From contig PMSX01000047.1 in NCBI GenBank assembly GCA_003167495.1, positions 1-64,000 on the forward strand: a stretch of DNA of 64,000 nt, given 5' to 3'. The notes beneath the pieces were generated by a model. It had not been told where the DNA came from. It did no database searches and saw only the letters and a list, made by a program, of their open reading frames with translations. This document shows positions 1 through 64,000 of this stretch, piece by piece. The position numbers and the translations under genes are program-made. Position 1 is the stretch's first letter; the number at the start of each line of letters is the position of its first letter. The stretch is from Bryobacterales bacterium (lineage in GTDB: Bacteria; Acidobacteriota; Terriglobia; Bryobacterales; Bryobacteraceae).

Positions 1-50
1 CCGGCGGCCTGCCGGGCGGCGTTCACAATCTGCGTCAGTTGCGACGTGCA

Positions 51-1730
51 ATGAATAGCAAATTCGCCCGCAATACAGCTGCCCTCATACTCGCTCTAAC
101 CGCAATCGGCGCATCGGCGGACCTGACCCCCGAAAGGTTGATCAATGCCGTGGCTGAGCCTCAGAACTGGCTCACCTATAGCGGCACCTACAACGGGTGG
201 CGCTATAGCGCGCTCAACCAGATTAGCCGTGACAATGTGCGCAAACTGCTGCCTGTTTGGGCTTTTCAAACTGGCAAAGCAGAGGGGGGCTTTTCCTGCA
301 CGCCGTTGGTGGCGGACGGCATCATGTACATCACCTCGCCTGGCAACCGGGTCTTTGCCCTCAATGCAGTCACGGGCCAGGAAATTTGGCATTACTACTA
401 CGCGCTGCCCAAGACTCTCGGACTGATTTATGGCCCGGTAAACCGCGGTGTCGCCATCGGCGCGGGTCTGATCTTCATGGGTACTCTCGACAATCATCTG
501 GTCGCCCTCAATAGCCGCACCGGCAAAGAGGTATGGAACGTCGATATCGAAGATATGAAGCAGTGCGGCTGCAACATTACAGGCGCTCCACTAGTCGTCA
601 AAGACAAAGTTCTGGTCGGCGTCACTGGTGGAGATTCCGCCCACCGCGGCTATATCGACGCGTTTTACGTCAACACCGGTCGGCGCGCCTGGCGCTTCTG
701 GACCATTCCCGGTCCCAACGAACGCGGCAACGAGACCTGGCAATCCGGCAGTTGGAAAAACGGCGGCGGAGCCACTTGGCTGACCGGTTCGTTTGATCCC
801 GAATTGAATCTCATCTATTGGGGTATTGGTAATCCGGCCGCCGATCTGTACGGTGGCGCGCGCCAAGGCTCGAACCTTTACACCGATTGTGTAGTGGCAT
901 TGGACGCCGACACTGGAACTCTCAAGTGGCATTATCAGGAAATCCCGCACGACGTTTGGGACTGGGATAGCGCCTATGAATGTATTCTCATCGACAAAGT
1001 GATCGACGGCGTCTCCCGCAAGCTTCTTGTTCATCCGAACAAGGGCGGTTACACCTGGGTGCTCGACCGCGTGACCGGGCAATTTATCGCGGCTTGGCGC
1101 TTTGGCGAAAACGTAAACTGGATAAGCGGCATCGATAGCAAGGGAACGCTGCTGGGTCGCAACGAACCGATTAAAGATAAACCCACGCTGATTTGCCCCA
1201 GCGTGAGCGGCAGCCGCAGTTGGAACCACGCTTCCTACAGTCCGCAAACGGGCCTCCTCTATACACCCGTCATGGAGTATTGCGACCTCATCACTCCGCG
1301 CGCCGAGACTCCGGTTCCAGGCGCTACTTCGTTCGGTGGAAGCTATGAGATGAAGCACCCGCCTAACGGAGAAGCCGGCGGCCACCTCGACGCTTATGAT
1401 CCCGTCAGCGGGAAACGGCAGTGGTCTTACCGCTCCAAATATCCGCTGCTGGCCTCCACGCTCGCCACCGCAGGAAATCTGGTCTTCTCCGGCGATCCCG
1501 AAGGCCATTTCTTTGCCCTCGACGCGCTCACGGGCGAGAAGCTCTGGAGCTTTTCGACCGGCTCGGGAAATCGAGGTTCACCTGTCACCTTTGCCATCAA
1601 TGGCCGCCAGTACATCGCAGTTCCCACCGGCTGGGGCTCGGCCGTGGCGGGCGCTATGCCTCAGATTTGGCCCGAAACTGAAGATTTTCCCGCTGGCGCG
1701 ACTCTGTTCGTGTTTGCTCTTCCCGAGTAA
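51..1730 (+). CDS. PQQ-dependent alcohol-type dehydrogenase (periplasmic quinoprotein)
   Basis: Eight-bladed propeller quinoprotein of the methanol/ethanol dehydrogenase family, expected to oxidise an alcohol or sugar alcohol in the periplasm and pass electrons to the cytochrome encoded next. The ATG at 51 gives 559 residues starting with a clear signal peptide (residues 1-23, ending ASA); the frame is open further left to the window edge, but the signal peptide favours 51. Family residues visible: Trp243 in GGGATW (stacks on PQQ), Asn261 in GIGNPA (calcium ligand) and Asp304 in HDVWDWD (catalytic base region). Odd points: the vicinal Cys-Cys pair of classical enzymes is absent (the matching stretch near residues 124-134 reads GLIYGPVNRG), and the usual calcium-ligand Glu in the GAE motif appears as Asp195. 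Substrate cannot be told from sequence. The stop lies 7 bases before the cytochrome gene, so they form an operon. Confidence 0.9.
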   Translation: MNSKFARNTAALILALTAIGASADLTPERLINAVAEPQNWLTYSGTYNGWRYSALNQISRDNVRKLLPVWAFQTGKAEGGFSCTPLVADGIMYITSPGNRVFALNAVTGQEIWHYYYALPKTLGLIYGPVNRGVAIGAGLIFMGTLDNHLVALNSRTGKEVWNVDIEDMKQCGCNITGAPLVVKDKVLVGVTGGDSAHRGYIDAFYVNTGRRAWRFWTIPGPNERGNETWQSGSWKNGGGATWLTGSFDPELNLIYWGIGNPAADLYGGARQGSNLYTDCVVALDADTGTLKWHYQEIPHDVWDWDSAYECILIDKVIDGVSRKLLVHPNKGGYTWVLDRVTGQFIAAWRFGENVNWISGIDSKGTLLGRNEPIKDKPTLICPSVSGSRSWNHASYSPQTGLLYTPVMEYCDLITPRAETPVPGATSFGGSYEMKHPPNGEAGGHLDAYDPVSGKRQWSYRSKYPLLASTLATAGNLVFSGDPEGHFFALDALTGEKLWSFSTGSGNRGSPVTFAINGRQYIAVPTGWGSAVAGAMPQIWPETEDFPAGATLFVFALPE

Positions 1731-1737
1731 GGTCGCC

Positions 1738-2520
1738 ATGTATAAGTTCGGATACGCTCTCTTACTCGCAGCGTGCACGCTGTTCGGACAATCGAATCCT
1801 TCTGCCCAGGCAGTGCAAGGAAAGCAGGTCTTCAATACTACCTGCGCCGTCGGTTATTGTCATGGCTTGGATGGACGTGCCGGACGCGGACCTCGTATGC
1901 GCGACCGTACATGGTCGAAGAACTATCTCTATAGAACCATTGAGCAGGGTATCCCAGGCTCCTCCATGCCCGCCTGGCAAGGCAGAATTTCCAAAGAGAA
2001 AATCGCCGCCGTCGTCAGTTACATTCTCACCATTTCCAAAGAACAGCCCGGAGCCGAAAGCGAACCGGTCCAAGCGAGCCCTTCCATCGCCACCATGGAC
2101 TCGCCGGGAAAAGCTCTTTTCTTCGAACTGATGCGTGATCGTAACTGCGGTGTCTGCCATCGCGTCGGCGGCGCCGGAGCCGTGGTCGCCGCGCCGTTCA
2201 CAAGCTTCCAGGGCGTCCCAGCCCCGACTTTGCTCGCTAAAATCACTTCCCAACCCGCCAGTGGATCCAACGTGAGTGTTCGTCTCGCCGGCGGTGAAGA
2301 CTTTTGCGGAATCAAAGCGGCTGCCGATCCCCAATATCTTCGCGTTTACGATCTGGGCGGTGCTGGGCCGCCCGTATTGAGAAGCATCGATATGCAGTCT
2401 GTTCTATCGGTGACACCCTGCCCGTCGCTCAATGTCCACGCGAGCAATACGGTCGTTTATAGCTCCTTGGAATTGCACAGTATCGCTGACTTTCTCACGC
2501 AACAATCTGCTCCTGAATAA
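1738..2520 (+). CDS. Diheme c-type cytochrome, electron acceptor of the PQQ dehydrogenase
   Basis: 260-residue exported cytochrome. The ATG at 1738 lies 7 bases after the dehydrogenase stop and is followed by a signal peptide (residues 1-24). Two heme sites are visible. The second is canonical CxxCH (C137, C140, H141). The first is CAVGYCH (C36, C41, H42), a CX4CH spacing instead of CX2CH, followed by a normal class-I pattern with a Met candidate at SSMPAW (Met77). The first half (residues 27-100) looks like a cytochrome_CBB3/class I fold. The C-terminal domain after the second heme resembles the extra domain seen in acidobacterial dehydrogenase cytochromes. Role inferred: accepts electrons from the upstream quinoprotein and hands them to the respiratory chain. 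Confidence 0.85.
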   Translation: MYKFGYALLLAACTLFGQSNPSAQAVQGKQVFNTTCAVGYCHGLDGRAGRGPRMRDRTWSKNYLYRTIEQGIPGSSMPAWQGRISKEKIAAVVSYILTISKEQPGAESEPVQASPSIATMDSPGKALFFELMRDRNCGVCHRVGGAGAVVAAPFTSFQGVPAPTLLAKITSQPASGSNVSVRLAGGEDFCGIKAAADPQYLRVYDLGGAGPPVLRSIDMQSVLSVTPCPSLNVHASNTVVYSSLELHSIADFLTQQSAPE

Positions 2521-2640
2521 CCAGGAAGCCCGTCTCGCCCGCCGCGGCAAAAAACCTTCGATCTCGCCAGCCACACCGATTCCATCCAAGCCACCGCCTA
2601 AAATATCGATAAACACCCGCGAGTGCGCCCGTATTTTGTT

Positions 2641-2673
2641 TTATCAGCGTTCATCAGCGTCCATCTGCGGCTA
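2641..2673. repeat. Three degenerate 10-mer tandem units (intergenic)
   Basis: Three 10-base units follow each other: TATCAGCGTT, CATCAGCGTC, CATCTGCGGC. They sit in the 166-base gap between the cytochrome gene and the convergent gene at 2687-3343. Similar short units (ATCWGCGTYC type) are, from memory, common intergenic repeats in many soil bacteria. No gene is seen in the gap. Confidence 0.5.
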
Positions 2674-2686
2674 ATAAGTCTTGTTT

Positions 2687-3343
2687 TCAGGCTTGGCCTT
2701 TCGCGTGCGGTCGCTCCTTTGGATCGAGCCGCGCTGGGCGCGGTCCTCGAAGTTGCGCACCGTTTACAGGTATATAGGTAAGTTCCTGACCTGACGCGGC
2801 GCTGCGCAGCATGATACCGCCGCGGCTCATATCACCCCGACCGACGAATTCTGCGGGAAACAGCAGGCGGTGGTCCAGCACTTTCAGCAGGGCCGTTGTG
2901 TATTTAGCGCTGGCCACACTTCCTAGAAGCACGAATGAGCATTGATGACCCGTAGCGCGGTCGACTGACCCGGCGGCGGCGAGCAGCGCGTCCTGGTGGA
3001 CAGGATTATCTTCGTCCACGTCTATTTCCGCCGTGGCTCGGAGCTGTTCCAGGCTGAAGACGGTTTCGGGCGGGAGTAGGCCGAGGCCGGGCACAATCAC
3101 CAGAGCATTTGACGATTGGCCTGGAATTGCGCCGAAAGCGCCTGCGTAGGCCATTTTCCCTCTGAAATACAAACCGCTAATAAAGCTGTAGATTTCGCCG
3201 AGTGTCGCAGAGCCGGCCCGGAATTTGAGGGCGAGCTCGAAATTGGCTTTGTCGCTTGTGAGGATGGAATAACGGCGTCCACCGGCTTTTGCGGGAGAGA
3301 GAAGAAAGATGCGGGACGGCGGTGCGGGCAAATGAAATCTCAA
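2687..3343 (-). CDS. Conserved protein of unknown function next to NHEJ ligase genes
   Basis: About 218 residues. I do not recognise a characterised domain, but the opening motif RIFLLSPA followed by a GEIYSFISGLYFRGK segment is, from memory, a conserved family often found beside bacterial ATP-dependent ligase genes. No signal peptide or membrane segment is evident. The start is unsure: the frame opens with TTG at 3343, but the ribosome-binding-like AAGGAG at 3344-3349 directly abuts it, so a start a few codons inside is possible. It is divergent from the ligase gene with fewer than 50 bases between them, so the two must share a very compact promoter region. A link to DNA repair is inference from position only. 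Confidence 0.7.
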   Translation of the reverse strand: MRFHLPAPPSRIFLLSPAKAGGRRYSILTSDKANFELALKFRAGSATLGEIYSFISGLYFRGKMAYAGAFGAIPGQSSNALVIVPGLGLLPPETVFSLEQLRATAEIDVDEDNPVHQDALLAAAGSVDRATGHQCSFVLLGSVASAKYTTALLKVLDHRLLFPAEFVGRGDMSRGGIMLRSAASGQELTYIPVNGAQLRGPRPARLDPKERPHAKGQA

Positions 3344-3386
3344 GCTCCTTTCAACCGCAGGATATTATGACCGGGTGGAGCTTGTC

Positions 3387-4445
3387 GTGAGTCCGCCGGT
3401 TTTGCCCATGCTTGCGAAGCGAACGGAAGAACTGCCGGCGGGTGAGAATTGGATTTACGAGCCAAAGTGGGATGGTTTCCGCGCAATTGTCTTTCGCGAT
3501 GGGGACGAAGTCCTTATTCAAAGCCGGGACGAGAAACCGCTGAACCGTTATTTTCCCGAATTGCTCGGCCCGTTGCGCCGCGGTTTGCCCACGCGCTATG
3601 TGGCCGATGGCGAGATTGTGATTGCCAAGGATGGCGCGCTCGATTTCGATGAATTGCAGTTGCGGCTGCATCCAGCAGCATCGCGCGTCAACTTGCTCGC
3701 GGAGAAGAGTCCGGCGGCAGTGGTGTTTTTCGATCTGCTTTGTGAGGGAGCGCACGATTTGCGAAATGAGCCCTTTCGAGCTCGACGAGAAACGCTGCAG
3801 AAGGTGTTAAGCCGAGTGGGAGCGCCGATTCATTTGACGCCGGCGACGACCGATCGCGGTGTTGCGGCGGATTGGTTTAAGCGGTTTGAGGGCGCGGGGC
3901 TCGACGGCGTCATGGCGAAGTCACCCGATGACATCTATGAACCGAACAAGCGCACAATGTTCAAGGTAAAGCATGAGCGCGATTGCGACTGTGTGGTGGC
4001 CGGATTCCGGTGGCACAAGAAGGTGGAAACTGGAGTCGGCTCGCTTTTGCTGGGACTGTTTAACAACGAGGAAAAACTCCAGCATGTGGGTGTGTGTTCA
4101 AGTTTTTCCGTGGAGACACGAAGAGAGCTGGCAGAGTTCTTGGAACCATACCGGAAGAACGCGCTGAACGATCATCCATGGATGGAGTGGGCGGCTTTGG
4201 ACGCCGGACAGCGGATGCCCGGAGCTCAGAGCCGTTGGAGCAGCGGCAAAGATCTTTCGTGGGAGCCGGTGCGTGTGGAGTTGGTTGCGGAGGTGGCGTA
4301 TGACCACATGCAACGCGACCGCTTTCGGCACATTGCGCAGTTTCGAAGATGGCGGTTCGATAAAAAGCCAACTGATTGCACGTATGCGCAATTGGAGGTT
4401 GTGGCTCCGCACGAACTAGCGCAAATTTTCGGCTTGCTCGGCTAG
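3387..4445 (+). CDS. ATP-dependent DNA ligase (LigC/LigD ligase-domain type)
   Basis: 352 residues, the size of stand-alone bacterial NHEJ-type ligases (about 350). Motif I KWDGFR gives the adenylated Lys27. Further motifs follow: GEIVI, the FFDLL segment, DGVMAK and FKVK. A C-terminal OB-fold ends with the ELVAEV and RHIAQFRRWR segments. It seals DNA nicks with ATP, probably in end joining together with the polymerase encoded opposite. Start choice: GTG at 3387 has GGTGGAG six bases upstream; a GTG at 3375 is in frame but has no good ribosome site. Its last 30 bases overlap the 3' end of the convergent polymerase gene (4416-4445). In many bacteria ligase and polymerase are fused as LigD; here they are separate genes on opposite strands. 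Confidence 0.9.
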   Translation: MSPPVLPMLAKRTEELPAGENWIYEPKWDGFRAIVFRDGDEVLIQSRDEKPLNRYFPELLGPLRRGLPTRYVADGEIVIAKDGALDFDELQLRLHPAASRVNLLAEKSPAAVVFFDLLCEGAHDLRNEPFRARRETLQKVLSRVGAPIHLTPATTDRGVAADWFKRFEGAGLDGVMAKSPDDIYEPNKRTMFKVKHERDCDCVVAGFRWHKKVETGVGSLLLGLFNNEEKLQHVGVCSSFSVETRRELAEFLEPYRKNALNDHPWMEWAALDAGQRMPGAQSRWSSGKDLSWEPVRVELVAEVAYDHMQRDRFRHIAQFRRWRFDKKPTDCTYAQLEVVAPHELAQIFGLLG

Positions 4446-5768
4446 TCCACGCGCCTTTTCTTTCGCAGCGCGTTTTGCAGCAAGATGTTCACGCCAGACT
4501 CGGGTGGGATCGTCGTCCGGGTCCGGAGTTTGTTGGGCAGGTCGAAGAGGTTCGGGTACATTCTTGAGATTGATACGAATGCGCGTCCAGGTGGAGGAGC
4601 GGCCGCGCATAGAGTCGACCAGGATATCTTCGGGAAGAAGGTGCTCCACGACTTTTGCGTGCCTTGCTTTCCAGCGTTCCAACCCTTCAAGGGCCGCTTG
4701 TTTGTCGGGTGAATGGGCGATCACCAGCAAAGGCATTTTTTCGCGCTTGGGTTTCGTTGCGGACTTGGCGCGTGATGGAGCGACGCGCGGCGCTTCGCCA
4801 TCCATCTTACGGAAGTGAGGCGGCCAAGGCGCATCACCCAAGCCGGCGGCCTCGTCAGCTGCGGCGAGCTCCAGGAGTTTTTCGAGAGAGCAGGGAGAGT
4901 GATCGATGTTTTGGTGTGGGTCACCAATTTTCGCGTAGCGATCCGGGACTGTGAAAATAGTGAAATCGGCGGGCTCGCAGTCAGCCACGTCGTTCCAGTG
5001 AAGAGGCGTGGAAACACGGGCATCGGGCAGAGGGCGGACGGAATAGGCGGAGCAGGTGGTGCGATCTTTGGCGTTTTGGTTGTAGTCGAGAAAGACACCG
5101 TGACGCTCCTCTTTCCACCATTTAGAAGTGGCCATGCCGGGCACGCGCTTTTCGATGGCGCGGGATAGGGCAAGTGCCGCGCGGCGGACTTCCGCGAACG
5201 TCCAGCGTGGTTCGATGGAGACAATGACGTGCATGCCGCGAGAACCGCTGGTTTTAGGCCAACCCCGCAGACCGTTTTCAGAAAGAAAGGCGTTGACTTC
5301 GAGAGCGACTTTGCGCACGCCGTCCCAATCGATGCCGGGGCCAGGATCGAGGTCAATGCGAAGTTGATCGGGGTGGTTTAGATCGAGCGAGCGCACAGGA
5401 TGCGGATGAAGTTCGATGCAGCCGAGGTTAACGATCCACAGAAGGCCAGCCCGACTGTCGATAACAAGTTCCTGGGCGGTTCGACCAGACGGAAATGAGA
5501 GTTCGACAGTGCGGAGAAACGCGGGGACATCGGCCGGTGCCCGTTTTTGATAGAAGGGTTCCTGTTCGGCGCCGTTTACGAAGCGTTTGAGGACGATAGG
5601 GCGATCGCGAATGCCGTTGAGGGCACCCGGCGCAATGGAGAGAAAGTAATTAACCAGGTCAAGCTTGGTGACTTTGGCTACTTTAGAGAAATACAGTTTG
5701 TCGGGGTGCGTAATGCGCACCTCGTGGGCATCGATCTGGAGAGTTTCTACGGCTTCGGAGTTCTTCAT
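4416..5768 (-). CDS. LigD-like NHEJ polymerase (archaeo-eukaryotic primase fold)
   Basis: 450 residues. The first ~290 match the LigD polymerase domain, which adds (ribo)nucleotides at double-strand ends. Catalytic signature: RIDLDPG with Asp139 and Asp141, SGSRGMH with His180, and a third acidic residue in VFLDYNQN (Asp228). The GFL-type substrate loop is followed by an extra C-terminal part of about 150 residues, Lys/Arg-rich, with a small domain around the LLVIAHSPDKQ segment that I do not recognise. The frame opens at 5885, but the ATG at 5768 (MKNSEAVETLQ) gives the normal N terminus. No phosphoesterase domain and no Ku gene are visible in this window. Convergent with, and overlapping, the ligase gene. 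Confidence 0.88.
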   Translation of the reverse strand: MKNSEAVETLQIDAHEVRITHPDKLYFSKVAKVTKLDLVNYFLSIAPGALNGIRDRPIVLKRFVNGAEQEPFYQKRAPADVPAFLRTVELSFPSGRTAQELVIDSRAGLLWIVNLGCIELHPHPVRSLDLNHPDQLRIDLDPGPGIDWDGVRKVALEVNAFLSENGLRGWPKTSGSRGMHVIVSIEPRWTFAEVRRAALALSRAIEKRVPGMATSKWWKEERHGVFLDYNQNAKDRTTCSAYSVRPLPDARVSTPLHWNDVADCEPADFTIFTVPDRYAKIGDPHQNIDHSPCSLEKLLELAAADEAAGLGDAPWPPHFRKMDGEAPRVAPSRAKSATKPKREKMPLLVIAHSPDKQAALEGLERWKARHAKVVEHLLPEDILVDSMRGRSSTWTRIRINLKNVPEPLRPAQQTPDPDDDPTRVWREHLAAKRAAKEKARGLAEQAENLR

Positions 5769-6013
5769 GCCCGCTAGAACGACCCATCCTAAATTATGGC
5801 GCACTAGAAAGGCTGTGCTAGTGCGGCCGGGTGTGCGCCACAGAAATGATAGCCGAACCGCGACTGCAAAGAGCGGTAACGACAAGTCGAGTTGGTATAG
5901 CGTACCGCCCCTTCACAGGCGGGGCTTGTATGAGCTACGGGCTTAGCTTTGTTAGGTGGGCTGATAGGCGGCGCGAGTATCCGCTGCGGTGAAGATCAAT
6001 AAGGATTTCCGTC

Positions 6014-6808
6014 CTACAGGATGGCTCTTACCACGCCGCCGTCCACACGCAGTGCCGCTCCATTGGTCGCAGAAGACAGCTCACTGGCCATGTAGGTCAC
6101 CATCGCCGCAACTTCATCCACGGTGGCAAAGCGCTGCAACAAGGACGATGGCCGTGCCCGCTCGAAGAACTCCTTCTCAACATCTTCCTTCGATTTGTTC
6201 TGCTGCTTCGCTATCGCCTCCACAAAGCCGCCCACACCTTCTGACGCGGTCGGGCCTGCAAGAATACTATTCACCGTCACGCCCGTTCCCACCACCGACT
6301 CAGCAATGCCGCGCGCCACGGCAACCTGTGCCGTCTTGGTCATCCCGTAGTGCACCATTTCCGCAGGTATCTGGACTGCCGACTCACTCGAAATGAAAAG
6401 AATGCGGCCCCAGTTTTTCTTTAACATTCCCGCGAGATAATGCCGCGCGAGCCGGACGCCGCTCATGACATTGATTTCGAAAAAACGGTACCAGTCGGCG
6501 TCAGGAATCTCAGCAAACGGCTTCGGCTCGAAGATGCCCACATTGTTCACCAGTACATCCACCGCCGGCAGGCTCGCAATCACCGTCTCGGCGCCGGCGG
6601 CACTTGAAAAATCCGACACGATGCCATCAACCTTGCCCGCAGGTGCGTGCAACCTGATCTCCGCCATTGCTGAATCGACGCGCTTTTGTGTACGTCCGTT
6701 CAAATAGACATGCGCGCCCTCGTTCACAAGCGACCGGGCAATCGCAAATCCAATTCCAGCCGTCGAGCCGGTCACTAGAACAACCTTATGAGAGAGGCGC
6801 AAGTCCAC
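6014..6808 (-). CDS. Short-chain dehydrogenase/reductase (SDR)
   Basis: 264-residue classical SDR using NAD(P)H. Seen: TGSTAGIG cofactor motif (residues 13-20), NNVG (the usual NNAG), an active-site Ser in SSES, and YGMTK carrying the catalytic Tyr and Lys. The C-terminal LRVDGG segment is typical. Start: GTG at 6808, preceded by GGAGGAAA (6811-6818 on the plus strand read in reverse); the longer frame to 6853 has no ribosome site. Substrate unknown. It is divergent from the regulator at 6927, with about 120 bases between them. Confidence 0.85.
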   Translation of the reverse strand: MDLRLSHKVVLVTGSTAGIGFAIARSLVNEGAHVYLNGRTQKRVDSAMAEIRLHAPAGKVDGIVSDFSSAAGAETVIASLPAVDVLVNNVGIFEPKPFAEIPDADWYRFFEINVMSGVRLARHYLAGMLKKNWGRILFISSESAVQIPAEMVHYGMTKTAQVAVARGIAESVVGTGVTVNSILAGPTASEGVGGFVEAIAKQQNKSKEDVEKEFFERARPSSLLQRFATVDEVAAMVTYMASELSSATNGAALRVDGGVVRAIL

Positions 6809-6926
6809 AATTTCCTCCAGACAACCTTCTCTTGGATTCACCAAGCCTCCCAAATGACGCGAGCCCTGCTAACTATACGGGCGCAAGCGACCGCCAAAGG
6901 CGCCGTACGCTATAAATCAAATAGGT

Positions 6927-9674
6927 ATGGCGTCACAGCCGGAATTGCGGCAACCAGTTCACGCGCGGTACGAGGCGCTCTTACGAATCTCGCGGGCGCT
7001 TTGCGAATATCGCGATCCCAAAGAATTGTTCCGCGTACTGGCAGACGAGCTCCGGCGCGTTGTCGCGTTTAACTACGTAGCCGTCTACGTGTACGACGAG
7101 GCGTCTCACCAGATTTACAATCCTCTCCTCGAGACGTTGAAAGGCCCCCGCTTCGTTATTCCCGCCGGTTTTCCTGTCGAGGAGACAATTACGTGGTGGG
7201 TGTACCAACATCAAACGCCTGTCGTGGTTTCGTCTAGAGATACAGAAATGCGCTTTCCTCGGATGATGGAGGTATTCGAGCAGTATTCCGTTCAGTCCGT
7301 ATGCGTGCTCCCCCTGACAACTGCGCATCGGCGGCTGGGCGGCCTCGGCTTCGGCATGGAACACCCCAACGGTTACTCGGAGGAAGACGCACGGTATCTG
7401 GCGGTCGTAGCAGATCAAGTCGCGCTCGCAATAGACATCGCACTACGGGATGAGGAACAGCAGACCGTTCAAAAGATTCTAGCCGAAGGCCAGAAGCTGA
7501 GTCACACCGGTACCTGGACATGGAATATGGCCACGGAAAATGTCAGTTGGTCGGAGGAGCACTATCGAATCTTCGGGCTCGATCCCGGCGCCGTCACATC
7601 CCTCTGGGAAGCTTGGCGCCAAGCCGTGAAGCAAGAGGACCGCCAAGCTTTCGTCGATGCCTTCGAACACGCGATTCGTGAGAAACGCAGCTTCAGTCAC
7701 GAGTACCGCATTGTAACGCCGGAGGGTGTGGAACGAATCGTTAGAGGCATCGGGCATACCTCTCTTAGTAAAGATCATCAAGTGGTCGAGTTTATTGGAG
7801 CGACCATGGACATCACAGAAAACAAACGGACCGAAGAGGAATTATCCAGACAGAAAGCGCATTTTGAGAAGCTATTCGAACTGGCGCCGGAGGCGATTGT
7901 CCTGCGCGACTTCGAAAACCGAGTGGTGCGGGCCAATAAAGAATTTACCGAATTGTTCGGCTTCAGCTTAGACGAGTCCCTCGGCAGAAACATAAGTGAG
8001 CTAATTGTGCCAGAAGGCTTGTGGGAGGAATCGGAAGAGGTTCGCCGACGCCTCCAGAGTGGCGAACGAGTAAACGTCGAGTTGATCCGCCGGCGCAAAG
8101 ACGGCACTCCTCTGACTGTTTCGTTTGTGGGAGCGCCTGTCTCTGTGGACGGCGGCGCACCCGAGATTTATGGAATCTATCGGGATATCACCGAGCGAAA
8201 ACACGCAGAGGATGCGTTACGACGTAGCGAAGCTTATTTGATCGAGGGACAACGTCTCACCCACACAGGCAGTTGGGCACGAAATGCACGTACAGGGGAA
8301 ATGTTCCTCAGCCAGGAAAGCTATCGCATTTTGGGGCTTGATCCTGCACGGACGAAAGCGAATTTTGAGAAGCTCTTAAACCGCGTGCACCCCGATGATC
8401 GGGCCTCGGTAGTCGAGACCGTTGAAAGGTCCATAAAGGAGCATGGTCATTACGAAAGGGACTATCGAATTATTCTGGACAACGGCGAGATCCGCCACAT
8501 TCACGTCCTGGGCCATCCTGTGCTTGACGGGTCAGGCCGTTTGATCGAGTTCGTGGGTACTCACATGGATATCACCGAGCAACATCATTCGCGGATAGCG
8601 CTAGAGAATGCGTTTGAAGAGATCAAGGCACTGCGAGATCAGCTCTATCAGGAAAACGTAGCGTTACGCCAGGAGATTGACGAAACCTCGATGTTCGAGG
8701 AGATCGTCGGGAAGAGCGCTGCTTTGCGCGATGTCCTTAGACAAATACGAGCAGTCGCGCCCACCGATTCCACTGTTCTCATCTGCGGAGAGACAGGCAC
8801 GGGAAAAGAGTTGGTGGCGCGCGCGATTCATAATTTAAGCGCTCGGTCGGCGAATGCGTTCGTCAAATTGAATTGCGCCGCGATTCCAACGGGGCTTTTA
8901 GAGAGCGAGCTTTTCGGCCATGAAAAGGGTGCCTTTACAGGGGCTATCGCACAGCGGATCGGCCGGTTTGAATTGGCTCACCGCGGCACAGTATTCCTGG
9001 ATGAGATTGGCGAAGTACCGCTCGAACTGCAACCAAAACTTCTACGAGTGCTGCAGGAACGTGAATTCGAACGGTTGGGAAGCTCCAAGACCCTACATAC
9101 GGAAGCTCGGCTCATAGCAGCCACGAACCGGAATCTGGCCAACATGGTGGAGGAGCAGAAATTCCGCTCGGATTTGTTTTATCGCCTGAATGTAATTCCT
9201 ATTCGTGTTCCAGCCCTGCGAGAGCGGCCGGAAGACGTGCCGTTGCTGGTTCAACACTTCGCCGAGTTATTCAGTAGGCGCATGCACAAATCGATTGAGA
9301 CGATTCCTGCAGAGACGATGAGTGCTCTGATTCGCTATGACTGGCCGGGCAATGTACGAGAGTTGCAAAACGTAATTGAACGCGCGGTCATCCTCTCGAA
9401 CCGAGGCGTCCTGAACATCCCTGCGTCTGACCTTAAAAAAGGAGCGGGCGCAGCAAAAGAGAGTGGCGGCAGCAAAGCGGATACCAAGAAGCACGCCAAA
9501 CGCGCCATAGTATTTCCCGATCGCGAGCAGATTGTGCAAGTTCTGAAAGAAACGGGTGGCCGCATCGGTGGCGAAGACGGCGCGGCCCAGCGTTTGGGTT
9601 TGAAGCGAACGACACTCATCGCCCACCTTAAGCGCCTCGGCATCAACGCGCGAACTGTTATAACCCACTTTTGA
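6927..9674 (+). CDS. Sigma-54-dependent activator with GAF and three PAS domains
   Basis: 915 residues. Domain order: GAF (about 15-165), three PAS/PAC units (about 185-300, 300-425, 430-545), a short coiled coil, the AAA+ sigma-54 interaction domain (about 595-830) and a Fis-type helix-turn-helix at the C terminus (about 870-912). Walker A GETGTGKE is near residue 621, the sigma-54 contact loop GAFTGA near 668, and Walker B FLDEIGE follows. All key residues are intact, so it should be an active bacterial enhancer-binding protein that opens sigma-54 promoters when its sensor part is released. PAS domains could bind heme, flavin or small ligands; no ligand is evident. There is no receiver domain. 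The target is not clear: I see no -24/-12 element in front of its immediate neighbours. Confidence 0.9.
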
Positions 9675-9931
9675 CAGTACCCGTTAAGGGGACAGACGCG
9701 ATTAGCATCGAGGCCGACGTCTACTAACCGAGCACGCATGGGCATTAAAATAGCGCGCTGCCGTTCTAAACTTCCCTCCAATCCACGATCCCAACGTCGC
9801 TGATTAAGTGGCGACTCAGTCATGGTCGATGTTCGGATTCCCACAGCCATGCCCCACATCAACTGCCGATGCGTCTGCTCGCATATGATGGAGTGTTGTG
9901 CTGGGCACTGTTTATCGGAATTGGAGCCTCA

Positions 9932-10375
9932 ATGAGTGTACAAATCGAGCAGAAGAGCTATGAGATGCCCCCGCGAGAGGGGATCAGCATCGCACATTTT
10001 CTCACCGTCACCGACATCGAGCGATCGGCTCGCTACTACGAAAAGGTTTTCGGCGCTCGCATCCTGAGCCTGGGTGATGGCAACGCACCTGCATACCTTC
10101 AGCTTGCGAATATCTGGATGATTCTTAACGTTGGAGGAGGGCCGACCCCGGATAAGCCGACGGTAACGCTCAGCGTCCCCGACCCGAATCACATCAACAG
10201 CTTTATGAATTTCCGGGTTGCGGATATCCAAGCGTGCTATGAACTTTGGAAAAGTCGAGGAGCGGAGTTCATTACCCAGCCGATCCCCAAGTACGGCGAG
10301 ACGCGCTGCTACATCCGCGATCCTGACGGATATATCATCGAGGTCGGACAGAGCACCGACCTTACCTACGGTTGA
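9932..10375 (+). CDS. VOC family protein (glyoxalase/bleomycin-resistance fold)
   Basis: 147 residues forming two beta-alpha-beta-beta-beta modules of the vicinal oxygen chelate superfamily. Visible hallmarks: the opening AHFLTVTDIERSARYYEKVF segment, the metal-type positions in the second half, and the DPDGYIIEVGQ ending. Start at ATG 9932 with GGAG a few bases upstream; the frame is open to 9869, but without a ribosome site. Function is not predictable within this superfamily (isomerase, dioxygenase or antibiotic-binding protein). It is followed by a large inverted repeat that may end transcription. Confidence 0.8.
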   Translation: MSVQIEQKSYEMPPREGISIAHFLTVTDIERSARYYEKVFGARILSLGDGNAPAYLQLANIWMILNVGGGPTPDKPTVTLSVPDPNHINSFMNFRVADIQACYELWKSRGAEFITQPIPKYGETRCYIRDPDGYIIEVGQSTDLTYG

Positions 10376-10478
10376 CGCTCAGCCGGGAAAAGCATTCTCA
10401 CATTCCCAGACGAGTTGTCGCCCGCCTATCGGGTATATAGAAGCGAGACTCCGTGATTCGTACCGATAAACGCTAGGG

Positions 10479-10549
10479 CTGTATCTGGAGAGACCCGGCG
10501 AGAGATCCGGGGAGATCCGGGATGAAGAGGCGGGTCTCTTTAGATACAG
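10479..10549. repeat. Large imperfect inverted repeat (19-base arms)
   Basis: Left arm 10479-10497 and right arm 10531-10549 are complementary at 17 of 19 positions; the only mismatch is a central GG against AA. The loop contains a short direct repeat of GAGATCCGG (near 10502-10520). It lies about 100 bases after the VOC stop. It may be a bidirectional transcription stop without a T-tract or a terminal repeat of a small mobile element. Confidence 0.7.
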
Positions 10550-10706
10550 ACGTTTGAAGGAAGCCAGCCGAAATTCACGTGCTGGGCGCGGGCCTATGGG
10601 TATTCAATGAACGGGAGGAAATTGGCGTCTTTGTTTCCGACAGCGGGAAGCGAGAGAAAGCGCAAAGAAGGCGATTGCGTTGTATAAGAAGCTCGTGAAC
10701 AGCATC

Positions 10707-10740
10707 GAAGACACTCTAAGCGAGTGCTTCTTTTGTTTTA
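10707..10740 (+). terminator. Rho-independent terminator-like hairpin
   Basis: GAAG-A-CACTC, loop TAAGC, then GAGTGCTTC: a nine-pair stem with one bulged A, followed directly by TTTTGTTTTATTTTG. The layout (stem then U-tract) is that of an intrinsic terminator on the plus strand. No convincing gene ends just upstream, so it may close a small RNA, or the VOC transcript if that reads through the inverted repeat at 10479. Confidence 0.6.
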
Positions 10741-10823
10741 TTTTGTTGCGGAGACGCACTTCAAGTGCGCGTGCCGGAGCAAGCGATGGTTCCGTCAATG
10801 GTGCCCGTTACGAACTGTCACAC

Positions 10824-10873
10824 AAGCTCTCCCGGCCAACAGATCTCCGCGAGATCTGTTGGGCAGTGAGCTT
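10824..10873. repeat. Perfect 12-base-arm hairpin with outer complementary arms
   Basis: CCAACAGATCTC (10836-10847), loop CGC, GAGATCTGTTGG (10851-10862) is a perfect inverted repeat. An outer pair AAGCTC (10824-10829) and GAGCTT (10868-10873) extends it across a small internal loop. There is no U-tract behind it, so it is not an ordinary terminator. It could be a structured RNA part or a protein-binding site. Confidence 0.65.
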
Positions 10874-11238
10874 CTCTATGACGAGCATGGAGCCGCCACA
10901 GCAGGGGCAGCGCCAGGAACAATCACGCGGTGGTAAATCGGCGGTGACGGAGGCAACCGCTGGTATTGGCGCAGCGTTGAGCAGCTTGAAACACAGCGGC
11001 AGAAGTGCACGCCGCCGACTAGGCAAGACCAGTCAGCAGAACGCCACGGCTGGCCTTGCCCGTGTGTGAGAGCGAAGGGTTGAGCAAGCCGTTTTTCAAG
11101 CCCGAAGTAAACATGAGGAGATCTGGCTCGCCGAAATGTCGGATTACGGCTCAGTCTTGGTGACTTTCTCTGTTCTCTGCTTAGTTGTCAATCGGCGAGA
11201 GCCCTCCCTCATTTCGAAGAATTGCTTTCGACAACGTT

Positions 11239-11903
11239 TCAAAGCTTCAGCAACTGGGACTTTCTGTGGCTTACAACGCGCTTATGGACGTCCTGGGGTT
11301 CAGTGACAACCACGGCCCGCGAGGCTTTCTTCGCCCGAATTGCCCTCGCCGTGCTTCCCGAAAAGATAACAATCCCCAATCCCATTCCGGCGAGGCCGCT
11401 ATCTGTTGGTTCGGGAACTGAGACCAGCGAAGCCAAATCCACGTCGACCGCGAAATGCATGTCTTCGCCTGGCTCCAAGTTTCCTACTCCAGTGAAGCCA
11501 TCAGCCACGGTGCCCGTGCCAAGATTTTCGGCAAAAGAAATGTTTTCGAATGCCGAGATTGCTAATTGGTAAGTGCCTGCCGGCAAGACGCCGCCATCCA
11601 GCAGTACGTCGTAACACTGGCCTCTAACCGTATTAGTTATTGCACCCGCCGGCCAAGTCGTGCCGAAAAAGGTGGACGCAACAAAACTTCCGTCGGCATC
11701 GAATAAGCTCAAATACAGTTCAAACCCGCCCTGCACGATTGTCGTTCCGTCACCATTGGCGCCCCGCCGTAACTGAACGTCACCGCACTCATATTCGAGA
11801 GTGACGAAACGACAAACGTCTCCACCACCGCTGCGTACTGGGCATAGTCGCTATCTGTGTTGGCCGCACCCAATGTGCAACCCGGCCCACAGCTGAATTT
11901 CAA
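11239..11903 (-). pseudogene. PEP-CTERM sorted protein, frameshifted and probably 5'-truncated
   Basis: Two frames together give one protein of the PEP-CTERM/DVUA0089-like kind. The upstream frame (11709-11903) ends in VTFSYGG; the downstream frame (11239-about 11760) continues ANGDGTTIVQGGFELYLSLFD once one base is skipped near 11755-11765. The C-terminal part has the exosortase signal VPEP (with the following Thr), a hydrophobic stretch GMGLGIVIF and then basic residues. The expected N-terminal signal peptide is missing: the upstream frame starts after a TGA with only a weak TTG. Exosortase substrates are normally exported and processed at this tag. The extension past the basic residues (about 30 residues) is longer than usual. 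I call it a pseudogene, but a sequencing indel could explain the frameshift. Confidence 0.7.
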
Positions 11904-11974
11904 TGTGCTGCTTCGCCTTAGTGGTCACGGTTGTGCCAGGGGACCCGGTTGAGAACTCTGACAGACGTTAAAGC

Positions 11975-12883
11975 TCACTGTCGTTCTAGGGATTTACGGT
12001 CCCAATTTGCGAGATCGGCAGCGGCGCCATACGAGCTCTGCAGAAAATTCAAGAGAGCATCGTCCGGCGAAGAGAGCACTCGTACATCATCGTATTTGAG
12101 TATGAACTCCCCCAATGTGCGGTTGTATTGAGCGGCGGCGGGTTCAATCGGCTTTTCGGCTAGACCTATCGGCTCTGGAGCCGCGTAGCAGTAAAAAGCC
12201 GCATCGCCGAATCCGCCATTACCCGGCCAAAAGCCTGCGCTGATCACCTCGTGTGAATAGGCTTCGCGAGTGATTGAGTCTGCGTCCTTTCTAGGAGGTG
12301 CTGGCCGTCCTGAAAATCGTGTGACCGCAAGATCGAAACTTCCCCAAAAGAAGTGAACAGGACTTACTTTGCCAATGAAGCGAGAAGAGAACTGCTGAAA
12401 AATCTGGTCGATGTGCACCAGTGCCCTCCAGAATCTATGCGCATATTCGGGCTCATAAGAAGCATGTTCGCGATCTTCGGCAAAAGGGATAGGAGATTTC
12501 ACTTCCACTGGTGTGGGATGGATGTGAACCGACACCCCTAATACCGCTAGGACGCGTTGATATTCAGCATAGAAATCCGCTACCGTCTGCGCTCGCAGCG
12601 GAAGGGACAGACTTGCCCCTGAGCTAAGCCGGAAAAGCAGATTGTGACTCACGAAATCGAATTCGATCTCTAGCATTTCCGCTCCCCACGGCATGGCTGA
12701 AGTGTTCAGCCCGTGGGCACTCACATATAAGGGTACATTCCACCAATGCGCCTGCAGCGGACTGAGCGCTAACCTTGTTTTGCCTACTATCTGGGTCCAC
12801 AGGTGTAAAGTGTCCGCCGTACTTTGCCAGTTCGACCACTTGAGTTCGGGCCACCTTTTCGGATCTATTTGCAAATCTGACAT
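11975..12883 (-). CDS. DUF5996 family protein
   Basis: 302 residues with the family's opening pattern: WPELKW, then ADTLHLWTQIVGK (residues about 12-37), followed by ALSPLQAHWWNVPLYV, then FDFVSHNL, and later HFFWGSFDLAVTRFSGR. No signal peptide, so cytoplasmic. Function is unknown in the family. ATG at 12883 has GGAG about 12 bases upstream (weak) and AAGGTG closer. Length fits the family. No operon partner: the neighbours are the PEP-CTERM remnant and a long non-coding gap. Confidence 0.8.
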   Translation of the reverse strand: MSDLQIDPKRWPELKWSNWQSTADTLHLWTQIVGKTRLALSPLQAHWWNVPLYVSAHGLNTSAMPWGAEMLEIEFDFVSHNLLFRLSSGASLSLPLRAQTVADFYAEYQRVLAVLGVSVHIHPTPVEVKSPIPFAEDREHASYEPEYAHRFWRALVHIDQIFQQFSSRFIGKVSPVHFFWGSFDLAVTRFSGRPAPPRKDADSITREAYSHEVISAGFWPGNGGFGDAAFYCYAAPEPIGLAEKPIEPAAAQYNRTLGEFILKYDDVRVLSSPDDALLNFLQSSYGAAADLANWDRKSLERQ

Positions 12884-13467
12884 GAATCACCTTCGCTCCT
12901 TTAACTAGATTACGGTCGCCGCTGCAAAACCAAATCTGTGACTTCTTCGGAGTCAGATATTGTAAGAAGGTTTCGAACAATACGACTTGCCAGCTTCAGA
13001 CTACAACTCCACCACGCACCATTTGTGGACGGACTCGGCAACAATCCGGCGCCGGACTTGTCGAGTTGACGCCTATTTGCACTTTGGTCACGCAGCGTCG
13101 AGTTCGTCGAGTTCATTGAACCACTCCGACCTATCATGGCACCGATTCGCGCGCAGGAGTTTTAACGAAGAACACGGACGTTGATTCAGTCGCCGTTCCG
13201 TCCCGGCGACGCTGCGAACGATGAGGGGAGCCTAGCCGACTTCTCATTAGGAAATTAGTTTCCAGAATAGTCGGACGATGCGGGAGCGGGACGGGCAGCT
13301 CTACCTACCCTTGAGGCCGCAAACAAGGATTGGCCGGTTTAAAGGCGTTTAGACCGACAAGGAGGGAAGCTCGGCGCTCGTTCCAGTCGCTACGGCACTG
13401 GCGGCGCGCGTTGAAGTCGGAAAGCTGGAAGACAATGGAGAACTCTCTCTCAATTTCGTTCAGCCGC
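12884..13467. other. 584-base gap, nothing recognised
   Basis: Only short frames without protein-like composition. I see no tRNA, no terminator with a U-tract and no long repeat. Confidence 0.5.
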
Positions 13468-14037
13468 TTAGCCGCTGCCGATTTCCGCTAATAGCCAGGC
13501 ACGCGCCAGTCTCCAATCGCGCAACACTGTGTCCGGGGATACCTTTAATACCTCGGCCGTTTCTTCCACGCTTAACCCACCAAAGAATCGCAGCTCGATG
13601 ACTCTTGCTTTCCGCGCGTCCAGGTCAGCCAGAGCGGTCAACGCGTCGTCAAGTCCGATCAGCTCGCGAGCCCGGCCGGATCCGAGTTCCGGAAGCTCGT
13701 CCAGATTCACCTTTTCCACTGGCCCGCCGCGCTTGGCCGCGACCCGCCGCCGAGCCCGATCCAGCAGGATACGGCGCATGATCTGCGCCGAGATCGCGAA
13801 GAAATGCGCGCGGTGCTGCCAGTCCACGTTCGTAACATCGATCAGTTCTAGAAAGGCTTCATGAACCAAGCCTGTGGTTTGAATGGTCCGCCCAGGACGC
13901 TCATTCTGCATGCAATGTCCAGCAATGCGCCGAAGCTCGTTATAGACCCGCGGCGTTAGACGTTCTAGTGCGGCTGCGTCGCCGCCCGCCCAAGCGCGCA
14001 GAAGCCGTGTAGTTTCAGAGGTTTCGCAATCTCCCAT
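13468..14037 (-). CDS. ECF-type sigma factor (Sigma70_ECF-like HTH family)
   Basis: 189 residues. Region 2 lies at about 10-90 (LVHEAFLELIDV, then HRAHFFAISAQIMRRILLD), and region 4 at about 125-185 (LDARKARVIELRFFGGLSVEETAEVL, ending with a helix-turn-helix WRLARAWL). This subgroup is known in Acidobacteriota and Planctomycetes for sitting next to Ser/Thr kinase genes and needs no classical anti-sigma factor. ATG at 14037 chosen because the frame upstream lacks conserved residues. It is divergent from the metalloprotease and kinase genes (about 100 bases apart), which suggests it acts with, or is controlled by, that kinase. Confidence 0.88.
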   Translation of the reverse strand: MGDCETSETTRLLRAWAGGDAAALERLTPRVYNELRRIAGHCMQNERPGRTIQTTGLVHEAFLELIDVTNVDWQHRAHFFAISAQIMRRILLDRARRRVAAKRGGPVEKVNLDELPELGSGRARELIGLDDALTALADLDARKARVIELRFFGGLSVEETAEVLKVSPDTVLRDWRLARAWLLAEIGSG

Positions 14038-14138
14038 AAATCCGGCTGGGAGGGAATTATATCCCACCGGAAATTTCTTTGCGCGACGTTCCAGTTTTCC
14101 CTTCCCGATTGCGCCTGAGGAGCGACGGGAGAGAACAA

Positions 14139-14729
14139 ATGAAGTTGACGGCGATGATGCTGATCATAGGCGCGGTGGGATACGCCCAATCAGATGCTAT
14201 AGACCGTAAGGTTACCGTTTGTACAGAAGGCGACGCAGCAGCTTTGGGGGCGGCGCTGCGTGCCCAGACGCTCGTTTCCAAGATGTTCGCCGAAATCGGC
14301 GTAACCATCGAGTGGCGATACGGCCTCCGCAATTGCCCCGCGGAAAGTATCCGCGTCAGCCTGAGCCGGAGCACCGCGACAACTCTGAAACCTGGCGCCC
14401 TCGCCTACGCCCTGCCATATGAGGGTACCCATATCGAGGTCTTCTATGACCGCATCTCGAAGAACTGGGAGCTCGCCATGGTTCCGGCCGTTTTGGGTCA
14501 CGTGCTGGTTCACGAGATCACGCATATTCTCGAAGGCTTCAGTCGGCATTCTGCTTACGGTGTCATGAAGGCGCATTGGGACGAACGGGATTACTTTCTT
14601 ATGAAGCGCAAGCCGCTTGCATTCGCTCCTGAGGATCTCGATCTGATTTACCGCGGCCTGACTGCGAGGGCGCGCGGTGCCATGGTGGCCAGGAATGTTC
14701 CCAACACGACGCTTGCAGGCCAGCAGTAG
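14139..14729 (+). CDS. Exported HExxH metalloprotease-like protein
   Basis: 196 residues with a signal peptide (residues 1-17, AQS) and a zinc-protease style helix LVHEITHILEG with His125, Glu126 and His129; His137 in SRHS is a possible further ligand. The family is small and, from memory, common beside kinase/ECF loci in acidobacteria; its substrate is unknown. ATG at 14139 follows GGGAGA with good spacing; the frame is open to 14079. It is 11 bases upstream of the kinase gene and so almost certainly co-transcribed. Possible role: a periplasmic protease acting on the kinase sensor or on its ligand (inference). Confidence 0.75.
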   Translation: MKLTAMMLIIGAVGYAQSDAIDRKVTVCTEGDAAALGAALRAQTLVSKMFAEIGVTIEWRYGLRNCPAESIRVSLSRSTATTLKPGALAYALPYEGTHIEVFYDRISKNWELAMVPAVLGHVLVHEITHILEGFSRHSAYGVMKAHWDERDYFLMKRKPLAFAPEDLDLIYRGLTARARGAMVARNVPNTTLAGQQ

Positions 14730-14740
14730 GAGGAATATTA

Positions 14741-17569
14741 TTGGTCGTTATGACCCGCGAGCGCTGGCGGCAAATTGAGAAACTCTACCACTCCGCTCGA
14801 GAGGACGGCCGCGAGGTTCTTGCGGGTGTTGCTCCCGATCTACGCCTCGAGGTGGAGCGTCTGCTTGCGCAGGATTCCGAAGGCGCGATTCTGGACGGGC
14901 CTGCGGCGGAGCTTTTCGGGACCTCCACAGTCACACAATTCACCCCGGGTCTCCTGTTGGGGCCGTATCGCATCGAAGGACCGTTGGGCGCCGGAGGCAT
15001 GGGCGAGGTGTTCCGCGCCACCGATACCCGGCTCGGCCGCGCCGTCGCTATCAAGCGGGGTCACGAGCAGTTCAGCGAACGTTTTCATCGCGAGGCGCGC
15101 GCGATATCGTCACTGAACCATCCGCACATCTGCACGCTTTACGATATCGGGCCCGATTACCTCGTTATGGAGTTGATCGAAGGCGAAACACTCGCAGCGC
15201 GTTTGACGCGCGGCAAACTTTCTGTGGAGCAGACCATTCACTACGGATCGCAAATTGCCGATGCACTTGCCGCAGCGCACGCCAAGGGCATCGTCCATCG
15301 CGACCTGAAGCCTGCCAATATCATGCTCACCAAATCCAGTGTAAAGGTCCTTGATTTTGGGGTCGCAAAATCGTTGCAGGACGAAACCCTCACGGCGAAT
15401 CACGTAATCACGGGCACACCGGCCTACATGGCGCCCGAGCAGCGCGAGGGCAAGGAATGCAGTCCCCGCACTGATATCTACGCGCTCGGTCTGGTCCTAC
15501 GCGAAATGGCGACGGGCCGTCGCGACGCAACAACCGCGAGCCTGCCTGCACACCTCGGACATGTCATCGAGCGCTGCCTGGAAAACGATCCGGAACAGCG
15601 CTGGCAAGCGGCTTCGGACGTTGGCAAAGAACTGGCGTGGGTGGTGGAATTGGCGGCAAACACCGCGCCTGCGTTTCAAAAAGATCGGAACCTCGGTTCG
15701 CGGCAACGGCAGCCGGATGTGCTCATCGCAAGCAGCATTAAACGATACCACGTAGTGCTCGGTGCCGCCGCGGTTATCGCGATCGTGGTCGCGATAGGCT
15801 GGTTCGCGGATTCCCAGCGGTCCAAGGTCCCGGCTGAGCTCACACAGAAATGCCTGACCTTCAACTCAGGCGAGGCTCATGTTAACAGCGCCGCGATTTC
15901 TCCCGATGGGAAATATATTGCTTACTCCGATGTTGCAGGGATTCATCTCAGGCTGCTTTCGACAAACGAAGAGAGGCTCATCCCACGGCCGCCCGGTGTT
16001 CCGGAATCCATATTCTGGGACGTCGCTTCCTGGTTTCCCGACGGGACGGAACTGCTGGCTAATCTGACTCAGCCCGGCGATGAAAGGAGCATGTGGACTG
16101 TGTCGCTGCTGGGGCAAGCTCCGCATAGATTGCGCGAGCGCTCCTTCGGGTTTGAGGTTTCACCAGACGGCAGCCACATCGCCTTCGCGCCGCGAGGAGG
16201 AACGGCTTCCGCGCCGGTGTTTTTCGCCGGTTCTGCCCGCGAAATCTGGGTGACAGATAGGCAGGGAAACTATGCTCAAAAGCTCGTCGGCGTTGCAGAC
16301 AACGAGTGGCTCTATTCCGTACACTGGTCGCCAGACGGACAACGTCTGGCGTACATTCACGTCCGGAACACCCCACGAGGATTGCTGGCCTCGCTTGAGA
16401 CCTGCAACTTGAAGGGGGCGACCCGGTCAGTTGTGCTGGGTGACCCGGGTCTTCAAATTTGGGACTCATGCTGGCTTCGAGACCGGCGGATTGTCTATTC
16501 GCGGCGGGAGTCGCCTGGTTCAGACGACAGCAACCTTTGGCAAATCGGTTTGGATGATAGTTCCGGAGCGCCCACGAGCGGCTCGAAACGCATCACGCAA
16601 TGGTCCGGAGCACAGCTCGAGGGACTAAGCCGGACTGCGGATGGCACGCGCCTTGTACTCAGGAAGGAGATTTTTCGACAGCAGGTCTATGTCGGGCAAC
16701 TCTCCTCGGCGAGAACGCTGATGGGTGCGCCTCGACGCTTAACAAACGATGACAGTATCGACGAGGCCTACTCGTGGACGGCGGATTCAAAAACGGTGCT
16801 GCTCATGTCGCGCCGCAACGGTAAATACGAGATCTTCAAACAGGCCATCGCTGAGAACACAGCCGAAGCTCTCGTGATACAAGCACAAAGCGCGCTTCTG
16901 CCACGGGTCAGCCCAGATGGCAAATGGGTACTCTACTTTTCGACGCCACCGGGACATGAGTGGGCGCCCACCCTGACTCAAATCATGCGTGTGCCCATCA
17001 ACGGCGGATCACCGCAGTTTCTTCTCGAATCACGAAACTTCTGGGATCTTCAGTGTAGCCGCAATCCAGCAACACCTTGTGTGGTTCTTGAGAGAAGCCA
17101 AGATCGGAAGCAGTTTCTCGTATCGCTCGTTGACCCACTGAAAGGCAGAGGTAAAGTTCTCCGGTCCATTGACACTGACCCGGCAGCCCTCGCCTATACA
17201 GATGGACTTTCTCCCGATGCATCGACTTTCGCAATCGCCAAAAAAGTCGAGCCCAACATTCACATCCATTTAATTTCGCTTTCAGGGGCACCCAACCGTG
17301 AGATCGAGCTGAACGGCTGGGGAAACATCACCGGTCTTGACTGGTCGGCCGACGGGAAAGGGTTCTACTGTGGCTCTCTATCTCCGGGAGGCGGAACTCT
17401 CTTATATGTGGACAGGACGGGGAAGTCGCAGGTGCTATGGCAGGACAAGGGAGCCGCCACCTCTGCCTTCGACGCCATGGATGGCATACCATCACCCGAC
17501 GGCCGCTATCTGGCGATGCCAGGCGGTAGCGTAGTGACGAGCAATGTCTGGATGCTCGAACATTTTTGA
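14741..17569 (+). CDS. Receptor-like Ser/Thr protein kinase with WD40/TolB-type propeller
   Basis: 942 residues. Cytoplasmic kinase domain at about 74-320: glycine loop LGAGGMGEV (82-90), VAIK Lys105, HRDLKPAN with catalytic Asp188, DFG, and GTPAYMAPEQ. One membrane segment at about 332-352 (AAAVIAIVVAIGWFA). The C-terminal 580 residues are periplasmic, with PD40/TolB-like blades (repeats of the type ISPDGKYIAYSD). Start: TTG at 14741, because AGGAGG lies 7 bases upstream; the ATG at 14750 is too far from it. The N-terminal 70 residues match the usual short domain that precedes such acidobacterial kinases. Co-transcribed with the metalloprotease-like gene and divergent from an ECF sigma gene. 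Confidence 0.92.
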   Translation: MVVMTRERWRQIEKLYHSAREDGREVLAGVAPDLRLEVERLLAQDSEGAILDGPAAELFGTSTVTQFTPGLLLGPYRIEGPLGAGGMGEVFRATDTRLGRAVAIKRGHEQFSERFHREARAISSLNHPHICTLYDIGPDYLVMELIEGETLAARLTRGKLSVEQTIHYGSQIADALAAAHAKGIVHRDLKPANIMLTKSSVKVLDFGVAKSLQDETLTANHVITGTPAYMAPEQREGKECSPRTDIYALGLVLREMATGRRDATTASLPAHLGHVIERCLENDPEQRWQAASDVGKELAWVVELAANTAPAFQKDRNLGSRQRQPDVLIASSIKRYHVVLGAAAVIAIVVAIGWFADSQRSKVPAELTQKCLTFNSGEAHVNSAAISPDGKYIAYSDVAGIHLRLLSTNEERLIPRPPGVPESIFWDVASWFPDGTELLANLTQPGDERSMWTVSLLGQAPHRLRERSFGFEVSPDGSHIAFAPRGGTASAPVFFAGSAREIWVTDRQGNYAQKLVGVADNEWLYSVHWSPDGQRLAYIHVRNTPRGLLASLETCNLKGATRSVVLGDPGLQIWDSCWLRDRRIVYSRRESPGSDDSNLWQIGLDDSSGAPTSGSKRITQWSGAQLEGLSRTADGTRLVLRKEIFRQQVYVGQLSSARTLMGAPRRLTNDDSIDEAYSWTADSKTVLLMSRRNGKYEIFKQAIAENTAEALVIQAQSALLPRVSPDGKWVLYFSTPPGHEWAPTLTQIMRVPINGGSPQFLLESRNFWDLQCSRNPATPCVVLERSQDRKQFLVSLVDPLKGRGKVLRSIDTDPAALAYTDGLSPDASTFAIAKKVEPNIHIHLISLSGAPNREIELNGWGNITGLDWSADGKGFYCGSLSPGGGTLLYVDRTGKSQVLWQDKGAATSAFDAMDGIPSPDGRYLAMPGGSVVTSNVWMLEHF

Positions 17570-17962
17570 CGCTTATCGTTCCGTAAACGGCGACTCGAGC
17601 AGCACACAACGAAGCGACCCAATGCGGTAATTGTGCCTGGAGTACGCCGCCGAAAGCAGTGCGGCTTCAGTTATCAACACGGCCGCAAAACGGTAGACAT
17701 CTATCGGGAAGTGCTCCGACGCGGTGCCCCGTGGTGGCCCTTAAACCGTTGATAACTCTGGCGGTTGTACCGGTCTGGCCGGATTAGTCCTGAGAAAACG
17801 GCGATGGGTCCTTTGATCCCGGGAAATTAGTTCCAGATTGGAGCCGCTAATGCGACTTTTCCGCGTTAGCCCGATTGGGGGACTGCCATGCCCCGGCAAT
17901 GGTGTGCGAGTTTACGACAAGAAAAACGAGTTCTGTCCTATCAATCCGAAAGCGGCGCGGAA
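17570..17962. other. 393-base gap between convergent genes, nothing recognised
   Basis: No gene-like frame. I see no strong hairpin with a U-tract between the kinase gene and the convergent TonB-domain gene. Confidence 0.5.
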
Positions 17963-19000
17963 CTATTGGTTCTGAGCCGCTGCCCGAAAGTTCACAGTTA
18001 CCGGAGCCGTGACACTGACCGCGTTTCCATTGAGAATCGTCGGACGATACTTCCACTGCAGAATCGCTTTTTTGGCGGCATTTACCAGCAAAGGATGCCC
18101 GCGCAGGAGCTGAAGAGATTTTATGGAGCCATCCTCACCTATAACGACGTTGAACTCCACTGAGCCCTGAATTCGAGCGGCTTGTGCCAGAGCGGGATAC
18201 TCGGGATCTACTCGTTCAATTAGATTTGCCTCTGCCACGGCCGCCCCGATTCGGACTGCACCGTGCGGGTCGTTGTCATTCTGCACGGCGTATCCAGCGG
18301 GAATTTCAAACATCTTCGGGTCCGGTTCTTCACGTTTCAGCTGAGTGAGAGAAACAAGCTGCGTGCCGTGGCGAGGATCGGTATGTTTCACACTGAGGTT
18401 CATGTGCAGTTCGTCTGAATACCAATATTCGTCCGTGATAGTTATTGCTCTGTCATTGCCGTCCTCGCCTTCGGGGATTGTTCGGGATCGACGGAAACCA
18501 TGAACACTCAGGCCCTCGATAGAAGAAAATCCTAGGTCGTCGCGCTGTACGTCTGGCCGAACGGCTGGTGTTTCTGAGGCCTGCGGTCGCGATGCAGCCA
18601 GCGAGACAACCGTTGCCTGCTGTGTCGCGGGGGTTAGCGTCGTCCTTGTGCGCGTGCTTGGGTCGAAAATCGTGATGTCACGAATGCGTCCCTCGCCTTG
18701 GTCCGAGGGCCGAAGATAGAAGCGATTTTCGTTGTGCGTGCGACCTTTGGAGTCGCGAGCGATTGTTGTCATCGTTTTGGTAGTGACAGTTGTGCCATCT
18801 GGCAGCGTCTGAATGTTGTCCATCATGGTTGTTGCACTAAACGGAGTGTTGGGGATCGCCGGAATGCTGACAATGGAAATCCACTCCGATATACCCACTG
18901 AGGGAACGTTTGGGCGTTCAGTTGCATCCTGAGCGGACACTATCGGCGCAATCAACAAGAGAGGCGCCCAAAGAGCATGAAAGTAGTTTTGGCAAAACAT
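17963..19000 (-). CDS. Exported protein with C-terminal TonB domain
   Basis: 345 residues. Signal peptide at 1-23 (ends VSA). The C-terminal 90 residues form a TonB_C domain: RVDPEYPALAQAARIQGSV, GEDGSIKSLQLLRGHP, then AAKKAILQWKYRPTILNG. The middle part (about 30-240) is of unknown fold. There is no N-terminal membrane anchor and no Pro-rich linker as in true TonB, so it is more likely a periplasmic or outer-membrane protein that uses the fold for other contacts. ATG at 19000 with GAGG eight bases upstream; a GTG at 19006 is too close to it. Confidence 0.8.
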   Translation of the reverse strand: MFCQNYFHALWAPLLLIAPIVSAQDATERPNVPSVGISEWISIVSIPAIPNTPFSATTMMDNIQTLPDGTTVTTKTMTTIARDSKGRTHNENRFYLRPSDQGEGRIRDITIFDPSTRTRTTLTPATQQATVVSLAASRPQASETPAVRPDVQRDDLGFSSIEGLSVHGFRRSRTIPEGEDGNDRAITITDEYWYSDELHMNLSVKHTDPRHGTQLVSLTQLKREEPDPKMFEIPAGYAVQNDNDPHGAVRIGAAVAEANLIERVDPEYPALAQAARIQGSVEFNVVIGEDGSIKSLQLLRGHPLLVNAAKKAILQWKYRPTILNGNAVSVTAPVTVNFRAAAQNQ

Positions 19001-19453
19001 CGGCACAACCTCTGATGAGTACAGTGATTCTTTAGGTGCTTGCGTTGCACTCGATTTGCGCTTTTTTTCTGCGGCGAGGTTGACCTTTGGGATAGCTCCC
19101 GATAAACGCTCCTCGTCCCGGCCATTTCAAGTTGACGGAAAATCGGGTGCGCGGAACTGCCAATTGTCCGCAACTCCCTAGCCGAGTCATTTTGGCCGCA
19201 AGCGTTATCTCACGCCCAAATCCCCCGCCCAATTTTCCCCGTTCACAGACCTTAAGAATAATTTTCAGATTTCTTTACCCCAATCCTCCCAACAACCTAC
19301 CGCCAATTTCCCAACCAAACTCCTCACCATAGTTCGGAACAGCCTCTTCATTTGCTACATTTCACTCAGGTCCAGCAGAGTGTTCACCCTGCCTGGGCCC
19401 TTTCCGTTTCTGGCCACAGAAACCGCCGCAACTTTCCACTCAAAGGAGTCCCT
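19001..19453. other. 453-base gap with pyrimidine-rich tract
   Basis: No gene recognised. The stretch 19235-19380 is strongly C/T-biased on the plus strand, which fits an untranslated leader of the gene at 19454. The divergent gene at 19000 also needs its promoter here. Confidence 0.4.
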
Positions 19454-20143
19454 ATGAACAGCAACATCTCCGACGCACAACTCGCCGCCAATCGCGCCAA
19501 CGCCGCACACTCAACGGGTCCGCGCTCATCTACTGGTAAGAGAGTCGTTTCCCTCAACGCCGTCAAAACCGGACTCACCGGCAACACTGTCATGCTGCCC
19601 AAAGAGGACGCCGCCCTCTACACCATCCATATCGAAGACTACGCGGCGGAACTCCAACCTGTCGGCATTCAAGAGCGCGACCTCGTTCAGTCCATCGCCG
19701 ATCTTCGCTGGCGCTTGAATCGCATCCCCGGTCTCGAAGCGTCCCTCAACTCCCACGCCCTTGCTACCTGCGCCAACATGTATCCCGAGCTTCCCGAAGC
19801 TGAAAGCTCGTTTCTCATTGAAATCGCCGTCTTCAACATGAATGAAAAGAAGCTCCACAACATCCACCTCCACGAATCCCGCCTCGCCCGCCGGCGTGAG
19901 AAAGAACTGGCCGAGCTCCGCGCCCTCCAACAGACCCGCAAAGCCAAGGAAGCCGAAGCCAGGGAAAAGGAAGAAGAGGCGAAGAAGGCTAGAGCCGCCA
20001 AGTCCCCGCAGCCCGCGGAAGTAAAAACCGCAGCGGCTTCCTCACAAAATGGCTTTGAATTTACAAATCAAGCAGCAACCCCGGCCAACCCATCCACACC
20101 AAAGGCGGATACGCCCGAAACCGTTAAGAAAACCGCCGCCTGA
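19454..20143 (+). CDS. Conserved acidobacterial protein of unknown function
   Basis: 229 residues. N-terminal motif NRANAAHSTGPRSSTGK followed by the NAVKTGLTG segment; from memory this is a multi-copy family in acidobacteria. The centre (about 60-150) is helical, and the C-terminal third is a highly charged Ala/Lys/Glu coiled region and an Ala/Pro/Thr tail. ATG at 19454 has AAAGGAG with five bases spacing. Codons end mainly in C, more so than in neighbours, hinting at either high expression or a different origin. The function is not known; no membrane segment is seen. Confidence 0.7.
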   Translation: MNSNISDAQLAANRANAAHSTGPRSSTGKRVVSLNAVKTGLTGNTVMLPKEDAALYTIHIEDYAAELQPVGIQERDLVQSIADLRWRLNRIPGLEASLNSHALATCANMYPELPEAESSFLIEIAVFNMNEKKLHNIHLHESRLARRREKELAELRALQQTRKAKEAEAREKEEEAKKARAAKSPQPAEVKTAAASSQNGFEFTNQAATPANPSTPKADTPETVKKTAA

Positions 20144-20158
20144 CGAGTCACCCACTCT

Positions 20159-20200
20159 TGACAGTGTCATGACAGCCGTGACAGTGTCGCTGAGCGACAC
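20159..20200 (+). promoter_or_regulatory. Candidate enhancer (UAS) for a sigma-54 activator
   Basis: Dense TGACA/TGTCA half-sites: TGACAGTGTCA (20159-20169), the perfect palindrome TGTCATGACA (20165-20174), a second TGACAGTGTC (20179-20188) and GTGTCGC-TGA-GCGACAC (20184-20200). The block ends 62 bases upstream of a -24/-12 element, a usual place for an enhancer-binding-protein site. The likely binder is the activator encoded at 26640-28259. Confidence 0.6.
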
Positions 20201-20261
20201 CAGCGGCTCAACCATCGGTACCAAGCGTCCTGTTCTCATCGCTTTAGAAGCAGCCCGTATT

Positions 20262-20276
20262 TGGCAGCATCCTTGC
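20262..20276 (+). promoter_or_regulatory. Sigma-54 promoter (-24/-12) of the STAS-RND operon
   Basis: TGGCAGCATCCTTGC matches TGGCA-N6-TTGC, with GG and GC ten bases apart as required. Transcription would start near 20288, just before the ATG at 20301. Confidence 0.75.
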
Positions 20277-20300
20277 CTAAATCAAAACCGAAGGCACGCG

Positions 20301-20597
20301 ATGTTGAGAACAATGATTTCCGATGGACCCTTTGAGCAGAAGTGGACTCTTCAGGGGCGGCTCTGTGGCCAATGGGCCACCGACCTAAAGCAAAAGTGGG
20401 AAGAGACGCGGAACACACGCAAAGGACGGCCGTGCGTCGTTGACCTGGAAGACGTGATCTTGGTGGATGAGGCCGGCGAAAACACACTCTGGCAAATGTC
20501 GATCGAGGGTGCGCAACTCGTGTCAAGGCGTGCCTATATGAAGAACGTACTTACCGGCTTAAATGCCGGTAAAGGCCAAGCCGACCCGAATCGCTGA
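20301..20597 (+). CDS. STAS-like small protein heading the RND efflux operon
   Basis: 98 residues. Strand-helix pattern of a STAS (anti-anti-sigma-like) domain: FEQKWTLQGRLCGQW, then PCVVDLEDVILVDEAGENTLWQ. In classical members the loop reads D-S-S/T-G with a phosphorylatable Ser; here it is VDEAG, so regulation by a SpoIIAB-like kinase is unlikely. ATG at 20301 with GAAGG upstream, 25 bases after the sigma-54 -12 element. It ends 12 bases before the RND pump gene. The role is unknown; a cytoplasmic docking or sensor partner of the pump or of the activator is inference. A second protein of the same type is encoded at 28286-28579. Confidence 0.7.
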   Translation: MLRTMISDGPFEQKWTLQGRLCGQWATDLKQKWEETRNTRKGRPCVVDLEDVILVDEAGENTLWQMSIEGAQLVSRRAYMKNVLTGLNAGKGQADPNR

Positions 20598-20609
20598 GGA
20601 AACAGACCA

Positions 20610-23600
20610 ATGTGGATAATCAAAGTCGCTCTTGGAAGACCCTACACTTTTATCGTCTTAGCGTTGCTCATTCTGATCCTCGCGCCGGTAGTAATTTTGC
20701 GGACACCGACAGACATTTTCCCTAACATCAATATTCCCGTCATTTCGGTTGCCTGGACCTACACAGGTTTGAACCCCGAGGAACTGGAAGGCAGGCTAAC
20801 GACGCCTTACGAGAAATCGCTAACCACGTTGGTCGATAACATCGAACATCTTGAATCAACAACCTACAACGGCGTGGTAGTAGTCAAGCTCTTCCTCCAG
20901 CCCAACGCGAGTCTTGAGATAGCTAATGCCCAAGTAACGGCTGCCTCGCAATTTCTACTGCGACAACTACCGCCTGGCCTGCAGCCTCCGCAAATCATCA
21001 ACTTCAGCGCATCAAGCGTTCCCATTCTGCAATTAGGCTTGTCTGGAAAGGGCCTGTCTGAAGATCAGCTCAACGATCTGAGCCTCAACTTTCTGAGGCC
21101 GCAGATGGTGACAGTTGCGGGAGCGGTGGTGCCTTATCCATATGGGGGGAAGCAACGTCAGGTGATGATCAACATGAACGCCGGACTGCTGCAGTCGAAG
21201 GGCTTGTCCCCACAGGACGTCTTGACGGCAGTCAATCGCCAGAGCCTGGTGTTGCCATCCGGTACTGCCAAGATTGGGCAGAGCGAATATGACATTCGAT
21301 TGAATGACAGCCCTCGTGAGATCAGCGGGTTGAATACACTTCCCCTCAAGCACGTCAACGGCACCACGGTGTATCTCAGAGATGTGGCATCAGTAGCTGA
21401 TGGATTCGCGCCCCAAACCAATATCGTTCGTCAAGACGGACACCGGGGTGTGTTGGTCACGATTGTCAAATCGGGGACGGCGTCCACGCTGGATGTCGTC
21501 TCGGGAATTCGTAAGTTACTTCCTCGAGTGGCCCTTACTTTGCCCCCGGCTCTAAAGATCGAGCCCCTTGATGACCAGTCGGTGTTTGTTCGGGGCGCAG
21601 TCAGTGGAGTGATTCGCGAAGCTATTATTGCGGCGGCTCTCACCGGACTCATGATCCTTCTTTTCCTGGGGAGCTGGCGGAGCACGCTGATTATCGCTAT
21701 TTCGATTCCGCTTTCCATTCTGACGTCCGTTATCGTTCTAGGATTTCTAGGTGAAACGATCAACATCATGACGCTAGGAGGTTTGGCTCTAGCCGTAGGT
21801 GTTCTCGTGGATGATGCGACAGTGACCATCGAGAACATCGAACGATTTCTGGAAGAGGGGCACGAACTTCGGAGCGCCATCATTGAAGGGGCAGGCCAGA
21901 TTGCCGTGCCCGCGTTGGTCTCCACGCTCTGCATCTGTATCGTGTTCCTGCCCATGTTTCTCCTCGGCGGTGTAGCAAAGTATTTATTTGTTCCTCTTGC
22001 AGAGGCGGTGGTTTTTGCGATGCTCGCCTCATACATCCTTTCGCGGACACTTGTCCCCACCTTGGCTATGTTCTTACTCAAAGCCAACCAGCATGGCCAC
22101 GGGTCGAGAAATCCATTGGTGCTCTTTCAGCGTGGTTTTGAAAGGCTCTTTGAGCGCATTCGCCTGGGTTACCACTTAGTACTGCAACGGCTGGTAGCGG
22201 CGCGCGTGGCATTCATCCCCCTCTTCCTGCTAGGCTGCCTCAGCTTCTTCGCCTTGATCCCTTCGTTGGGACAGGACTTTTTTCCGAACACCGATAGCGG
22301 TCAGTTCATTCTTCATGTGCGCGCCAAGACCGGAACGCGTATTGAAGAAGCCGCGAAGTTATGCGATTTGGTGGAAAATTCGATACGCCGAACTATCCCG
22401 CCGGCGGAGATGGACACCGTGATTGACAACATTGGCATGCCATACAGCCAGCTGAACACGCAGCATATGGTTTCAGGAGCGATTGGCGCCGCAGACGCCG
22501 ATGTAATCGTGTCACTCAAAGAGGAACACCACGCAACAGCCGGATATGTCCGCCAGCTGCGAATCAAGCTGCCGAAAGAATTTCCCGGCACAACCTTCTC
22601 ATTTCTTCCTGCCGACATAGTCACGCAGATACTCAATTTCGGCTTGCCCGCACCCATCGACATTCAAATGGAAGGGGCAAACTACGAGAAAAATCGCGCT
22701 GTTGCCGACCGAATGCTGCAACAGCTCCGGCCCATTCCCGGTCTAACCGATCTGCGAATTCAACAACCGGCAGATTATCCGGTTTTCAACGTGCAGGTAG
22801 ACCGAACGAAGGCAGACCAAGGCGGATATACCGAGCAGGATGTAGCCACCAGTCTATTGAATACGCTGAGCGGGAGTTTCCAGATACAGCCGATGTTTTT
22901 CTTGAATTGGAACAATGGCGTGAACTATAGCCTGGTAGCGCAAACCCCGCAGTATCAGATGCAGTCCCTGCAGGATCTGAAAGGCATTCCCATCACTGCC
23001 ACGGGCATGACCAGGCCGGAAATTCTGGCCGACGTTGCGTCTGTCTCGCGCTCTAGCGAACTTGCGGTCATTTCCCACTACAACATCCGGCGGGTGGTGG
23101 ATATTTACGGGTCAGTACAAGATCGTGATCTAGGTTCGGTTGGGAAGGATATTGAGCGGATTGTTAGCGCAGATGAGAAGCTTCTGCCGCGCGGCAGTTT
23201 CGTTCACGTTCGAGGCCAACTGCAGACGATGCGAACTTCATATATAGGCTTGCTGGCCGGGCTGGCGTTTGCCGTGATCCTGGTCTACCTGTTGATTGTC
23301 GTCAACTTCCAAAGCTGGCTCGACCCATTCATTATCATCACAGCGCTACCAGCCGCACTGGCAGGAATTGTGTTGTGTTTGTTTATCACTCGAACCACCC
23401 TAAGCGTGCCGGCATTGATGGGAGCAATTATGTGCATGGGAGTAGCGACGGCGAATAGCATCCTTGTTGTCTCATTCGCAAAGGACAGGCTTGCTCATCA
23501 CGGCGACGCGATTCAAGCGGCGGTCGAAGCTGGGAGTGCCCGCTTTCGTCCCGTACTAATGACCGCTCTCGCCATGATTATCGGGATGATTCCGATGGCG

Positions 23601-23786
23601 CTTGGAGCAGGTGATGGTGGAGAACAAAACGCTCCCTTGGGGCGAGCGGTTATCGGTGGGCTCATGCTGGCAACCATCGCCACACTCGCATTTGTGCCCG
23701 CAGTGTTCGCGCTGCTGCATGCAAAGCGCCCTGGATCAGACATTAAAGACACGCTTGAATTCGACCGCGAACCGGTACATGCATGA
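20610..23786 (+). CDS. RND efflux pump, inner-membrane HAE1/AcrB-type transporter
   Basis: 1058 residues, the usual size. One N-terminal membrane helix (about 12-32), large periplasmic loops, a first group of helices around 335-480 and a second group from about 870. The conserved GGLALAVGVLVDDATVTIENIE segment carries the paired Asp of the proton relay. Expected to export amphiphilic or aromatic compounds by proton antiport in a tripartite complex with the two following gene products. GAGGAAA lies 7 bases before the ATG. Substrate range cannot be read from the sequence. Second gene of a sigma-54-driven operon. Confidence 0.93.
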   Translation: MWIIKVALGRPYTFIVLALLILILAPVVILRTPTDIFPNINIPVISVAWTYTGLNPEELEGRLTTPYEKSLTTLVDNIEHLESTTYNGVVVVKLFLQPNASLEIANAQVTAASQFLLRQLPPGLQPPQIINFSASSVPILQLGLSGKGLSEDQLNDLSLNFLRPQMVTVAGAVVPYPYGGKQRQVMINMNAGLLQSKGLSPQDVLTAVNRQSLVLPSGTAKIGQSEYDIRLNDSPREISGLNTLPLKHVNGTTVYLRDVASVADGFAPQTNIVRQDGHRGVLVTIVKSGTASTLDVVSGIRKLLPRVALTLPPALKIEPLDDQSVFVRGAVSGVIREAIIAAALTGLMILLFLGSWRSTLIIAISIPLSILTSVIVLGFLGETINIMTLGGLALAVGVLVDDATVTIENIERFLEEGHELRSAIIEGAGQIAVPALVSTLCICIVFLPMFLLGGVAKYLFVPLAEAVVFAMLASYILSRTLVPTLAMFLLKANQHGHGSRNPLVLFQRGFERLFERIRLGYHLVLQRLVAARVAFIPLFLLGCLSFFALIPSLGQDFFPNTDSGQFILHVRAKTGTRIEEAAKLCDLVENSIRRTIPPAEMDTVIDNIGMPYSQLNTQHMVSGAIGAADADVIVSLKEEHHATAGYVRQLRIKLPKEFPGTTFSFLPADIVTQILNFGLPAPIDIQMEGANYEKNRAVADRMLQQLRPIPGLTDLRIQQPADYPVFNVQVDRTKADQGGYTEQDVATSLLNTLSGSFQIQPMFFLNWNNGVNYSLVAQTPQYQMQSLQDLKGIPITATGMTRPEILADVASVSRSSELAVISHYNIRRVVDIYGSVQDRDLGSVGKDIERIVSADEKLLPRGSFVHVRGQLQTMRTSYIGLLAGLAFAVILVYLLIVVNFQSWLDPFIIITALPAALAGIVLCLFITRTTLSVPALMGAIMCMGVATANSILVVSFAKDRLAHHGDAIQAAVEAGSARFRPVLMTALAMIIGMIPMALGAGDGGEQNAPLGRAVIGGLMLATIATLAFVPAVFALLHAKRPGSDIKDTLEFDREPVHA

Positions 23787-23797
23787 GGAGACTTTAA

Positions 23798-24997
23798 ATG
23801 ACTACTGAACTTGAACCTGATATCACAGAAACGCTGCCACAGCCGGACGTTGCGGAACCTCGGGAGTTTGTGCAGGCGGCTGGCCTTGTAGCCCTATTCG
23901 CAGTTTTAACTATTTTGGCGGTAATAGGTTTGGGCTTGCGCGCACGGCACGCGGCCGCCCAGGCGCTTGTCAAAACGGCTCAATCCGCCGTCGTGGCACG
24001 CGTCTCGGTTGTGCATCCGCAGCCTAACGGTAGCAACGAAGAACTGGTGCTGCCAGGTAACATACAGGCATTCGTGGAGGCGCCCATCTATGCGCGTACA
24101 CATGGATATTTGAAAAGCTGGTACTTCGATATTGGCGCCTATGTTCACCAAGGCCAGTTGTTGGCCGAAATAGAAACGCCCGAAGAAGACCAGCAACTTG
24201 ACCAGGCGCGCGCTGACCTAAAGAGTGCTCAGGCAAACATGAACCTGGCTGAAACCACGGCGGTCCGCTGGCAGAATCTACTAAAGAAGAATGCCGTCTC
24301 GAAACAAGAGACCGATCAAGCGGTAAGCGATTTTGCAGCCAAACAGGCAACCGTGGATGCGAGTTCAGCGAACGTCCGCCGTTTGGAGCAACTACAGTCG
24401 TATGAAAAGGTGTATGCGCCGTTTGACGGAGTGATTACAGCGCGCGAGACCGATATTGGCGCGCTAATTGACGGAGACTCGTCTCCAAGAGAGCTGTTTC
24501 ATTTAGCTGCAATAAACAAACTGCGTGTATTTGTTCCGGTGCCGGAGGTTTCCGCTGCGTCTATCGCGAACGGCCAACGCGTTATTCTAACTTCCGACGA
24601 GTTCCCAAATGACGTCTTTCACGGGACGATCGCCCGCGACTCAAACGCTGTCGATCCAGCTTCGCGGACGTTGAATGTGGAGGTCGATGTTGTGAACCAA
24701 AATCACAAGTTACTCCCCGGCTCGTATGCCTTCGTTCACATCAAGGAACCCGGAAATGCGAAAGGTTTAACGATCCCGGCTAACACGCTGTTGTTCCGAA
24801 AAGAGGGTCTGCAGGCGGCGGTGGTCCGGAATGGGCATGCGGAGTTGGTTCCAATCACAATCGCGCACGACTACGGTGGCACGGTCGAAGTCAGCTCGGG
24901 CCTGAAGCGGAGTGACTCGGTGATTCTCGATCCTTCGGATTCGCTGATCGGCAACACCCCAGTTGAGGTGGAACCGGGAGATGGAGCGCAGCAATGA
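23798..24997 (+). CDS. RND periplasmic adaptor (membrane fusion protein, HlyD/AcrA type)
   Basis: 399 residues. One N-terminal membrane helix (about 27-49, no lipobox), barrel-sandwich/lipoyl halves (around 75-115 and 200-235) split by an alpha hairpin (Gln/Ala-rich, about 125-195), then beta-barrel and membrane-proximal domains. It links the inner-membrane pump to the outer-membrane channel. GAGGAGA precedes the ATG. Its stop overlaps the ATG of the next frame (ATGA at 24994-24997), which suggests translational coupling. Confidence 0.92.
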   Translation: MTTELEPDITETLPQPDVAEPREFVQAAGLVALFAVLTILAVIGLGLRARHAAAQALVKTAQSAVVARVSVVHPQPNGSNEELVLPGNIQAFVEAPIYARTHGYLKSWYFDIGAYVHQGQLLAEIETPEEDQQLDQARADLKSAQANMNLAETTAVRWQNLLKKNAVSKQETDQAVSDFAAKQATVDASSANVRRLEQLQSYEKVYAPFDGVITARETDIGALIDGDSSPRELFHLAAINKLRVFVPVPEVSAASIANGQRVILTSDEFPNDVFHGTIARDSNAVDPASRTLNVEVDVVNQNHKLLPGSYAFVHIKEPGNAKGLTIPANTLLFRKEGLQAAVVRNGHAELVPITIAHDYGGTVEVSSGLKRSDSVILDPSDSLIGNTPVEVEPGDGAQQ

Positions 24998-26634
24998 AAC
25001 GAGAGCAGCCGAAAAAAAAGGGGGACACTCCGAACCCCGCTAAGCGAGAGGGTGGCTGGCCGTTTGTGGGGCTGGATGGCATCCAGCGCGCCGATTGCCA
25101 AATCGGCGCTCGCCGCACCTCCCTTATCCCCCCGAGTCTCCGAATCCGAGCCGCGCGCGTGAGCAAGCGGTCGCTCCTCTTCACTCTTTCCCTATTGTTT
25201 CTTTCCGGATGTATGGTTGGACCTAACTACACTCGTCCTGCCGTACCAACCACCCCACAATTCAAAGAGTCTGGGCCCACTACTTTCAAAGAAATGGATG
25301 GGTGGAAAACAGCCCAACCTAACGATCAGACAATCCGCGGTAACTGGTGGGAATTGTTCAACGATCCTCAACTAAATGCACTTGAGGAACAAATCGATCC
25401 CGCCAATCAAACGCTAAAAGCGGCTGCGGCGAATTTCAATGCGGCGCGTGCGGCCATTCGCGTCAGCCGTTCGAATCAAGCTCCTACGGTGAGCACCAAC
25501 CCATCCGTAGGCGCGGAACGTGTCTCCGCGAATGAACCCTATTTCAATCAGGCGTTGGCAAATAATGGGGTTGGAAACTTTTCCCTGCCGTTCGATTTGA
25601 ATTATGAAGTGGATCTGTGGGGCCGAATCCGCCGCAGTGTCGCATCCGCAGGCGAGCAGGCGCAGGCCAGCGCTGCGGACAAAGAAACGATTCGCCTGAG
25701 CCTGCACGCGGAGCTCGCGGTCGACTATTTCGAATTACGCAGCGCCGACGCACAAGAGAAACTACTACGAGACACGGTAACCGCGTATCGAGATGCGCTT
25801 AGACTTACTCAGGACAGATATGACGGGGGTGCCTCGCCTCTGTCCGATGTTGCGCAAGCTCGTACTCAGTTAGAAGCCGCGCTGGTGCAGCAGACCGACG
25901 TCACCGTCCAACGCGCCCAATACGAGCATGCCATTGCGGTCCTAATCGGCAAACCACCGGCTGCGGTCAACATTCCGCCGACGCCACTCACCATTCAAGC
26001 GCCTGAATTGCCAGGGATTCCAGGGTTGGTGCCATCGCAACTGCTGGAGCGCCGGCCCGACATTGCAGCCGAGGAACGCCGCATGGCTTCGGCCAATGAG
26101 CAAATTGGAATTGCGGAAGCGGCGTACTATCCGACGTTGAGCCTATCAGCGGTAGCAGGCTTTGCGGGAACTTCCGCGTTGAACTGGTTTACCTGGCCGA
26201 GCCGTCTCTGGGCTGTGGGTCCGATGATGTCAGAGACCCTCTTCGATCATGGCCTAAGACGCGGCAACGAAGAGATAGCGCGTTCCAACTACGATGCCAC
26301 AGTGGCCAATTACCGCCAGTCGGTACTAACGGCCTTTCAGCAAGTGGAAGACAATTTGGCTGCACTGCGGCAATTGGAGATCGAAGCGGGGCAGCAACAT
26401 CTGGCAACTGACTCAGCGGAACAGTCACTCAGCCTGTTTACAACGCGCTACGAAGGCGGAGTCGACACTTATCTGCAAGTCATCACCTGGCAGACATCGG
26501 CGCTTCAAAATCAGCGGAATGACATCGATATTCTGCGTCGAAGGTTGGAAGCGAGCGTGCTTTTGGTAAAGGCAGTCGGTGGGGGGTGGGACTCGTCGCG
26601 CCTGCCTCAAGTCGCGTCTCTGAAACGAAACTGA
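24994..26634 (+). CDS. Outer-membrane efflux channel lipoprotein (NodT/OprM type)
   Basis: Open frame of 546 residues. The real mature part starts at a lipoprotein signal, [22 protein letters not shown], with the lipobox Cys; this follows a GTG at 25159. Between the coupled ATG at 24994 and that GTG lie 55 codons that are unlike any family member and contain two adjacent palindromes. So either translation starts at 24994 and the signal is internal, or (more likely) the true start is GTG 25159 and the segment is an inserted repeat. The rest has two OEP repeats, with the typical [16 protein letters not shown] beginning and the [19 protein letters not shown] segment. It forms the exit duct of the tripartite pump. 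Confidence 0.9.
25072..25109. repeat. Two adjacent perfect palindromes at the adaptor/channel junction
   Basis: CTGGATG-G-CATCCAG (25072-25086) and GCGCCGATT-GCCA-AATCGGCGC (25088-25109) are both perfect inverted repeats and nearly touch. They lie in the 165-base segment 24994-25158 that does not look like efflux-protein sequence. Typical of a REP-like or small mobile repeat. Confidence 0.6.
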
Positions 26635-26639
26635 TCCCT

Positions 26640-28259
26640 ATGATGACGATGTTAGGCGAACGAATTCCTCTTCCGCAGATCGGATCTTCGGAACGATATC
26701 AGTTGCTGCTGGACCTTGCGAAAGCCGCAAACTCCTATCTTGATTTTCATCAAGTCATGCGCGCTCTTGGCGAATCTCTCAGCCGCTATATGCCTAAGCT
26801 CCGATTTGTCTCGGTGTTGATTATCGACGGTGACTTCTATTCGCCTTATGCCCTACATGTGTCCGGGTTGGAGCCTATAAGTGGAGAATCTTTCGGCGGA
26901 ATGCTGGCCCGGCAAACCGGAATCGATTCAGACAAGATTCCGGCACGAGTGCCCATGAGGGACTCCGTACTAGAGCATATAAGCCGAACCCGCGAACCCT
27001 ATGTGTGCCCCAATCTTATTCGAGGACTGCGATTCAAGGAGGATCCGCGACTGCTCACATACGGCTACCGTGCTTATGTGCTCTGTCCACTCATAGTTCG
27101 CGACCGCGTTCTCGGGGCCATTCAGTTCGTCGACGATAATCCGAGAGACTACTCGGAAGAAGAAGTATCGCTCTTTTGTGAAATTGCGGAAGTAGCTGCT
27201 GTTGCGCTGACGAACGCGCTAGCTTACCGGGAGATTGAAGTGCTACAGCAGAAGCTGCAATCTGAAAACCTGGTTTTGAAAGTCAACATAGCAGAGAGCA
27301 CGGGATTTGAAGAGTTGATCGGATCGTCCAGCGGATTGAAACAGGTGTTGACAGCGATCGAAAAGGTAGCGGCCACTGATTCGACAGTACTTATTCTGGG
27401 AGAAACGGGTACAGGAAAGGAACTGATTGCCAAGGCGATTCATAAACATTCATCGCGCTCGGACAAGCCGATGGTGAAGGTAAATTGCGCTGCGATACCG
27501 GAATCGTTGATTGCCAGCGAACTCTTCGGCCATGAGAAGGGAGCATTCACGGGAGCCTTACAGCGGCGAATCGGGCGCTTTGAGATGGCAAATGAGTCAT
27601 CGCTGTTTCTAGACGAAGTGGGTGAACTCCCGCTCGAGATGCAGGTCACTCTACTACGCGTACTTCAGGAACGTGAGTTTGAGAGAGTGGGCAGCAGCCA
27701 TGTGATTAGAACGGACGCGCGCCTCATCGCCGCCACGAACGGAGATCTAGTAAAGGCCATAGCCGAGAACAGATTCCGCAGCGATCTCTATTATCGTTTA
27801 AACGTATTTCCTATTCACGTACCGGCCCTACGGGAACGCAGCGAGGACGTTCCCATACTCGTGGAGTATTTCGCTGCTCGGTGCGCGGAACGGATTGGAA
27901 AGAAAATTCGACACATTGAGAAAACCACCATGGATCTTCTCGTAAGTTACAAATGGCCCGGTAATATTCGAGAGCTCCAAAATGTCATCGAGCGCGGCGT
28001 CATTCTCGCGGACTCGGGAATTCTGCGGATCGATCCCACGGTGTTGGGCGCCGGCGCCGAATCTGCTGCGGCGGACACGGATAAAGATGCTTTGCACCAG
28101 CAACAACGAGACCTAATCGAATCAACGTTGGCTGAGACAAGAGGGCGAGTGGCGGGCCCTCATGGCGCTGCTGCTCGACTGCGGCTGCCCGCATCGACCC
28201 TCGAATCGAAGATCCGAGCATTAAAGATCGACAAACATAAGTATCGATTCCGTGACTGA
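26640..28259 (+). CDS. Sigma-54-dependent activator (GAF-AAA+-Fis), regulator of the locus
   Basis: 539 residues. GAF sensor domain (about 20-190), short coiled coil, AAA+ domain with Walker A GETGTGKE (about 254), GAFTGA loop (about 301) and Walker B LFLDEVGE, and a Fis-type DNA-binding helix-turn-helix at the C terminus. All sigma-54 contact residues are intact. The start at ATG 26640 is the first of three close ATGs; it follows the channel stop by 5 bases, so it is the last gene of the pump operon. A GTG at 26586 is also in frame. Because its own operon has a sigma-54 promoter and an upstream TGACA-rich enhancer, it is probably autoregulated. The GAF domain would sense the inducing compound directly (inference). 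Confidence 0.9.
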
Positions 28260-28285
28260 AAACCCTCCTGTTTCACGCACAACCG

Positions 28286-28579
28286 CTAACCGAGCCGCGA
28301 CTGGAAAGGAGTGGTAACGTACTCTTGTTTCAGCCAAGTGAGCACATAGGGTGCCGGATGAAGCAATGGAATACTTCTTCTTGTCGCCCAAAGCAGAAAC
28401 GTTATGCCCGCCCTATCAACACGACGCAGCTCAGCCAAATCCAACTGGACGGTATAGAGTCCCTGCTGAAGTTGTTCAATTCTGGCCTGTGTTTCACAGA
28501 CGTACTCTGCGGTCAGTACCCCCGACAGCGCCATGGTGACACCCAACTCTTCCGCGTGGATCTCGTCTATTCGGAACAA
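28286..28579 (-). CDS. Second STAS-like small protein
   Basis: 97 residues starting with TTG at 28579 (GGGGA five bases upstream). STAS pattern: a central strand TVQLDLAEL followed by the loop VDRAGITFLLWA. As in the protein at 20301-20597, the phosphorylatable Ser position reads D-x-A-G. The C-terminal part (WLKQEYV) differs. It lies 18 bases after the aldo/keto reductase gene, as the last gene of the minus-strand sigma-54 operon, and converges with the activator gene (26-base gap). Pairing of two such proteins around one regulator suggests a shared protein partner. The function is unknown. Confidence 0.65.
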   Translation of the reverse strand: MFRIDEIHAEELGVTMALSGVLTAEYVCETQARIEQLQQGLYTVQLDLAELRRVDRAGITFLLWATRRSIPLLHPAPYVLTWLKQEYVTTPFQSRLG

Positions 28580-28597
28580 CTGAATCCCCGGCCGATT

Positions 28598-29581
28598 TCA
28601 GGCTGCTTCCGATGCGAGACCTCGCTCGATTTGCGAGAGTTCCTCTCCACTGAGGCGAAGTGTGGCCGCACCAATGATTCCTTTTACCTGACTTGCGGTA
28701 CGAACGCCTACTATCGCTCCTGTTACCGCCGGATTACGAAGCGTCCAGGCAATGGCCACTTCTCCAGCACTACGCCCATGGGTCGCTCCTATGCTCCGCA
28801 GCGTTTCCACCAGACGCAGGTTTTGCGACAGCAAGGGTTGCTGGAAGTTGGGATTGCGTTTGCGCCAGTCATCTTCCGCCAGGCGCGCGATCCGCTCTTC
28901 CGTCATGGCTCCGCTCAGCAGCCCTGAGTACATCGGCGAGTAGACGATAACACCGATTTGATTCGCTTGTGCGAAGGGAAGCACAGATCTTTCGGCGCCA
29001 CGTTCCAGCAGGGAGTATGGAGGCTGAAGTGAACTAATCGGGGCCAGTGCTACAGCGCGCTTCAGTTGCGCAGTATCGAAGTTCGAAACGCCGAAGTATC
29101 GAATCTTGCCTTGCTGCTGCAGCTCCGCGAGGGCGCCGACAGCCTCCTCAATCGAACCGGGCGACGCACTTTCCGGCGCACCCTTCCAAGCCGGCCAGTG
29201 AATCTGGTAAAGGTCAATCTGCTCAAGACCAAGCCGCTTCAGGCTCGCCTCTACCTCACGATAAATAGAATCCCTTTGCAGATTATGGGAAATTTGGCCT
29301 GAACCATCCCATATCAAACTGCATTTTGTGAAGACATAAGGACGATCCACCATGCCTTTGAGAGCGCGTCCGACGACAGTCTCTGAGTGGCCTAATCCGT
29401 AAACAGCCGCCGTGTCGATCCAATTCAATCCACGATTCAGGCCCTGGTAAATGGCCGCTAGGGAATCGGCGTCGTTCTGTGGGCCCCAACTCCACTCCCA
29501 CTGTCCGCCGCCCATGGCCCACGCGCCAATGCCAATCGGTGTAATGGCAAGATCGCTATTTCCAATCTTTTTCCGTGTCAT
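28598..29581 (-). CDS. Aldo/keto reductase
   Basis: 327-residue (beta/alpha)8 NADPH-dependent reductase. Family positions: GIGAWAMGG, DTAAVYGLGHSE with the catalytic Asp and Tyr, the TKCSL segment with the Lys, IDLYQIHWP with the His, and the C-terminal GARTASQ-like cofactor segment (GVRTASQV). It would reduce a carbonyl or oxidise a sugar alcohol. ATG at 29581 with GGAG nearby; the frame extends to 29617. It follows the HIBADH-like gene by 40 bases in a probable operon. Confidence 0.88.
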   Translation of the reverse strand: MTRKKIGNSDLAITPIGIGAWAMGGGQWEWSWGPQNDADSLAAIYQGLNRGLNWIDTAAVYGLGHSETVVGRALKGMVDRPYVFTKCSLIWDGSGQISHNLQRDSIYREVEASLKRLGLEQIDLYQIHWPAWKGAPESASPGSIEEAVGALAELQQQGKIRYFGVSNFDTAQLKRAVALAPISSLQPPYSLLERGAERSVLPFAQANQIGVIVYSPMYSGLLSGAMTEERIARLAEDDWRKRNPNFQQPLLSQNLRLVETLRSIGATHGRSAGEVAIAWTLRNPAVTGAIVGVRTASQVKGIIGAATLRLSGEELSQIERGLASEAA

Positions 29582-29621
29582 ATAAATCTCCGTCGAATTT
29601 AATTTTTCGTTCCTCAATCAT

Positions 29622-30551
29622 TCAGGAAGTGGCGGTGAGTTTCGCCCTGGTGTTGTTGGCCTTCCTCTGCATTAAGCGCACTACTGCTGAGAAATCCTCC
29701 TCCAGGTCTGCTGCAGCCTCAAGCGCATTCATCTTCGCGGCCTCAGCCGTCGCGGGCATGGCGATTCCTAGTTCCGCCGCTTTTGAGGTGATCAAGCCAA
29801 AATCTTTGTGCATCAGACGCACCGGGAACTGCGGTGGGTAATCGTCAGCTTTAGCGTTCACTAACTTCCCCACATGGGCGGGAGCAATTACGGCAGTCTT
29901 GCCTAATGTCTCGCACAATAGGTCATGCTGAATTCCCAGTCCTGTACCAAGTGCTAATGCTTCGGCAATCGCCTGCATGCCAACGCCGAGCAGCGTATTT
30001 ACAACCAGCTTCATAGCCAATCCGGATCCACTCGGCCCCATGTAGAACGATTGCTTCGAAATTGCTGGCAGAATGGGTGCGATTGCCTCGAAGACGCGCC
30101 GATCACCGCCGGCGAACAGCGTTAGAGTTCCGGATTCCGCAGCCGGTGTACTTCCTGAGATAGCCACGTCCAGGACATCTATTGCTCGCTTCCGGCCAGC
30201 GAGAGAGAGCTGCTGAGCCGTATCGGGCTCAACGGTACTCATATCAACAGCGATGGTCCCCTGGCGGATATAATCCAGGACCCCGCCGGGATTCAGATAT
30301 ACCTCCTTCACCGCCTTCTCGTCAGCCAGGCAGGAAAAGATCACATCAGCCGCCGAGGTAAGTTCGCCCAAATCGGCGGCAACCTCGGCGCCTTCCGCGC
30401 GAAGAGCTTCCGCTTTCGCGCGATCACGGTTGAAGACGATGAGTGGGTAACCGGCATTCAGCAGCCTTTTGGCGATACGCGAGCCCATGTAGCCAAGACC
30501 GATAAAGCCTAACCGCTTTTGAAGTCCCGCATTTTGATCTAGTGTTAGCAT
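29622..30551 (-). CDS. NAD(P)-dependent beta-hydroxyacid dehydrogenase family protein
   Basis: 309 residues of the 6-phosphogluconate/3-hydroxyisobutyrate dehydrogenase family. N-terminal Rossmann motif GFIGLGYMGSRIA, then DVAISGSTPAAESGTL (the substrate signature with an SG pair), and the catalytic Lys region GSGLAMKLVVN. C-terminal helical domain normal in length. Start: AAGGAG is followed by ATG AAA GAC ATG; the second ATG (30551) has the right 9-base spacing, the first (30560) none. Substrate unknown; glyoxylate or succinic semialdehyde reductase-like members exist. Operon partner of the PQQ dehydrogenase upstream (23-base gap). Confidence 0.85.
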   Translation of the reverse strand: MLTLDQNAGLQKRLGFIGLGYMGSRIAKRLLNAGYPLIVFNRDRAKAEALRAEGAEVAADLGELTSAADVIFSCLADEKAVKEVYLNPGGVLDYIRQGTIAVDMSTVEPDTAQQLSLAGRKRAIDVLDVAISGSTPAAESGTLTLFAGGDRRVFEAIAPILPAISKQSFYMGPSGSGLAMKLVVNTLLGVGMQAIAEALALGTGLGIQHDLLCETLGKTAVIAPAHVGKLVNAKADDYPPQFPVRLMHKDFGLITSKAAELGIAMPATAEAAKMNALEAAADLEEDFSAVVRLMQRKANNTRAKLTATS

Positions 30552-30574
30552 GTCTTTCATCTCCTTACGCGCAG

Positions 30575-32284
30575 CTATTGCGAGCTCGGCATCCCATCTG
30601 AGAGTGATCCTGTGTAGGTAACTCGCCAGACCGAATTTGAGCCGTCATCCGTTACCAATAGCGAACCATCGTGCGCTACTGTAACACCAACGGGACGTCC
30701 CCAGACAGATCGGTTGTTCACCACGAATCCGGTGAGAAAATCTTCGTATTCACCCGTGGCATGTCCCATGTGATGCAACGGTACGCGAATCACTTCATAG
30801 CCCGCGCGGACTGACTTATTCCACGACCCATGCTCGGAGGCAAAGATGTCTCCTCGATAGTCAGCCGGAAATTGTTGTCTCTCATAGAAGGTCATTTCAA
30901 GCGAAGCATTATGCGGTTGTAGAATAACGTCCGGGGTGATCACTTTCGGCTTCAGTTCGGGATGCTTGCCGGCGTGTCGCGGATCCTGATGGCCGCCCAT
31001 GTACCACCAAGGCCAGCCATAGAAGCCGCCGGGAGTGACGTGCGTGATGTAATCGGGCACTAAGTTGTCGCCAAGTCCGTCGCGTTCGTTGACTGAACAC
31101 CACAGCTCACCAGTATCCGGATCAATCGCTAGACCCACCGGGTTGCGGATTCCCGATGCGTAAACTCGCATACCTGAGCCGTCAATATTAAATGCCAAAA
31201 TATCGGCCCGATTCTTCTCAGCGGGCGTCGTATCCGGGTCATCAACGTTTGAGCCAGATCCCACGGAGACGAACATCGTTTTGCCGTCCGGTGAGAATCG
31301 GACATCTCGTGTCCAGTGCCCCGGACCCGATGGAAGATCTGCCATGTGCTGCGCCGGACCGCTCGCTTTCAAATCACCATTCCGATACGGAAAGCGTACT
31401 ACCGAGTTCGTGTCGGCAACGTACACCCATTGAGGATCAGGCCCCGGAGGGTAAAACGCGATGCCGAAGGGCCGATTTAGTCCAGCGGCGAACACTTCAT
31501 TCTGGGCCGCCTTATGATCTGCGTTGAGGCCACGCAAGATTCTGATCTTGCCCGTGCTGCTTTCCGCAAGAAAGAAATCGCCGTTCGGCGCGGTGCGAAT
31601 CAAACGTGGGTTGTCGAGACCCTCTGCGTACTGCTCAACCTTGAAGCCTACTGGCGCTTTCGGCCACGCATCTGGCGGTCGCGTAACCACTTGAGGAGCA
31701 TTAGCCGCGGACTTCGTTACATAGGGCGCGGGTAGATCAGCGAGAGTTATCTTTCGAAACTTCCCCGGCTCTTCGAAACGGTATGCGGTGAAAGGCGCTT
31801 TGGGTTGAGGTAAATCTGCATCGTCTTGATTATCCGCTTGCCGTGCATTCAGCTTGAGTTGCGCCGCATTTGAGCCGCCCAGCGCCTTTAGGAAGGTGAC
31901 GATTTGCCAGCGTTGTTCAGGGGGCATCTTTTCCCACGAAGGCATGCCGTTGTTTAGGTCGCCCATTGTGATATACCAAAAGATCTCTCCGCCGCTCGCC
32001 GATTGGGTGGGCCCGCTGGCCAGGGCAGGCACGTTACCATTTCCCTGGGCGTTCACTGCGTGACAGCCGGCACAGTTGCTAGCGTACAGTTGACCGCCCA
32101 CTTCCGCAGCTTGTCGATTTCCCGCGTAAGGGTTCTTTTGTTCGGCCGTTTCAGGAGCGTTGTGGAAGCGGGTAGCCTGCGCGTTCGATGGTATCCCGAT
32201 CAGAGCCGCCATCCCTACGAGCGCGATTCCAACCAATCCAAGTACCAGCGCGCGTGGCTTCAAATCAGAGTAGTAAGTGAACAT
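30575..32284 (-). CDS. Cytochrome c-fused PQQ sugar dehydrogenase (sGDH/sorbosone type)
   Basis: 569 residues. N-terminal anchor/signal (about 10-36), a cytochrome c domain with one CxxCH (CAGCH, near residue 64) and Met candidate in NNGMPSW, a linker, then a six-bladed PQQ propeller (about 190-565). It would oxidise a sugar or similar compound in the periplasm with built-in electron transfer. Start: ATG at 32284 with AGGAT upstream; the longer frame to 32512 runs through the promoter and is rejected. First gene of a minus-strand operon (then hydroxyacid dehydrogenase, aldo/keto reductase and STAS-like protein). The -12 element of a sigma-54 site lies 36 bases before its start. Confidence 0.88.
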   Translation of the reverse strand: MFTYYSDLKPRALVLGLVGIALVGMAALIGIPSNAQATRFHNAPETAEQKNPYAGNRQAAEVGGQLYASNCAGCHAVNAQGNGNVPALASGPTQSASGGEIFWYITMGDLNNGMPSWEKMPPEQRWQIVTFLKALGGSNAAQLKLNARQADNQDDADLPQPKAPFTAYRFEEPGKFRKITLADLPAPYVTKSAANAPQVVTRPPDAWPKAPVGFKVEQYAEGLDNPRLIRTAPNGDFFLAESSTGKIRILRGLNADHKAAQNEVFAAGLNRPFGIAFYPPGPDPQWVYVADTNSVVRFPYRNGDLKASGPAQHMADLPSGPGHWTRDVRFSPDGKTMFVSVGSGSNVDDPDTTPAEKNRADILAFNIDGSGMRVYASGIRNPVGLAIDPDTGELWCSVNERDGLGDNLVPDYITHVTPGGFYGWPWWYMGGHQDPRHAGKHPELKPKVITPDVILQPHNASLEMTFYERQQFPADYRGDIFASEHGSWNKSVRAGYEVIRVPLHHMGHATGEYEDFLTGFVVNNRSVWGRPVGVTVAHDGSLLVTDDGSNSVWRVTYTGSLSDGMPSSQ

Positions 32285-32320
32285 TGTGTTTGATCCTGCA
32301 CATTTCCCACGTTTGCTAAG

Positions 32321-32335
32321 GCAAACAGAATGCCA
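32321..32335 (-). promoter_or_regulatory. Sigma-54 promoter of the PQQ dehydrogenase operon
   Basis: On the minus strand TGGCATTCTGTTTGC fits TGGCA-N6-TTGC, with GG and GC ten bases apart. It points at the ATG at 32284. Confidence 0.7.
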
Positions 32336-32493
32336 CTTCGTTGTAATCGATGCGTTGTGCCCGCTGAACAGCGATGTCGCAACGAAGGGCAATGTCTGGC
32401 CATGCCCGGCGCTCACTGCTAGCCAAATCCAAGCACGTAGCTTTTCATACATGCCCCAAGTTTCACTCTCGAATTCTCGCGAATCCGCGAATC
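32336..32493. promoter_or_regulatory. Candidate operators between divergent sigma-54 promoters
   Basis: CTTCGTTG (32336-32343) and CAACGAAG (32380-32387) form perfect inverted arms; CGCGAATC occurs twice in tandem (32478-32493). Both lie between the two divergent -24/-12 sites. The TGACAGTGTCA motif of the first operon is not evident here, so which element an activator would bind is open. Confidence 0.35.
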
Positions 32494-32566
32494 TCAGTTT
32501 CGCGGTAACCACGAACGACGGAATCTAAACACTTGATGTACTATCTGTCGTCACTTTGCGGCGAGT

Positions 32567-32581
32567 TGGCAGACGACTTGC
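32567..32581 (+). promoter_or_regulatory. Sigma-54 promoter of the sugar isomerase gene
   Basis: TGGCAGACGACTTGC fits TGGCA-N6-TTGC and starts with the same TTGGCAG as the pump promoter. The -12 GC is 130 bases upstream of the ATG at 32712. Confidence 0.65.
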
Positions 32582-32711
32582 TAGTCTCTCTACGAACTCA
32601 TCTGAAGGTTCCAGCGCTCTACGATCAGCTACGGCTTCGAGGTGAGTAGATACGGGACGCTGGCCCTCAAAATACGTTCTTATTATGAAAAAGAAGATGG
32701 AGGCGAGTTAT

Positions 32712-33590
32712 ATGAAACGCCGTGATTTTATGGTTGGCGCTGCTATCGCAACTGGCGTGGCCCGGAGAGTTTTGGGCCAGACGCGCTCAAATCAAGCCAA
32801 ACTAGACCGCCTCGCGGTCATGACGTTAAGTTTCAATAGAGTCTTGAAGAATCCCGTGCACCCGGACGACCCAGCACGCACGCTCGATATTTTGGATGCC
32901 CCGAAGATGCTCGCCGATCGGTTCGGCATCCACCATGTGGAATTTCAGCATTCCCACTTCGCGTCCACTGAGCCGGCCTATCTCAAGGAGGTGCGCGATC
33001 GGTTGAAAGTTGAGAAATCCCAGATGAACCAAATCTGTTTGGAATTTGGGCCGCTGAATATTTCCGCGCCCGATCGCGTAGTCCGTCTGGAGACAATCGA
33101 CTTGACTAAGCAATGGATCGATCACGCGGTGGCGGTGGGCTGTCCGCGGGTCATGTTGAATCAAGGAACCCTTGCGCCGGAAGTACGCGAACCCGCGATT
33201 GCAACGTTGAAGGAGATTGCCGCGTATGGGACGAAGAGAAAAGTCTTTGTCACTATGGAAAACCGCGGCTACGGACCAACTGATACCAATCCAAGCTGGG
33301 AGGTCGTGGTGGAGGTCATCAGAGCTGCAGGCATCCATGCCAATCCCGACACTGGTAACTTTCACGATGAGGCGTCTCGCGCTGCTGGGTTGCGCGAGAT
33401 GTATCCGCTGTCTTGCGGGAGCAGTCATGCTCATTACGATCCCGAGCGATATAGCGAGGCTAACGCAATCGGGATTGCAAAACAGGTGGGTTACAAAGGG
33501 CTCTATTCAATCGAAGCTACGTCTGCCAATGGACCCGATCCCTACGTCGCAGTGCAAACCATCATCGACGAACTGATCAAGGATATCTAA
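32712..33590 (+). CDS. Tat-exported sugar phosphate isomerase/epimerase-like TIM barrel
   Basis: 292 residues. N terminus MKRRDFMVGAAIATG is a twin-arginine signal, so it acts in the periplasm. The rest is an AP_endonuc_2/xylose-isomerase-like barrel with metal-type acidic and His residues: VEFQHSHF, VTMENRG (Glu), NPDTGNFHDE (Asp, His), HAHYD and YSIEAT (Glu). Such proteins isomerise or epimerise keto sugars or inositols. Start: ATG at 32712 with GGAGG eight bases upstream; the ATG at 32685 lacks this. Divergent from the PQQ dehydrogenase operon and, like it, preceded by a sigma-54 element. Confidence 0.85.
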   Translation: MKRRDFMVGAAIATGVARRVLGQTRSNQAKLDRLAVMTLSFNRVLKNPVHPDDPARTLDILDAPKMLADRFGIHHVEFQHSHFASTEPAYLKEVRDRLKVEKSQMNQICLEFGPLNISAPDRVVRLETIDLTKQWIDHAVAVGCPRVMLNQGTLAPEVREPAIATLKEIAAYGTKRKVFVTMENRGYGPTDTNPSWEVVVEVIRAAGIHANPDTGNFHDEASRAAGLREMYPLSCGSSHAHYDPERYSEANAIGIAKQVGYKGLYSIEATSANGPDPYVAVQTIIDELIKDI

Positions 33591-33677
33591 GACCGCGGCC
33601 ACTTTCGGTCCGACGCCGTCAAGGCTTCTACGCGATGCTTCGATCCGCTGCCGCTTAGTTTCTGCTTCGGGCCGAAC

Positions 33678-34610
33678 TCATTTGCCTACAATCCACTGAA
33701 CTCGAAGAACCAACTTGTCTCCTTCAGACCTGTTCTCCGCACCAACTTCGTGGTATGCATTCGCGTACAACAGAACTCGGCCCAAATTCAAAACGGCTCC
33801 CGGACCGATTGCACCCACCTGCTCCGGAGAATCCAGGAGCGGAACTCCGTTCACCGCCGGAGTTGTCACCTATTTCAGGTAGTACCCATTCGCCCCAATC
33901 CACAGACGCTTGTAAACGTTGTGTCCGGTAGTCGCATTGAAGTGAATGGCCTGGCCAGCCTGTGTGGAGTGGTCTCCTGAAGCGAGTGGCGGATCATCGT
34001 TCTGGGAATTCCAGAGATAATGTACTCGCCAACTGGTCTCTATCCGTTTCGTCGGAAAGACGGTAATCGCATAATACGGATGAACGTGAAAGCATGGCTG
34101 CTCAGGTTCACCTCCGCAGTCCGCCGATATTCGCCCCCCGGAAAATCAAAGTCGAAAACAACTCTTTGATTGATCCGCACGCTATGCACTTTCTGCTCCT
34201 TCCACTGCAGAATCAAAGGCGACACGGTCAGATCTCCCCAGCCACCCGCACTTCCTTGCGCACCCGCATCCACATGCGCCGCCACTGCAACCACCTCCAC
34301 GCCGTACCAAGCGCCGAGGATACCCCGATTGCTCAGCCACGCGATGTGAGTCAATCCCCTCACGCTTTCTATCGCCGGTGCCGCTACGCTAGTGTTCCCC
34401 GCCGCATCGGCTACTCTGCCACTCCGACTACCGTCGCCGATTTCTTCCACCAGGACCCGCGATGCCATCCAGAAAGCTGGTATCGCCAAGATTCACTACA
34501 GGCTCCGGTACAGGACCTTGCCCTGCAAGGTTAGCGGCACAAAGCAAAAGAAAACACAGCGCACGTAGACTGCCTGAGAACCGACGATACGAATCGCTTC
34601 TGAGAGCCAC
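33678..34610 (-). pseudogene. Broken outer-membrane transporter gene (Phenol_MetA_deg-like)
   Basis: Three pieces join into one protein of the transporter family named for the MetA-pathway of phenol degradation. Piece one (34428-34610) is a signal peptide (LLLCAANLAGQ) and NLGDTSFLDGIAGPG. A frameshift near 34460 leads to LVEEIGDGSRSG and the long middle part. A second shift near 34090-34100 leads to HPYYAITVFPTKRIETSW, and a TAG at 33870-33872 interrupts before VTTPAVNGVPLL; the end VLRVQWIVGK is intact. The family forms outer-membrane beta-barrels in aromatic-degradation loci. Three lesions make it a real pseudogene more likely than a sequencing error. It lies 29 bases after the quinone oxidoreductase gene. 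Confidence 0.8.
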
Positions 34611-34639
34611 ATGCCTTCGGGAATCGTCATAAGTACTCG

Positions 34640-35644
34640 CTAAGCTCTATTGCGCTCGCTGTGCGATCCTCGCAAGGATGGCTTCAGGACAACGCGCCCG
34701 CGCTCCCCTCCGCCGACGAGTTCGTAGGCGTGCCGGGCATCGCTGAGCGGCATCGTTTTTGCAATAACAGGCGCATGATAGCTGCCTTCCTCAAAGAACG
34801 GCGTAAGCGTCTCAAGGATCCGGGCGGCGGATCTGAGATCCATTTTGAGTGTGTCGACTCCAATGAGTTGAGACTCGTTGTGATAGAAGTCCACCAGGTC
34901 CAAGCTGACGCGACGCTCTGCCGGCGAAGTAATCTCCACCTGTCTGCCGCGATGCGCGAGCAATCCGAGACCTACCCCGAACATCGATCCGCCGGCAGCG
35001 TTGAACACAACATCCGCGCCATTCCCATTGTTGAACGAACGGAGAGTAGATGCCAGGTTCGGATCCCCAGAATCGAGTAGAACATCGGCGAGGCGGGCGA
35101 GGCGGCTGTCAGCAGACGGGCGAGACCGGTTGATAGCGAAGACGCGGGCGCCAATGCGCTTGGCAAGCTGCACAGCCGCGCTACCGACACCGCCCGTCGC
35201 CCCGATGACAGCAACGGTTTCATCTTTGCCAAGAGCAGCATATTCGATGAGACCACGCCATGCCGTTATAAACGTGACCCCGACAGCTCCTGCCTCTTCG
35301 TGAGAGAGCTTGGCTGGTTTGCGGACCAGGCTCGAACGTGGCACGACAATATATTCGGCGTGGGTTCCGTCTCTGGTGAAGCCGACATCGCCCCCGGTGC
35401 CCCACACTTCATGGCCAAGCCAATCGCTCGGGCCGTCCACGACGACCCCGGAGAAGTCGCGGCCTGGAACACGGGGAAGAGTAGTTTGCGACATTCTGCC
35501 GGCCACATTCTTCACATCGCTCGGGTTTACGGACGCGGCTTCGACGCGGACAATGGCGTTTTCGCCATCCGCCTTGGGGTGCGGCCGTTCTGCCAACTCG
35601 AGTTGAGAAGGATCGCCAAACTGCTTGAACTGGATTACTTGCAT
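34640..35644 (-). CDS. Zinc-independent quinone oxidoreductase (MDR superfamily)
   Basis: 334 residues. GroES-like N-terminal domain (VRVEAASVNPSDVK), then a Rossmann domain with the NADPH motif AVIGATGGVGSAAVQLAKRIGA. No structural or catalytic zinc Cys cluster, as in QOR-type enzymes that reduce quinones or enals. Length is normal. ATG at 35644 follows an AGTTTGGAG-type site. First gene before the broken transporter; together they may be the remains of an aromatic-compound operon. Confidence 0.87.
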   Translation of the reverse strand: MQVIQFKQFGDPSQLELAERPHPKADGENAIVRVEAASVNPSDVKNVAGRMSQTTLPRVPGRDFSGVVVDGPSDWLGHEVWGTGGDVGFTRDGTHAEYIVVPRSSLVRKPAKLSHEEAGAVGVTFITAWRGLIEYAALGKDETVAVIGATGGVGSAAVQLAKRIGARVFAINRSRPSADSRLARLADVLLDSGDPNLASTLRSFNNGNGADVVFNAAGGSMFGVGLGLLAHRGRQVEITSPAERRVSLDLVDFYHNESQLIGVDTLKMDLRSAARILETLTPFFEEGSYHAPVIAKTMPLSDARHAYELVGGGERGRVVLKPSLRGSHSERNRA

Positions 35645-36026
35645 GATTTTTCTCCAAACTGTGAATGAATTTGCGGCCGGTCAAGCCATCTTTCGGTTAG
35701 CACATAGCCCGTGCTCATAGAGGCTACCAGCAGAGCTCCACGATTGCTTGCGGGGCGGGCGAAGGAATCCGTGCGAGATGGCACACCACACCAATGACAA
35801 ACGCTAGCAGAACTCCCAAAATGATCATTTCCTTTCTGGTTTAAGAGTGAAAGCTTTGACGGAGCTTGAGCATTGCAGGATTTGCAAAGGCCGTGTGCGA
35901 GGGCGGCGTTGCCACTCCTTGACAGTCTGGGCTAGAAGTCGGGCGGTGAATGAGATGGTTGAGACGTGTCAGCAAAGCAGTGCCGATCGGCTTTCCTTTC
36001 GAATCATTTCCGGGAGTGCCTACGTC
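35645..36026. other. 382-base gap containing a dispersed repeat copy
   Basis: No gene is seen. Positions 35906-35986 hold copy A of a repeat also found at 43251-43371 and 46868-46992. A promoter for the gene at 35644 is expected, but no sigma-54 element was found. Confidence 0.5.
35906..35986. repeat. Dispersed intergenic repeat, copy A
   Basis: GCGTTGCC-ACTCCTTGACAG, then GGCTAGAAGTCGGGCGGTGAA and GAGACGTGTCAGCAA align base for base with 46911-46992 apart from scattered changes. It contains no open frame. Lies between two minus-strand genes. Confidence 0.7.
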
Positions 36027-37430
36027 TTAGGGCATTGACGTTTTCAGTTCGCGGCCGGGGACGAGACGCAGGATGCGATCGGGCTGGTTGAGCACTACAT
36101 ACAGGTACCCAGCGGGCGAATTTTCGATATCGCGCACGCGACCGATTCCTTTGAACAGGATTTCCTGGCTGGTGACATTGCGGCCTTCGATAGTAATGCG
36201 GCGAAGTTCCTGGGCGGCGAGGGCGCCCAGGAAGAGATTGTTTTTCCAAGCGGGGAAGCGGCTGCCGGTGTAAAAGGCGATGGGGCTGGTGGCGATCGAA
36301 GGCACCCAATAGGTGATGGGTTGATCCATGCCGGTTTGCGAGGTGTGATCGGTGATGGGAGTTCCATCGTAATTCATGCCGTAGGTGATAACAGGCCAGC
36401 CATAGTTGTGGCCGGGTTCGATGATGTTGAGTTCGTCGCCGCCGCGCGGACCGTGTTCCGCTTCCCAGAGTTCGCCGGTCACGGGGCTGAAGGAGAGGCC
36501 TTGCGGATTGCGATGGCCGTAGCTCCAGATCGCTTTGATAGCTCCGTCGCGATGAACGAACGGATTGTCCGAGGGCACGCTGCCGTCTTCGTTGACGCGA
36601 TAGATTTTGCCATTGGGTCGAGAGAGATCCTGTTCGTCGCCGGGGGCGGCGCGGTCCCCTATAGAGAAGAAGAGGTGACCCTGATTGTCAAAGATCAATC
36701 GCGAGCCGAAGCGCTGGCCGCCAGGACGGTAGAGAGCGGAATCGGCTTTGAAGATTTGCTGCTGATCGACGAATTCCCCGTTGCGGAGATGGCCACGGAT
36801 GATAGCGGTCATGCCTTGGCCATCGGCGCTTTTGTCGCCGTAGGAAAGGTAGAGCCAGTTGTCGTGGAGCACTACATCGAGGAGACCACCTTCGCCGCCG
36901 TAGACAGCGGGCATTCCATGTATGGGTTCAGGCAGGAGCTTGCCATTTTCGACCACGCGGAGGCGCCCGGGGCGTTCGGTGATCAGCATCCGTCCGGCGG
37001 GCAGAAAGGCGATAGCCCAAGGAACATCAAGGCCGGATTCGATTACCGGCTCGAGTTGGAAGACGGCCCTTTGGGATTGAACGGTAATGCCGGGGGCCGG
37101 CGAGTTGTATTTGGTATGGTCGCGTTCGTAGGCGGCGGCGCGTTCCCGGATGTAGATGACGAGTCCGCGGATTTCGGCGTCGTTGAAGGCGTGCTGCAGG
37201 GTGCGATGGCCGTCGTGAATGCTCCGGGTGGCCTTTGCGTCGTCCATTGGCTTATTGACGAGGCTTGGCGCGGTGTCACCAGCCATTTCCAGGCCGTGGC
37301 AACTGGCGCAGTTTTCGGCGTAGAGCTTAGTTACTTCGCGGCCCTGACTGGGTGGATTGCGCTGAGCGAAACAAGTAGGTAGCAGGAAAGGGACGGCAAA
37401 GAAGAAAAGGGATCGAATTCGACTTTTCAA
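36027..37430 (-). CDS. Cytochrome c-fused soluble aldose sugar dehydrogenase (PQQ)
   Basis: 467 residues. Signal peptide (1-22, CFA), a cytochrome c domain with CASCH (near residues 41-45), then a YliI/ASD-type PQQ propeller (about 120-460) with PWAIAFLPAGRMLITERPGRLR, RFGSRLIFDNQGHLFFS and YGHRNPQG. It would oxidise aldoses in the periplasm. Start: TTG at 37430 gives a good signal peptide; no clear ribosome site. This is the third PQQ-type dehydrogenase in the window. Confidence 0.9.
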   Translation of the reverse strand: MKSRIRSLFFFAVPFLLPTCFAQRNPPSQGREVTKLYAENCASCHGLEMAGDTAPSLVNKPMDDAKATRSIHDGHRTLQHAFNDAEIRGLVIYIRERAAAYERDHTKYNSPAPGITVQSQRAVFQLEPVIESGLDVPWAIAFLPAGRMLITERPGRLRVVENGKLLPEPIHGMPAVYGGEGGLLDVVLHDNWLYLSYGDKSADGQGMTAIIRGHLRNGEFVDQQQIFKADSALYRPGGQRFGSRLIFDNQGHLFFSIGDRAAPGDEQDLSRPNGKIYRVNEDGSVPSDNPFVHRDGAIKAIWSYGHRNPQGLSFSPVTGELWEAEHGPRGGDELNIIEPGHNYGWPVITYGMNYDGTPITDHTSQTGMDQPITYWVPSIATSPIAFYTGSRFPAWKNNLFLGALAAQELRRITIEGRNVTSQEILFKGIGRVRDIENSPAGYLYVVLNQPDRILRLVPGRELKTSMP

Positions 37431-37618
37431 GTGCGTTTACCAGCGGCGACGGTGCAAGGTGGAGGGCATGCCCTCTTCCTAATTTTACAACGCCCACGCA
37501 GGCGAAGCCTTGCGCCAGACTGACCTTTTCAAGGAATGCAGCGATGCCCCATTCAGACAGGGTGCCGGTCTTCAATCGATAGTGGCTACAAGATGCTGTC
37601 CATGGCATCGCCGCTCAG

Positions 37619-38221
37619 TCAGCCGAGCGCCGTTTGACCGAGCGCGAGGAGCCGGCGTGGCTTTGCACTGATCAAATTGCACTGTAGCTTTCGACGCGCG
37701 CGGAGAAGGCGGATGCGCACCGCCGTTTCCGAACAACCTCGCAATTGAGCAATTTCCGTGGCCTTGTAGCCGTCAAGATAGTGCGCCTCCAACACGATCC
37801 GGTCGTTCGGCTTGCACTCCTTAAGAATTCGCTCAACATCCATGGCAGCGAAATTCAGGCTAGTAGACGCCTCGACTTCTGTTAGCGGCTCGGTTTGTCG
37901 CTCGCGCCGCAACATTGTTCGATAGATATTGAGCGCGATAGTGTTGGTCCAGGTAAGGACAAGGCTTGGGTGCCGAAGCTGTTCGCGCCGCTCCCAACCC
38001 CTGGTCCAAGCGGCTTGCGCCGTGTCCAAGGCGGCTTCCTGTGAAACACCCCGCGACAAAAGAAATCTCACCGTCAGATGGAACCCCTTCTTGTAAGCAT
38101 TGCTGAAATATTCGTCGGTTATTTTAGGAGCTGCAGCCGGCGGCTCTTCCGTCGTGACCTGTTTTTTCGAATTCTCAACGTTCGGCGTTCGTCGATTGGC
38201 GTATGCGAATGACATGCTCAA
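37619..38221 (-). CDS. Sigma-70 family (ECF-like) RNA polymerase sigma factor
   Basis: 200 residues. Region 2 at about 45-115 (AWTRGWERREQL, then TWTNTIALNIYRTMLRRE), region 4 at about 130-180 (CKPNDRIVLEAHYLDGYKATEIAQLRGCSETAVRIRLLRARRKL). The N-terminal 35 residues are a disordered Pro/Ala/Glu-rich lead. No anti-sigma gene is adjacent. Next to it lie small stress-type genes on the same strand, which could be targets (inference). Confidence 0.85.
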   Translation of the reverse strand: MSMSFAYANRRTPNVENSKKQVTTEEPPAAAPKITDEYFSNAYKKGFHLTVRFLLSRGVSQEAALDTAQAAWTRGWERREQLRHPSLVLTWTNTIALNIYRTMLRRERQTEPLTEVEASTSLNFAAMDVERILKECKPNDRIVLEAHYLDGYKATEIAQLRGCSETAVRIRLLRARRKLQCNLISAKPRRLLALGQTALG

Positions 38222-38437
38222 AACAGAGCATTTTCACGGCCAGAGCAGTTATAGCCGCTCGCAACGTTTGCGCTTTGCTTTCAATTGTAGGACGCCGGTT
38301 CAAGAGTTTTCGTATTTTCCTTTGATTGTTTGCGTGGTTTGACTATATTTGGTGAGCAACAGGCGTGATCACATTTGGTCAAGTGACGCAATATGGCCGT
38401 CTTTATCTTTCTTTGCATGACCCGCAGGATGTGAAGG

Positions 38438-38776
38438 CTAGCTTCTGCCGCCGCGCAGGGTCAGTAGTCCAAAGAGAACTCCAGCTATTGCTCCAACTCC
38501 GAACGCCATTGCGACGGCCGCCTGTGGATTACGCCTAAGTTGATGGGTCGCATTGTCTATGTAACCTTCCGCAACATCACGGCCCAGCCTTACCAGCCGC
38601 TCCGCCGAGAACTTACCCTCTTCGAGGGTGTCGGAGAGCGCGGCTTTTGAGGCATCGAGGCTCTTCTCCATTCGCTTTAGGGCCTCATTGATCTCGTCGC
38701 GAATGAGTGCCGGGTCAGAGTCGGGATTTGCTTCCCTTCGTTCGTCAGTCTTTGAATCTTCCAAAGTGGTCTTCAT
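38438..38776 (-). CDS. ElaB/YqjD-like membrane-anchored helical protein
   Basis: 112 residues. A long amphipathic helix region (about 20-75) followed by a hydrophobic C-terminal anchor (AVAMAFGVGAIAGVLFGLLTL, preceded by RRNPQAA) and basic end (RGGRS), the layout of the YqjD/ElaB/DUF883 family, which associates ribosomes or other factors with the membrane in stationary phase. Start: ATG at 38776 with AGGAG seven bases upstream; the frame opens at 38797. Confidence 0.7.
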   Translation of the reverse strand: MKTTLEDSKTDERREANPDSDPALIRDEINEALKRMEKSLDASKAALSDTLEEGKFSAERLVRLGRDVAEGYIDNATHQLRRNPQAAVAMAFGVGAIAGVLFGLLTLRGGRS

Positions 38777-38915
38777 GAGAAATCTCCTTTTTTTCACTGA
38801 GTTTGGTTGCGATTCGGGCGTGAGTCAATATACCGGGCTGCGCGGCAACCTCCGCCCAGCCCGATACCCGTGCCGCCGCGCGAGCCGCCGGCTTACCGTA
38901 ATCCGCTGGTTGCGT

Positions 38916-39095
38916 CTATTTCTCAAACACTTTCTTTATTTGCCCAAGTTTTTGTTGGACTTTACCGGTCAGCTTTTCGTCTTGACCCTCAGCCTCGAGG
39001 CCGGGCTTGTGCATGACTCGGCCGAGCTTTTCCTTCACTGTGCCTTTCGCTTCGTGAACGGTGCCTTTGATCTGATCGTTTGTACTTGGTTTCAT
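38916..39095 (-). CDS. CsbD-family stress protein
   Basis: 59 residues: MKPSTNDQIKGTVHEAKGTV and repeated K-G-K-VQQKLGQ segments, the small acidic/basic helical CsbD family, induced by general stress in many bacteria. ATG at 39095 has GGAGAAGGAT directly upstream. The open frame extends to 39227, into the FNT gene, but the conserved part starts here. Neighbours: YqjD-like gene downstream, FNT channel upstream. Confidence 0.85.
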   Translation of the reverse strand: MKPSTNDQIKGTVHEAKGTVKEKLGRVMHKPGLEAEGQDEKLTGKVQQKLGQIKKVFEK

Positions 39096-39210
39096 ATCCT
39101 TCTCCTTGGCGCGCCGTTTCTTCTTAGCAAATGGCTGAGCCGAATATTCAAGGAGCACGTGTGCGCCCAAACCGGCAGAGGGCAGGTTTCGGCGTGGAAT
39201 TTGAACCGGG

Positions 39211-40062
39211 CTAATCGGTCCCCGCAACCACTTGGGCGTGGTTCAGCGCAGCTACGAGCGCGACGCCGCCGAGCACATTGCCGACCAACGTAGGAAGGGC
39301 GTAGCCGAGAGCGTACGACCACCAAGAGATGGAGCCGTTCCACACAAGGAAGAGTGCCTCCGCCGAGCCGGCAACGATGTGAGTGAAGCCACCCAAACCG
39401 ATGACATAAGTCATGATGAGAATCACCGGTAGCCGCGAGTTGTGCATCACCGCTAAAATCCAGACCATCATGGCAATCAGCCAGCCGGCAAAGATTCCGC
39501 GCAGAGCGGCGGTCCAGAAGCTTACCGCGATCGCTTGCCGCGCAATTTCCTGAAACGCTTGCTGGACATCTGGCGGGAAAGCCGGAGTATTGCTCAACAC
39601 CCAAGCGGCGATGTGAACGCCGACTATGTTGGCGGCAAGCACAGAGACCCACAGTTTAATTACTTTGAAGAACGTTGTGCGATCGCGGCGTTTCAGCAGC
39701 GGAATGATTGGCGAAAGAGTATTTTCGGTGAATAGTTGCTGGCGTCCACCGACGACCATGAGAAAGCCGAACGGATAGCCGAGACGGACAATGAGGATGC
39801 GCCAGGGAGCGTCGGGCAAATGCGCTTGCAACAGTCCCTGGACGACCAGACACATGCCCATGGAAAAGCCGGCTGCGAGTCCGGACCAGGCTAGAGCTTG
39901 CGAAGAACGGCTGAGCTCTTCATCGCCTTGTTTGCGAATTGCCTCGTGGACGACCGGCAAGGTCACTGAGGAACGCGCATGCACCTCTCGTTGCTCGGCC
40001 TTACCCAGTTGAGCATTCGGGAGCTCGGGCTCGATCTTGGGATTTGGAGGTTCGGAGTTCAA
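39211..40062 (-). CDS. Formate/nitrite transporter (FNT) family channel, YfdC-like
   Basis: 283 residues with six membrane segments (from about residue 60) and a charged N-terminal tail of about 50 residues, as in the YfdC-like subgroup. Recognisable are LAAGFSMGMCLV, the FTENTLSP region (first broken helix) and a VIGLGGFTHIVAGSAEAL segment (second). It would pass small monovalent anions; the substrate is not sure. Start: TTG at 40062, weak ribosome site. Confidence 0.85.
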   Translation of the reverse strand: MNSEPPNPKIEPELPNAQLGKAEQREVHARSSVTLPVVHEAIRKQGDEELSRSSQALAWSGLAAGFSMGMCLVVQGLLQAHLPDAPWRILIVRLGYPFGFLMVVGGRQQLFTENTLSPIIPLLKRRDRTTFFKVIKLWVSVLAANIVGVHIAAWVLSNTPAFPPDVQQAFQEIARQAIAVSFWTAALRGIFAGWLIAMMVWILAVMHNSRLPVILIMTYVIGLGGFTHIVAGSAEALFLVWNGSISWWSYALGYALPTLVGNVLGGVALVAALNHAQVVAGTD

Positions 40063-40242
40063 CTTATAGGATCAAGTCCATGCGTAGCGTGGACGCCTAG
40101 CGAATTTTAGAGTAACTCTATTTTACAGTAGCTCCTAGTGCCTAATTGCGTAAATTGGAGTATCGTTGCTGCTCCTTCACAGTCACGGCTCAGTAAGGAC
40201 CTCCGAGCCGGAGCGTTGTACGCAAACTTTTGCAAGTTGGTA

Positions 40243-40461
40243 CTAAGCTGCAGTCCCACTGGCTTGGACCGTTTCCACATCAGCGGCTCCGAAGATATAA
40301 GCTAAGCGCTCGTGACGCGTGTCGGCGTTTTGGAAGCCTCCGGCTCGACAGCCCGCGTGACCATATTGCTGCGCGCAGCCGGCGCAGGGCGAGGGGTTGT
40401 CAGGATTGGGTTGGATAAGGTGATGGGCCGACAATTCATGGCCGCATTCGCAGGTCGTCAT
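40243..40461 (-). CDS. Small Cys/His-rich protein (possible zinc-binding), unknown function
   Basis: 72 residues starting MTTCECGHELSAHHL, with a CAGCAQQYGHAGC segment later; four Cys in CxC and CxxC patterns plus several His could bind zinc. The upstream GGAGG lies 11 bases before the ATG at 40461. There is no clear family match. It may be a spurious frame; the Cys/His pattern and ribosome site are the only support. Confidence 0.35.
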   Translation of the reverse strand: MTTCECGHELSAHHLIQPNPDNPSPCAGCAQQYGHAGCRAGGFQNADTRHERLAYIFGAADVETVQASGTAA

Positions 40462-40760
40462 TGGTACTGTATCCTCCAATTATCACGATGATCGTTACGG
40501 CAGGCTCTCGGCCAGTGCACGTGATGGGCCTTTTGTAAAAGACGATGCAATTTAGAGGCTTGAGCTGCGCTGAGAAGATACTCGTCATCGATTCCGTTGG
40601 GGGAGGAAAGCGAATCGTGGCTGGCCATATTTGGTCACACGACCATATTGAGTCGCTTAGGCTTTCGGGGATGAAGTATTTTCAGTGTGAGGCTTCAAGG
40701 AATAAAAGAAGCGCTGCAGGAGTAACAGTCTCGGCCCTTCTCATGCTTCTAGGAGAGAAT

Positions 40761-40868
40761 ATGGAAACAATCGAAGCCAAAAAGTGTGCGCAGCCCGCCT
40801 GCCAATGCACGGTGATGGATCAGAACAGGTATTGCAGTCAGTGCTGTAAAGACTCGAAGCGATTATGA
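40761..40868 (+). CDS. Metallothionein-like 35-residue protein
   Basis: 35 residues with Cys at 9, 14, 16, 25, 28 and 29 (CAQPACQC and YCSQCC), the pattern of small bacterial metallothioneins that bind zinc, cadmium or copper. From memory the family often reads CxHPxCxC...YCSxxC; here His is replaced by Gln. ATG at 40761 follows GGAG with short spacing. Its TGA overlaps the ATG of the VWA gene (ATGA), so the two are translationally coupled. Shorter than typical members (about 50-60), so it may be a minimal form. Confidence 0.65.
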   Translation: METIEAKKCAQPACQCTVMDQNRYCSQCCKDSKRL

Positions 40869-41827
40869 CTTTCTCCGTCCAGAAACGGTTTCCAGTCATT
40901 ATTCTTGGTTTGACGTTACTAGGAGCTTCGGAGGCGGAAACTCCGGCCTCTGTCCCAGGCGACCAACAGTTCCGCTTCTCGACAAGTGTGCAGATGGTGG
41001 TGCTACAAACGACCGTGCTCAACAGCAAGGGAGCCTTCGCTAAAAACCTTCGGCAAAGGAACTTTACGGTGTTTGAGGACACTCGTCAGCAAGCGATCAC
41101 ACTGTTTAGCCACAATGACAGCCCCGTCGCGATCGGCTTGATCATCGATAACAGCGGAAGTATGAGGCGAAAGCACTCAGCTGTGTTAGCGGCAGCGAAG
41201 GCTTTTGCCCGAAACAGCAATCCGAAGGACCAGCTCTTCATTGTTAATTTCAATGACAAGGTAACGCTGGGTTTGGCGGGGTCGCAGCCATTCTCGGCCA
41301 ATTCGCGCGACCTGGAACGCGCGATCCCGCCCACCGCGGGCGGCGGCAAAACGGCTTTGTATGATGCACTGGAAGCAGCGCTGGATCACATTCACGAATT
41401 AAAGCAGGACAAGAAGGCGCTGATTCTGATCAGCGACGGCGGAGACAACGCGAGTAGCCACACTTTGGAACAAGTGATCAGCGACGCAACAAACTCTGAC
41501 GTTGTCGTCTACACGATTGGACTTTTTGGGAAAGACGAAGACGAAACAAACCCGGCGTTTATGAAGCGCATCAGCTCCGTGACAGGTGGCGAAGCGTTCC
41601 TCCCTTCAAGACCTGGTCAGGCGGCCAGCAATTGCAAACGCATCGCTCAGATGATTCGTACCGAGTACACGCTCGGGTATTCGCCTAACAGCGACGGGCC
41701 CGCTGGAACGTTTAGGGCTATTAAGGTGAGTGTAGCGACGAAGAGTAAGGAACAACTGGTGGCTCGAACCCGTTTGGGCTATACTCCAAGCGCCACACTC
41801 GCAACCGCGGACCACCTCGACAAATGA
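40865..41827 (+). CDS. Exported VWFA-domain protein
   Basis: 320 residues. Signal peptide (1-24). The VWA domain carries a complete metal-ion-dependent adhesion site: DNSGSM (Asp95, Ser97, Ser99), Thr in GGGKTALYDAL and the SDGGDN Asp. The C-terminal part (RTEYTLGYSPNSDGPAGTFRAIKV) is characteristic of the VWFA-related acidobacterial family. Role unknown, probably protein binding in the periplasm or on the surface. It starts inside the stop of the metallothionein-like gene. Confidence 0.85.
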   Translation: MTFSVQKRFPVIILGLTLLGASEAETPASVPGDQQFRFSTSVQMVVLQTTVLNSKGAFAKNLRQRNFTVFEDTRQQAITLFSHNDSPVAIGLIIDNSGSMRRKHSAVLAAAKAFARNSNPKDQLFIVNFNDKVTLGLAGSQPFSANSRDLERAIPPTAGGGKTALYDALEAALDHIHELKQDKKALILISDGGDNASSHTLEQVISDATNSDVVVYTIGLFGKDEDETNPAFMKRISSVTGGEAFLPSRPGQAASNCKRIAQMIRTEYTLGYSPNSDGPAGTFRAIKVSVATKSKEQLVARTRLGYTPSATLATADHLDK

Positions 41828-41906
41828 TGGTGTTCAACCACGGAGGGCGTCCGTTTGCGAAAAGGACAGGGCGTGGCTGGTATAAATTGGATTGGCTTCG
41901 TCTCCA

Positions 41907-43241
41907 ATGCAGCCACCAGCCAACGGTGGGCATATACCTTACACGCTTGCTCGTTCCGGAGCCGCACGCTTCTGGCTAGCGGTGTTGTTCACGGGTATCG
42001 GCACAGGCGTAGCTGCGATAGCGCTAACCAGGCTGCTGCAAATAGTGCAGCGGTTTGTGTGGAACGGCACCGGCACTAACCTGTTGGATGCCAGCGAGCA
42101 TGTCGGCCCGTGGCGGCACATTCTGGTCCTGCTTGGTGCAGGCGTAGTAACGGGCGCGGGGCAGATCATACTGAGGCGGCTGTCGAGTGGCAACGGAATT
42201 GATACGACCGCCGCTATTTGGTTCCATGCCGGGCGGATGCCGGCTTGGCGTACTTTGGGCAGCGCTTTGCTTTCTGTAGTCATCGTCGGCATGGGCGTAT
42301 CACTCGGCCGCGAGGGCGCTCCTAAACAAGCTGGCGCGGTGCTGGCCAACTTCTTTTCGGACAGAGCACATTTGTCAGACGAACAACGGCGGCTGCTGGT
42401 GGCCTGCGGAGCGGGAGCCGGCATGAGCGCTGCCTATGGCGTGCCGTTGGGAGGTGCGCTTTTCGCGCTAGAGGTGATGCGCGGGATGCTAGCACTACGC
42501 TATGTACTGCCTGCCCTCTTCGCTTCGCTAGTGGCGACGGCAGTCTCGTGGGTCGCGCTACCTGATGCGCCAACCTACCTCATTCCGGCTTATCCCAGTT
42601 CCAATTCGTGTGTGATCTGGGCGCTCTTGGCTGGTCCGATCGCCGGCGTAGCTTCGGTCGGTTATGTCCGCGCTATCACTTGGGCCGATCGTAATAAGCC
42701 GCAAGGGTGGCGCCGGCTGACGGCGCCTTTGCTGGGATTGGGGCTGCTGGGTGCGGTCTCCATCCCTTTCCCGCAGTTGCTTGGCAACGGTAAGGACATC
42801 TCGCAACTTGCGTTCGCGAACCAGGTTGCGCCATGGTTGCTCGTGACTCTGCTTGTGCTCAAACCCGCAGCGACGGTACTGTGCGTGGGTTGCGGCGCAC
42901 CCGGCGGCTTGTTCACGCCCTCCTTAACAGTAGGCGCATTGCTGGGTGCTGTTTTGGGGCATATGTGGTCTTGGTTCTGGCCAGGCGTGCCTCCAGGACT
43001 GTTCGCGTTGCTGGGTGCGGCAGCGGTGCTGGCAGCCACCACGCAAGGGCCGATTTCGACTGTCGTACTGATCATGGAACTGACTGGCCGGGACCGGTCG
43101 TTTATCCTGCCGCTATTGCTGGCCTGTGCTACCGCTACTCTCGTCGCGCGGACCATCGAACCTCGTTCCATTTATGACGCCCGCCTGACGGATGAAGAGA
43201 TTGAAGCACGCCAAAAGGCGCGTGACCGACCAGCCCAATAG
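41907..43241 (+). CDS. ClC-type chloride channel/transporter
   Basis: 444 residues with 10-12 membrane segments. The ion-path motifs are visible: GREGAPKQ (usual GREGP; here with an extra Ala position change), GVPLGGALFALE, and GGLFTPSL. The gating glutamate in GREG is present, so a proton/chloride exchanger is possible. No CBS domains. The start is unsure: TTG at 41892 or ATG at 41907. It ends 9 bases before a dispersed repeat copy. Confidence 0.9.
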   Translation: MQPPANGGHIPYTLARSGAARFWLAVLFTGIGTGVAAIALTRLLQIVQRFVWNGTGTNLLDASEHVGPWRHILVLLGAGVVTGAGQIILRRLSSGNGIDTTAAIWFHAGRMPAWRTLGSALLSVVIVGMGVSLGREGAPKQAGAVLANFFSDRAHLSDEQRRLLVACGAGAGMSAAYGVPLGGALFALEVMRGMLALRYVLPALFASLVATAVSWVALPDAPTYLIPAYPSSNSCVIWALLAGPIAGVASVGYVRAITWADRNKPQGWRRLTAPLLGLGLLGAVSIPFPQLLGNGKDISQLAFANQVAPWLLVTLLVLKPAATVLCVGCGAPGGLFTPSLTVGALLGAVLGHMWSWFWPGVPPGLFALLGAAAVLAATTQGPISTVVLIMELTGRDRSFILPLLLACATATLVARTIEPRSIYDARLTDEEIEARQKARDRPAQ

Positions 43242-43250
43242 CTTGGGGCT

Positions 43251-43371
43251 TAACCGACTTGGGGGTTCAAGCGGAATTCTGATGTTTCGGAGGCTGATAA
43301 CGCTCCCTGGGAAGGTGTGAAAAAATCCGCTGCTTGCGGGATGCGTTGCCGACTCCTTGCAGTCGCGGCTC
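43251..43371. repeat. Dispersed intergenic repeat, copy B (with internal insert)
   Basis: 43251-43280 (TAACCGACTTGGGGGTTCAA...) and 43326-43371 (CCGCTGCTTGCGGGATGCG, GACTCCTTGCAGTCGCGGCT) match copy C at 46868-46945, but are separated here by about 45 extra bases. No frame. Confidence 0.7.
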
Positions 43372-43471
43372 TGAAATCTGCGACGGTTCGCCAAGAACAG
43401 ACAGCAGGCGATCAACGGGCTCGAACGCTCTCTCGTCGCGGCATTCGTCTTGTTTTGTTTTCATACTTGCT

Positions 43472-44386
43472 TCAAAGGACGCTGACCGCAGCAGTATTGC
43501 TGGCCTTCAAGGCTTTGACGTCTCGGACAGGTGGCTGACCGAAGAATCGGCTGTACTCTCGGGTAAACTGGCTAACGCTCTCGTAGCCCACTTCATAAGC
43601 AGCGGTCGTAGCGTCGAGTCCGTCCATCAGCATCCGCTGGCGCGCGGTCTGGAGCCGCAGTTGTTTTTGGTACCGCAGCGGACTCATTGCCGTCAGAGCG
43701 CGGAACTGATGATGAAGGGTTGAAACGCCCATCCTTGCCGTGGATGCGAGTTCTTCCATGTGTAAGGGCTTCGCGTAATTGGCTCTAAGCCAGGAGATCG
43801 CTCGTGCCGTTCTGTGGCCCAGATCACCGCTCGTTGAGATGGCGCGCAGCCGTTCCGCCTGTGGTGTCCGAAGAATGCGATATAGAATTTCACGATGAGC
43901 CAAGGGGCTGAGAAACGGTATATCTTCCGGAGTGTCAAGAAGCTCAAGCATGCGCATGGCAGCGCTCAGCAATCCGACAGTCGTCTCACCAACCACAAGA
44001 CCTTGGCGATGGGTCGAGGCCGGAGCCTCGGGTAAGTCATCCCGGCTAAGAACTTCCCGGACAGCCGGCATGTCGAGGCGCAGGAAGATCGACAGTAACG
44101 GTGTCTTCTCCGAGGCTTCGATGATCTGGCTCTGAGCGGGCACGTCGATGGATGAGAGCAGGAACGAGGAGCCGTCGCACAGGTACTCCGTTCCTCCCAG
44201 CAGAATGCGTTTTCGTCCTTGGACGAAGATGCTGAGGCCCGGCTCGTAGGAAGCCCGGAAACAAGGGGTTGGGGTCGTGCGGTGATAGAGGAATAGCCCT
44301 GGTATCGCCGTCGGGTGTTCTCCAGGTTTCTCCGCCAGCACCTTGATTCGTTGCGCAAGGGAGCGCCGCATTTCGATAACAGCCAT
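43472..44386 (-). CDS. AraC-family regulator with AraC_N (YqhC-like) sensor domain
   Basis: 304 residues. N-terminal AraC_N cupin-like domain (about 15-190, with PGLFLYHRTTPTP and GLSIFVQGRKRILLGG), then two helix-turn-helix units at the C terminus (MEELASTARMGVSTLHHQFRALTAMSPLRYQKQLRL and AYEVGYESVSQFTREYSRFFG). In the same arrangement as E. coli yqhC, which activates aldehyde reductases. ATG 44386; a TTG at 44419 is also in frame. Divergent from the SDR/cupin/aldo-keto operon, which it probably activates. Confidence 0.88.
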   Translation of the reverse strand: MAVIEMRRSLAQRIKVLAEKPGEHPTAIPGLFLYHRTTPTPCFRASYEPGLSIFVQGRKRILLGGTEYLCDGSSFLLSSIDVPAQSQIIEASEKTPLLSIFLRLDMPAVREVLSRDDLPEAPASTHRQGLVVGETTVGLLSAAMRMLELLDTPEDIPFLSPLAHREILYRILRTPQAERLRAISTSGDLGHRTARAISWLRANYAKPLHMEELASTARMGVSTLHHQFRALTAMSPLRYQKQLRLQTARQRMLMDGLDATTAAYEVGYESVSQFTREYSRFFGQPPVRDVKALKASNTAAVSVL

Positions 44387-44463
44387 ATCCGGCGATCCCG
44401 AGCCTTTCCTCTGCTTCAATATCCTTGACCTCTAGAAATAGCGTAACGCCAGACAGGCCATTG

Positions 44464-44508
44464 TGTGCACGAAATTCGACCGGCAGACAGGATTGTGCAA
44501 AGAATTGG
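44464..44508 (+). promoter_or_regulatory. Candidate AraC-type operator (direct repeats, 30-base period)
   Basis: TGTGCACGAAATTCG (44464-44478) and TGTGCAAAGAATTGG (44494-44508) match at 11 of 15 positions and are exactly 30 bases apart, about three helical turns. Direct repeats at whole-turn spacing are typical of AraC-family sites. The site lies in the AraC/SDR intergenic region. Confidence 0.5.
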
Positions 44509-44612
44509 CAGGATCAGGAAAGCGTCGTCTCAGTATGCTCGTTAGGCTTGAATAGGTTAAGGGAAATGGGCCTGAAAATCAAGAACGCCGCTACGACCTG
44601 GGAGAAATGAAG

Positions 44613-45377
44613 ATGAACATCTCGTTTGAAAACAAAGTGGCGCTGGTGACTGGCGCGGCATCGGGATTAGGCCTTGCGACAGCCAAAGCTTTTGCGGAAT
44701 CCGGTGCGGCTGTGGTCTTGGCAGACTGGAATGAGAAAGCAGGGCAGACCGCAGCCAAGGAACTCGCTGATAAAGGACATAAGACGCTGGCGATCCGCTG
44801 CGACGTGTCCGATGACGCCCAGGTGGAAGCGATGGTGAAACAGACAGTCGCCTCCTTCGGACAGCTTGATGTCGCCTACAACAATGCCGGCGTTCAAAAT
44901 GTCCTCGCAGAGACGGCTGATACCACCCGAGAAGATTACGACCGGGTGATGGGGATCAATCTCCGCGGCGTGTGGATCTCGATGAAGTTCGAGTTGCAGC
45001 AGATGCGCAAGCAAGGGAGCGGCGCCATCGTGAATTGCTCTTCGCTCGGTGGGCTTGTTGGCGGTGCGGAGCGTGGGATTTATCATGCAGCCAAGCATGG
45101 GGTCATAGGATTCACCAAGAGCGCGGCACTTGAATATGCGGCGCGCGGCATTCGGATCAACGCTGTGTGTCCTGGGCTCATTTGGACGCCGATGGCCGAC
45201 CAGATGGTGGCGGGTGGTCAAGGCGAAGCCCTCAAAGCGATGGAGAGGAGTGTGCCTATGGGGCGGGTAGGCCGACCCGAAGAGATCGCCGATGCTGTTC
45301 TGTGGCTTTGCAGCTCAGCGGCTAGCTATGTCACTGGCCAGTCGATCTCTGTCGATGGTGGTTTCGTGATGCGGTGA
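44613..45377 (+). CDS. Short-chain dehydrogenase/reductase (SDR)
   Basis: 254 residues. Cofactor motif TGAASGLG (13-20), NNAG, Ser in NCSSLGG, catalytic YHAAK, and the end [11 protein letters not shown]. Asp in VVLADW after the second strand suggests NAD(H) preference. GGGAGA precedes the ATGs; the second (44613) has better spacing than 44607. First gene of the operon opposite the AraC regulator. Confidence 0.88.
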
Positions 45378-45416
45378 CGGAGGAGAAGGAACGGAACATT
45401 TAGAAGAGGTGACAAC

Positions 45417-45819
45417 ATGGACATCAAACGAGTCGGAACGCAGGCATCCGGCAAGGGGTCTGCCGATTGGTTTACCGGCACTGTGCGCGTGGACCCGCTG
45501 TTTCAAGCGTCTGCACCGGCACGCGTGTCCGGCGCAAAGCGTCACGTTTGAGCCGGGCGCACGCACAGCGTGGCACACTCATCCCCTTGGTCAGACTCTG
45601 ATCGTGACAGCGGGCGCGGGGTGGGTGCAAGTGGAAGGAGGACCCATTTTGGACATCCACCCGGGTGATGTCGTCTGGTTTGCACCCGGTGAAAAGCATT
45701 GGCATGGTGCGACTTCGACGACGGCCATGACGCACGTCGCCATCCAAGAAAGTCTCGAAGGTAAAGTCGTCGATTGGCTGGAGCATGTCACCGACGAGGA
45801 ATATCTCAAGGCTCGTTGA
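45417..45819 (+). pseudogene. Cupin-domain protein with a one-base frameshift
   Basis: The ATG at 45417 (GAGG upstream) begins [18 protein letters not shown], an N terminus typical of the small cupin family near carboxymuconolactone-decarboxylase-like genes. The frame ends early (GAKRHV, then TGA) because of an extra A in the AAA at 45536-45538; without it the protein continues [20 protein letters not shown] with the metal-type HxH motif to 45819 (about 133 residues). Either a recent frameshift mutation or an assembly indel. The longer open frame from 45409 has a spurious N terminus. Located between the SDR and aldo/keto reductase genes in the same operon. Confidence 0.8.
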
Positions 45820-45839
45820 AAAATGCCATAGGGCGCTGA

Positions 45840-46859
<1,020 letters not shown>

Positions 46860-46867
46860 TAGTCATT

Positions 46868-46992
46868 TAACCGACTTGGGGGTTCAGGCAGAATTCGCTG
46901 CTTGCGGGATGCGTTGCCGACTCCTTTACAGTCGCGGCTAGAAGTTGGGCGGTGAAAAAGGTGGCCGAGACGTGTCAGCAAGGCGGTGCCGA
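46868..46992. repeat. Dispersed intergenic repeat, copy C (most complete)
   Basis: Starts TAACCGACTTGGGGGTTCAG as copy B, continues CGCTGCTTGCGGGATGCG and CTCCTTTACAGTCGCGGCT, and ends in the part shared with copy A (GGCGGTGAA ... GACGTGTCAGCAAGG). It lies right after the aldo/keto reductase stop. The rest of the 329-base gap to 47189 holds no gene. Confidence 0.75.
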
Positions 46993-47188
46993 ATTAGGTC
47001 GCTGGTGGCGGTCGCGGCTCTCAAAAACCGTGGCACCTGAGTCCCGCCTGTCCGTCGACAGAACGGCGTTTATACGCCGAAGTGCTAATTGTCCGCAACT
47101 GTCAAAACCAAATCTCGGACCGAGCGTATCCCATCCTCGACGAGCAAAGAATCGAAGCGTCTCGTAAAATCCGGAATAGTGAACGAAT

Positions 47189-47812
47189 ATGAAACGCAAA
47201 GTGGACATCGATAGCTGGGTACGTAAAGCGCACTTCGAATTTTTCAACACATTCGAGGAGCCCTATTACGGCGTCTGCGTAAACATCGATTGCAGCGCAG
47301 CGTACCGGTTTGCTAAGCGCGGCGGCGTCTCGGTTTTCCTCTATTGCCTCTACCAGTCACTATCCGCGGCCCAGAGAATCGAGCCCTTTAAGCACCGCAT
47401 AGAACAGGGCGAGGTCTTTCTTCACGAGCAGATCGACGCCGGCTCGACCATTGCGCGAAGCAACGGCACCTTCGGATATGGCCATATCCTCTACCGCGAA
47501 AATCTAGAAGACTTTCTAGAAGGCGCCAACCGCGAAGTCGAGCGCGTTCGCGGCGCTAATGATCTTACCCGCACCACTGCCAGTAATATCATTCGGTATT
47601 CAGCCTTGCCGTGGATCGATTTCACTGCGCTTTCGCATGCTCGGATGTTCTCTGTACCCGACAGCTGCCCACGGATCTCGTTCGGCAAAATGACCGAAAC
47701 CGCCGGACGACGGTCAATGCCGGTTTCCATACACGTGCACCATGCGTTGGTTGATGGTTTGCACGTTGGGCAGTATATCGATTGCTTTCAGGAACTGATG
47801 AACGAGCAATAA
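47189..47812 (+). CDS. Chloramphenicol acetyltransferase-like (CAT class A) protein
   Basis: 207 residues, near the 210-220 of type A CATs. The catalytic motif HHALVDG has His185 at its normal place near the C terminus, and N-terminal parts (WVRKAHFEFF) follow the family. It transfers acetyl from CoA to a hydroxyl of chloramphenicol or a similar acceptor. Real resistance cannot be inferred from sequence alone, since soil bacteria carry many CAT-like enzymes of unknown substrate. Its stop is 3 bases from that of the convergent HEAT-repeat gene. ATG at 47189; ribosome site weak. Confidence 0.8.
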   Translation: MKRKVDIDSWVRKAHFEFFNTFEEPYYGVCVNIDCSAAYRFAKRGGVSVFLYCLYQSLSAAQRIEPFKHRIEQGEVFLHEQIDAGSTIARSNGTFGYGHILYRENLEDFLEGANREVERVRGANDLTRTTASNIIRYSALPWIDFTALSHARMFSVPDSCPRISFGKMTETAGRRSMPVSIHVHHALVDGLHVGQYIDCFQELMNEQ

Positions 47813-47815
47813 GGA

Positions 47816-49216
47816 TCAATCTTCCTGTTGGCGGAACATTGGTTCCTTGCCCGCCAGCATTAAGCGCTCATCTAATGCCGCCTTCACCAGCTCTTCTTCG
47901 AGTTCGGAAAGCCCGTCGGCATCCTTCTCAATGCGCTGCAGTATGCCCTTCATACGGCCGCGCGAAACTTCCGTGGGCACGGCCAAGGCATAGGCGAACA
48001 GCGCGTCGGTCCGCAGTTCCTCGTCGTCGAAGATACGCCTCACTTTTTCGAGTTCGCTCTTCAATCCGTAATAACCCACGCCCCACAGGGCGGCGCGGCG
48101 GATTTCGAGATCGTTATCTTCCAGGTGCGGCGCAAAGTAGTCGCGGAAACTGGGGTGAATCGATCGCCACATGGCTTCCATCGCTTTCGCTCGCCCTTCC
48201 GGTATGCCGTACAGATCGGCAATGGCTTGGCGAACCTCGTTCCGATCGGCCTCAGGCGCGAGGCCCACCACCAAGCCGCCGCGTTCCTCGACAGGCAAGG
48301 CAGGATTATGGAGCGTCTGCAGCATGGCCGCCACTACGTGCGGCTCTTCCGTTGCGTCGATCAGCGATTCCCAGGCGCGCCCGCGCACTTCGGCCGATTC
48401 GTCCTGCTGCGCCAAGCTGAGCAGCTTGGCGCGCTCGTCCGGACTCAATTGCCGATTGAAGAACGAATGCGCCGCCACTGCCCGCACGGAAGCTACTGGA
48501 TGGGCCAGCAACTCGAGCCGCTCGTCCTCATCGAGCAAATCCACCGGTGGGTCGGCCTTTGCCGGATAAAGTTCCCAAATATCAAAGGGCTCGCGATCCA
48601 GGCGGTTCTCGGCTTCCCCTTGGCCGTGCAGCGACGCCACCGTCCGGATCGCTTCCTGCTTTAATTCTTTATCGGAATCTTCGAGTGTGGCCGCGGCTTT
48701 CTCAATCGCAGGTAGGGCGGCCGCGTCGCCATACATATCGAGCAAGAGCAAGGTATCGGAGAGATCGTATTCCAGCCGTTCGAGCAAGATGTTGAGAATA
48801 CGCTGGTCACGCAAACCGAGGTTCGCCAGAATAAAGGCCACCTCACCGTTCTCGCTCTCTTCCAACTCGCCATATAGTTTCAGCAGTGGTTCCAGCGCTT
48901 GCGGAGCGTTGTCCACCAAAGCGTAAACGACGTCATCCGGCACGTCTTCCGGATCTTCTTTGATGAACCCCACCAGAAATGGAACGCCTTCGGGCGCTTT
49001 CCAGTAGCGCAAAATACAAATCAATTCCAGGGCCAGATCGACCTTGTCGTCGCTGCGGTCGCGCGCGCCAAACGCGACGACGGCCGGCAGAGATTCCGCC
49101 GGCCTGTCAATCAACGCATGCAAAAAACGGTGATCCAAGCCGAGATGCGCGCTCGCTGCTTCCGCGAGCACGTCGGCCGGTTCGGCGTCTTGCAGTTTAT
49201 CGGGATCGAGAAACAA
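47816..49216 (-). CDS. HEAT-repeat protein downstream of rplI
   Basis: 466 residues made of helical repeats of HEAT/PBS type (for example DVVYALVDNAPQALEPLLKL, and PVASVRAVAAHSFFNR), a scaffold for protein binding. Acidic overall; no signal peptide. Function unknown. Start: TTG at 49216, three bases after the rplI stop at 49220, so co-transcribed with ribosomal protein genes. Alternatives further inside have no better ribosome site. Confidence 0.75.
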   Translation of the reverse strand: MFLDPDKLQDAEPADVLAEAASAHLGLDHRFLHALIDRPAESLPAVVAFGARDRSDDKVDLALELICILRYWKAPEGVPFLVGFIKEDPEDVPDDVVYALVDNAPQALEPLLKLYGELEESENGEVAFILANLGLRDQRILNILLERLEYDLSDTLLLLDMYGDAAALPAIEKAAATLEDSDKELKQEAIRTVASLHGQGEAENRLDREPFDIWELYPAKADPPVDLLDEDERLELLAHPVASVRAVAAHSFFNRQLSPDERAKLLSLAQQDESAEVRGRAWESLIDATEEPHVVAAMLQTLHNPALPVEERGGLVVGLAPEADRNEVRQAIADLYGIPEGRAKAMEAMWRSIHPSFRDYFAPHLEDNDLEIRRAALWGVGYYGLKSELEKVRRIFDDEELRTDALFAYALAVPTEVSRGRMKGILQRIEKDADGLSELEEELVKAALDERLMLAGKEPMFRQQED

Positions 49217-49219
49217 AAT

Positions 49220-49663
49220 CTACTCGGGTTCGACAATAACTTTGATCTGAGTGGACACATCGCGATGCAAGCGAAGCGTGACCAAGTGTTCGCCTAAGGT
49301 GCGGATAGGCTCATCCAGCTGAACCTTGCGACGCTCGATATGAAACCGCTGCGCCTCCAAACCTTCCGCAATATCTTTCGCCGTCACCGAACCAAACAAA
49401 TGATCGTTTTCGCCCACCTTGTGGCGGAACGTCAACGTCACGTTTGTCAGCAGCTTCGCCAGATCCTGCGATTCAGACTGCGCTTTCGCTTCGCGCCGAA
49501 CGTACGCTTCGCGCTCTTGCTCTACGATCTTCTTATTCGATGCAGTGGCCGCGACAGCGAGCTTGCGCGGCAGGAGATAGTTTCGGGCGTACCCGGCGGT
49601 TACTTTAACCACAGCGCCGCGAGTGCCTACTTTATCGACGTCTTCTCTAAGAATGACTTCCAT
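49220..49663 (-). CDS. rplI: Ribosomal protein bL9
   Basis: 147 residues, standard length (about 148). N-terminal domain MEVILREDVDKVGTRGAVVKVTAGYARNYLLPR binds 23S rRNA, followed by the long connecting helix and the C-terminal domain. ATG at 49663 with GGAG. Fits the conserved rpsF-rpsR-rplI order on the minus strand. Confidence 0.97.
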   Translation of the reverse strand: MEVILREDVDKVGTRGAVVKVTAGYARNYLLPRKLAVAATASNKKIVEQEREAYVRREAKAQSESQDLAKLLTNVTLTFRHKVGENDHLFGSVTAKDIAEGLEAQRFHIERRKVQLDEPIRTLGEHLVTLRLHRDVSTQIKVIVEPE

Positions 49664-49681
49664 GGTTGGTCTCCTGCTTTC

Positions 49682-49993
49682 CTACATCCGCGAGGCAAAG
49701 GGCACGAGCGCGATATTGCGCGCCTGCTTGATTGCTTCGCTCAAACGTTTCTGGTGAGGGGTGCACACGCCCGAAATGCGGCGGGGTGTGATTTTGCCGC
49801 GCTCAGAGACGAAGCTCATGAGCGTTTTCACATCTTTGTAGTTGATGTCGTCCACTTTATCGACGCAAAACCGGCACACTTTTTTGCGCCGGAAGTATTG
49901 TTTCTTGCCGGTTGCAATCGCTTTGTCGCCACCGGTGGGACGCTGAGATGCCGCTATCGGACGGCCGCTTCTTTCCGTTCTTTGTTCTGCCAT
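49682..49993 (-). CDS. rpsR: Ribosomal protein bS18
   Basis: 103 residues. The core (about 35-103) has the S18 pattern [30 protein letters not shown], and [16 protein letters not shown]. CxxC plus a later Cys-x-x-His suggests the zinc-binding form. The N-terminal 33 residues are a basic, disordered extension. ATG at 49993 with GGAG upstream. Between rpsF and rplI. Confidence 0.96.
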
Positions 49994-50015
49994 GATGATT
50001 CTCCTTTAGCGCCGG

Positions 50016-50531
50016 TTACTCGGCGTGCTGTCCTTCCGTGGTTGTTGGCTCGGCCAAAGGCGCAGCGGGCGCAACCGGTGGTGGCGCGACTGGCGCGGGC
50101 ATGGCTGGCGCGGGAGCACCCGGCACGGCCGCGTGCGGTTCACCAGGCAAATATGCGGTGCTGGCCGATTGTTGCGGCTGCGGCGCCGGTTTGCGCGCAG
50201 CGCGCTTGTCACGAGCCTTCTTGCGTTTTTCAATGCGCTTCAACTTCTCGTCAATGCGCACTGTCAGGAACTTGATCACCATGTCCGACACACGCAGCCG
50301 GCGTTCCAGTTCCTTGACGGTGTCGGCCTTTGCGTTGAACACAATCAAAATGTACTGGCCTTCGTTGTGTTTGGCTACGCGGTAGGCAAGCTTGCGCGTA
50401 CCCCATTTGTCCGCCTTCTCAATGGTTCCGCCGGCGGCGGTAATCACGTGCTTCAGCTGTTCGATTAAGGGATCCACTTCTTCATCGGTGGCATCCGGCC
50501 GAACAATAAACAACTCTTCGTAGATTCTCAT
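50016..50531 (-). CDS. rpsF: Ribosomal protein bS6 with long C-terminal tail
   Basis: 171 residues; the core is about 100 ([36 protein letters not shown]) and the remaining ~70 are Ala/Pro/Gln-rich ([17 protein letters not shown]), much longer than in most bacteria. The ATG at 50531 overlaps the pth stop by four bases (ATGA), so it is coupled to pth. Confidence 0.96.
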
Positions 50532-51220
50532 TCTTCCTCTTCATTACTGCCTCGGGCGCGACGATTAAATTTCGTCATGGCCTTATGGGCGCCTTCAGCA
50601 AGGATGGTTTCCACGGCATCCGCGGTATAGGACACCATTTCCTCCACCTCATCCCTCATTCCGCGCTCAAAGGGCGCGAGAACGTATTCCACCGCGTCAA
50701 TTTCGTGGCCCGGATGTATACCCACCCGAACCCGTGTAAAGACTTCCGTCTTCAGAGCGGCAATCATCGACTTAACACCATTGTGCCCAGCCGCCGAACC
50801 GTTCAGCTTGATCCGCAATCCGGTCCAAGACAGCGCCAGTTCGTCATACACCACAATCAAATTGCGATGCGTCAGGTTATGCGACTTCAGAACCGAGCTG
50901 ACGCCCATACCTGAGTTGTTCATGAAGGTTTGCGGCTTGACCAGAATGGCTTTCTTATCCCGGATGCGGCCGCTTGCCGTCAACGAAGCGCCTTCGCTCT
51001 TGGCAATGTGCAAGCCGAAGCGCTTCGCAAGTTCATCCACTACCCGAAAACCCAAGTTGTGCGGTGTAGCCGCATAGCGAGTTCCGGGGTTTCCCAACCC
51101 GGCAATACAGAAGATTTGCTCCACGGCTGGCTCTGGCTCCTCTTCCTTTGACAAAAGAGCCGGCAGAGCTTCGTCAGGCATGATTGCGGAGCAATCTCCA
51201 ACCGGTAGAGGGGAAACCAT
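50528..51220 (-). CDS. pth: Peptidyl-tRNA hydrolase
   Basis: 230 residues in the open frame; the enzyme core starts at about residue 37 ([24 protein letters not shown]) with the catalytic His in PHN and the VVYDELAL Asp. It frees tRNAs from stalled peptides. The N-terminal ~35 residues (acidic, [12 protein letters not shown]) are unusual; starts at ATG 51220, ATG 51181 or GTG 51109 are possible, and none has a clearly best ribosome site. It follows rplY by 21 bases, the normal rplY-pth pairing. Confidence 0.94.
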
Positions 51221-51241
51221 GATCCATTCGCCGGGCCAGTT

Positions 51242-51931
51242 CTATTTCTTTTTAGCAGGAGGAGCAGCAGGCTCGGCGCCTTCCTCTTCTTTCTTGCCCT
51301 TCTTGATAACTTCGGGCTCAGCGGCCGCAGGCGTAGCAGCAACGTCGGCAGCCGGCGCAACTTCTTCAGCTTTCATGGCTACCACGTGCGAAATCACCGC
51401 ATCGCCGGGGCTCAACAGTTTCACGTTAGATCCCAGCGGAATCTCCGAGGCACGAACGCTTTGACCGATCATCAGCTCGCCGACACTCACCACGAACTCT
51501 TCCGGAATGTCATCCGGCAGGCATTCAATTTCGATCTCACGCGTAATGATTTCGTGAATACCGCCCTGCAGTTTGACGCCCTTCGGATCACCCTGCGTCA
51601 CCACCGGAACCTTCACGGAAATGCGCTTGGTCAAATCAATCCGTTTTAAATCGACATGAAGCAGATTCTCCTTGATCGGATCATGCTGCCAATCCACAAT
51701 CATCACCGGCACTTGCTGGTTGCCACCAATGCTCAAATTGAAAATCGTGTTATGCCCGGTTTTGCTATGCAGAATCTTGTTTAGATCTTTAGGATTCACC
51801 GCGACCGCCGACGGGCCGGCCTCGCCGCCATAAACCACAGCGGGTACGGATCCTTTCACGCGTAAACGGCGCGCCTCATTCTTGCCGCGCAGTGTTCTTT
51901 CATCCGCGGCTACCGTAATATCTTTCCTCAC
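51242..51931 (-). CDS. rplY: Ribosomal protein bL25/general stress protein Ctc (long form)
   Basis: 229 residues. N-terminal L25 domain (ARRLRVKGSVPAVVYGG, then HNTIFNL) binds 5S rRNA, followed by the TL5/Ctc beta domain (VQVDL-type VDLKRIDLTKRISVKVPV). A Lys/Glu/Ala-rich tail of about 40 residues ends the protein. Start at GTG 51931 with AAAGG upstream. Between prs and pth, as in many bacteria. Confidence 0.95.
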   Translation of the reverse strand: MRKDITVAADERTLRGKNEARRLRVKGSVPAVVYGGEAGPSAVAVNPKDLNKILHSKTGHNTIFNLSIGGNQQVPVMIVDWQHDPIKENLLHVDLKRIDLTKRISVKVPVVTQGDPKGVKLQGGIHEIITREIEIECLPDDIPEEFVVSVGELMIGQSVRASEIPLGSNVKLLSPGDAVISHVVAMKAEEVAPAADVAATPAAAEPEVIKKGKKEEEGAEPAAPPAKKK

Positions 51932-52033
51932 CTTTTCACCTCATTCGCCAGGACGGCTGCCTGCCACTACTCACCGAGCATCCGGCCCCTGACTTGAATT
52001 CGCGGCCTTTCCACCGCGCCACACACAGAAACT

Positions 52034-53044
52034 TCAAATAAACAACGTACTAATCGACCCGCCTTCGTGAATCGATTGAATTGCCCGCGCCAGCAAGCTG
52101 GACACGGACAGCACTTTAATCTTCGGGCACTCCGCCGCTTCTTCCGACAGCGGAATGGAATCCGTCACGACTAATTCCAGCAGCTCCGACGAGGTGATTC
52201 GCTCCACCGCCGGACCAGATAACACCGCGTGCGTGGCACAAGCCCGCACGCTCTTCGCACCTTGGCTTAACAACGCTTCCACGCCTTTGACCAGCGTGCC
52301 CGCGGTATCCACCAAGTCATCCACCATCAAGCAATGCATGCCTTCTACATCGCCGATAATATTCATCACCTCGGCCACATTCGCGTCGGTGCGGCGCTTA
52401 TCGATGATCGCCAGCGGCGCATTCAGCCGCTTGGCAAACGATCGCGCTCGCTCCACACCACCCGCGTCGGGCGAAACAACAATCAATTCTCCGCGCTCAA
52501 CGCGATTCTCGAAATACTCGACCATCACCGGCGCTGAAAACAAGTGGTCGACTGGAATATCGAAGAAACCTTGTATCTGAGCGGCATGCAGATCGAGTGC
52601 TAAAACCCGGCTCGCTCCCGCTCGTTCCAGCAGGCTGGCCACCAATTTCGCGGAAATAGGCATACGCGGCCGGTCCTTTCGGTCCTGTCGCGCGTACCCA
52701 TAATAGGGTAACACTGCCGTGATTCGCTCCGCACTGGCGCGCTTGAAAGCATCGATCATGAGCAGCAACTCCATGAGGTGCTCGTTGACAGGTGTACAGG
52801 TAGGCTGGACCACAAAAACGTCGGTGCCACGCACGTTTTCCTGGATCTGCAGGTGGACTTCCCCATCGGCAAAGCGCGTGATCATCGCCTCGCCCACGGA
52901 GCAGCCTAGGGCCTTACAGATGCCCATCGTCAAACCAGTATTGGCGGTTCCGCTGAACACCTTGTAGTCGGTGAACAAAGAGCGAATAGGTTTCACCGGT
53001 GCTGTCATGGGTGCCGTCATTTTCTCCATAATCTCCAGTTTCAT
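52034..53044 (-). CDS. prs: Ribose-phosphate pyrophosphokinase
   Basis: 336 residues; makes PRPP from ribose 5-phosphate and ATP. Seen are [29 protein letters not shown], the [11 protein letters not shown] segment and the PRPP loop [12 protein letters not shown]. Start: the ATG at 53044 overlaps the ispE TGA (ATGA), indicating coupling; internal ATGs at 53029, 53020 and 53008 would give a more usual N terminus. The frame upstream to 53083 lies within ispE and is not used. Follows ispE, as in many genomes. Confidence 0.95.
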
Positions 53045-53964
53045 TTTCTTAAGGACACGGCCCCGTCGAGTGCGCGGCGCCACAGGGTCCGATACTGCCG
53101 CCGGTTTACAAAACGAACAGGGAAGGTACGGCCGGCGCGAAACGCCGCGGCAGCCTGCCGCGCCTCTGCCTCACTCCCGAAAACGCCAAACACCGCTGAA
53201 CCGCTGCCTGTCATCATGGCCGGTTTCGCTCCCAGCTTCCGCAGCTTGCGCACCACCGCCGCCAATGCGGGGTGAATCTGGAACACCGCTAGTTCAAAAT
53301 CATTCTTGAGCTTGAGCTGTGCTAGACCGGCGCTATCCAAGGACCAAGCAATTTCTTGAAACTCTCTCAGGATAGGAGACTCTTTCGCTGAAGTCAACGC
53401 GTTTGTAACGTCGCGCCCCAAGGCCTCATAAGCCTCGGCGGTAGACACGTGTATCCCAGTAGAGACCACCAGCGCGTGGTGTTGGGGAAGATCCGGCAAC
53501 GGATACAGCTCAGTGGCCCGCCCTAGTCCTAAAGCCGTGCCGCCGTGCAGGAAAAACGGCACGTCGCTGCCCAATGTTTCCGCCAAGACCGAAAGCTGAG
53601 CGAACGGTATTCGTTTGCCTACTAGCACGGGCAACGCAATCAATGTTGCAGCTGCGTTACTAGAGCCGCCGCCCAAGCCAGCACCCATGGGAATTTGCTT
53701 GTCGAGCGCGAACCGTACCCATGCGTTCGCGTTTAGATGTTCCAACACTAATTTCGCCGCGCGCACCACCAAGTTATCGGCAATTTCAACCGAACTGTCT
53801 AAATCAATCTGCATGCGCTTCGCCCAATCGAAATCGATGCGCAACGAATCTTTCAGGCTGATGGTTTGAAAGATGGTCCGGATATCGTGATAGCCATCGG
53901 ACCGCTTGCTTAGCACCCGCAGGTCGAGATTCAATTTGGCGAACGAAGGTACCGTTACCCGCAC
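53041..53964 (-). CDS. ispE: 4-diphosphocytidyl-2-C-methyl-D-erythritol kinase
   Basis: 307 residues, a GHMP kinase of the MEP isoprenoid pathway. N-terminal [21 protein letters not shown], the ATP loop [15 protein letters not shown] and C-terminal [13 protein letters not shown] are present. Start: GTG at 53964, one base after the apt stop, so probably coupled. Confidence 0.96.
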
Positions 53965-53965
53965 T

Positions 53966-54514
53966 TTAGTATTGGATCAGTGAAAAAACGTCGCGGCCGG
54001 CTAGCTTATGGCGGCCCTTGAGGAATGTCAGCTCAATCACAAAGCCGAGTCCGCGCACGTTGCCCTGAGACATTTCCACCAGCTTGGCAACGGCAGCGGC
54101 GGTTCCCCCTGTGGCCAAGACGTCGTCGATAATCACAACGTTCTGACCCGGCTGAATCGCGTCGGCGTGCATCTCTAAACAATCGCTGCCGTATTCCAGT
54201 TCATATTCGACTCTGCACACCGCATGCGGCAGCTTCTTCGGCTTCCGCACGGGCACGAAACCAGCGTTCAGCGCGAGCGCAATGGCAGGAGCAAAAAAAT
54301 AACCGCGCGCTTCAATGCCGACGACGATATCAACCGGCGTCGATTGGTAGTGATTGCGCAATGCGTCAATAGTTTCACCGAATCCCGCTTTGTCTTTCAA
54401 GAGCGTGGTGATGTCGTAAAAGTTGATGCCAGGCTTCGGAAAATCCGGCACTTCGCGTATGAGTTGTTTTAAATGGCCAGCCGATGGAGCCAAGTTAGGT
54501 GCGTTAGCGGACAC
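53966..54514 (-). CDS. apt: Adenine phosphoribosyltransferase
   Basis: 182 residues; salvages adenine with PRPP to [37 protein letters not shown] and the PRPP loop [16 protein letters not shown] are complete. GTG start at 54514. First gene of the operon apt-ispE-prs, fitting the use of PRPP. Confidence 0.95.
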
Positions 54515-54550
54515 GCCGCGATTGTAGCAAGCCCGCCGTGCGCGCGACCC

Positions 54551-54808
54551 TCAATTTACCTGTACCGCGAGGGGTATTTTGGCGGAACGTAGAGGCAGAA
54601 GTTCTGGACGAAGCCGCCCGGGTATTCTGACATCCTCGTGAATATACTCGTGCGGCAAGCTCTGTGGGGCTTCCCAAAGAACGGGATACTGGCGGAGGCA
54701 CTCCGGACACCGATAATATCCCGAAATCGGCCACATTGGAGCAGGGTGCTTGAGTTTACACCACAACCGCGCTGGGCCTTCGAAAGCGTAGGAGATCCGT
54801 TTGAGCAT
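54551..54808 (-). CDS. Small conserved-looking protein with a CPEC motif
   Basis: 85 residues. MLKRISYAFEGPARLWCKLKHPAPMW is followed by GYYRCPECLRQYPVLWE with a CxxC pair that could bind zinc, then a basic tail. The ATG at 54808 has GAGG upstream. From memory, similar short proteins occur in other acidobacteria; the function is unknown. It lies just upstream of apt on the same strand. Confidence 0.55.
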   Translation of the reverse strand: MLKRISYAFEGPARLWCKLKHPAPMWPISGYYRCPECLRQYPVLWEAPQSLPHEYIHEDVRIPGRLRPELLPLRSAKIPLAVQVN

Positions 54809-55001
54809 TCTAAGTCAACCTCAGAATGATAGTCCGGTTTCCTCCCTATCTTTTCTCTCCTGGTGAGGTGATAATCCGCAGGTTGTTGTTAATTGACGCT
54901 GGCGCTGAAACCGAAGATTTCCGTGCCTCTGCGTTCGTCGTGGCCAAAGGGTCACACGGTCCCGTCGCCATGTGCGCATCTATGAAGCGCCACTTGATTC
55001 A

Positions 55002-56255
55002 TTAGAAAAACAGGCCGAAAGAGGCTCCCAGTACAAAGCTCGAAAGTAAATGATTCACGCGATCGGCAGCCCGCTCTGCGTGTTCCTCACGACGCGCTTG
55101 GGCACGCTCTTCGATATCCTGGCGCCGCTCCATATCATGCTTCTGTTCGTCGGCTCTTGCGGTATAAATCCTCGCTAGAGTTGGATCTCTCTGCGTCCCC
55201 AAACCTGCGGTATACATCTCCGCGACTGTTCTTTGGGCTGCATAGACGCCCTGGTCAGCGGCCTTGTGAAGCCAGAAAAACGCCTCTGCGTAATCCTGCG
55301 CCACTGCGCCTCGGCCCTGATAATAGAGGAGGCCAACAGCAGTCTCGGCGGTAGTGTCTCCCTCTTTAGCGGCGACAATATAGCAATCCAACGCATCGTG
55401 ATCACGCTTGAACATCAGGGCGTACTGGCCAATGCGCATAGCGTCGGCGGCTTCGAGGCCCATCTGCGCAGCGCATGCCGTTTGCGGAACTGTTGCGGTC
55501 CAACTGCCGGTCGACTCGCCCGGATGCCCGGGGGTATTCCATACGATAGTGCCCGCGTAATGGTCGCCTTGCAAGGATCCGGCATAAGTGGCAGAGATGA
55601 CGTCCGTAGTATCGGTTCGGCGAATGACGATGTAGTCGGGTTCGGAACGCAATAAGGTAAGTGTCGCGCGGACGGGCTTCCGCGTAAACCAGGTCCCGGT
55701 TCCTGTCGAACCGGTGAAAATCCAAGCGGCATCGCAGACGCCGCCATTCTCGCACACCAAGAGTTCTGGGGGCGGTGAGTTGGATGAGTTTGTAGAACTG
55801 ATGGGTGCGCCCACAGTCGATGGCGCCGAAGGCTGGTCCTGGAGCATTCCCGAAAAGACCCCCTTTTTCGGATAATCGGCGTGATCGGGCCACGCCCACT
55901 CGACCGTACCACTGATGAGACTGCCGCGAACAGATCCGGTATAAACGGCAGTTCGGCCAGCCGTGGGTCCTGTCTGATCGGCTCGGCGGACCATGATCGA
56001 GTCACTGTCAAATCTCTCGATAGTGAGACGGCTCCCTGCCTGGCTAGACGGGGAGCTCACAGTCCCCTCAGCCCCATCGAACACCCAGGTGATGTCGAGG
56101 TGGGCATCAGGCCGAGTGCAAGCATCGCTTATGGATTCGCAGACCATGAGGCGGCTGGGCGATGGAGTCTGAGCAAGAGACCGGGGGTCGCTCATGGAGA
56201 GAAGAAGTGCGGATGCCAGAACAAAATTTTTCGATAGGCGCGAATGCTGAGTCAT
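55002..56255 (-). CDS. Exported protein with C-terminal Sel1-like repeats
   Basis: 417 residues. Signal peptide (1-28, LAQ). Two related beta-rich units (about 30-135 and 165-255) each with a pattern of the type VTWVFDG/AAWIFTG, TRxxVRATLTxxRSEPDYIVIRRTDTTD, YxGSLxGD. The C-terminal part has two or three Sel1/TPR-like repeats (AETAVGLLYYQGRGAVAQDYAEAFFWLHKAADQG), then a charged tail and a hydrophobic end. Probably a periplasmic protein-interaction scaffold. Function not known. Confidence 0.75.
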   Translation of the reverse strand: MTQHSRLSKNFVLASALLLSMSDPRSLAQTPSPSRLMVCESISDACTRPDAHLDITWVFDGAEGTVSSPSSQAGSRLTIERFDSDSIMVRRADQTGPTAGRTAVYTGSVRGSLISGTVEWAWPDHADYPKKGVFSGMLQDQPSAPSTVGAPISSTNSSNSPPPELLVCENGGVCDAAWIFTGSTGTGTWFTRKPVRATLTLLRSEPDYIVIRRTDTTDVISATYAGSLQGDHYAGTIVWNTPGHPGESTGSWTATVPQTACAAQMGLEAADAMRIGQYALMFKRDHDALDCYIVAAKEGDTTAETAVGLLYYQGRGAVAQDYAEAFFWLHKAADQGVYAAQRTVAEMYTAGLGTQRDPTLARIYTARADEQKHDMERRQDIEERAQARREEHAERAADRVNHLLSSFVLGASFGLFF

Positions 56256-56292
56256 AGTCAGTTTCTATCTGCGGGCCATTGCATTCCGTACG

Positions 56293-57231
56293 CTACCTTA
56301 GCGGCTCTGCTACGTCCTTGCTTTGCGGCAGTCCCCCTTGACATTTTCCCGATGCATTGGACTCTTCCGCGCTGACTATCGTCAGCACGCAAACCGGCTG
56401 TTTCTTCGTCATCGGCTTGCCGGTTTCCGGGTCGTTGATTTTCAAGTCGACTACGCGCGTGACCTGGAACTTGTCTCCAGCTTTGATACCCACAGTCGCC
56501 CCTCGATTGATAAATACCTCTCCGTTGACGATTCCCGCTACCATCGCAGACACCGTCTTGGCCGTGGGTACCGCGGAGATGGTTGGCAGGGCACTTGTCA
56601 GCTTACCGGCAAGGTCTTTTGCTACCGTCTCGCTCGCCTTCGCCCACTCGTTGTCCTCGATCACTTTTGGGTCGCCTCCGGTCACCTTTTTTCTAGCGGG
56701 CACCCGGATGGGTCCGTATTGGCCGCCCTGCGAGTTCGACGTTTCCGAAACCGGGACGCTTTCCTGGAAAGCCGAAGAAGGCTGGGCTTGGATCACGGCT
56801 GTCTCGGCGTCAATCATGCGGGCATTGGCGCGCAACACGACTGTCCCGGTCGTCCGCGTCGTGTTGCCCGACTGCTCGGCATGCGTGGTATAGCTGGCGT
56901 CATACACCTGCACCATCACCATCTGTCCTACGCCCAGCAATTTTCCAATACGTGCAGCCGTGTCGGCAGAAGAACGGTCGCTGTTTTGGAAATTTTGTTC
57001 CTTGAGAACCTTATCGATACTTGCACGATCGATCAGAGCCACTCCCGACAGCCCGGTTAGTTGAGTCGTCAGGTCATCCGTCAATCGGGCCTCCGCCCTT
57101 GCGATTTCCCCATTTGAACTCGCCGCCGGTCCGTGGGCCGTTACGATCGCCCACCGCCGCGCCTGCTGCCCAATGGCGAACGAACTCGCCACTAGACTGA
57201 GCGCTAAGAGAAACACAAACTTGAATTTCAT
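56293..57231 (-). CDS. CsgG-like exported protein
   Basis: 312 residues with a signal peptide (1-20, IGQ). The region LTGLSGVALIDRASIDKVLKEQNFQ followed by GKLLGVGQMVMVQVYD is the pattern of the CsgG/curli-assembly-like domain used by outer-membrane and periplasmic proteins. The C-terminal ~90 residues (VINGEVFINRG-like segment VAGIVNGEVFINRGATVGIKAGD) form a beta domain. No lipobox, unlike real CsgG, so curli secretion is unlikely. ATG at 57231 has GGAGG four bases upstream; the longer frame to 57321 is rejected. Possibly co-transcribed with the Sel1 protein gene. Confidence 0.75.
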   Translation of the reverse strand: MKFKFVFLLALSLVASSFAIGQQARRWAIVTAHGPAASSNGEIARAEARLTDDLTTQLTGLSGVALIDRASIDKVLKEQNFQNSDRSSADTAARIGKLLGVGQMVMVQVYDASYTTHAEQSGNTTRTTGTVVLRANARMIDAETAVIQAQPSSAFQESVPVSETSNSQGGQYGPIRVPARKKVTGGDPKVIEDNEWAKASETVAKDLAGKLTSALPTISAVPTAKTVSAMVAGIVNGEVFINRGATVGIKAGDKFQVTRVVDLKINDPETGKPMTKKQPVCVLTIVSAEESNASGKCQGGLPQSKDVAEPLR

Positions 57232-57698
57232 ACCGCCTCCAATAGTTCCTATCGTTCGGTGCGCATAAATGACGTTCGGCAACACCGTGTAAACCGCAGT
57301 GTCGACGACCCGAATTGCCACGTTTTATCGCTGCCAGGTTTAAGCCGCTCCGCATACTGGGACATTCTACCCCTAAGATATTGCGTGAGGCAACCGCCTT
57401 CCCCAAAGGATTTGTATCCGGGGTGCTGTCTGTCGCCCGCGTTCTGTTTCCTTCCCTTGAATTGCCAACTGGGCCTCTTTCATTCGCCATACCGAACGCA
57501 GATGTCGTAGAAGGAAAGCGAAAAAGTGCGGTCACCAACTGGCAAAACCACCGATGTTCTCTCCCCTTCCCCGCACCTATTACTGAATGCGTAAATTATC
57601 TCCAAAACTGCCCAGGTGCTACGAAAATGGTTAGCTCGCAAGAAGATCGGGCGCTTACACTTTTTTCCACTCGCGGAGATAAAGCTTTCAGAATTCGA
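57232..57698. other. 467-base gap, nothing recognised
   Basis: Short frames exist on both strands, but none has protein-like features or a good ribosome site. Confidence 0.45.
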
Positions 57699-59105
57699 TC
57701 ATTCTAACTCACGTGGTACAAGCGCTATAAACGGCACTTGTTGCTGCGAGAATGCGTCCCGTAGCCCTTGAGAGAAAAATGGAGGTGCATGATCTCCCAC
57801 GACGATGAAAACAGTCGGAGTTAGCCGTTCTTCCGATGCGACATGAGCGATGGCTCTGTGTGCATTCTGCACCAATCGCGACCAGATGCAAAGTGTCTCC
57901 TCTTCACTGGTGCCGGTTTTACAATAATCCGATTCGGGTCCTTTTTTATCGAAGGGGATATGTGAGTTTAATGTGACCCAGTGGATGAATACGGGCGTTG
58001 CCGGACCAGCCTGAAGCAAACGATAACCAATGAACTTCGCAACATCCACATCACAGGTGCCGATCAGGCCGCCAGGGCACGTTCTCATCCCCATGCGTGC
58101 GAGGTCGGGCCGAAACAAGCTTGTTCCAAACCCAATTCTTGGGAACCATCGGTCGCGCCCATACATTCTAGCCTCGAAGTTGTTTATTCCAACGGTCAGG
58201 TAGCCGTGATCGTGGAAAACAGCGGGTAGGCAACTCCGTAATTCGTCCGCTGACGCAGAGGCCACGCCATGCGAAAAAGTATGCCCGCATAACTCACGTG
58301 TCTCTCCTTCGAGCGTTGCTCCAAAGAATGGGACAAGGCCGGTTTCCAGGCGGTAGCGCTTCCGTAATGCGGGAGTTTCGTAGGATTGCAAGATCTCCGC
58401 GGCGGCTACTGAATTTCGGAGCATGCCCCAGGATTCCACAAGCACTAAAACGACGTTAACGTGCTCGTCAAGAATCGCAGCCCTATATTTGGAAAGTATT
58501 ATTTCAGACGCTGAATCGACGGGAACACTAGGCTGGGGTCGGGTCCAATATTCGGCAATGCGCGTGCGCTGCACCAGAGTATATGCCAGCACAACAGCGG
58601 GCATGCGCACGAGGTGTGCGCGGCCCGTTATTGTGTCCGTGTGCTGAGAAACGTAGCGGCCGCGGCTAATATCCGACCCCAACGCCAGGACCGCCAGTGC
58701 GATGAGAACCACGGGGACCAGCTTGGCCCCTGCAACTTTCCTTGGAAGGATTAGATAGATCGATCCTGCCGCCACCGCCAAATAAGCGATGACACCACTG
58801 GCGTAGGCAGCCAGCGTCGGGTAAGGAAGGAGTCCAATGTATTTCACAGCATCCAAAGCATCTGCAGGCGTGAAGTAGTAAATATGGGCCACTGGTTCGA
58901 AGAGATCGAAAAGCAGATCGATGGTGATCAGCCCGAAGACAATTCGCGAAGGGAGAAAAACCAATAGCGCAGCGAGGACAAGGACGTCGATGTTGATGTA
59001 GCCCCGCAAAAACCGGGCCATCGGAACAAACGTGGCACAGGCAATGAGATTTGGGATAACGATCAAGGCGACCAGAACACGGAGCCATTCGAAAACGCTT
59101 ACCAT
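57699..59105 (-). CDS. Membrane sulfatase-fold enzyme (LtaS/EptA-like)
   Basis: 468 residues: four or five membrane helices (about 5-170), then an alkaline-phosphatase-superfamily catalytic domain. VLVLVESWG supplies the first metal Glu, the GATLEGETREL region a likely Thr nucleophile, and VVGDHAPPFF the metal Asp and His near the end. Such enzymes transfer phosphoethanolamine or phosphoglycerol to lipids or sugars in the envelope. A specific substrate is not clear. ATG at 59105. Confidence 0.8.
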   Translation of the reverse strand: MVSVFEWLRVLVALIVIPNLIACATFVPMARFLRGYINIDVLVLAALLVFLPSRIVFGLITIDLLFDLFEPVAHIYYFTPADALDAVKYIGLLPYPTLAAYASGVIAYLAVAAGSIYLILPRKVAGAKLVPVVLIALAVLALGSDISRGRYVSQHTDTITGRAHLVRMPAVVLAYTLVQRTRIAEYWTRPQPSVPVDSASEIILSKYRAAILDEHVNVVLVLVESWGMLRNSVAAAEILQSYETPALRKRYRLETGLVPFFGATLEGETRELCGHTFSHGVASASADELRSCLPAVFHDHGYLTVGINNFEARMYGRDRWFPRIGFGTSLFRPDLARMGMRTCPGGLIGTCDVDVAKFIGYRLLQAGPATPVFIHWVTLNSHIPFDKKGPESDYCKTGTSEEETLCIWSRLVQNAHRAIAHVASEERLTPTVFIVVGDHAPPFFSQGLRDAFSQQQVPFIALVPRELE

Positions 59106-59333
59106 CCCAATATCTCGGTCAACCTACACAGCATTAGTAGGCGTTTGAGCTGCTTGCTCTCAGTGTCGGGCTAACGATTTTGTGGCAAACAGAGAGCGTT
59201 GGCAATCCGCGACGGAGGAAGATTGATCTCCGCGCGACCCCCGTGAGGCGATCAGTCGTGCCTTGGCCGAGTCGGAAACGCCGGCTTATCTCAACTGCCG
59301 AAATATTCGGGGATCTCGCGCTACCTTTCGACT

Positions 59334-60567
59334 ATGCCTGCCGCTTTCTCACGCCGCCACTTTGTCGCTGTGTCCGCCATCACTACGCAGCTCGTTCCCG
59401 CCTTGGAGGCGGCGCACGAAACAGTTACCCAACTGTCCGATCGTGACTACTGGCTCACAGTTCTTACACGTATCGCTCATCCCGTTCTCTCCGCCCTCAG
59501 CCAGAAGAAGCTGAAAGCCACCATGCCTGTCGAGGCGCCTCACAATAATGGCGCCGACCGCAGTCAGTACACCCACCTCGAAGCGCTCGGACGTCTCTTA
59601 GCGGGAATCGCACCGTGGCTCGAATCTGGCGAACTAACTGGATCGGGGAACTGCGCCGGCGCTACTCGGAGCTGGCACGCCAGTCCATCGCATCCGCCGT
59701 CGATCCTTCGTCTCCCGACTACCTGAATTTCACAAAAGGCCAGCAGCCCGTGGTCGGCGCGGCATTTCTTGCTTTGGCCGTCTTGCGCGCGCCGACCGAG
59801 CTTTTGGAGAGCCTCGCTAGCAGCACGAAGGCGAACCTGGCCGAAGCGTTACGCAGCACGCGCGCGATTCAACCGGGATTCAACAATTGGCTCCTCTTCA
59901 GCGCAATGGTGGAAGCCTTTCTATGTTTAGTCGGGGAACAATGGGATGCCAAGCGCGTCGATTACGCCATCCGTCAGCATGAAGAATGGTACAAAGGCGA
60001 CGGTATCTTGGCGATGGGCCGCAGTTTCATTGGGACTATTACAACAGCTTTGTGATTCATCCAATGCTCCTGAAGGTAGTTGAGACCGTTTCGAAGAGAT
60101 CCAATTCGTGGGAATCGTTTCGCTCTGTCATTCTGGCTCGGGCCCAACGCTATGCCGCCATACAGGAACGCTTGATTGCTTCGGATGCAAGCTGCCCCAC
60201 AGTCGGTCGATCGCTCGCCTATCGCTTTGGCGCGTTCCATTTGCTGGCGCTCATGGCGCTGCGAAAGCAGCTACCCGAGGGCGTGAAGCCGGAGCAGGTA
60301 CGCGCCGCGCTCACGGCAGTGATCCACCGGATGATCGAGGCCCCCGGCACATTCGACCGGCAGGATTGGTTGACTGTCGGGTTTTGTGGTCATCAGCCTT
60401 CGCTTGGCGAAAGCTACATCTCCACCGGGAGCTTGTATCTTTGTTCGGTGGGGTTGCTCCCGCTCGGTCTGCCAAAGGCCGACCCGTTCTGGAGCGGCGC
60501 CTCACAACCCTGGACAGCTCAGAAAATTTGGAGCGGCCAAAACATCCCAGCAGACCACGCCATCTGA
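59334..60567 (+). pseudogene. DUF2264 protein with two frameshifts
   Basis: Three frames join into one DUF2264 protein. Frame one (from ATG 59334) begins with a Tat-like SRRHFVAVSA and runs to GIAPWLES; it shifts near 59640-59655 to ELRRRYSELARQSI in the second frame; that shifts near 60000 to YLGDGPQFHWDYYNSFVIHPML in the third, ending at 60567 (IPADHAI). Total about 410 residues, the family length. Members are linked to polysaccharide degradation. Either a pseudogene or a product of indel errors. Confidence 0.8.
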
Positions 60568-60670
60568 GAATCTTTGCGCCATCGGCATCACTTCGAAGTG
60601 AGCTGGCGCGCTGGAAAACCCCGCCGTCTTTTGCAACAGGAACAGAGCGAATACGCCGTCTGAGAGGGAT

Positions 60671-62536
60671 TCAGTTCAACGGCAAGCGCCAGAGACTCGT
60701 CCCCGAATTCCACCCAAGGGCAAACCACTCGCCATTGGGCGAAAAAGCAGGCGCTGCCCCACTCGGCACTTTTATCGCCAACCGACGAACGGCCTTTCCA
60801 CTCGCCGTCTCAAAGACTGTAAGCGAACCCGACTTGTGCAGATCGTCACCGGTCGCCACCAAGATCGTACGACCTTCGCGTTCGAACTTCACCGCCGAGA
60901 CCCATTGGCCGGCAACGACACTCCACACTTTGCGCCGTGTACGCGTATCAAGAAGGAAGAGCGTGGGCTGTGCTTCCTCGGGTTTGGGGGTGCGGAGTCG
61001 AACGCCAAACGCGAGGAACTCCCCATTGGCGCTGAACACGAGCGCGCTGAGCGGATCGGATATCGTCATGTTCAGTACGATTTTCCGCGCTGCAATGTCG
61101 CACAGCGTCACGCCAGTAGAGGAAGCAGCTGCCAAGTAGCGTCCGCCTGGGCTAAAAGCGATCGGCCCGGTATTCGCGTCGGAGGCCTCGCCGAAATGAA
61201 ACAACTCCGCGCCTCCCTCTAGCGACCATACGGTCACCACTCCGCCGCAATTCGCCGCGACCCATCTAGCGGTTGAACTAAATGCCGGGGATAGTGCAGT
61301 GGCCGATCCACAATCCAGTCTGTCGGCCGACGCATTGGTGCGCGTGTCAAACACTTCCAGAGAGGACGCCCCACTCGCTGCCAAATACTCTCCGTCTTTG
61401 CTGAACGCCAAACCGTTCACGGCGCGCTTCACTCGCGGGGCCGTCACTTGCGCTTTACGCTCAATATCCCAAACTTGGAGCGCGCTGCCCAAATCAGTGC
61501 CCCCTCCATTTACCACCACCCGCCTGCCATCTGGGCTAAACGCAATCGCGCTCGGCGTGTATTGTCCCGAAACTCCGTGCGCCAGCTTCCCGGTCTCCAC
61601 ATCCCAGATATGCAGACTGAAATCGGCACCCGATGTAGCCATCCAGCGTCCATCGGGACTGACTGCAAGCATGCTGAATTCGGCACTTCGTCCGTGAATG
61701 ATGCGCGCGGGCCCACCCGCCGTGCGCCGCACCACAGCCGTATCCCCGGAAGAGGACTCATACGCGAGCCACTCGCCTGTGTTGGAGAACATCACGCGGC
61801 TCACTTGCCCCGTAAGAGTGGCGAATGGCTTGTCATTCGCCAAATCCATAATCATCGCCCGCCGCGCGGATTGGGTGCTCCGATCAATGGCAATCCACTT
61901 GCCGTTGTCCGAAACACCGCATAAAATCTCCCGCCGCGTTTGTAACAACCGCCAGTTCCCCAAATCGTAAGTGGAAAGCGAGCCGGTGGCGTCGTCTTCG
62001 CCCGATTCCTCGGCCACCAACATCGTCTGGCCATTGAAAAAGATATGTGAAACCGCCGCATCCTCCCGCCTAATCATGCGTGTCTGCTTGCCCGTTTTGA
62101 TATCCCAGAATCGCAAGATAGTACCGGTTGCCACCGTTTCCGCTGTAATCAGCGAATTGGAATCGGGCGTTATTTTCAAAAGATAGACGGTCGGCTGCGG
62201 ACCTCGAAGCACCGCAACACCCTCACCCGTCGCCGCGTTCCACAAACGCAGCGTATGGTCCAAGGAGGCGGAAGCAATGCGCGTGCCATCGCCATTCAAC
62301 GCAAGCGCCGTCACAATATTCGAATGCCCCCGCAACGTCCGGATTTCAGCGCCAGTTTCGGGGTTCCACAGCTTTAAAGTCGCATCTTCACTCGCCGAAA
62401 CAAGAAACTTGCCATTGGGGCTGAACGCCAGTGCGGTGATATTCGCCCCGTGACCGCTTTGCAGGACGATGTCGGGGGAAGCCGAATCTCCGCCCAAGGC
62501 TTGGACCAGCAGGGCGGCCAGAGTAATCAGTCTCAC
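60671..62536 (-). CDS. Exported WD40-repeat protein
   Basis: 621 residues. Signal peptide (1-18), then WD40 repeats (GHxxxxTALAFSPNGKFLVSASEDATLKLWNPET type) in two propellers. No enzyme domain. Such proteins act as periplasmic scaffolds. The start is a GTG at 62536 that overlaps the TGA of the small gene upstream (GTGA), showing coupling. Confidence 0.85.
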   Translation of the reverse strand: MRLITLAALLVQALGGDSASPDIVLQSGHGANITALAFSPNGKFLVSASEDATLKLWNPETGAEIRTLRGHSNIVTALALNGDGTRIASASLDHTLRLWNAATGEGVAVLRGPQPTVYLLKITPDSNSLITAETVATGTILRFWDIKTGKQTRMIRREDAAVSHIFFNGQTMLVAEESGEDDATGSLSTYDLGNWRLLQTRREILCGVSDNGKWIAIDRSTQSARRAMIMDLANDKPFATLTGQVSRVMFSNTGEWLAYESSSGDTAVVRRTAGGPARIIHGRSAEFSMLAVSPDGRWMATSGADFSLHIWDVETGKLAHGVSGQYTPSAIAFSPDGRRVVVNGGGTDLGSALQVWDIERKAQVTAPRVKRAVNGLAFSKDGEYLAASGASSLEVFDTRTNASADRLDCGSATALSPAFSSTARWVAANCGGVVTVWSLEGGAELFHFGEASDANTGPIAFSPGGRYLAAASSTGVTLCDIAARKIVLNMTISDPLSALVFSANGEFLAFGVRLRTPKPEEAQPTLFLLDTRTRRKVWSVVAGQWVSAVKFEREGRTILVATGDDLHKSGSLTVFETASGKAVRRLAIKVPSGAAPAFSPNGEWFALGWNSGTSLWRLPLN

Positions 62537-62718
62537 TTTTTCTTGAAGATAGACACGCCATCTGGCGTATAGATAACCACTTCCGTGTCTTTGAACGCGA
62601 TACTCACACCTTGCAGAGATTCCAGCTCAAACATTGTGCCATGCGTCGGTGCCAGCGCCAGCGCCGTGGCGGCCGGCATAAGACAAAAAACGACCGTTAG
62701 AGTTTTCACCGCTTTCAT
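62533..62718 (-). CDS. Small exported protein coupled to the WD40 gene
   Basis: 61 residues: signal peptide (1-21, ALA) and a short beta-type mature part (SLQGVSIAFKDTEVVIYTPDGVSIFKKK). Unknown function. ATG at 62718 or 62730; no good ribosome site. Overlap of four bases with the WD40 gene makes it credible. Confidence 0.55.
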   Translation of the reverse strand: MKAVKTLTVVFCLMPAATALALAPTHGTMFELESLQGVSIAFKDTEVVIYTPDGVSIFKKK

Positions 62719-62839
62719 TGTTCTGACCATAATTTGGAGGATAGCGCGAATACCAGCAGCATCTCCTGCGGCACGCTATACGTACTGAGTGTGCATTCCT
62801 GGAAGAGATTCAGTAAAGTTGTATGCAGGACCAATCATC

Positions 62840-63784
62840 GTGAATCGTAGAAAATTCAACCGTCTGGGCGCTATGGCCGCGTTGAGCCTCTGCTCCCCCT
62901 TGTCCGATGCGGAGACTTTCGATTATCCCTGGAAACTCGGCGTCATCACCGATGAAGTCAGCCCCGATCTAGCCGAAACGTTGAAAACTTTCTATCCCAA
63001 ATATCAGTTAGCGTGGGCGGAAATCCGCAACCTAAAGCTCGGCGGCAAGAACAAGTATGTCTACAAGTCCGCCTCGCCCGATGAGATCAAGGACATCCGC
63101 AAACAATTAGATGGCGCGGGCGTGAAACTCTCCATACTCGATACTGCTTTCTACAAGATCCCTCTGCCCGGCACCAAACCTTTGGGCGAAGGCGCGACGG
63201 AACTAAATCCCGGCGAAGGGGAATTCGCCCGGCAGATGGACGAATTGAAGCGGGCCGCCGACGCGGCTCATGCCCTTGGCACCAATAAGCTACGCATTTT
63301 CACTTTTTCCCGCGTTGCCGATCCAGACGCGATTTTCGACCGCATTGTGGAAGAGTTGCACAAAGCTCTAGGAGTCGCCAAAGAACAGGACGTGCTTCTC
63401 GTTGTCGAAAACGAACACAGTTGTAACACAGCTACCGGCACTGAAACCGCCAAGCTCTTCAAGGCCGTGAAAGATAGGCGGCTTATGCACAACTGGGATC
63501 CCGGCAACTGTTTTGAGGGTGGCGAAGAGCCTTTCCCGAAAGCATGGAATATGCTGGATCACACGCGCATCGGCCACATACATTTGAAAGATGCCGCAGG
63601 CAAGGCATGGAAACCGATCGGCGCCGGCGAGATCGATTTCGCCGGCCAGTTCAAGGCTCTGAAAGACATGAAGTACTCCGGAACGCTATCGCTCGAGACA
63701 CACTACCGGAATGCCGCGCACGATCTCTATGCATCGAGCGTGGAATCGATGGACGGCTTATTCGCTGTTCTAAAGAAAGTTTGA
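62840..63784 (+). CDS. Exported sugar phosphate isomerase/epimerase-like TIM barrel
   Basis: 314 residues. The N terminus NRRKFNRLGAMAALS is a Tat-like signal. The barrel shows VVENEHS (Glu metal ligand), HNWDPGN (Asp, His), GHIHLKDA (His) and LSLETHY (Glu), the metal set of AP_endonuc_2-like isomerases. Start: GTG at 62840 with AGGA nine bases upstream; the frame opens at 62789. Followed 24 bases later by an oxidoreductase gene, probably one catabolic operon. Confidence 0.85.
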   Translation: MNRRKFNRLGAMAALSLCSPLSDAETFDYPWKLGVITDEVSPDLAETLKTFYPKYQLAWAEIRNLKLGGKNKYVYKSASPDEIKDIRKQLDGAGVKLSILDTAFYKIPLPGTKPLGEGATELNPGEGEFARQMDELKRAADAAHALGTNKLRIFTFSRVADPDAIFDRIVEELHKALGVAKEQDVLLVVENEHSCNTATGTETAKLFKAVKDRRLMHNWDPGNCFEGGEEPFPKAWNMLDHTRIGHIHLKDAAGKAWKPIGAGEIDFAGQFKALKDMKYSGTLSLETHYRNAAHDLYASSVESMDGLFAVLKKV

Positions 63785-63808
63785 AAGGGCGGAAGAAAGA
63801 GAGAACCA

Positions 63809-64000
63809 ATGGAAAACAATTTGGAAAATCCAGCGCGGCGCAGCTTTTTGAAAACCGGCGCTGCGGTTCTGGCAACGGCAGCTTCGGCTAGCCGCGTGTT
63901 GGGCGCAAATGACCGGATTCGTATCGCAGTGGTCGGCCTGCGTGGCCGCGGCTGGGATCACGTCAAAGGCTACAAGCCAATTCCCGGCGTGGAAGTAGCT
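63809..64000 (+). CDS. Gfo/Idh/MocA-family oxidoreductase (partial, runs off the window)
   Basis: First 64 codons. Tat signal RRSFLKTGAAVLATAAS, then the NAD-binding start RIRIAVVGLRGRGWDHVKGY. The rest is outside the window. Downstream partner of the isomerase gene at 62840; such pairs act on sugars or inositols. Confidence 0.85.
   Translation, partial: MENNLENPARRSFLKTGAAVLATAASASRVLGANDRIRIAVVGLRGRGWDHVKGYKPIPGVEVA

Follow-up and report, generated by a model that had tools for sequence, protein, structure and literature searches.

A Predicted Sigma-54-Dependent RND Efflux Operon With a STAS-Like First Gene in the Acidobacteria, and Its Probable Distant Activator

Gene Content of the Locus

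The window (the whole 64,000-nucleotide stretch of DNA analyzed here) carries a run of co-directional genes whose domain matches bear out the order proposed in the initial annotation: a STAS-like gene, an RND pump, an adaptor, a channel, and a GAF-AAA+ activator with a GAFTGA motif, here termed EBP1 (Table 1). The tripartite efflux set is complete, comprising an ACR_tran permease, an RND_mfp adaptor, and a NodT/OEP channel. The pump had been labeled HAE1, a name that its score does not sustain (376 bits against a TIGR00915 cut-off of 940); it is also under the cut-off of the HME (Cus/Czc) model TIGR00914 (407 versus 701 bits) and below that of the NCBIfam RND_permease model. A second activator, EBP2, is encoded upstream, and both activators have a Sigma54_activat AAA+ domain and GAFTGA.

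Table 1. Coordinates of the efflux operon, its predicted regulatory sites, and the two activator genes.
Feature	Position	Strand	Remarks
EBP2, GAF-PAS-AAA+ activator	6927..9674	+	proposed operon activator; helix RTTLIAHL (by eye)
Near-repeat, left copy ACCCACTTTTGACAGT	9663..9678	+	covers EBP2 end
Segment between EBP2 and operon (10.5 kb)	9679..20149		glyoxalase, DUF5996, ECF sigma, Ser/Thr kinase-PD40, TonB_C, unknown
Near-repeat, right copy ACCCACTCTTGACAGT	20150..20165	+	runs into enhancer
Predicted enhancer (UAS) TGACAGTGTCA, conserved	20159..20188	+	half-site TGACA, TGACAGTGTC; near-identical in L100, L102, L222
Extra dyad GTGTCGCTGAGCGACAC	20184..20200		perfect 8+8 dyad GTGTCGCT-G-AGCGACAC; window copy only
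-24/-12 (sigma-54) element TGGCAGCATCCTTGC	20262..20276	+	GG/GC core at -24/-12 spacing
STAS-like protein, 98 aa	20301..20597	+	profile relatives of STAS
RND permease (ACR_tran), 1058 aa	20610..23786	+	domain match
Periplasmic adaptor (RND_mfp)	23798..24997	+	domain match
Outer-membrane channel (NodT/OEP)	24994..26634	+	domain match
EBP1, GAF-AAA+ activator	26586..28259	+	intact GAFTGA

The source genome is a draft of 9.39 Mb in 396 contigs (contamination 7.59), in which an rpoN gene was found together with 43 matches to the sigma-54 activator domain, fragments among them. Comparison across 237 genomes of the family yielded orthologous loci in G500, G485, and G574 (loci L100, L102, and L222, respectively), where the permease is 80-83%, the adaptor 63-71%, and the channel 64-74% identical, the L100 channel value covering 164 residues only, as that locus stops within the channel gene. 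EBP2 orthologues occur at the same three loci (66-73% over 618-705 aa).

The Promoter and the Enhancer

The -24/-12 element lies where it had been placed, with the ATG start of the STAS-like gene 24 bases further on. Taken by itself, the match is weak evidence for a promoter: TGGC-N7-TTGC occurs nine times in the window versus 3.5 expected, and at least nine times in 2 of 100 shuffles. A sigma-70 scan returned one promoter-like site (4.9 expected), and a terminator scan six terminators (10.8 expected). Conservation supports the earlier proposal of a sigma-54 promoter with an upstream enhancer, both elements being present in the three other orthologous loci; each of these has a single TGG-N9-TGC between enhancer and first gene, and the element is kept in all four enhancer-bearing loci. 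The wider group of STAS-like genes described below shows the promoter element repeatedly as well. The initial annotation would have been refuted by homologous loci without the -24/-12 element and the TGACA half-sites, an outcome that the comparison did not give.

The TGACA/TGTCA block reported upstream of the operon was likewise confirmed, and it is not a product of chance: the composite pattern (up to three mismatches) is found once in the window and in none of the shuffles. Within it, TGACAGTGTC occurs at 20159 and 20179. In the 9.39-Mb source genome, the 16-base core is matched exactly at one place and with two mismatches at seven others, and a reversed control pattern at none. Among the family genomes, TGACAsTGTCATGACA-N1-8-TGACA is present in 4 of 237, at one site per genome (the window, G500, G485, and G574), with a one-base difference among copies in the spacer between the dyads. 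No other orthologous locus carries the enhancer, and of these four, two come from short contigs of 22.0 and 17.8 kb. The extra dyad at the downstream edge of the block was sought in L100, L102, and L220, and is not present there.

Two Candidate Activators

The initial annotation had EBP1 driving its own operon. In all three orthologous loci, the enhancer instead sits between an EBP2 orthologue and the pump operon, overlapping the stop codon of the former, which suggests that the wrong activator was named: by this sequence comparison, the activator belonging to the enhancer is probably EBP2 rather than the adjacent EBP1. The recognition helices, read by eye, also differ (STLESKI in EBP1, RTTLIAHL in EBP2). 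Among the 30 own-genome activator loci inspected for this feature (a subset of all matches, with the end of L198 missing and the tails of L184 and L192 identical), EBP2 is the sole bearer of RTTLIAHL. Its orthologues have RTTLIAHM (L100 and L102) or TLIAYM (L222), again by eye. Other activators of this genome have related helices of the TLI class (RTTLIHKM in L184 and L192, RSTLISKM in L186, RSTLISMM in L195), and these might read related sites. The presence of a GACA-N0-3-TGTC dyad was counted at 79 STAS loci other than the window, each with 300 upstream bases and with an activator no more than 4 kb away. It occurs at three of four loci of helix class TLI versus 1 of 75 of other classes; L100 and L102, being orthologues, are not independent cases. 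Pfam does not bear out the description of the EBP1 terminus as Fis, HTH_8 being reported for neither activator at E 0.001; by eye, the EBP1 end has a Fis-like look, and the ends of the two activators resemble each other. Across the group, 12 of the 92 next genes examined carry an HTH_8 match, and 13 of the 92 are activators.

Some features count against EBP2, among them the draft state of the genome, the TLI-class helices of other activators, and the small number of enhancer-bearing loci. It is ~10 kb from the operon in the window, EBP1 adjoins the channel gene in the same direction, and the extra dyad could be an EBP1 site. In favor of EBP2, the intervening 10.5-kb segment is flanked on both sides by a 16-base near-repeat, ACCCACTyTTGACAGT, and is not present between the EBP2 orthologue and the operon in L100, L102, or L222.

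We consider it probable, on the strength of these comparisons, that the locus is a sigma-54-dependent efflux operon opened by EBP2 through 20159-20188, with the STAS-like protein as a cytoplasmic accessory and EBP1 as a later neighbor. EBP2 would sense a cytoplasmic signal via its GAF and PAS domains and bind the paired TGACAsTGTCA sites, and ATP hydrolysis by its AAA+ domain would open the sigma-54 polymerase held at TGGCAGCATCCTTGC. The STAS, RND, adaptor, and channel genes would then be transcribed, probably along with EBP1 as the last gene. The STAS-like protein would be dispensable for the switch and would not be a phosphorylatable anti-anti-sigma factor of the SpoIIAA type. EBP1 would more likely serve other promoters, perhaps those of the adjoining oxidoreductase genes.

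An unlikely alternative is a circuit of two tiers, in which EBP2 opens the operon and EBP1, the product of its last gene, then switches on another sigma-54 operon, that of the oxidoreductase genes on the minus strand at 32284-28598, perhaps with feedback via the extra dyad. This would fit a second element, TGGCATTCTGTTTGC (32335-32321, minus strand), which precedes the likely ATG at 32284 (MFTYYSDL) by 51 bases, a spacing within the range seen for STAS genes. It would also fit a neighborhood common to the window and L305, where an EBP1 relative (65%) is ~1.9 kb from orthologues of the aldo-keto reductase (67%) and NAD-dehydrogenase (56%) genes that come after EBP1 in the window. However, L305 is the single informative relative locus, L306 (the other with an EBP1 relative) being a 3.6-kb contig without oxidoreductase genes, and comparison of the two promoters found no shared site. 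A search of the window for TTGGCCAA, a candidate EBP1 site present in two copies at L072, gave no match; an RNA fold sought after EBP1 gave a z of -0.41.

The positive feedback loop of the initial annotation, with EBP1 binding 20159-20200 and driving its own operon, appears less probable still. The intact GAFTGA, the extra dyad, and the closeness of EBP1 to the channel gene (its likelier start is ATG 26640, 5 bases past the channel stop, over GTG 26586) all favor it. Yet the enhancer is conserved at two loci without an EBP1 relative in the sequence available past the channel gene (1.9 kb at L102, 4.4 kb at L222), and both the divergent recognition helix and the oxidoreductase neighborhood at L305 argue against this role. 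Finally, a chance -24/-12 match, with the operon read from another promoter, would agree with the surplus of such matches in the window but is very improbable given the conserved placement in four orthologous loci and the pronounced excess of the element at this position ahead of STAS-like genes.

The STAS-Like Gene Group

Calling the first gene STAS-like was correct: a profile of the 103-sequence group finds TM1442 (1.2e-7) and SpoIIAA (3.9e-5), with MlaB at 0.026. By itself, the window protein matches STAS_2 at E 0.036 (14.7 bits against a Pfam gathering score of 29.2), and 72 of the 103 members match at E <= 0.01. The residue before the conserved Gly, which we take to be the phospho-serine position of SpoIIAA, is Ala in the window and Ser/Thr in 9 of 103 members. 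A SpoIIAA-type anti-anti-sigma factor would have a phosphorylatable Ser there, which the window protein lacks.

For the group survey, 112 STAS regions were retrieved (12 + 100), leaving out the weakest matches of two STAS searches, and positional counts drew on 116 matches at E <= 1e-10. Two with under 300 bases upstream were dropped for the promoter counts (n = 114); the next-gene scan (n = 92) omitted 15 fusion-like matches and nine without a next gene by rule. Inspection by eye supplied the helices, the elements and dyads of L228 and L305, and the L305 STAS-like ORF.

TGG-N9-TGC falls 25-60 bases before the STAS start at 69 of 114 loci, against 1-7 in other bins. Counting against the link, 45 of 114 genes are without it there and 29 are without GG-N10-GC at 30-60 bases. 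Of the 62 genus groups sampled, 40 have the element where it would be expected. An activator lies within 5 kb of the STAS gene at 52 of 72 loci, compared with ~4.5% expected from 43 matches per 9.39 Mb and with 0 of 530 points in RND loci without STAS, which rules out proximity by chance. The 20 of 72 loci without one also count against the link. The limit is tight, and the window itself fails it; within 8 kb, the count is 41 of 53. These observations point to a widespread group of STAS-like genes with a sigma-54 link.

Likewise counting against a general link, no RND, adaptor, or channel match lies within a similarly tight limit of 5 kb downstream on the same strand at 38 of 72 STAS loci; at 10 loci, a STAS domain is in one frame with an outer-membrane channel. 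The idea that this pump is under sigma-54 control everywhere was rejected on a set of 60 named RND loci at 67-83% identity, each with 3 kb or more of upstream sequence and with L225 and L226 counted in: a STAS gene occurs within 1.5 kb upstream in three and an activator within 6 kb in four. In a set of 40 loci, the only STAS or activator match was at L072, an own-genome paralogue, and the STAS match there is weak (E 5e-5).

In G574, only a STAS remnant is left in the operon while the switch and pump are kept; the STAS gene therefore looks accessory. Label changes on the STAS tree number 12 versus 28.7 shuffled for next-gene type (56 rows labeled), 13 versus 23.5 for helix class (74 rows), and 12 versus 31.2 for activator placement (77 rows); the tree does not show whether STAS goes with the pump or with the activator.

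MlaB docks on its transporter from the cytoplasm. MlaB and SpoIIAA are profile relatives of the group that differ in context: no Mla transporter family is among the 25 of 55 next-gene families listed, and HATPase_c is found at 2 of 92 next genes. It is possible, and we suggest it tentatively, that the small STAS proteins of this group, most of which lack the phospho-serine, work as partners dedicated to sigma-54 efflux modules. As the first product of the sigma-54 promoter, they would either dock on the cytoplasmic side of the pump, in the manner of MlaB, or bind the sensor of the activator and so damp or gate its action.

Comparison With Known Systems and Implications

GAF activators of the FhlA/NorR/NifA type, named as in NCBIfam, share with EBP1 the GAF-AAA+ layout and GAFTGA. 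EBP1 differs in being below the cut-off of every model among the 25 of 39 NCBIfam models listed, and in having efflux genes beside it.

CbrB is a two-component response regulator. The initial annotation knew of no characterized system in which sigma-54 controls an RND pump with a STAS-like first gene. Sigma-54 control of RND-type pumps is itself reported for two regulators (PMC6296734, PMC9765219). In Pseudomonas putida, the sigma-54 activator CbrB answers carbon limitation and is reported to drive PP2810-PP2813, modeled as an RND-type pump, which resembles the window operon in this pairing, whereas a STAS gene is absent from the features described in the text available (PMC6296734). Nla28 targets in Myxococcus xanthus (MXAN7147, MXAN989) include RND and Cus-type efflux operons with -24/-12 sites, a similar combination of sigma-54 activator and efflux genes; Nla28 is, in contrast, a starvation-response regulator with many targets, and the available text mentions no STAS gene (PMC9765219). 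As regards the STAS-like first gene, literature searches on sigma-54 activators, RND efflux, the STAS domain, and Acidobacteria (the term RpoN being outside their scope) gave no STAS/sigma-54/efflux system, nor a description of the STAS-like gene group, among the matches listed.

The comparison most likely pairs a regulator with its enhancer in a genome of 43 sigma-54 activator domain matches, and illustrates that the nearest activator is not necessarily the right one. It also reveals a recurrent group in the window's phylum, in which a STAS-like gene stands behind a -24/-12 element with an activator near and often with efflux genes after it. Within this group, the recognition helix allows activators to be matched to their sites. 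If the partnership tentatively proposed for the STAS proteins is true, STAS and sigma-54 efflux genes would form a new regulatory module of the whole phylum. Few of the Acidobacteria, a group abundant in soil, have been brought into culture, and the triggers of their pumps are therefore hard to reach otherwise; the pairing of activator and site opens direct binding tests.

Promoter region and orthologous loci

Very short gaps separate the five plus-strand genes that run from the STAS-like gene to EBP1, a GAF-AAA+ activator gene (see the table). The initial annotation had placed a promoter element and a TGACA/TGTCA-rich block ahead of these STAS-like, RND, adaptor, channel and activator genes, and both were confirmed in the window sequence: 24 bases lie between the end of TGGCAGCATCCTTGC and the STAS ATG, 73 bases separate this element from the end of the block TGACAGTGTCATGACAGCCGTGACAGTGTC, and an additional perfect dyad overlaps the end of that block. 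Because nine promoter-type matches like TGGCAGCATCCTTGC occur in the window, this match is by itself little proof. Taken whole, the evidence is best explained, with fair probability, by a sigma-54 efflux operon for which a more distant gene, EBP2 (GAF, PAS and AAA+ domains; 10.5 kb upstream), is the proposed activator.

Features of the window
Feature	Coordinates	Strand	Remark
EBP2, GAF-PAS-AAA+ activator gene	6927-9674		
ACCCACTTTTGACAGT	9663-9678		end of EBP2
Intervening segment	9679-20149		
ACCCACTCTTGACAGT	20150-20165		start of operon upstream region
STAS-like gene	20301-20597	+	first in operon
RND permease gene	20610-23786	+	
Adaptor gene	23798-24997	+	
NodT-type channel gene	24994-26634	+	
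EBP1, GAF-AAA+ activator gene	26586-28259	+	
GSDH-cytochrome gene, likely ATG	32284	-	
TGGCATTCTGTTTGC	32321-32335	-	51 bases upstream of that ATG
TGGCAGACGACTTGC	32567-32581	+	before TIM-barrel gene at 32685

A 13-row profile of the STAS-like protein had hits at E 1e-10 or better in 59/150 sampled genomes of the family (Bryobacteraceae) and in 38/396 genomes of the phylum. Two of the matching loci, L102 (genome G485) and L100 (G500), are orthologous to the operon, with identities of 63-67% for STAS, 83% for RND, 68-71% for the adaptor, and 64-70% for the channel (in L100 over 164 residues only). Both carry a nearly identical copy of the block, overlapping the stop codon of the activator gene directly upstream. 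A pattern search located the composite block in 4/237 family genomes, one copy each: that of the window, G485, G500, and G574, whose locus (L222) is ordered activator, block, TGG-N9-TGC (the -24/-12 pattern), RND (80%), adaptor (63%), and channel (74%), the STAS gene having shrunk to an apparent short remnant ending SDAPSEQT. Exactly one TGG-N9-TGC lies between block and first gene in all four loci. The comparison with relatives proposed in the initial annotation thus finds promoter and half-sites kept in L100, L102 and L222, as is the order from STAS to channel, except for the STAS remnant in G574. Close pump relatives (67-70% identity) also occur outside Acidobacteria, in records named Acidisphaera rubrifaciens, Rhodopila globiformis, and Chthoniobacter flavus (L261, L287, L301). 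A second pump copy in the window's own draft genome (L072, G000:C58:70000-89900; RND 73%) lies next to three activator genes and to a STAS-like gene of weak match; TGGCGTTGGGCTTGC and two TTGGCCAA boxes stand ahead of the latter.

The proposed activator

The activator upstream of L100, L102 and L222 is an orthologue of EBP2 (66-73% identity over 618-705 aa), not of EBP1. The earlier suggestion that the adjacent activator, EBP1, drives its own operon is therefore disfavored, as in these loci the block accompanies an EBP2-type activator. The C-terminal end of EBP2 resembles those of L100 and L102 (RTTLIAHMKRL) and L222 (TLIAYMKRLDI), while EBP1 ends in a different sequence. Among 30 own-genome activator loci inspected, RTTLIAHL occurs in none but EBP2; helix class TLI is common to L184/L192, L186, and L195 as well, which slightly lowers the confidence in EBP2 as the activator. 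Helices and sites were compared across 79 STAS loci other than that of the window, each having an activator no more than 4 kb away and 300 bases of upstream sequence. A GACA-N0-3-TGTC dyad was present in 3/4 loci of helix class TLI vs. 1/75 others, and GCC[AG]-N6-[CT]GGC in 23/49 of class TLQ vs. 5/30 of the rest, counts that include related, non-independent loci. The direction of this association agrees with EBP2 as the putative reader of the TGACA/TGTCA block.

The 16 bases of ACCCACTTTTGACAGT recur with one change as ACCCACTCTTGACAGT. This is most simply read as the arrival of a 10.5-kb segment between EBP2 and the operon, the enhancer staying on the operon side. The genes of the segment are of the glyoxalase, DUF5996, ECF sigma, Ser/Thr kinase-PD40, and TonB_C types or have no assignment, and no integrase family was reported among its scanned proteins. 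Misassembly over the near-repeat seems an unlikely source of the separation.

EBP1 may instead belong to oxidoreductase genes, a lead from one relative. Close EBP1 relatives occur in 10/237 genomes (E 1e-140, window included). Of the two nearest, L306 lies on a 3.6-kb contig that lacks the neighbor genes; in L305 the EBP1 relative (65%) is found close to genes for an aldo-keto reductase (67%) and an NAD-dehydrogenase (56%). This pair also lies after EBP1 in the window, where it appears to form an operon with the GSDH-cytochrome gene. The -24/-12-like elements TGGCATTCTGTTTGC and TGGCAGACGACTTGC are divergent. Tail to tail with the L305 EBP1 relative is a small ORF (2350-2625), STAS-like by eye.

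The STAS-like gene group

The group comprises 116 matches (E 1e-10 or better). Among the 72 loci with 5 kb on both sides, 52 have an activator within 5 kb (chance expectation ∼4.5%, from 43 activator matches in the own genome), 34 have a downstream RND, adaptor or channel match on the same strand, and 26 have both. The gene right after STAS (92 scanned; first 25 of 55 families) encodes HlyD-type adaptor domains in 17 cases, a sigma-54 activator domain in 13, OEP in 7, sigma-70 region 4 in 5, ACR_tran in 3, and HATPase_c in 2. In 10 further loci, a STAS domain and a TolC-type channel share one frame of 534-595 codons (L031, L034, L082, L083, L090, L092, L095, L117, L145, L146); one protein or an internal start are the two candidate explanations. 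A signal-peptide-like stretch was seen by eye between STAS and channel in three such frames inspected (L008, L011, L012).

Within 300 bases upstream, TGG[CA]-N7-YTGC precedes 37/116 STAS genes, vs. 3.3 in shuffles (at most 8) and 6 when the opposite strand is read; the corresponding counts are 5/84 for RND, 6/168 for adaptor, 5/86 for channel, and 5/95 for AAA+ matches. TGG-N9-TGC lies 25-60 bases before the start in 69/114 STAS genes, vs. 1-7 in six other 36-base bins, and in 40/62 when one locus per genus group is counted; a predicted sigma-54 element therefore precedes genes of this group more often than not. A second STAS-like group (..FKYYIHDG.. or similar; L006, L020, L022, L024) has TGGAAC-N5-TTGC 93-176 bases before the match start.

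Possible role of the STAS protein

The STAS-like protein groups with STAS proteins in profile comparisons. In the window protein Ala precedes the conserved Gly; Ser/Thr occupies this position in just 9/103 members, and most of the group are thus, unlike SpoIIAA, not phospho-switches of that type. Candidate targets are the pump (MlaB-like) or the activator. The G574 remnant, together with elements directly before RND in L228 (TGGCACGGCCGCTGCA) and L305, suggests that a STAS gene need not come first for the pump to be switched. In L305, whose RND gene shows 53% identity over the first 88 residues, TGGCACTACGAGTGC lies 31 bases before the RND ATG, an interval too small for a STAS gene, and a GACACGAGTGTC dyad is also present. 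L228 is ordered activator (helix TTLIAQM), STAS gene, ECF-sigma-like gene (by eye), and RND.

The initial annotation knew of no characterized sigma-54-controlled RND pump with a STAS-like first gene. Sigma-54 control of RND-type pumps is already recorded in PMC6296734 and PMC9765219; for the STAS link, literature searches gave no report joining STAS proteins, sigma-54, and efflux. The operon is a variant on known sigma-54 pump control, and the STAS-linked module is the part deserving specialist attention.
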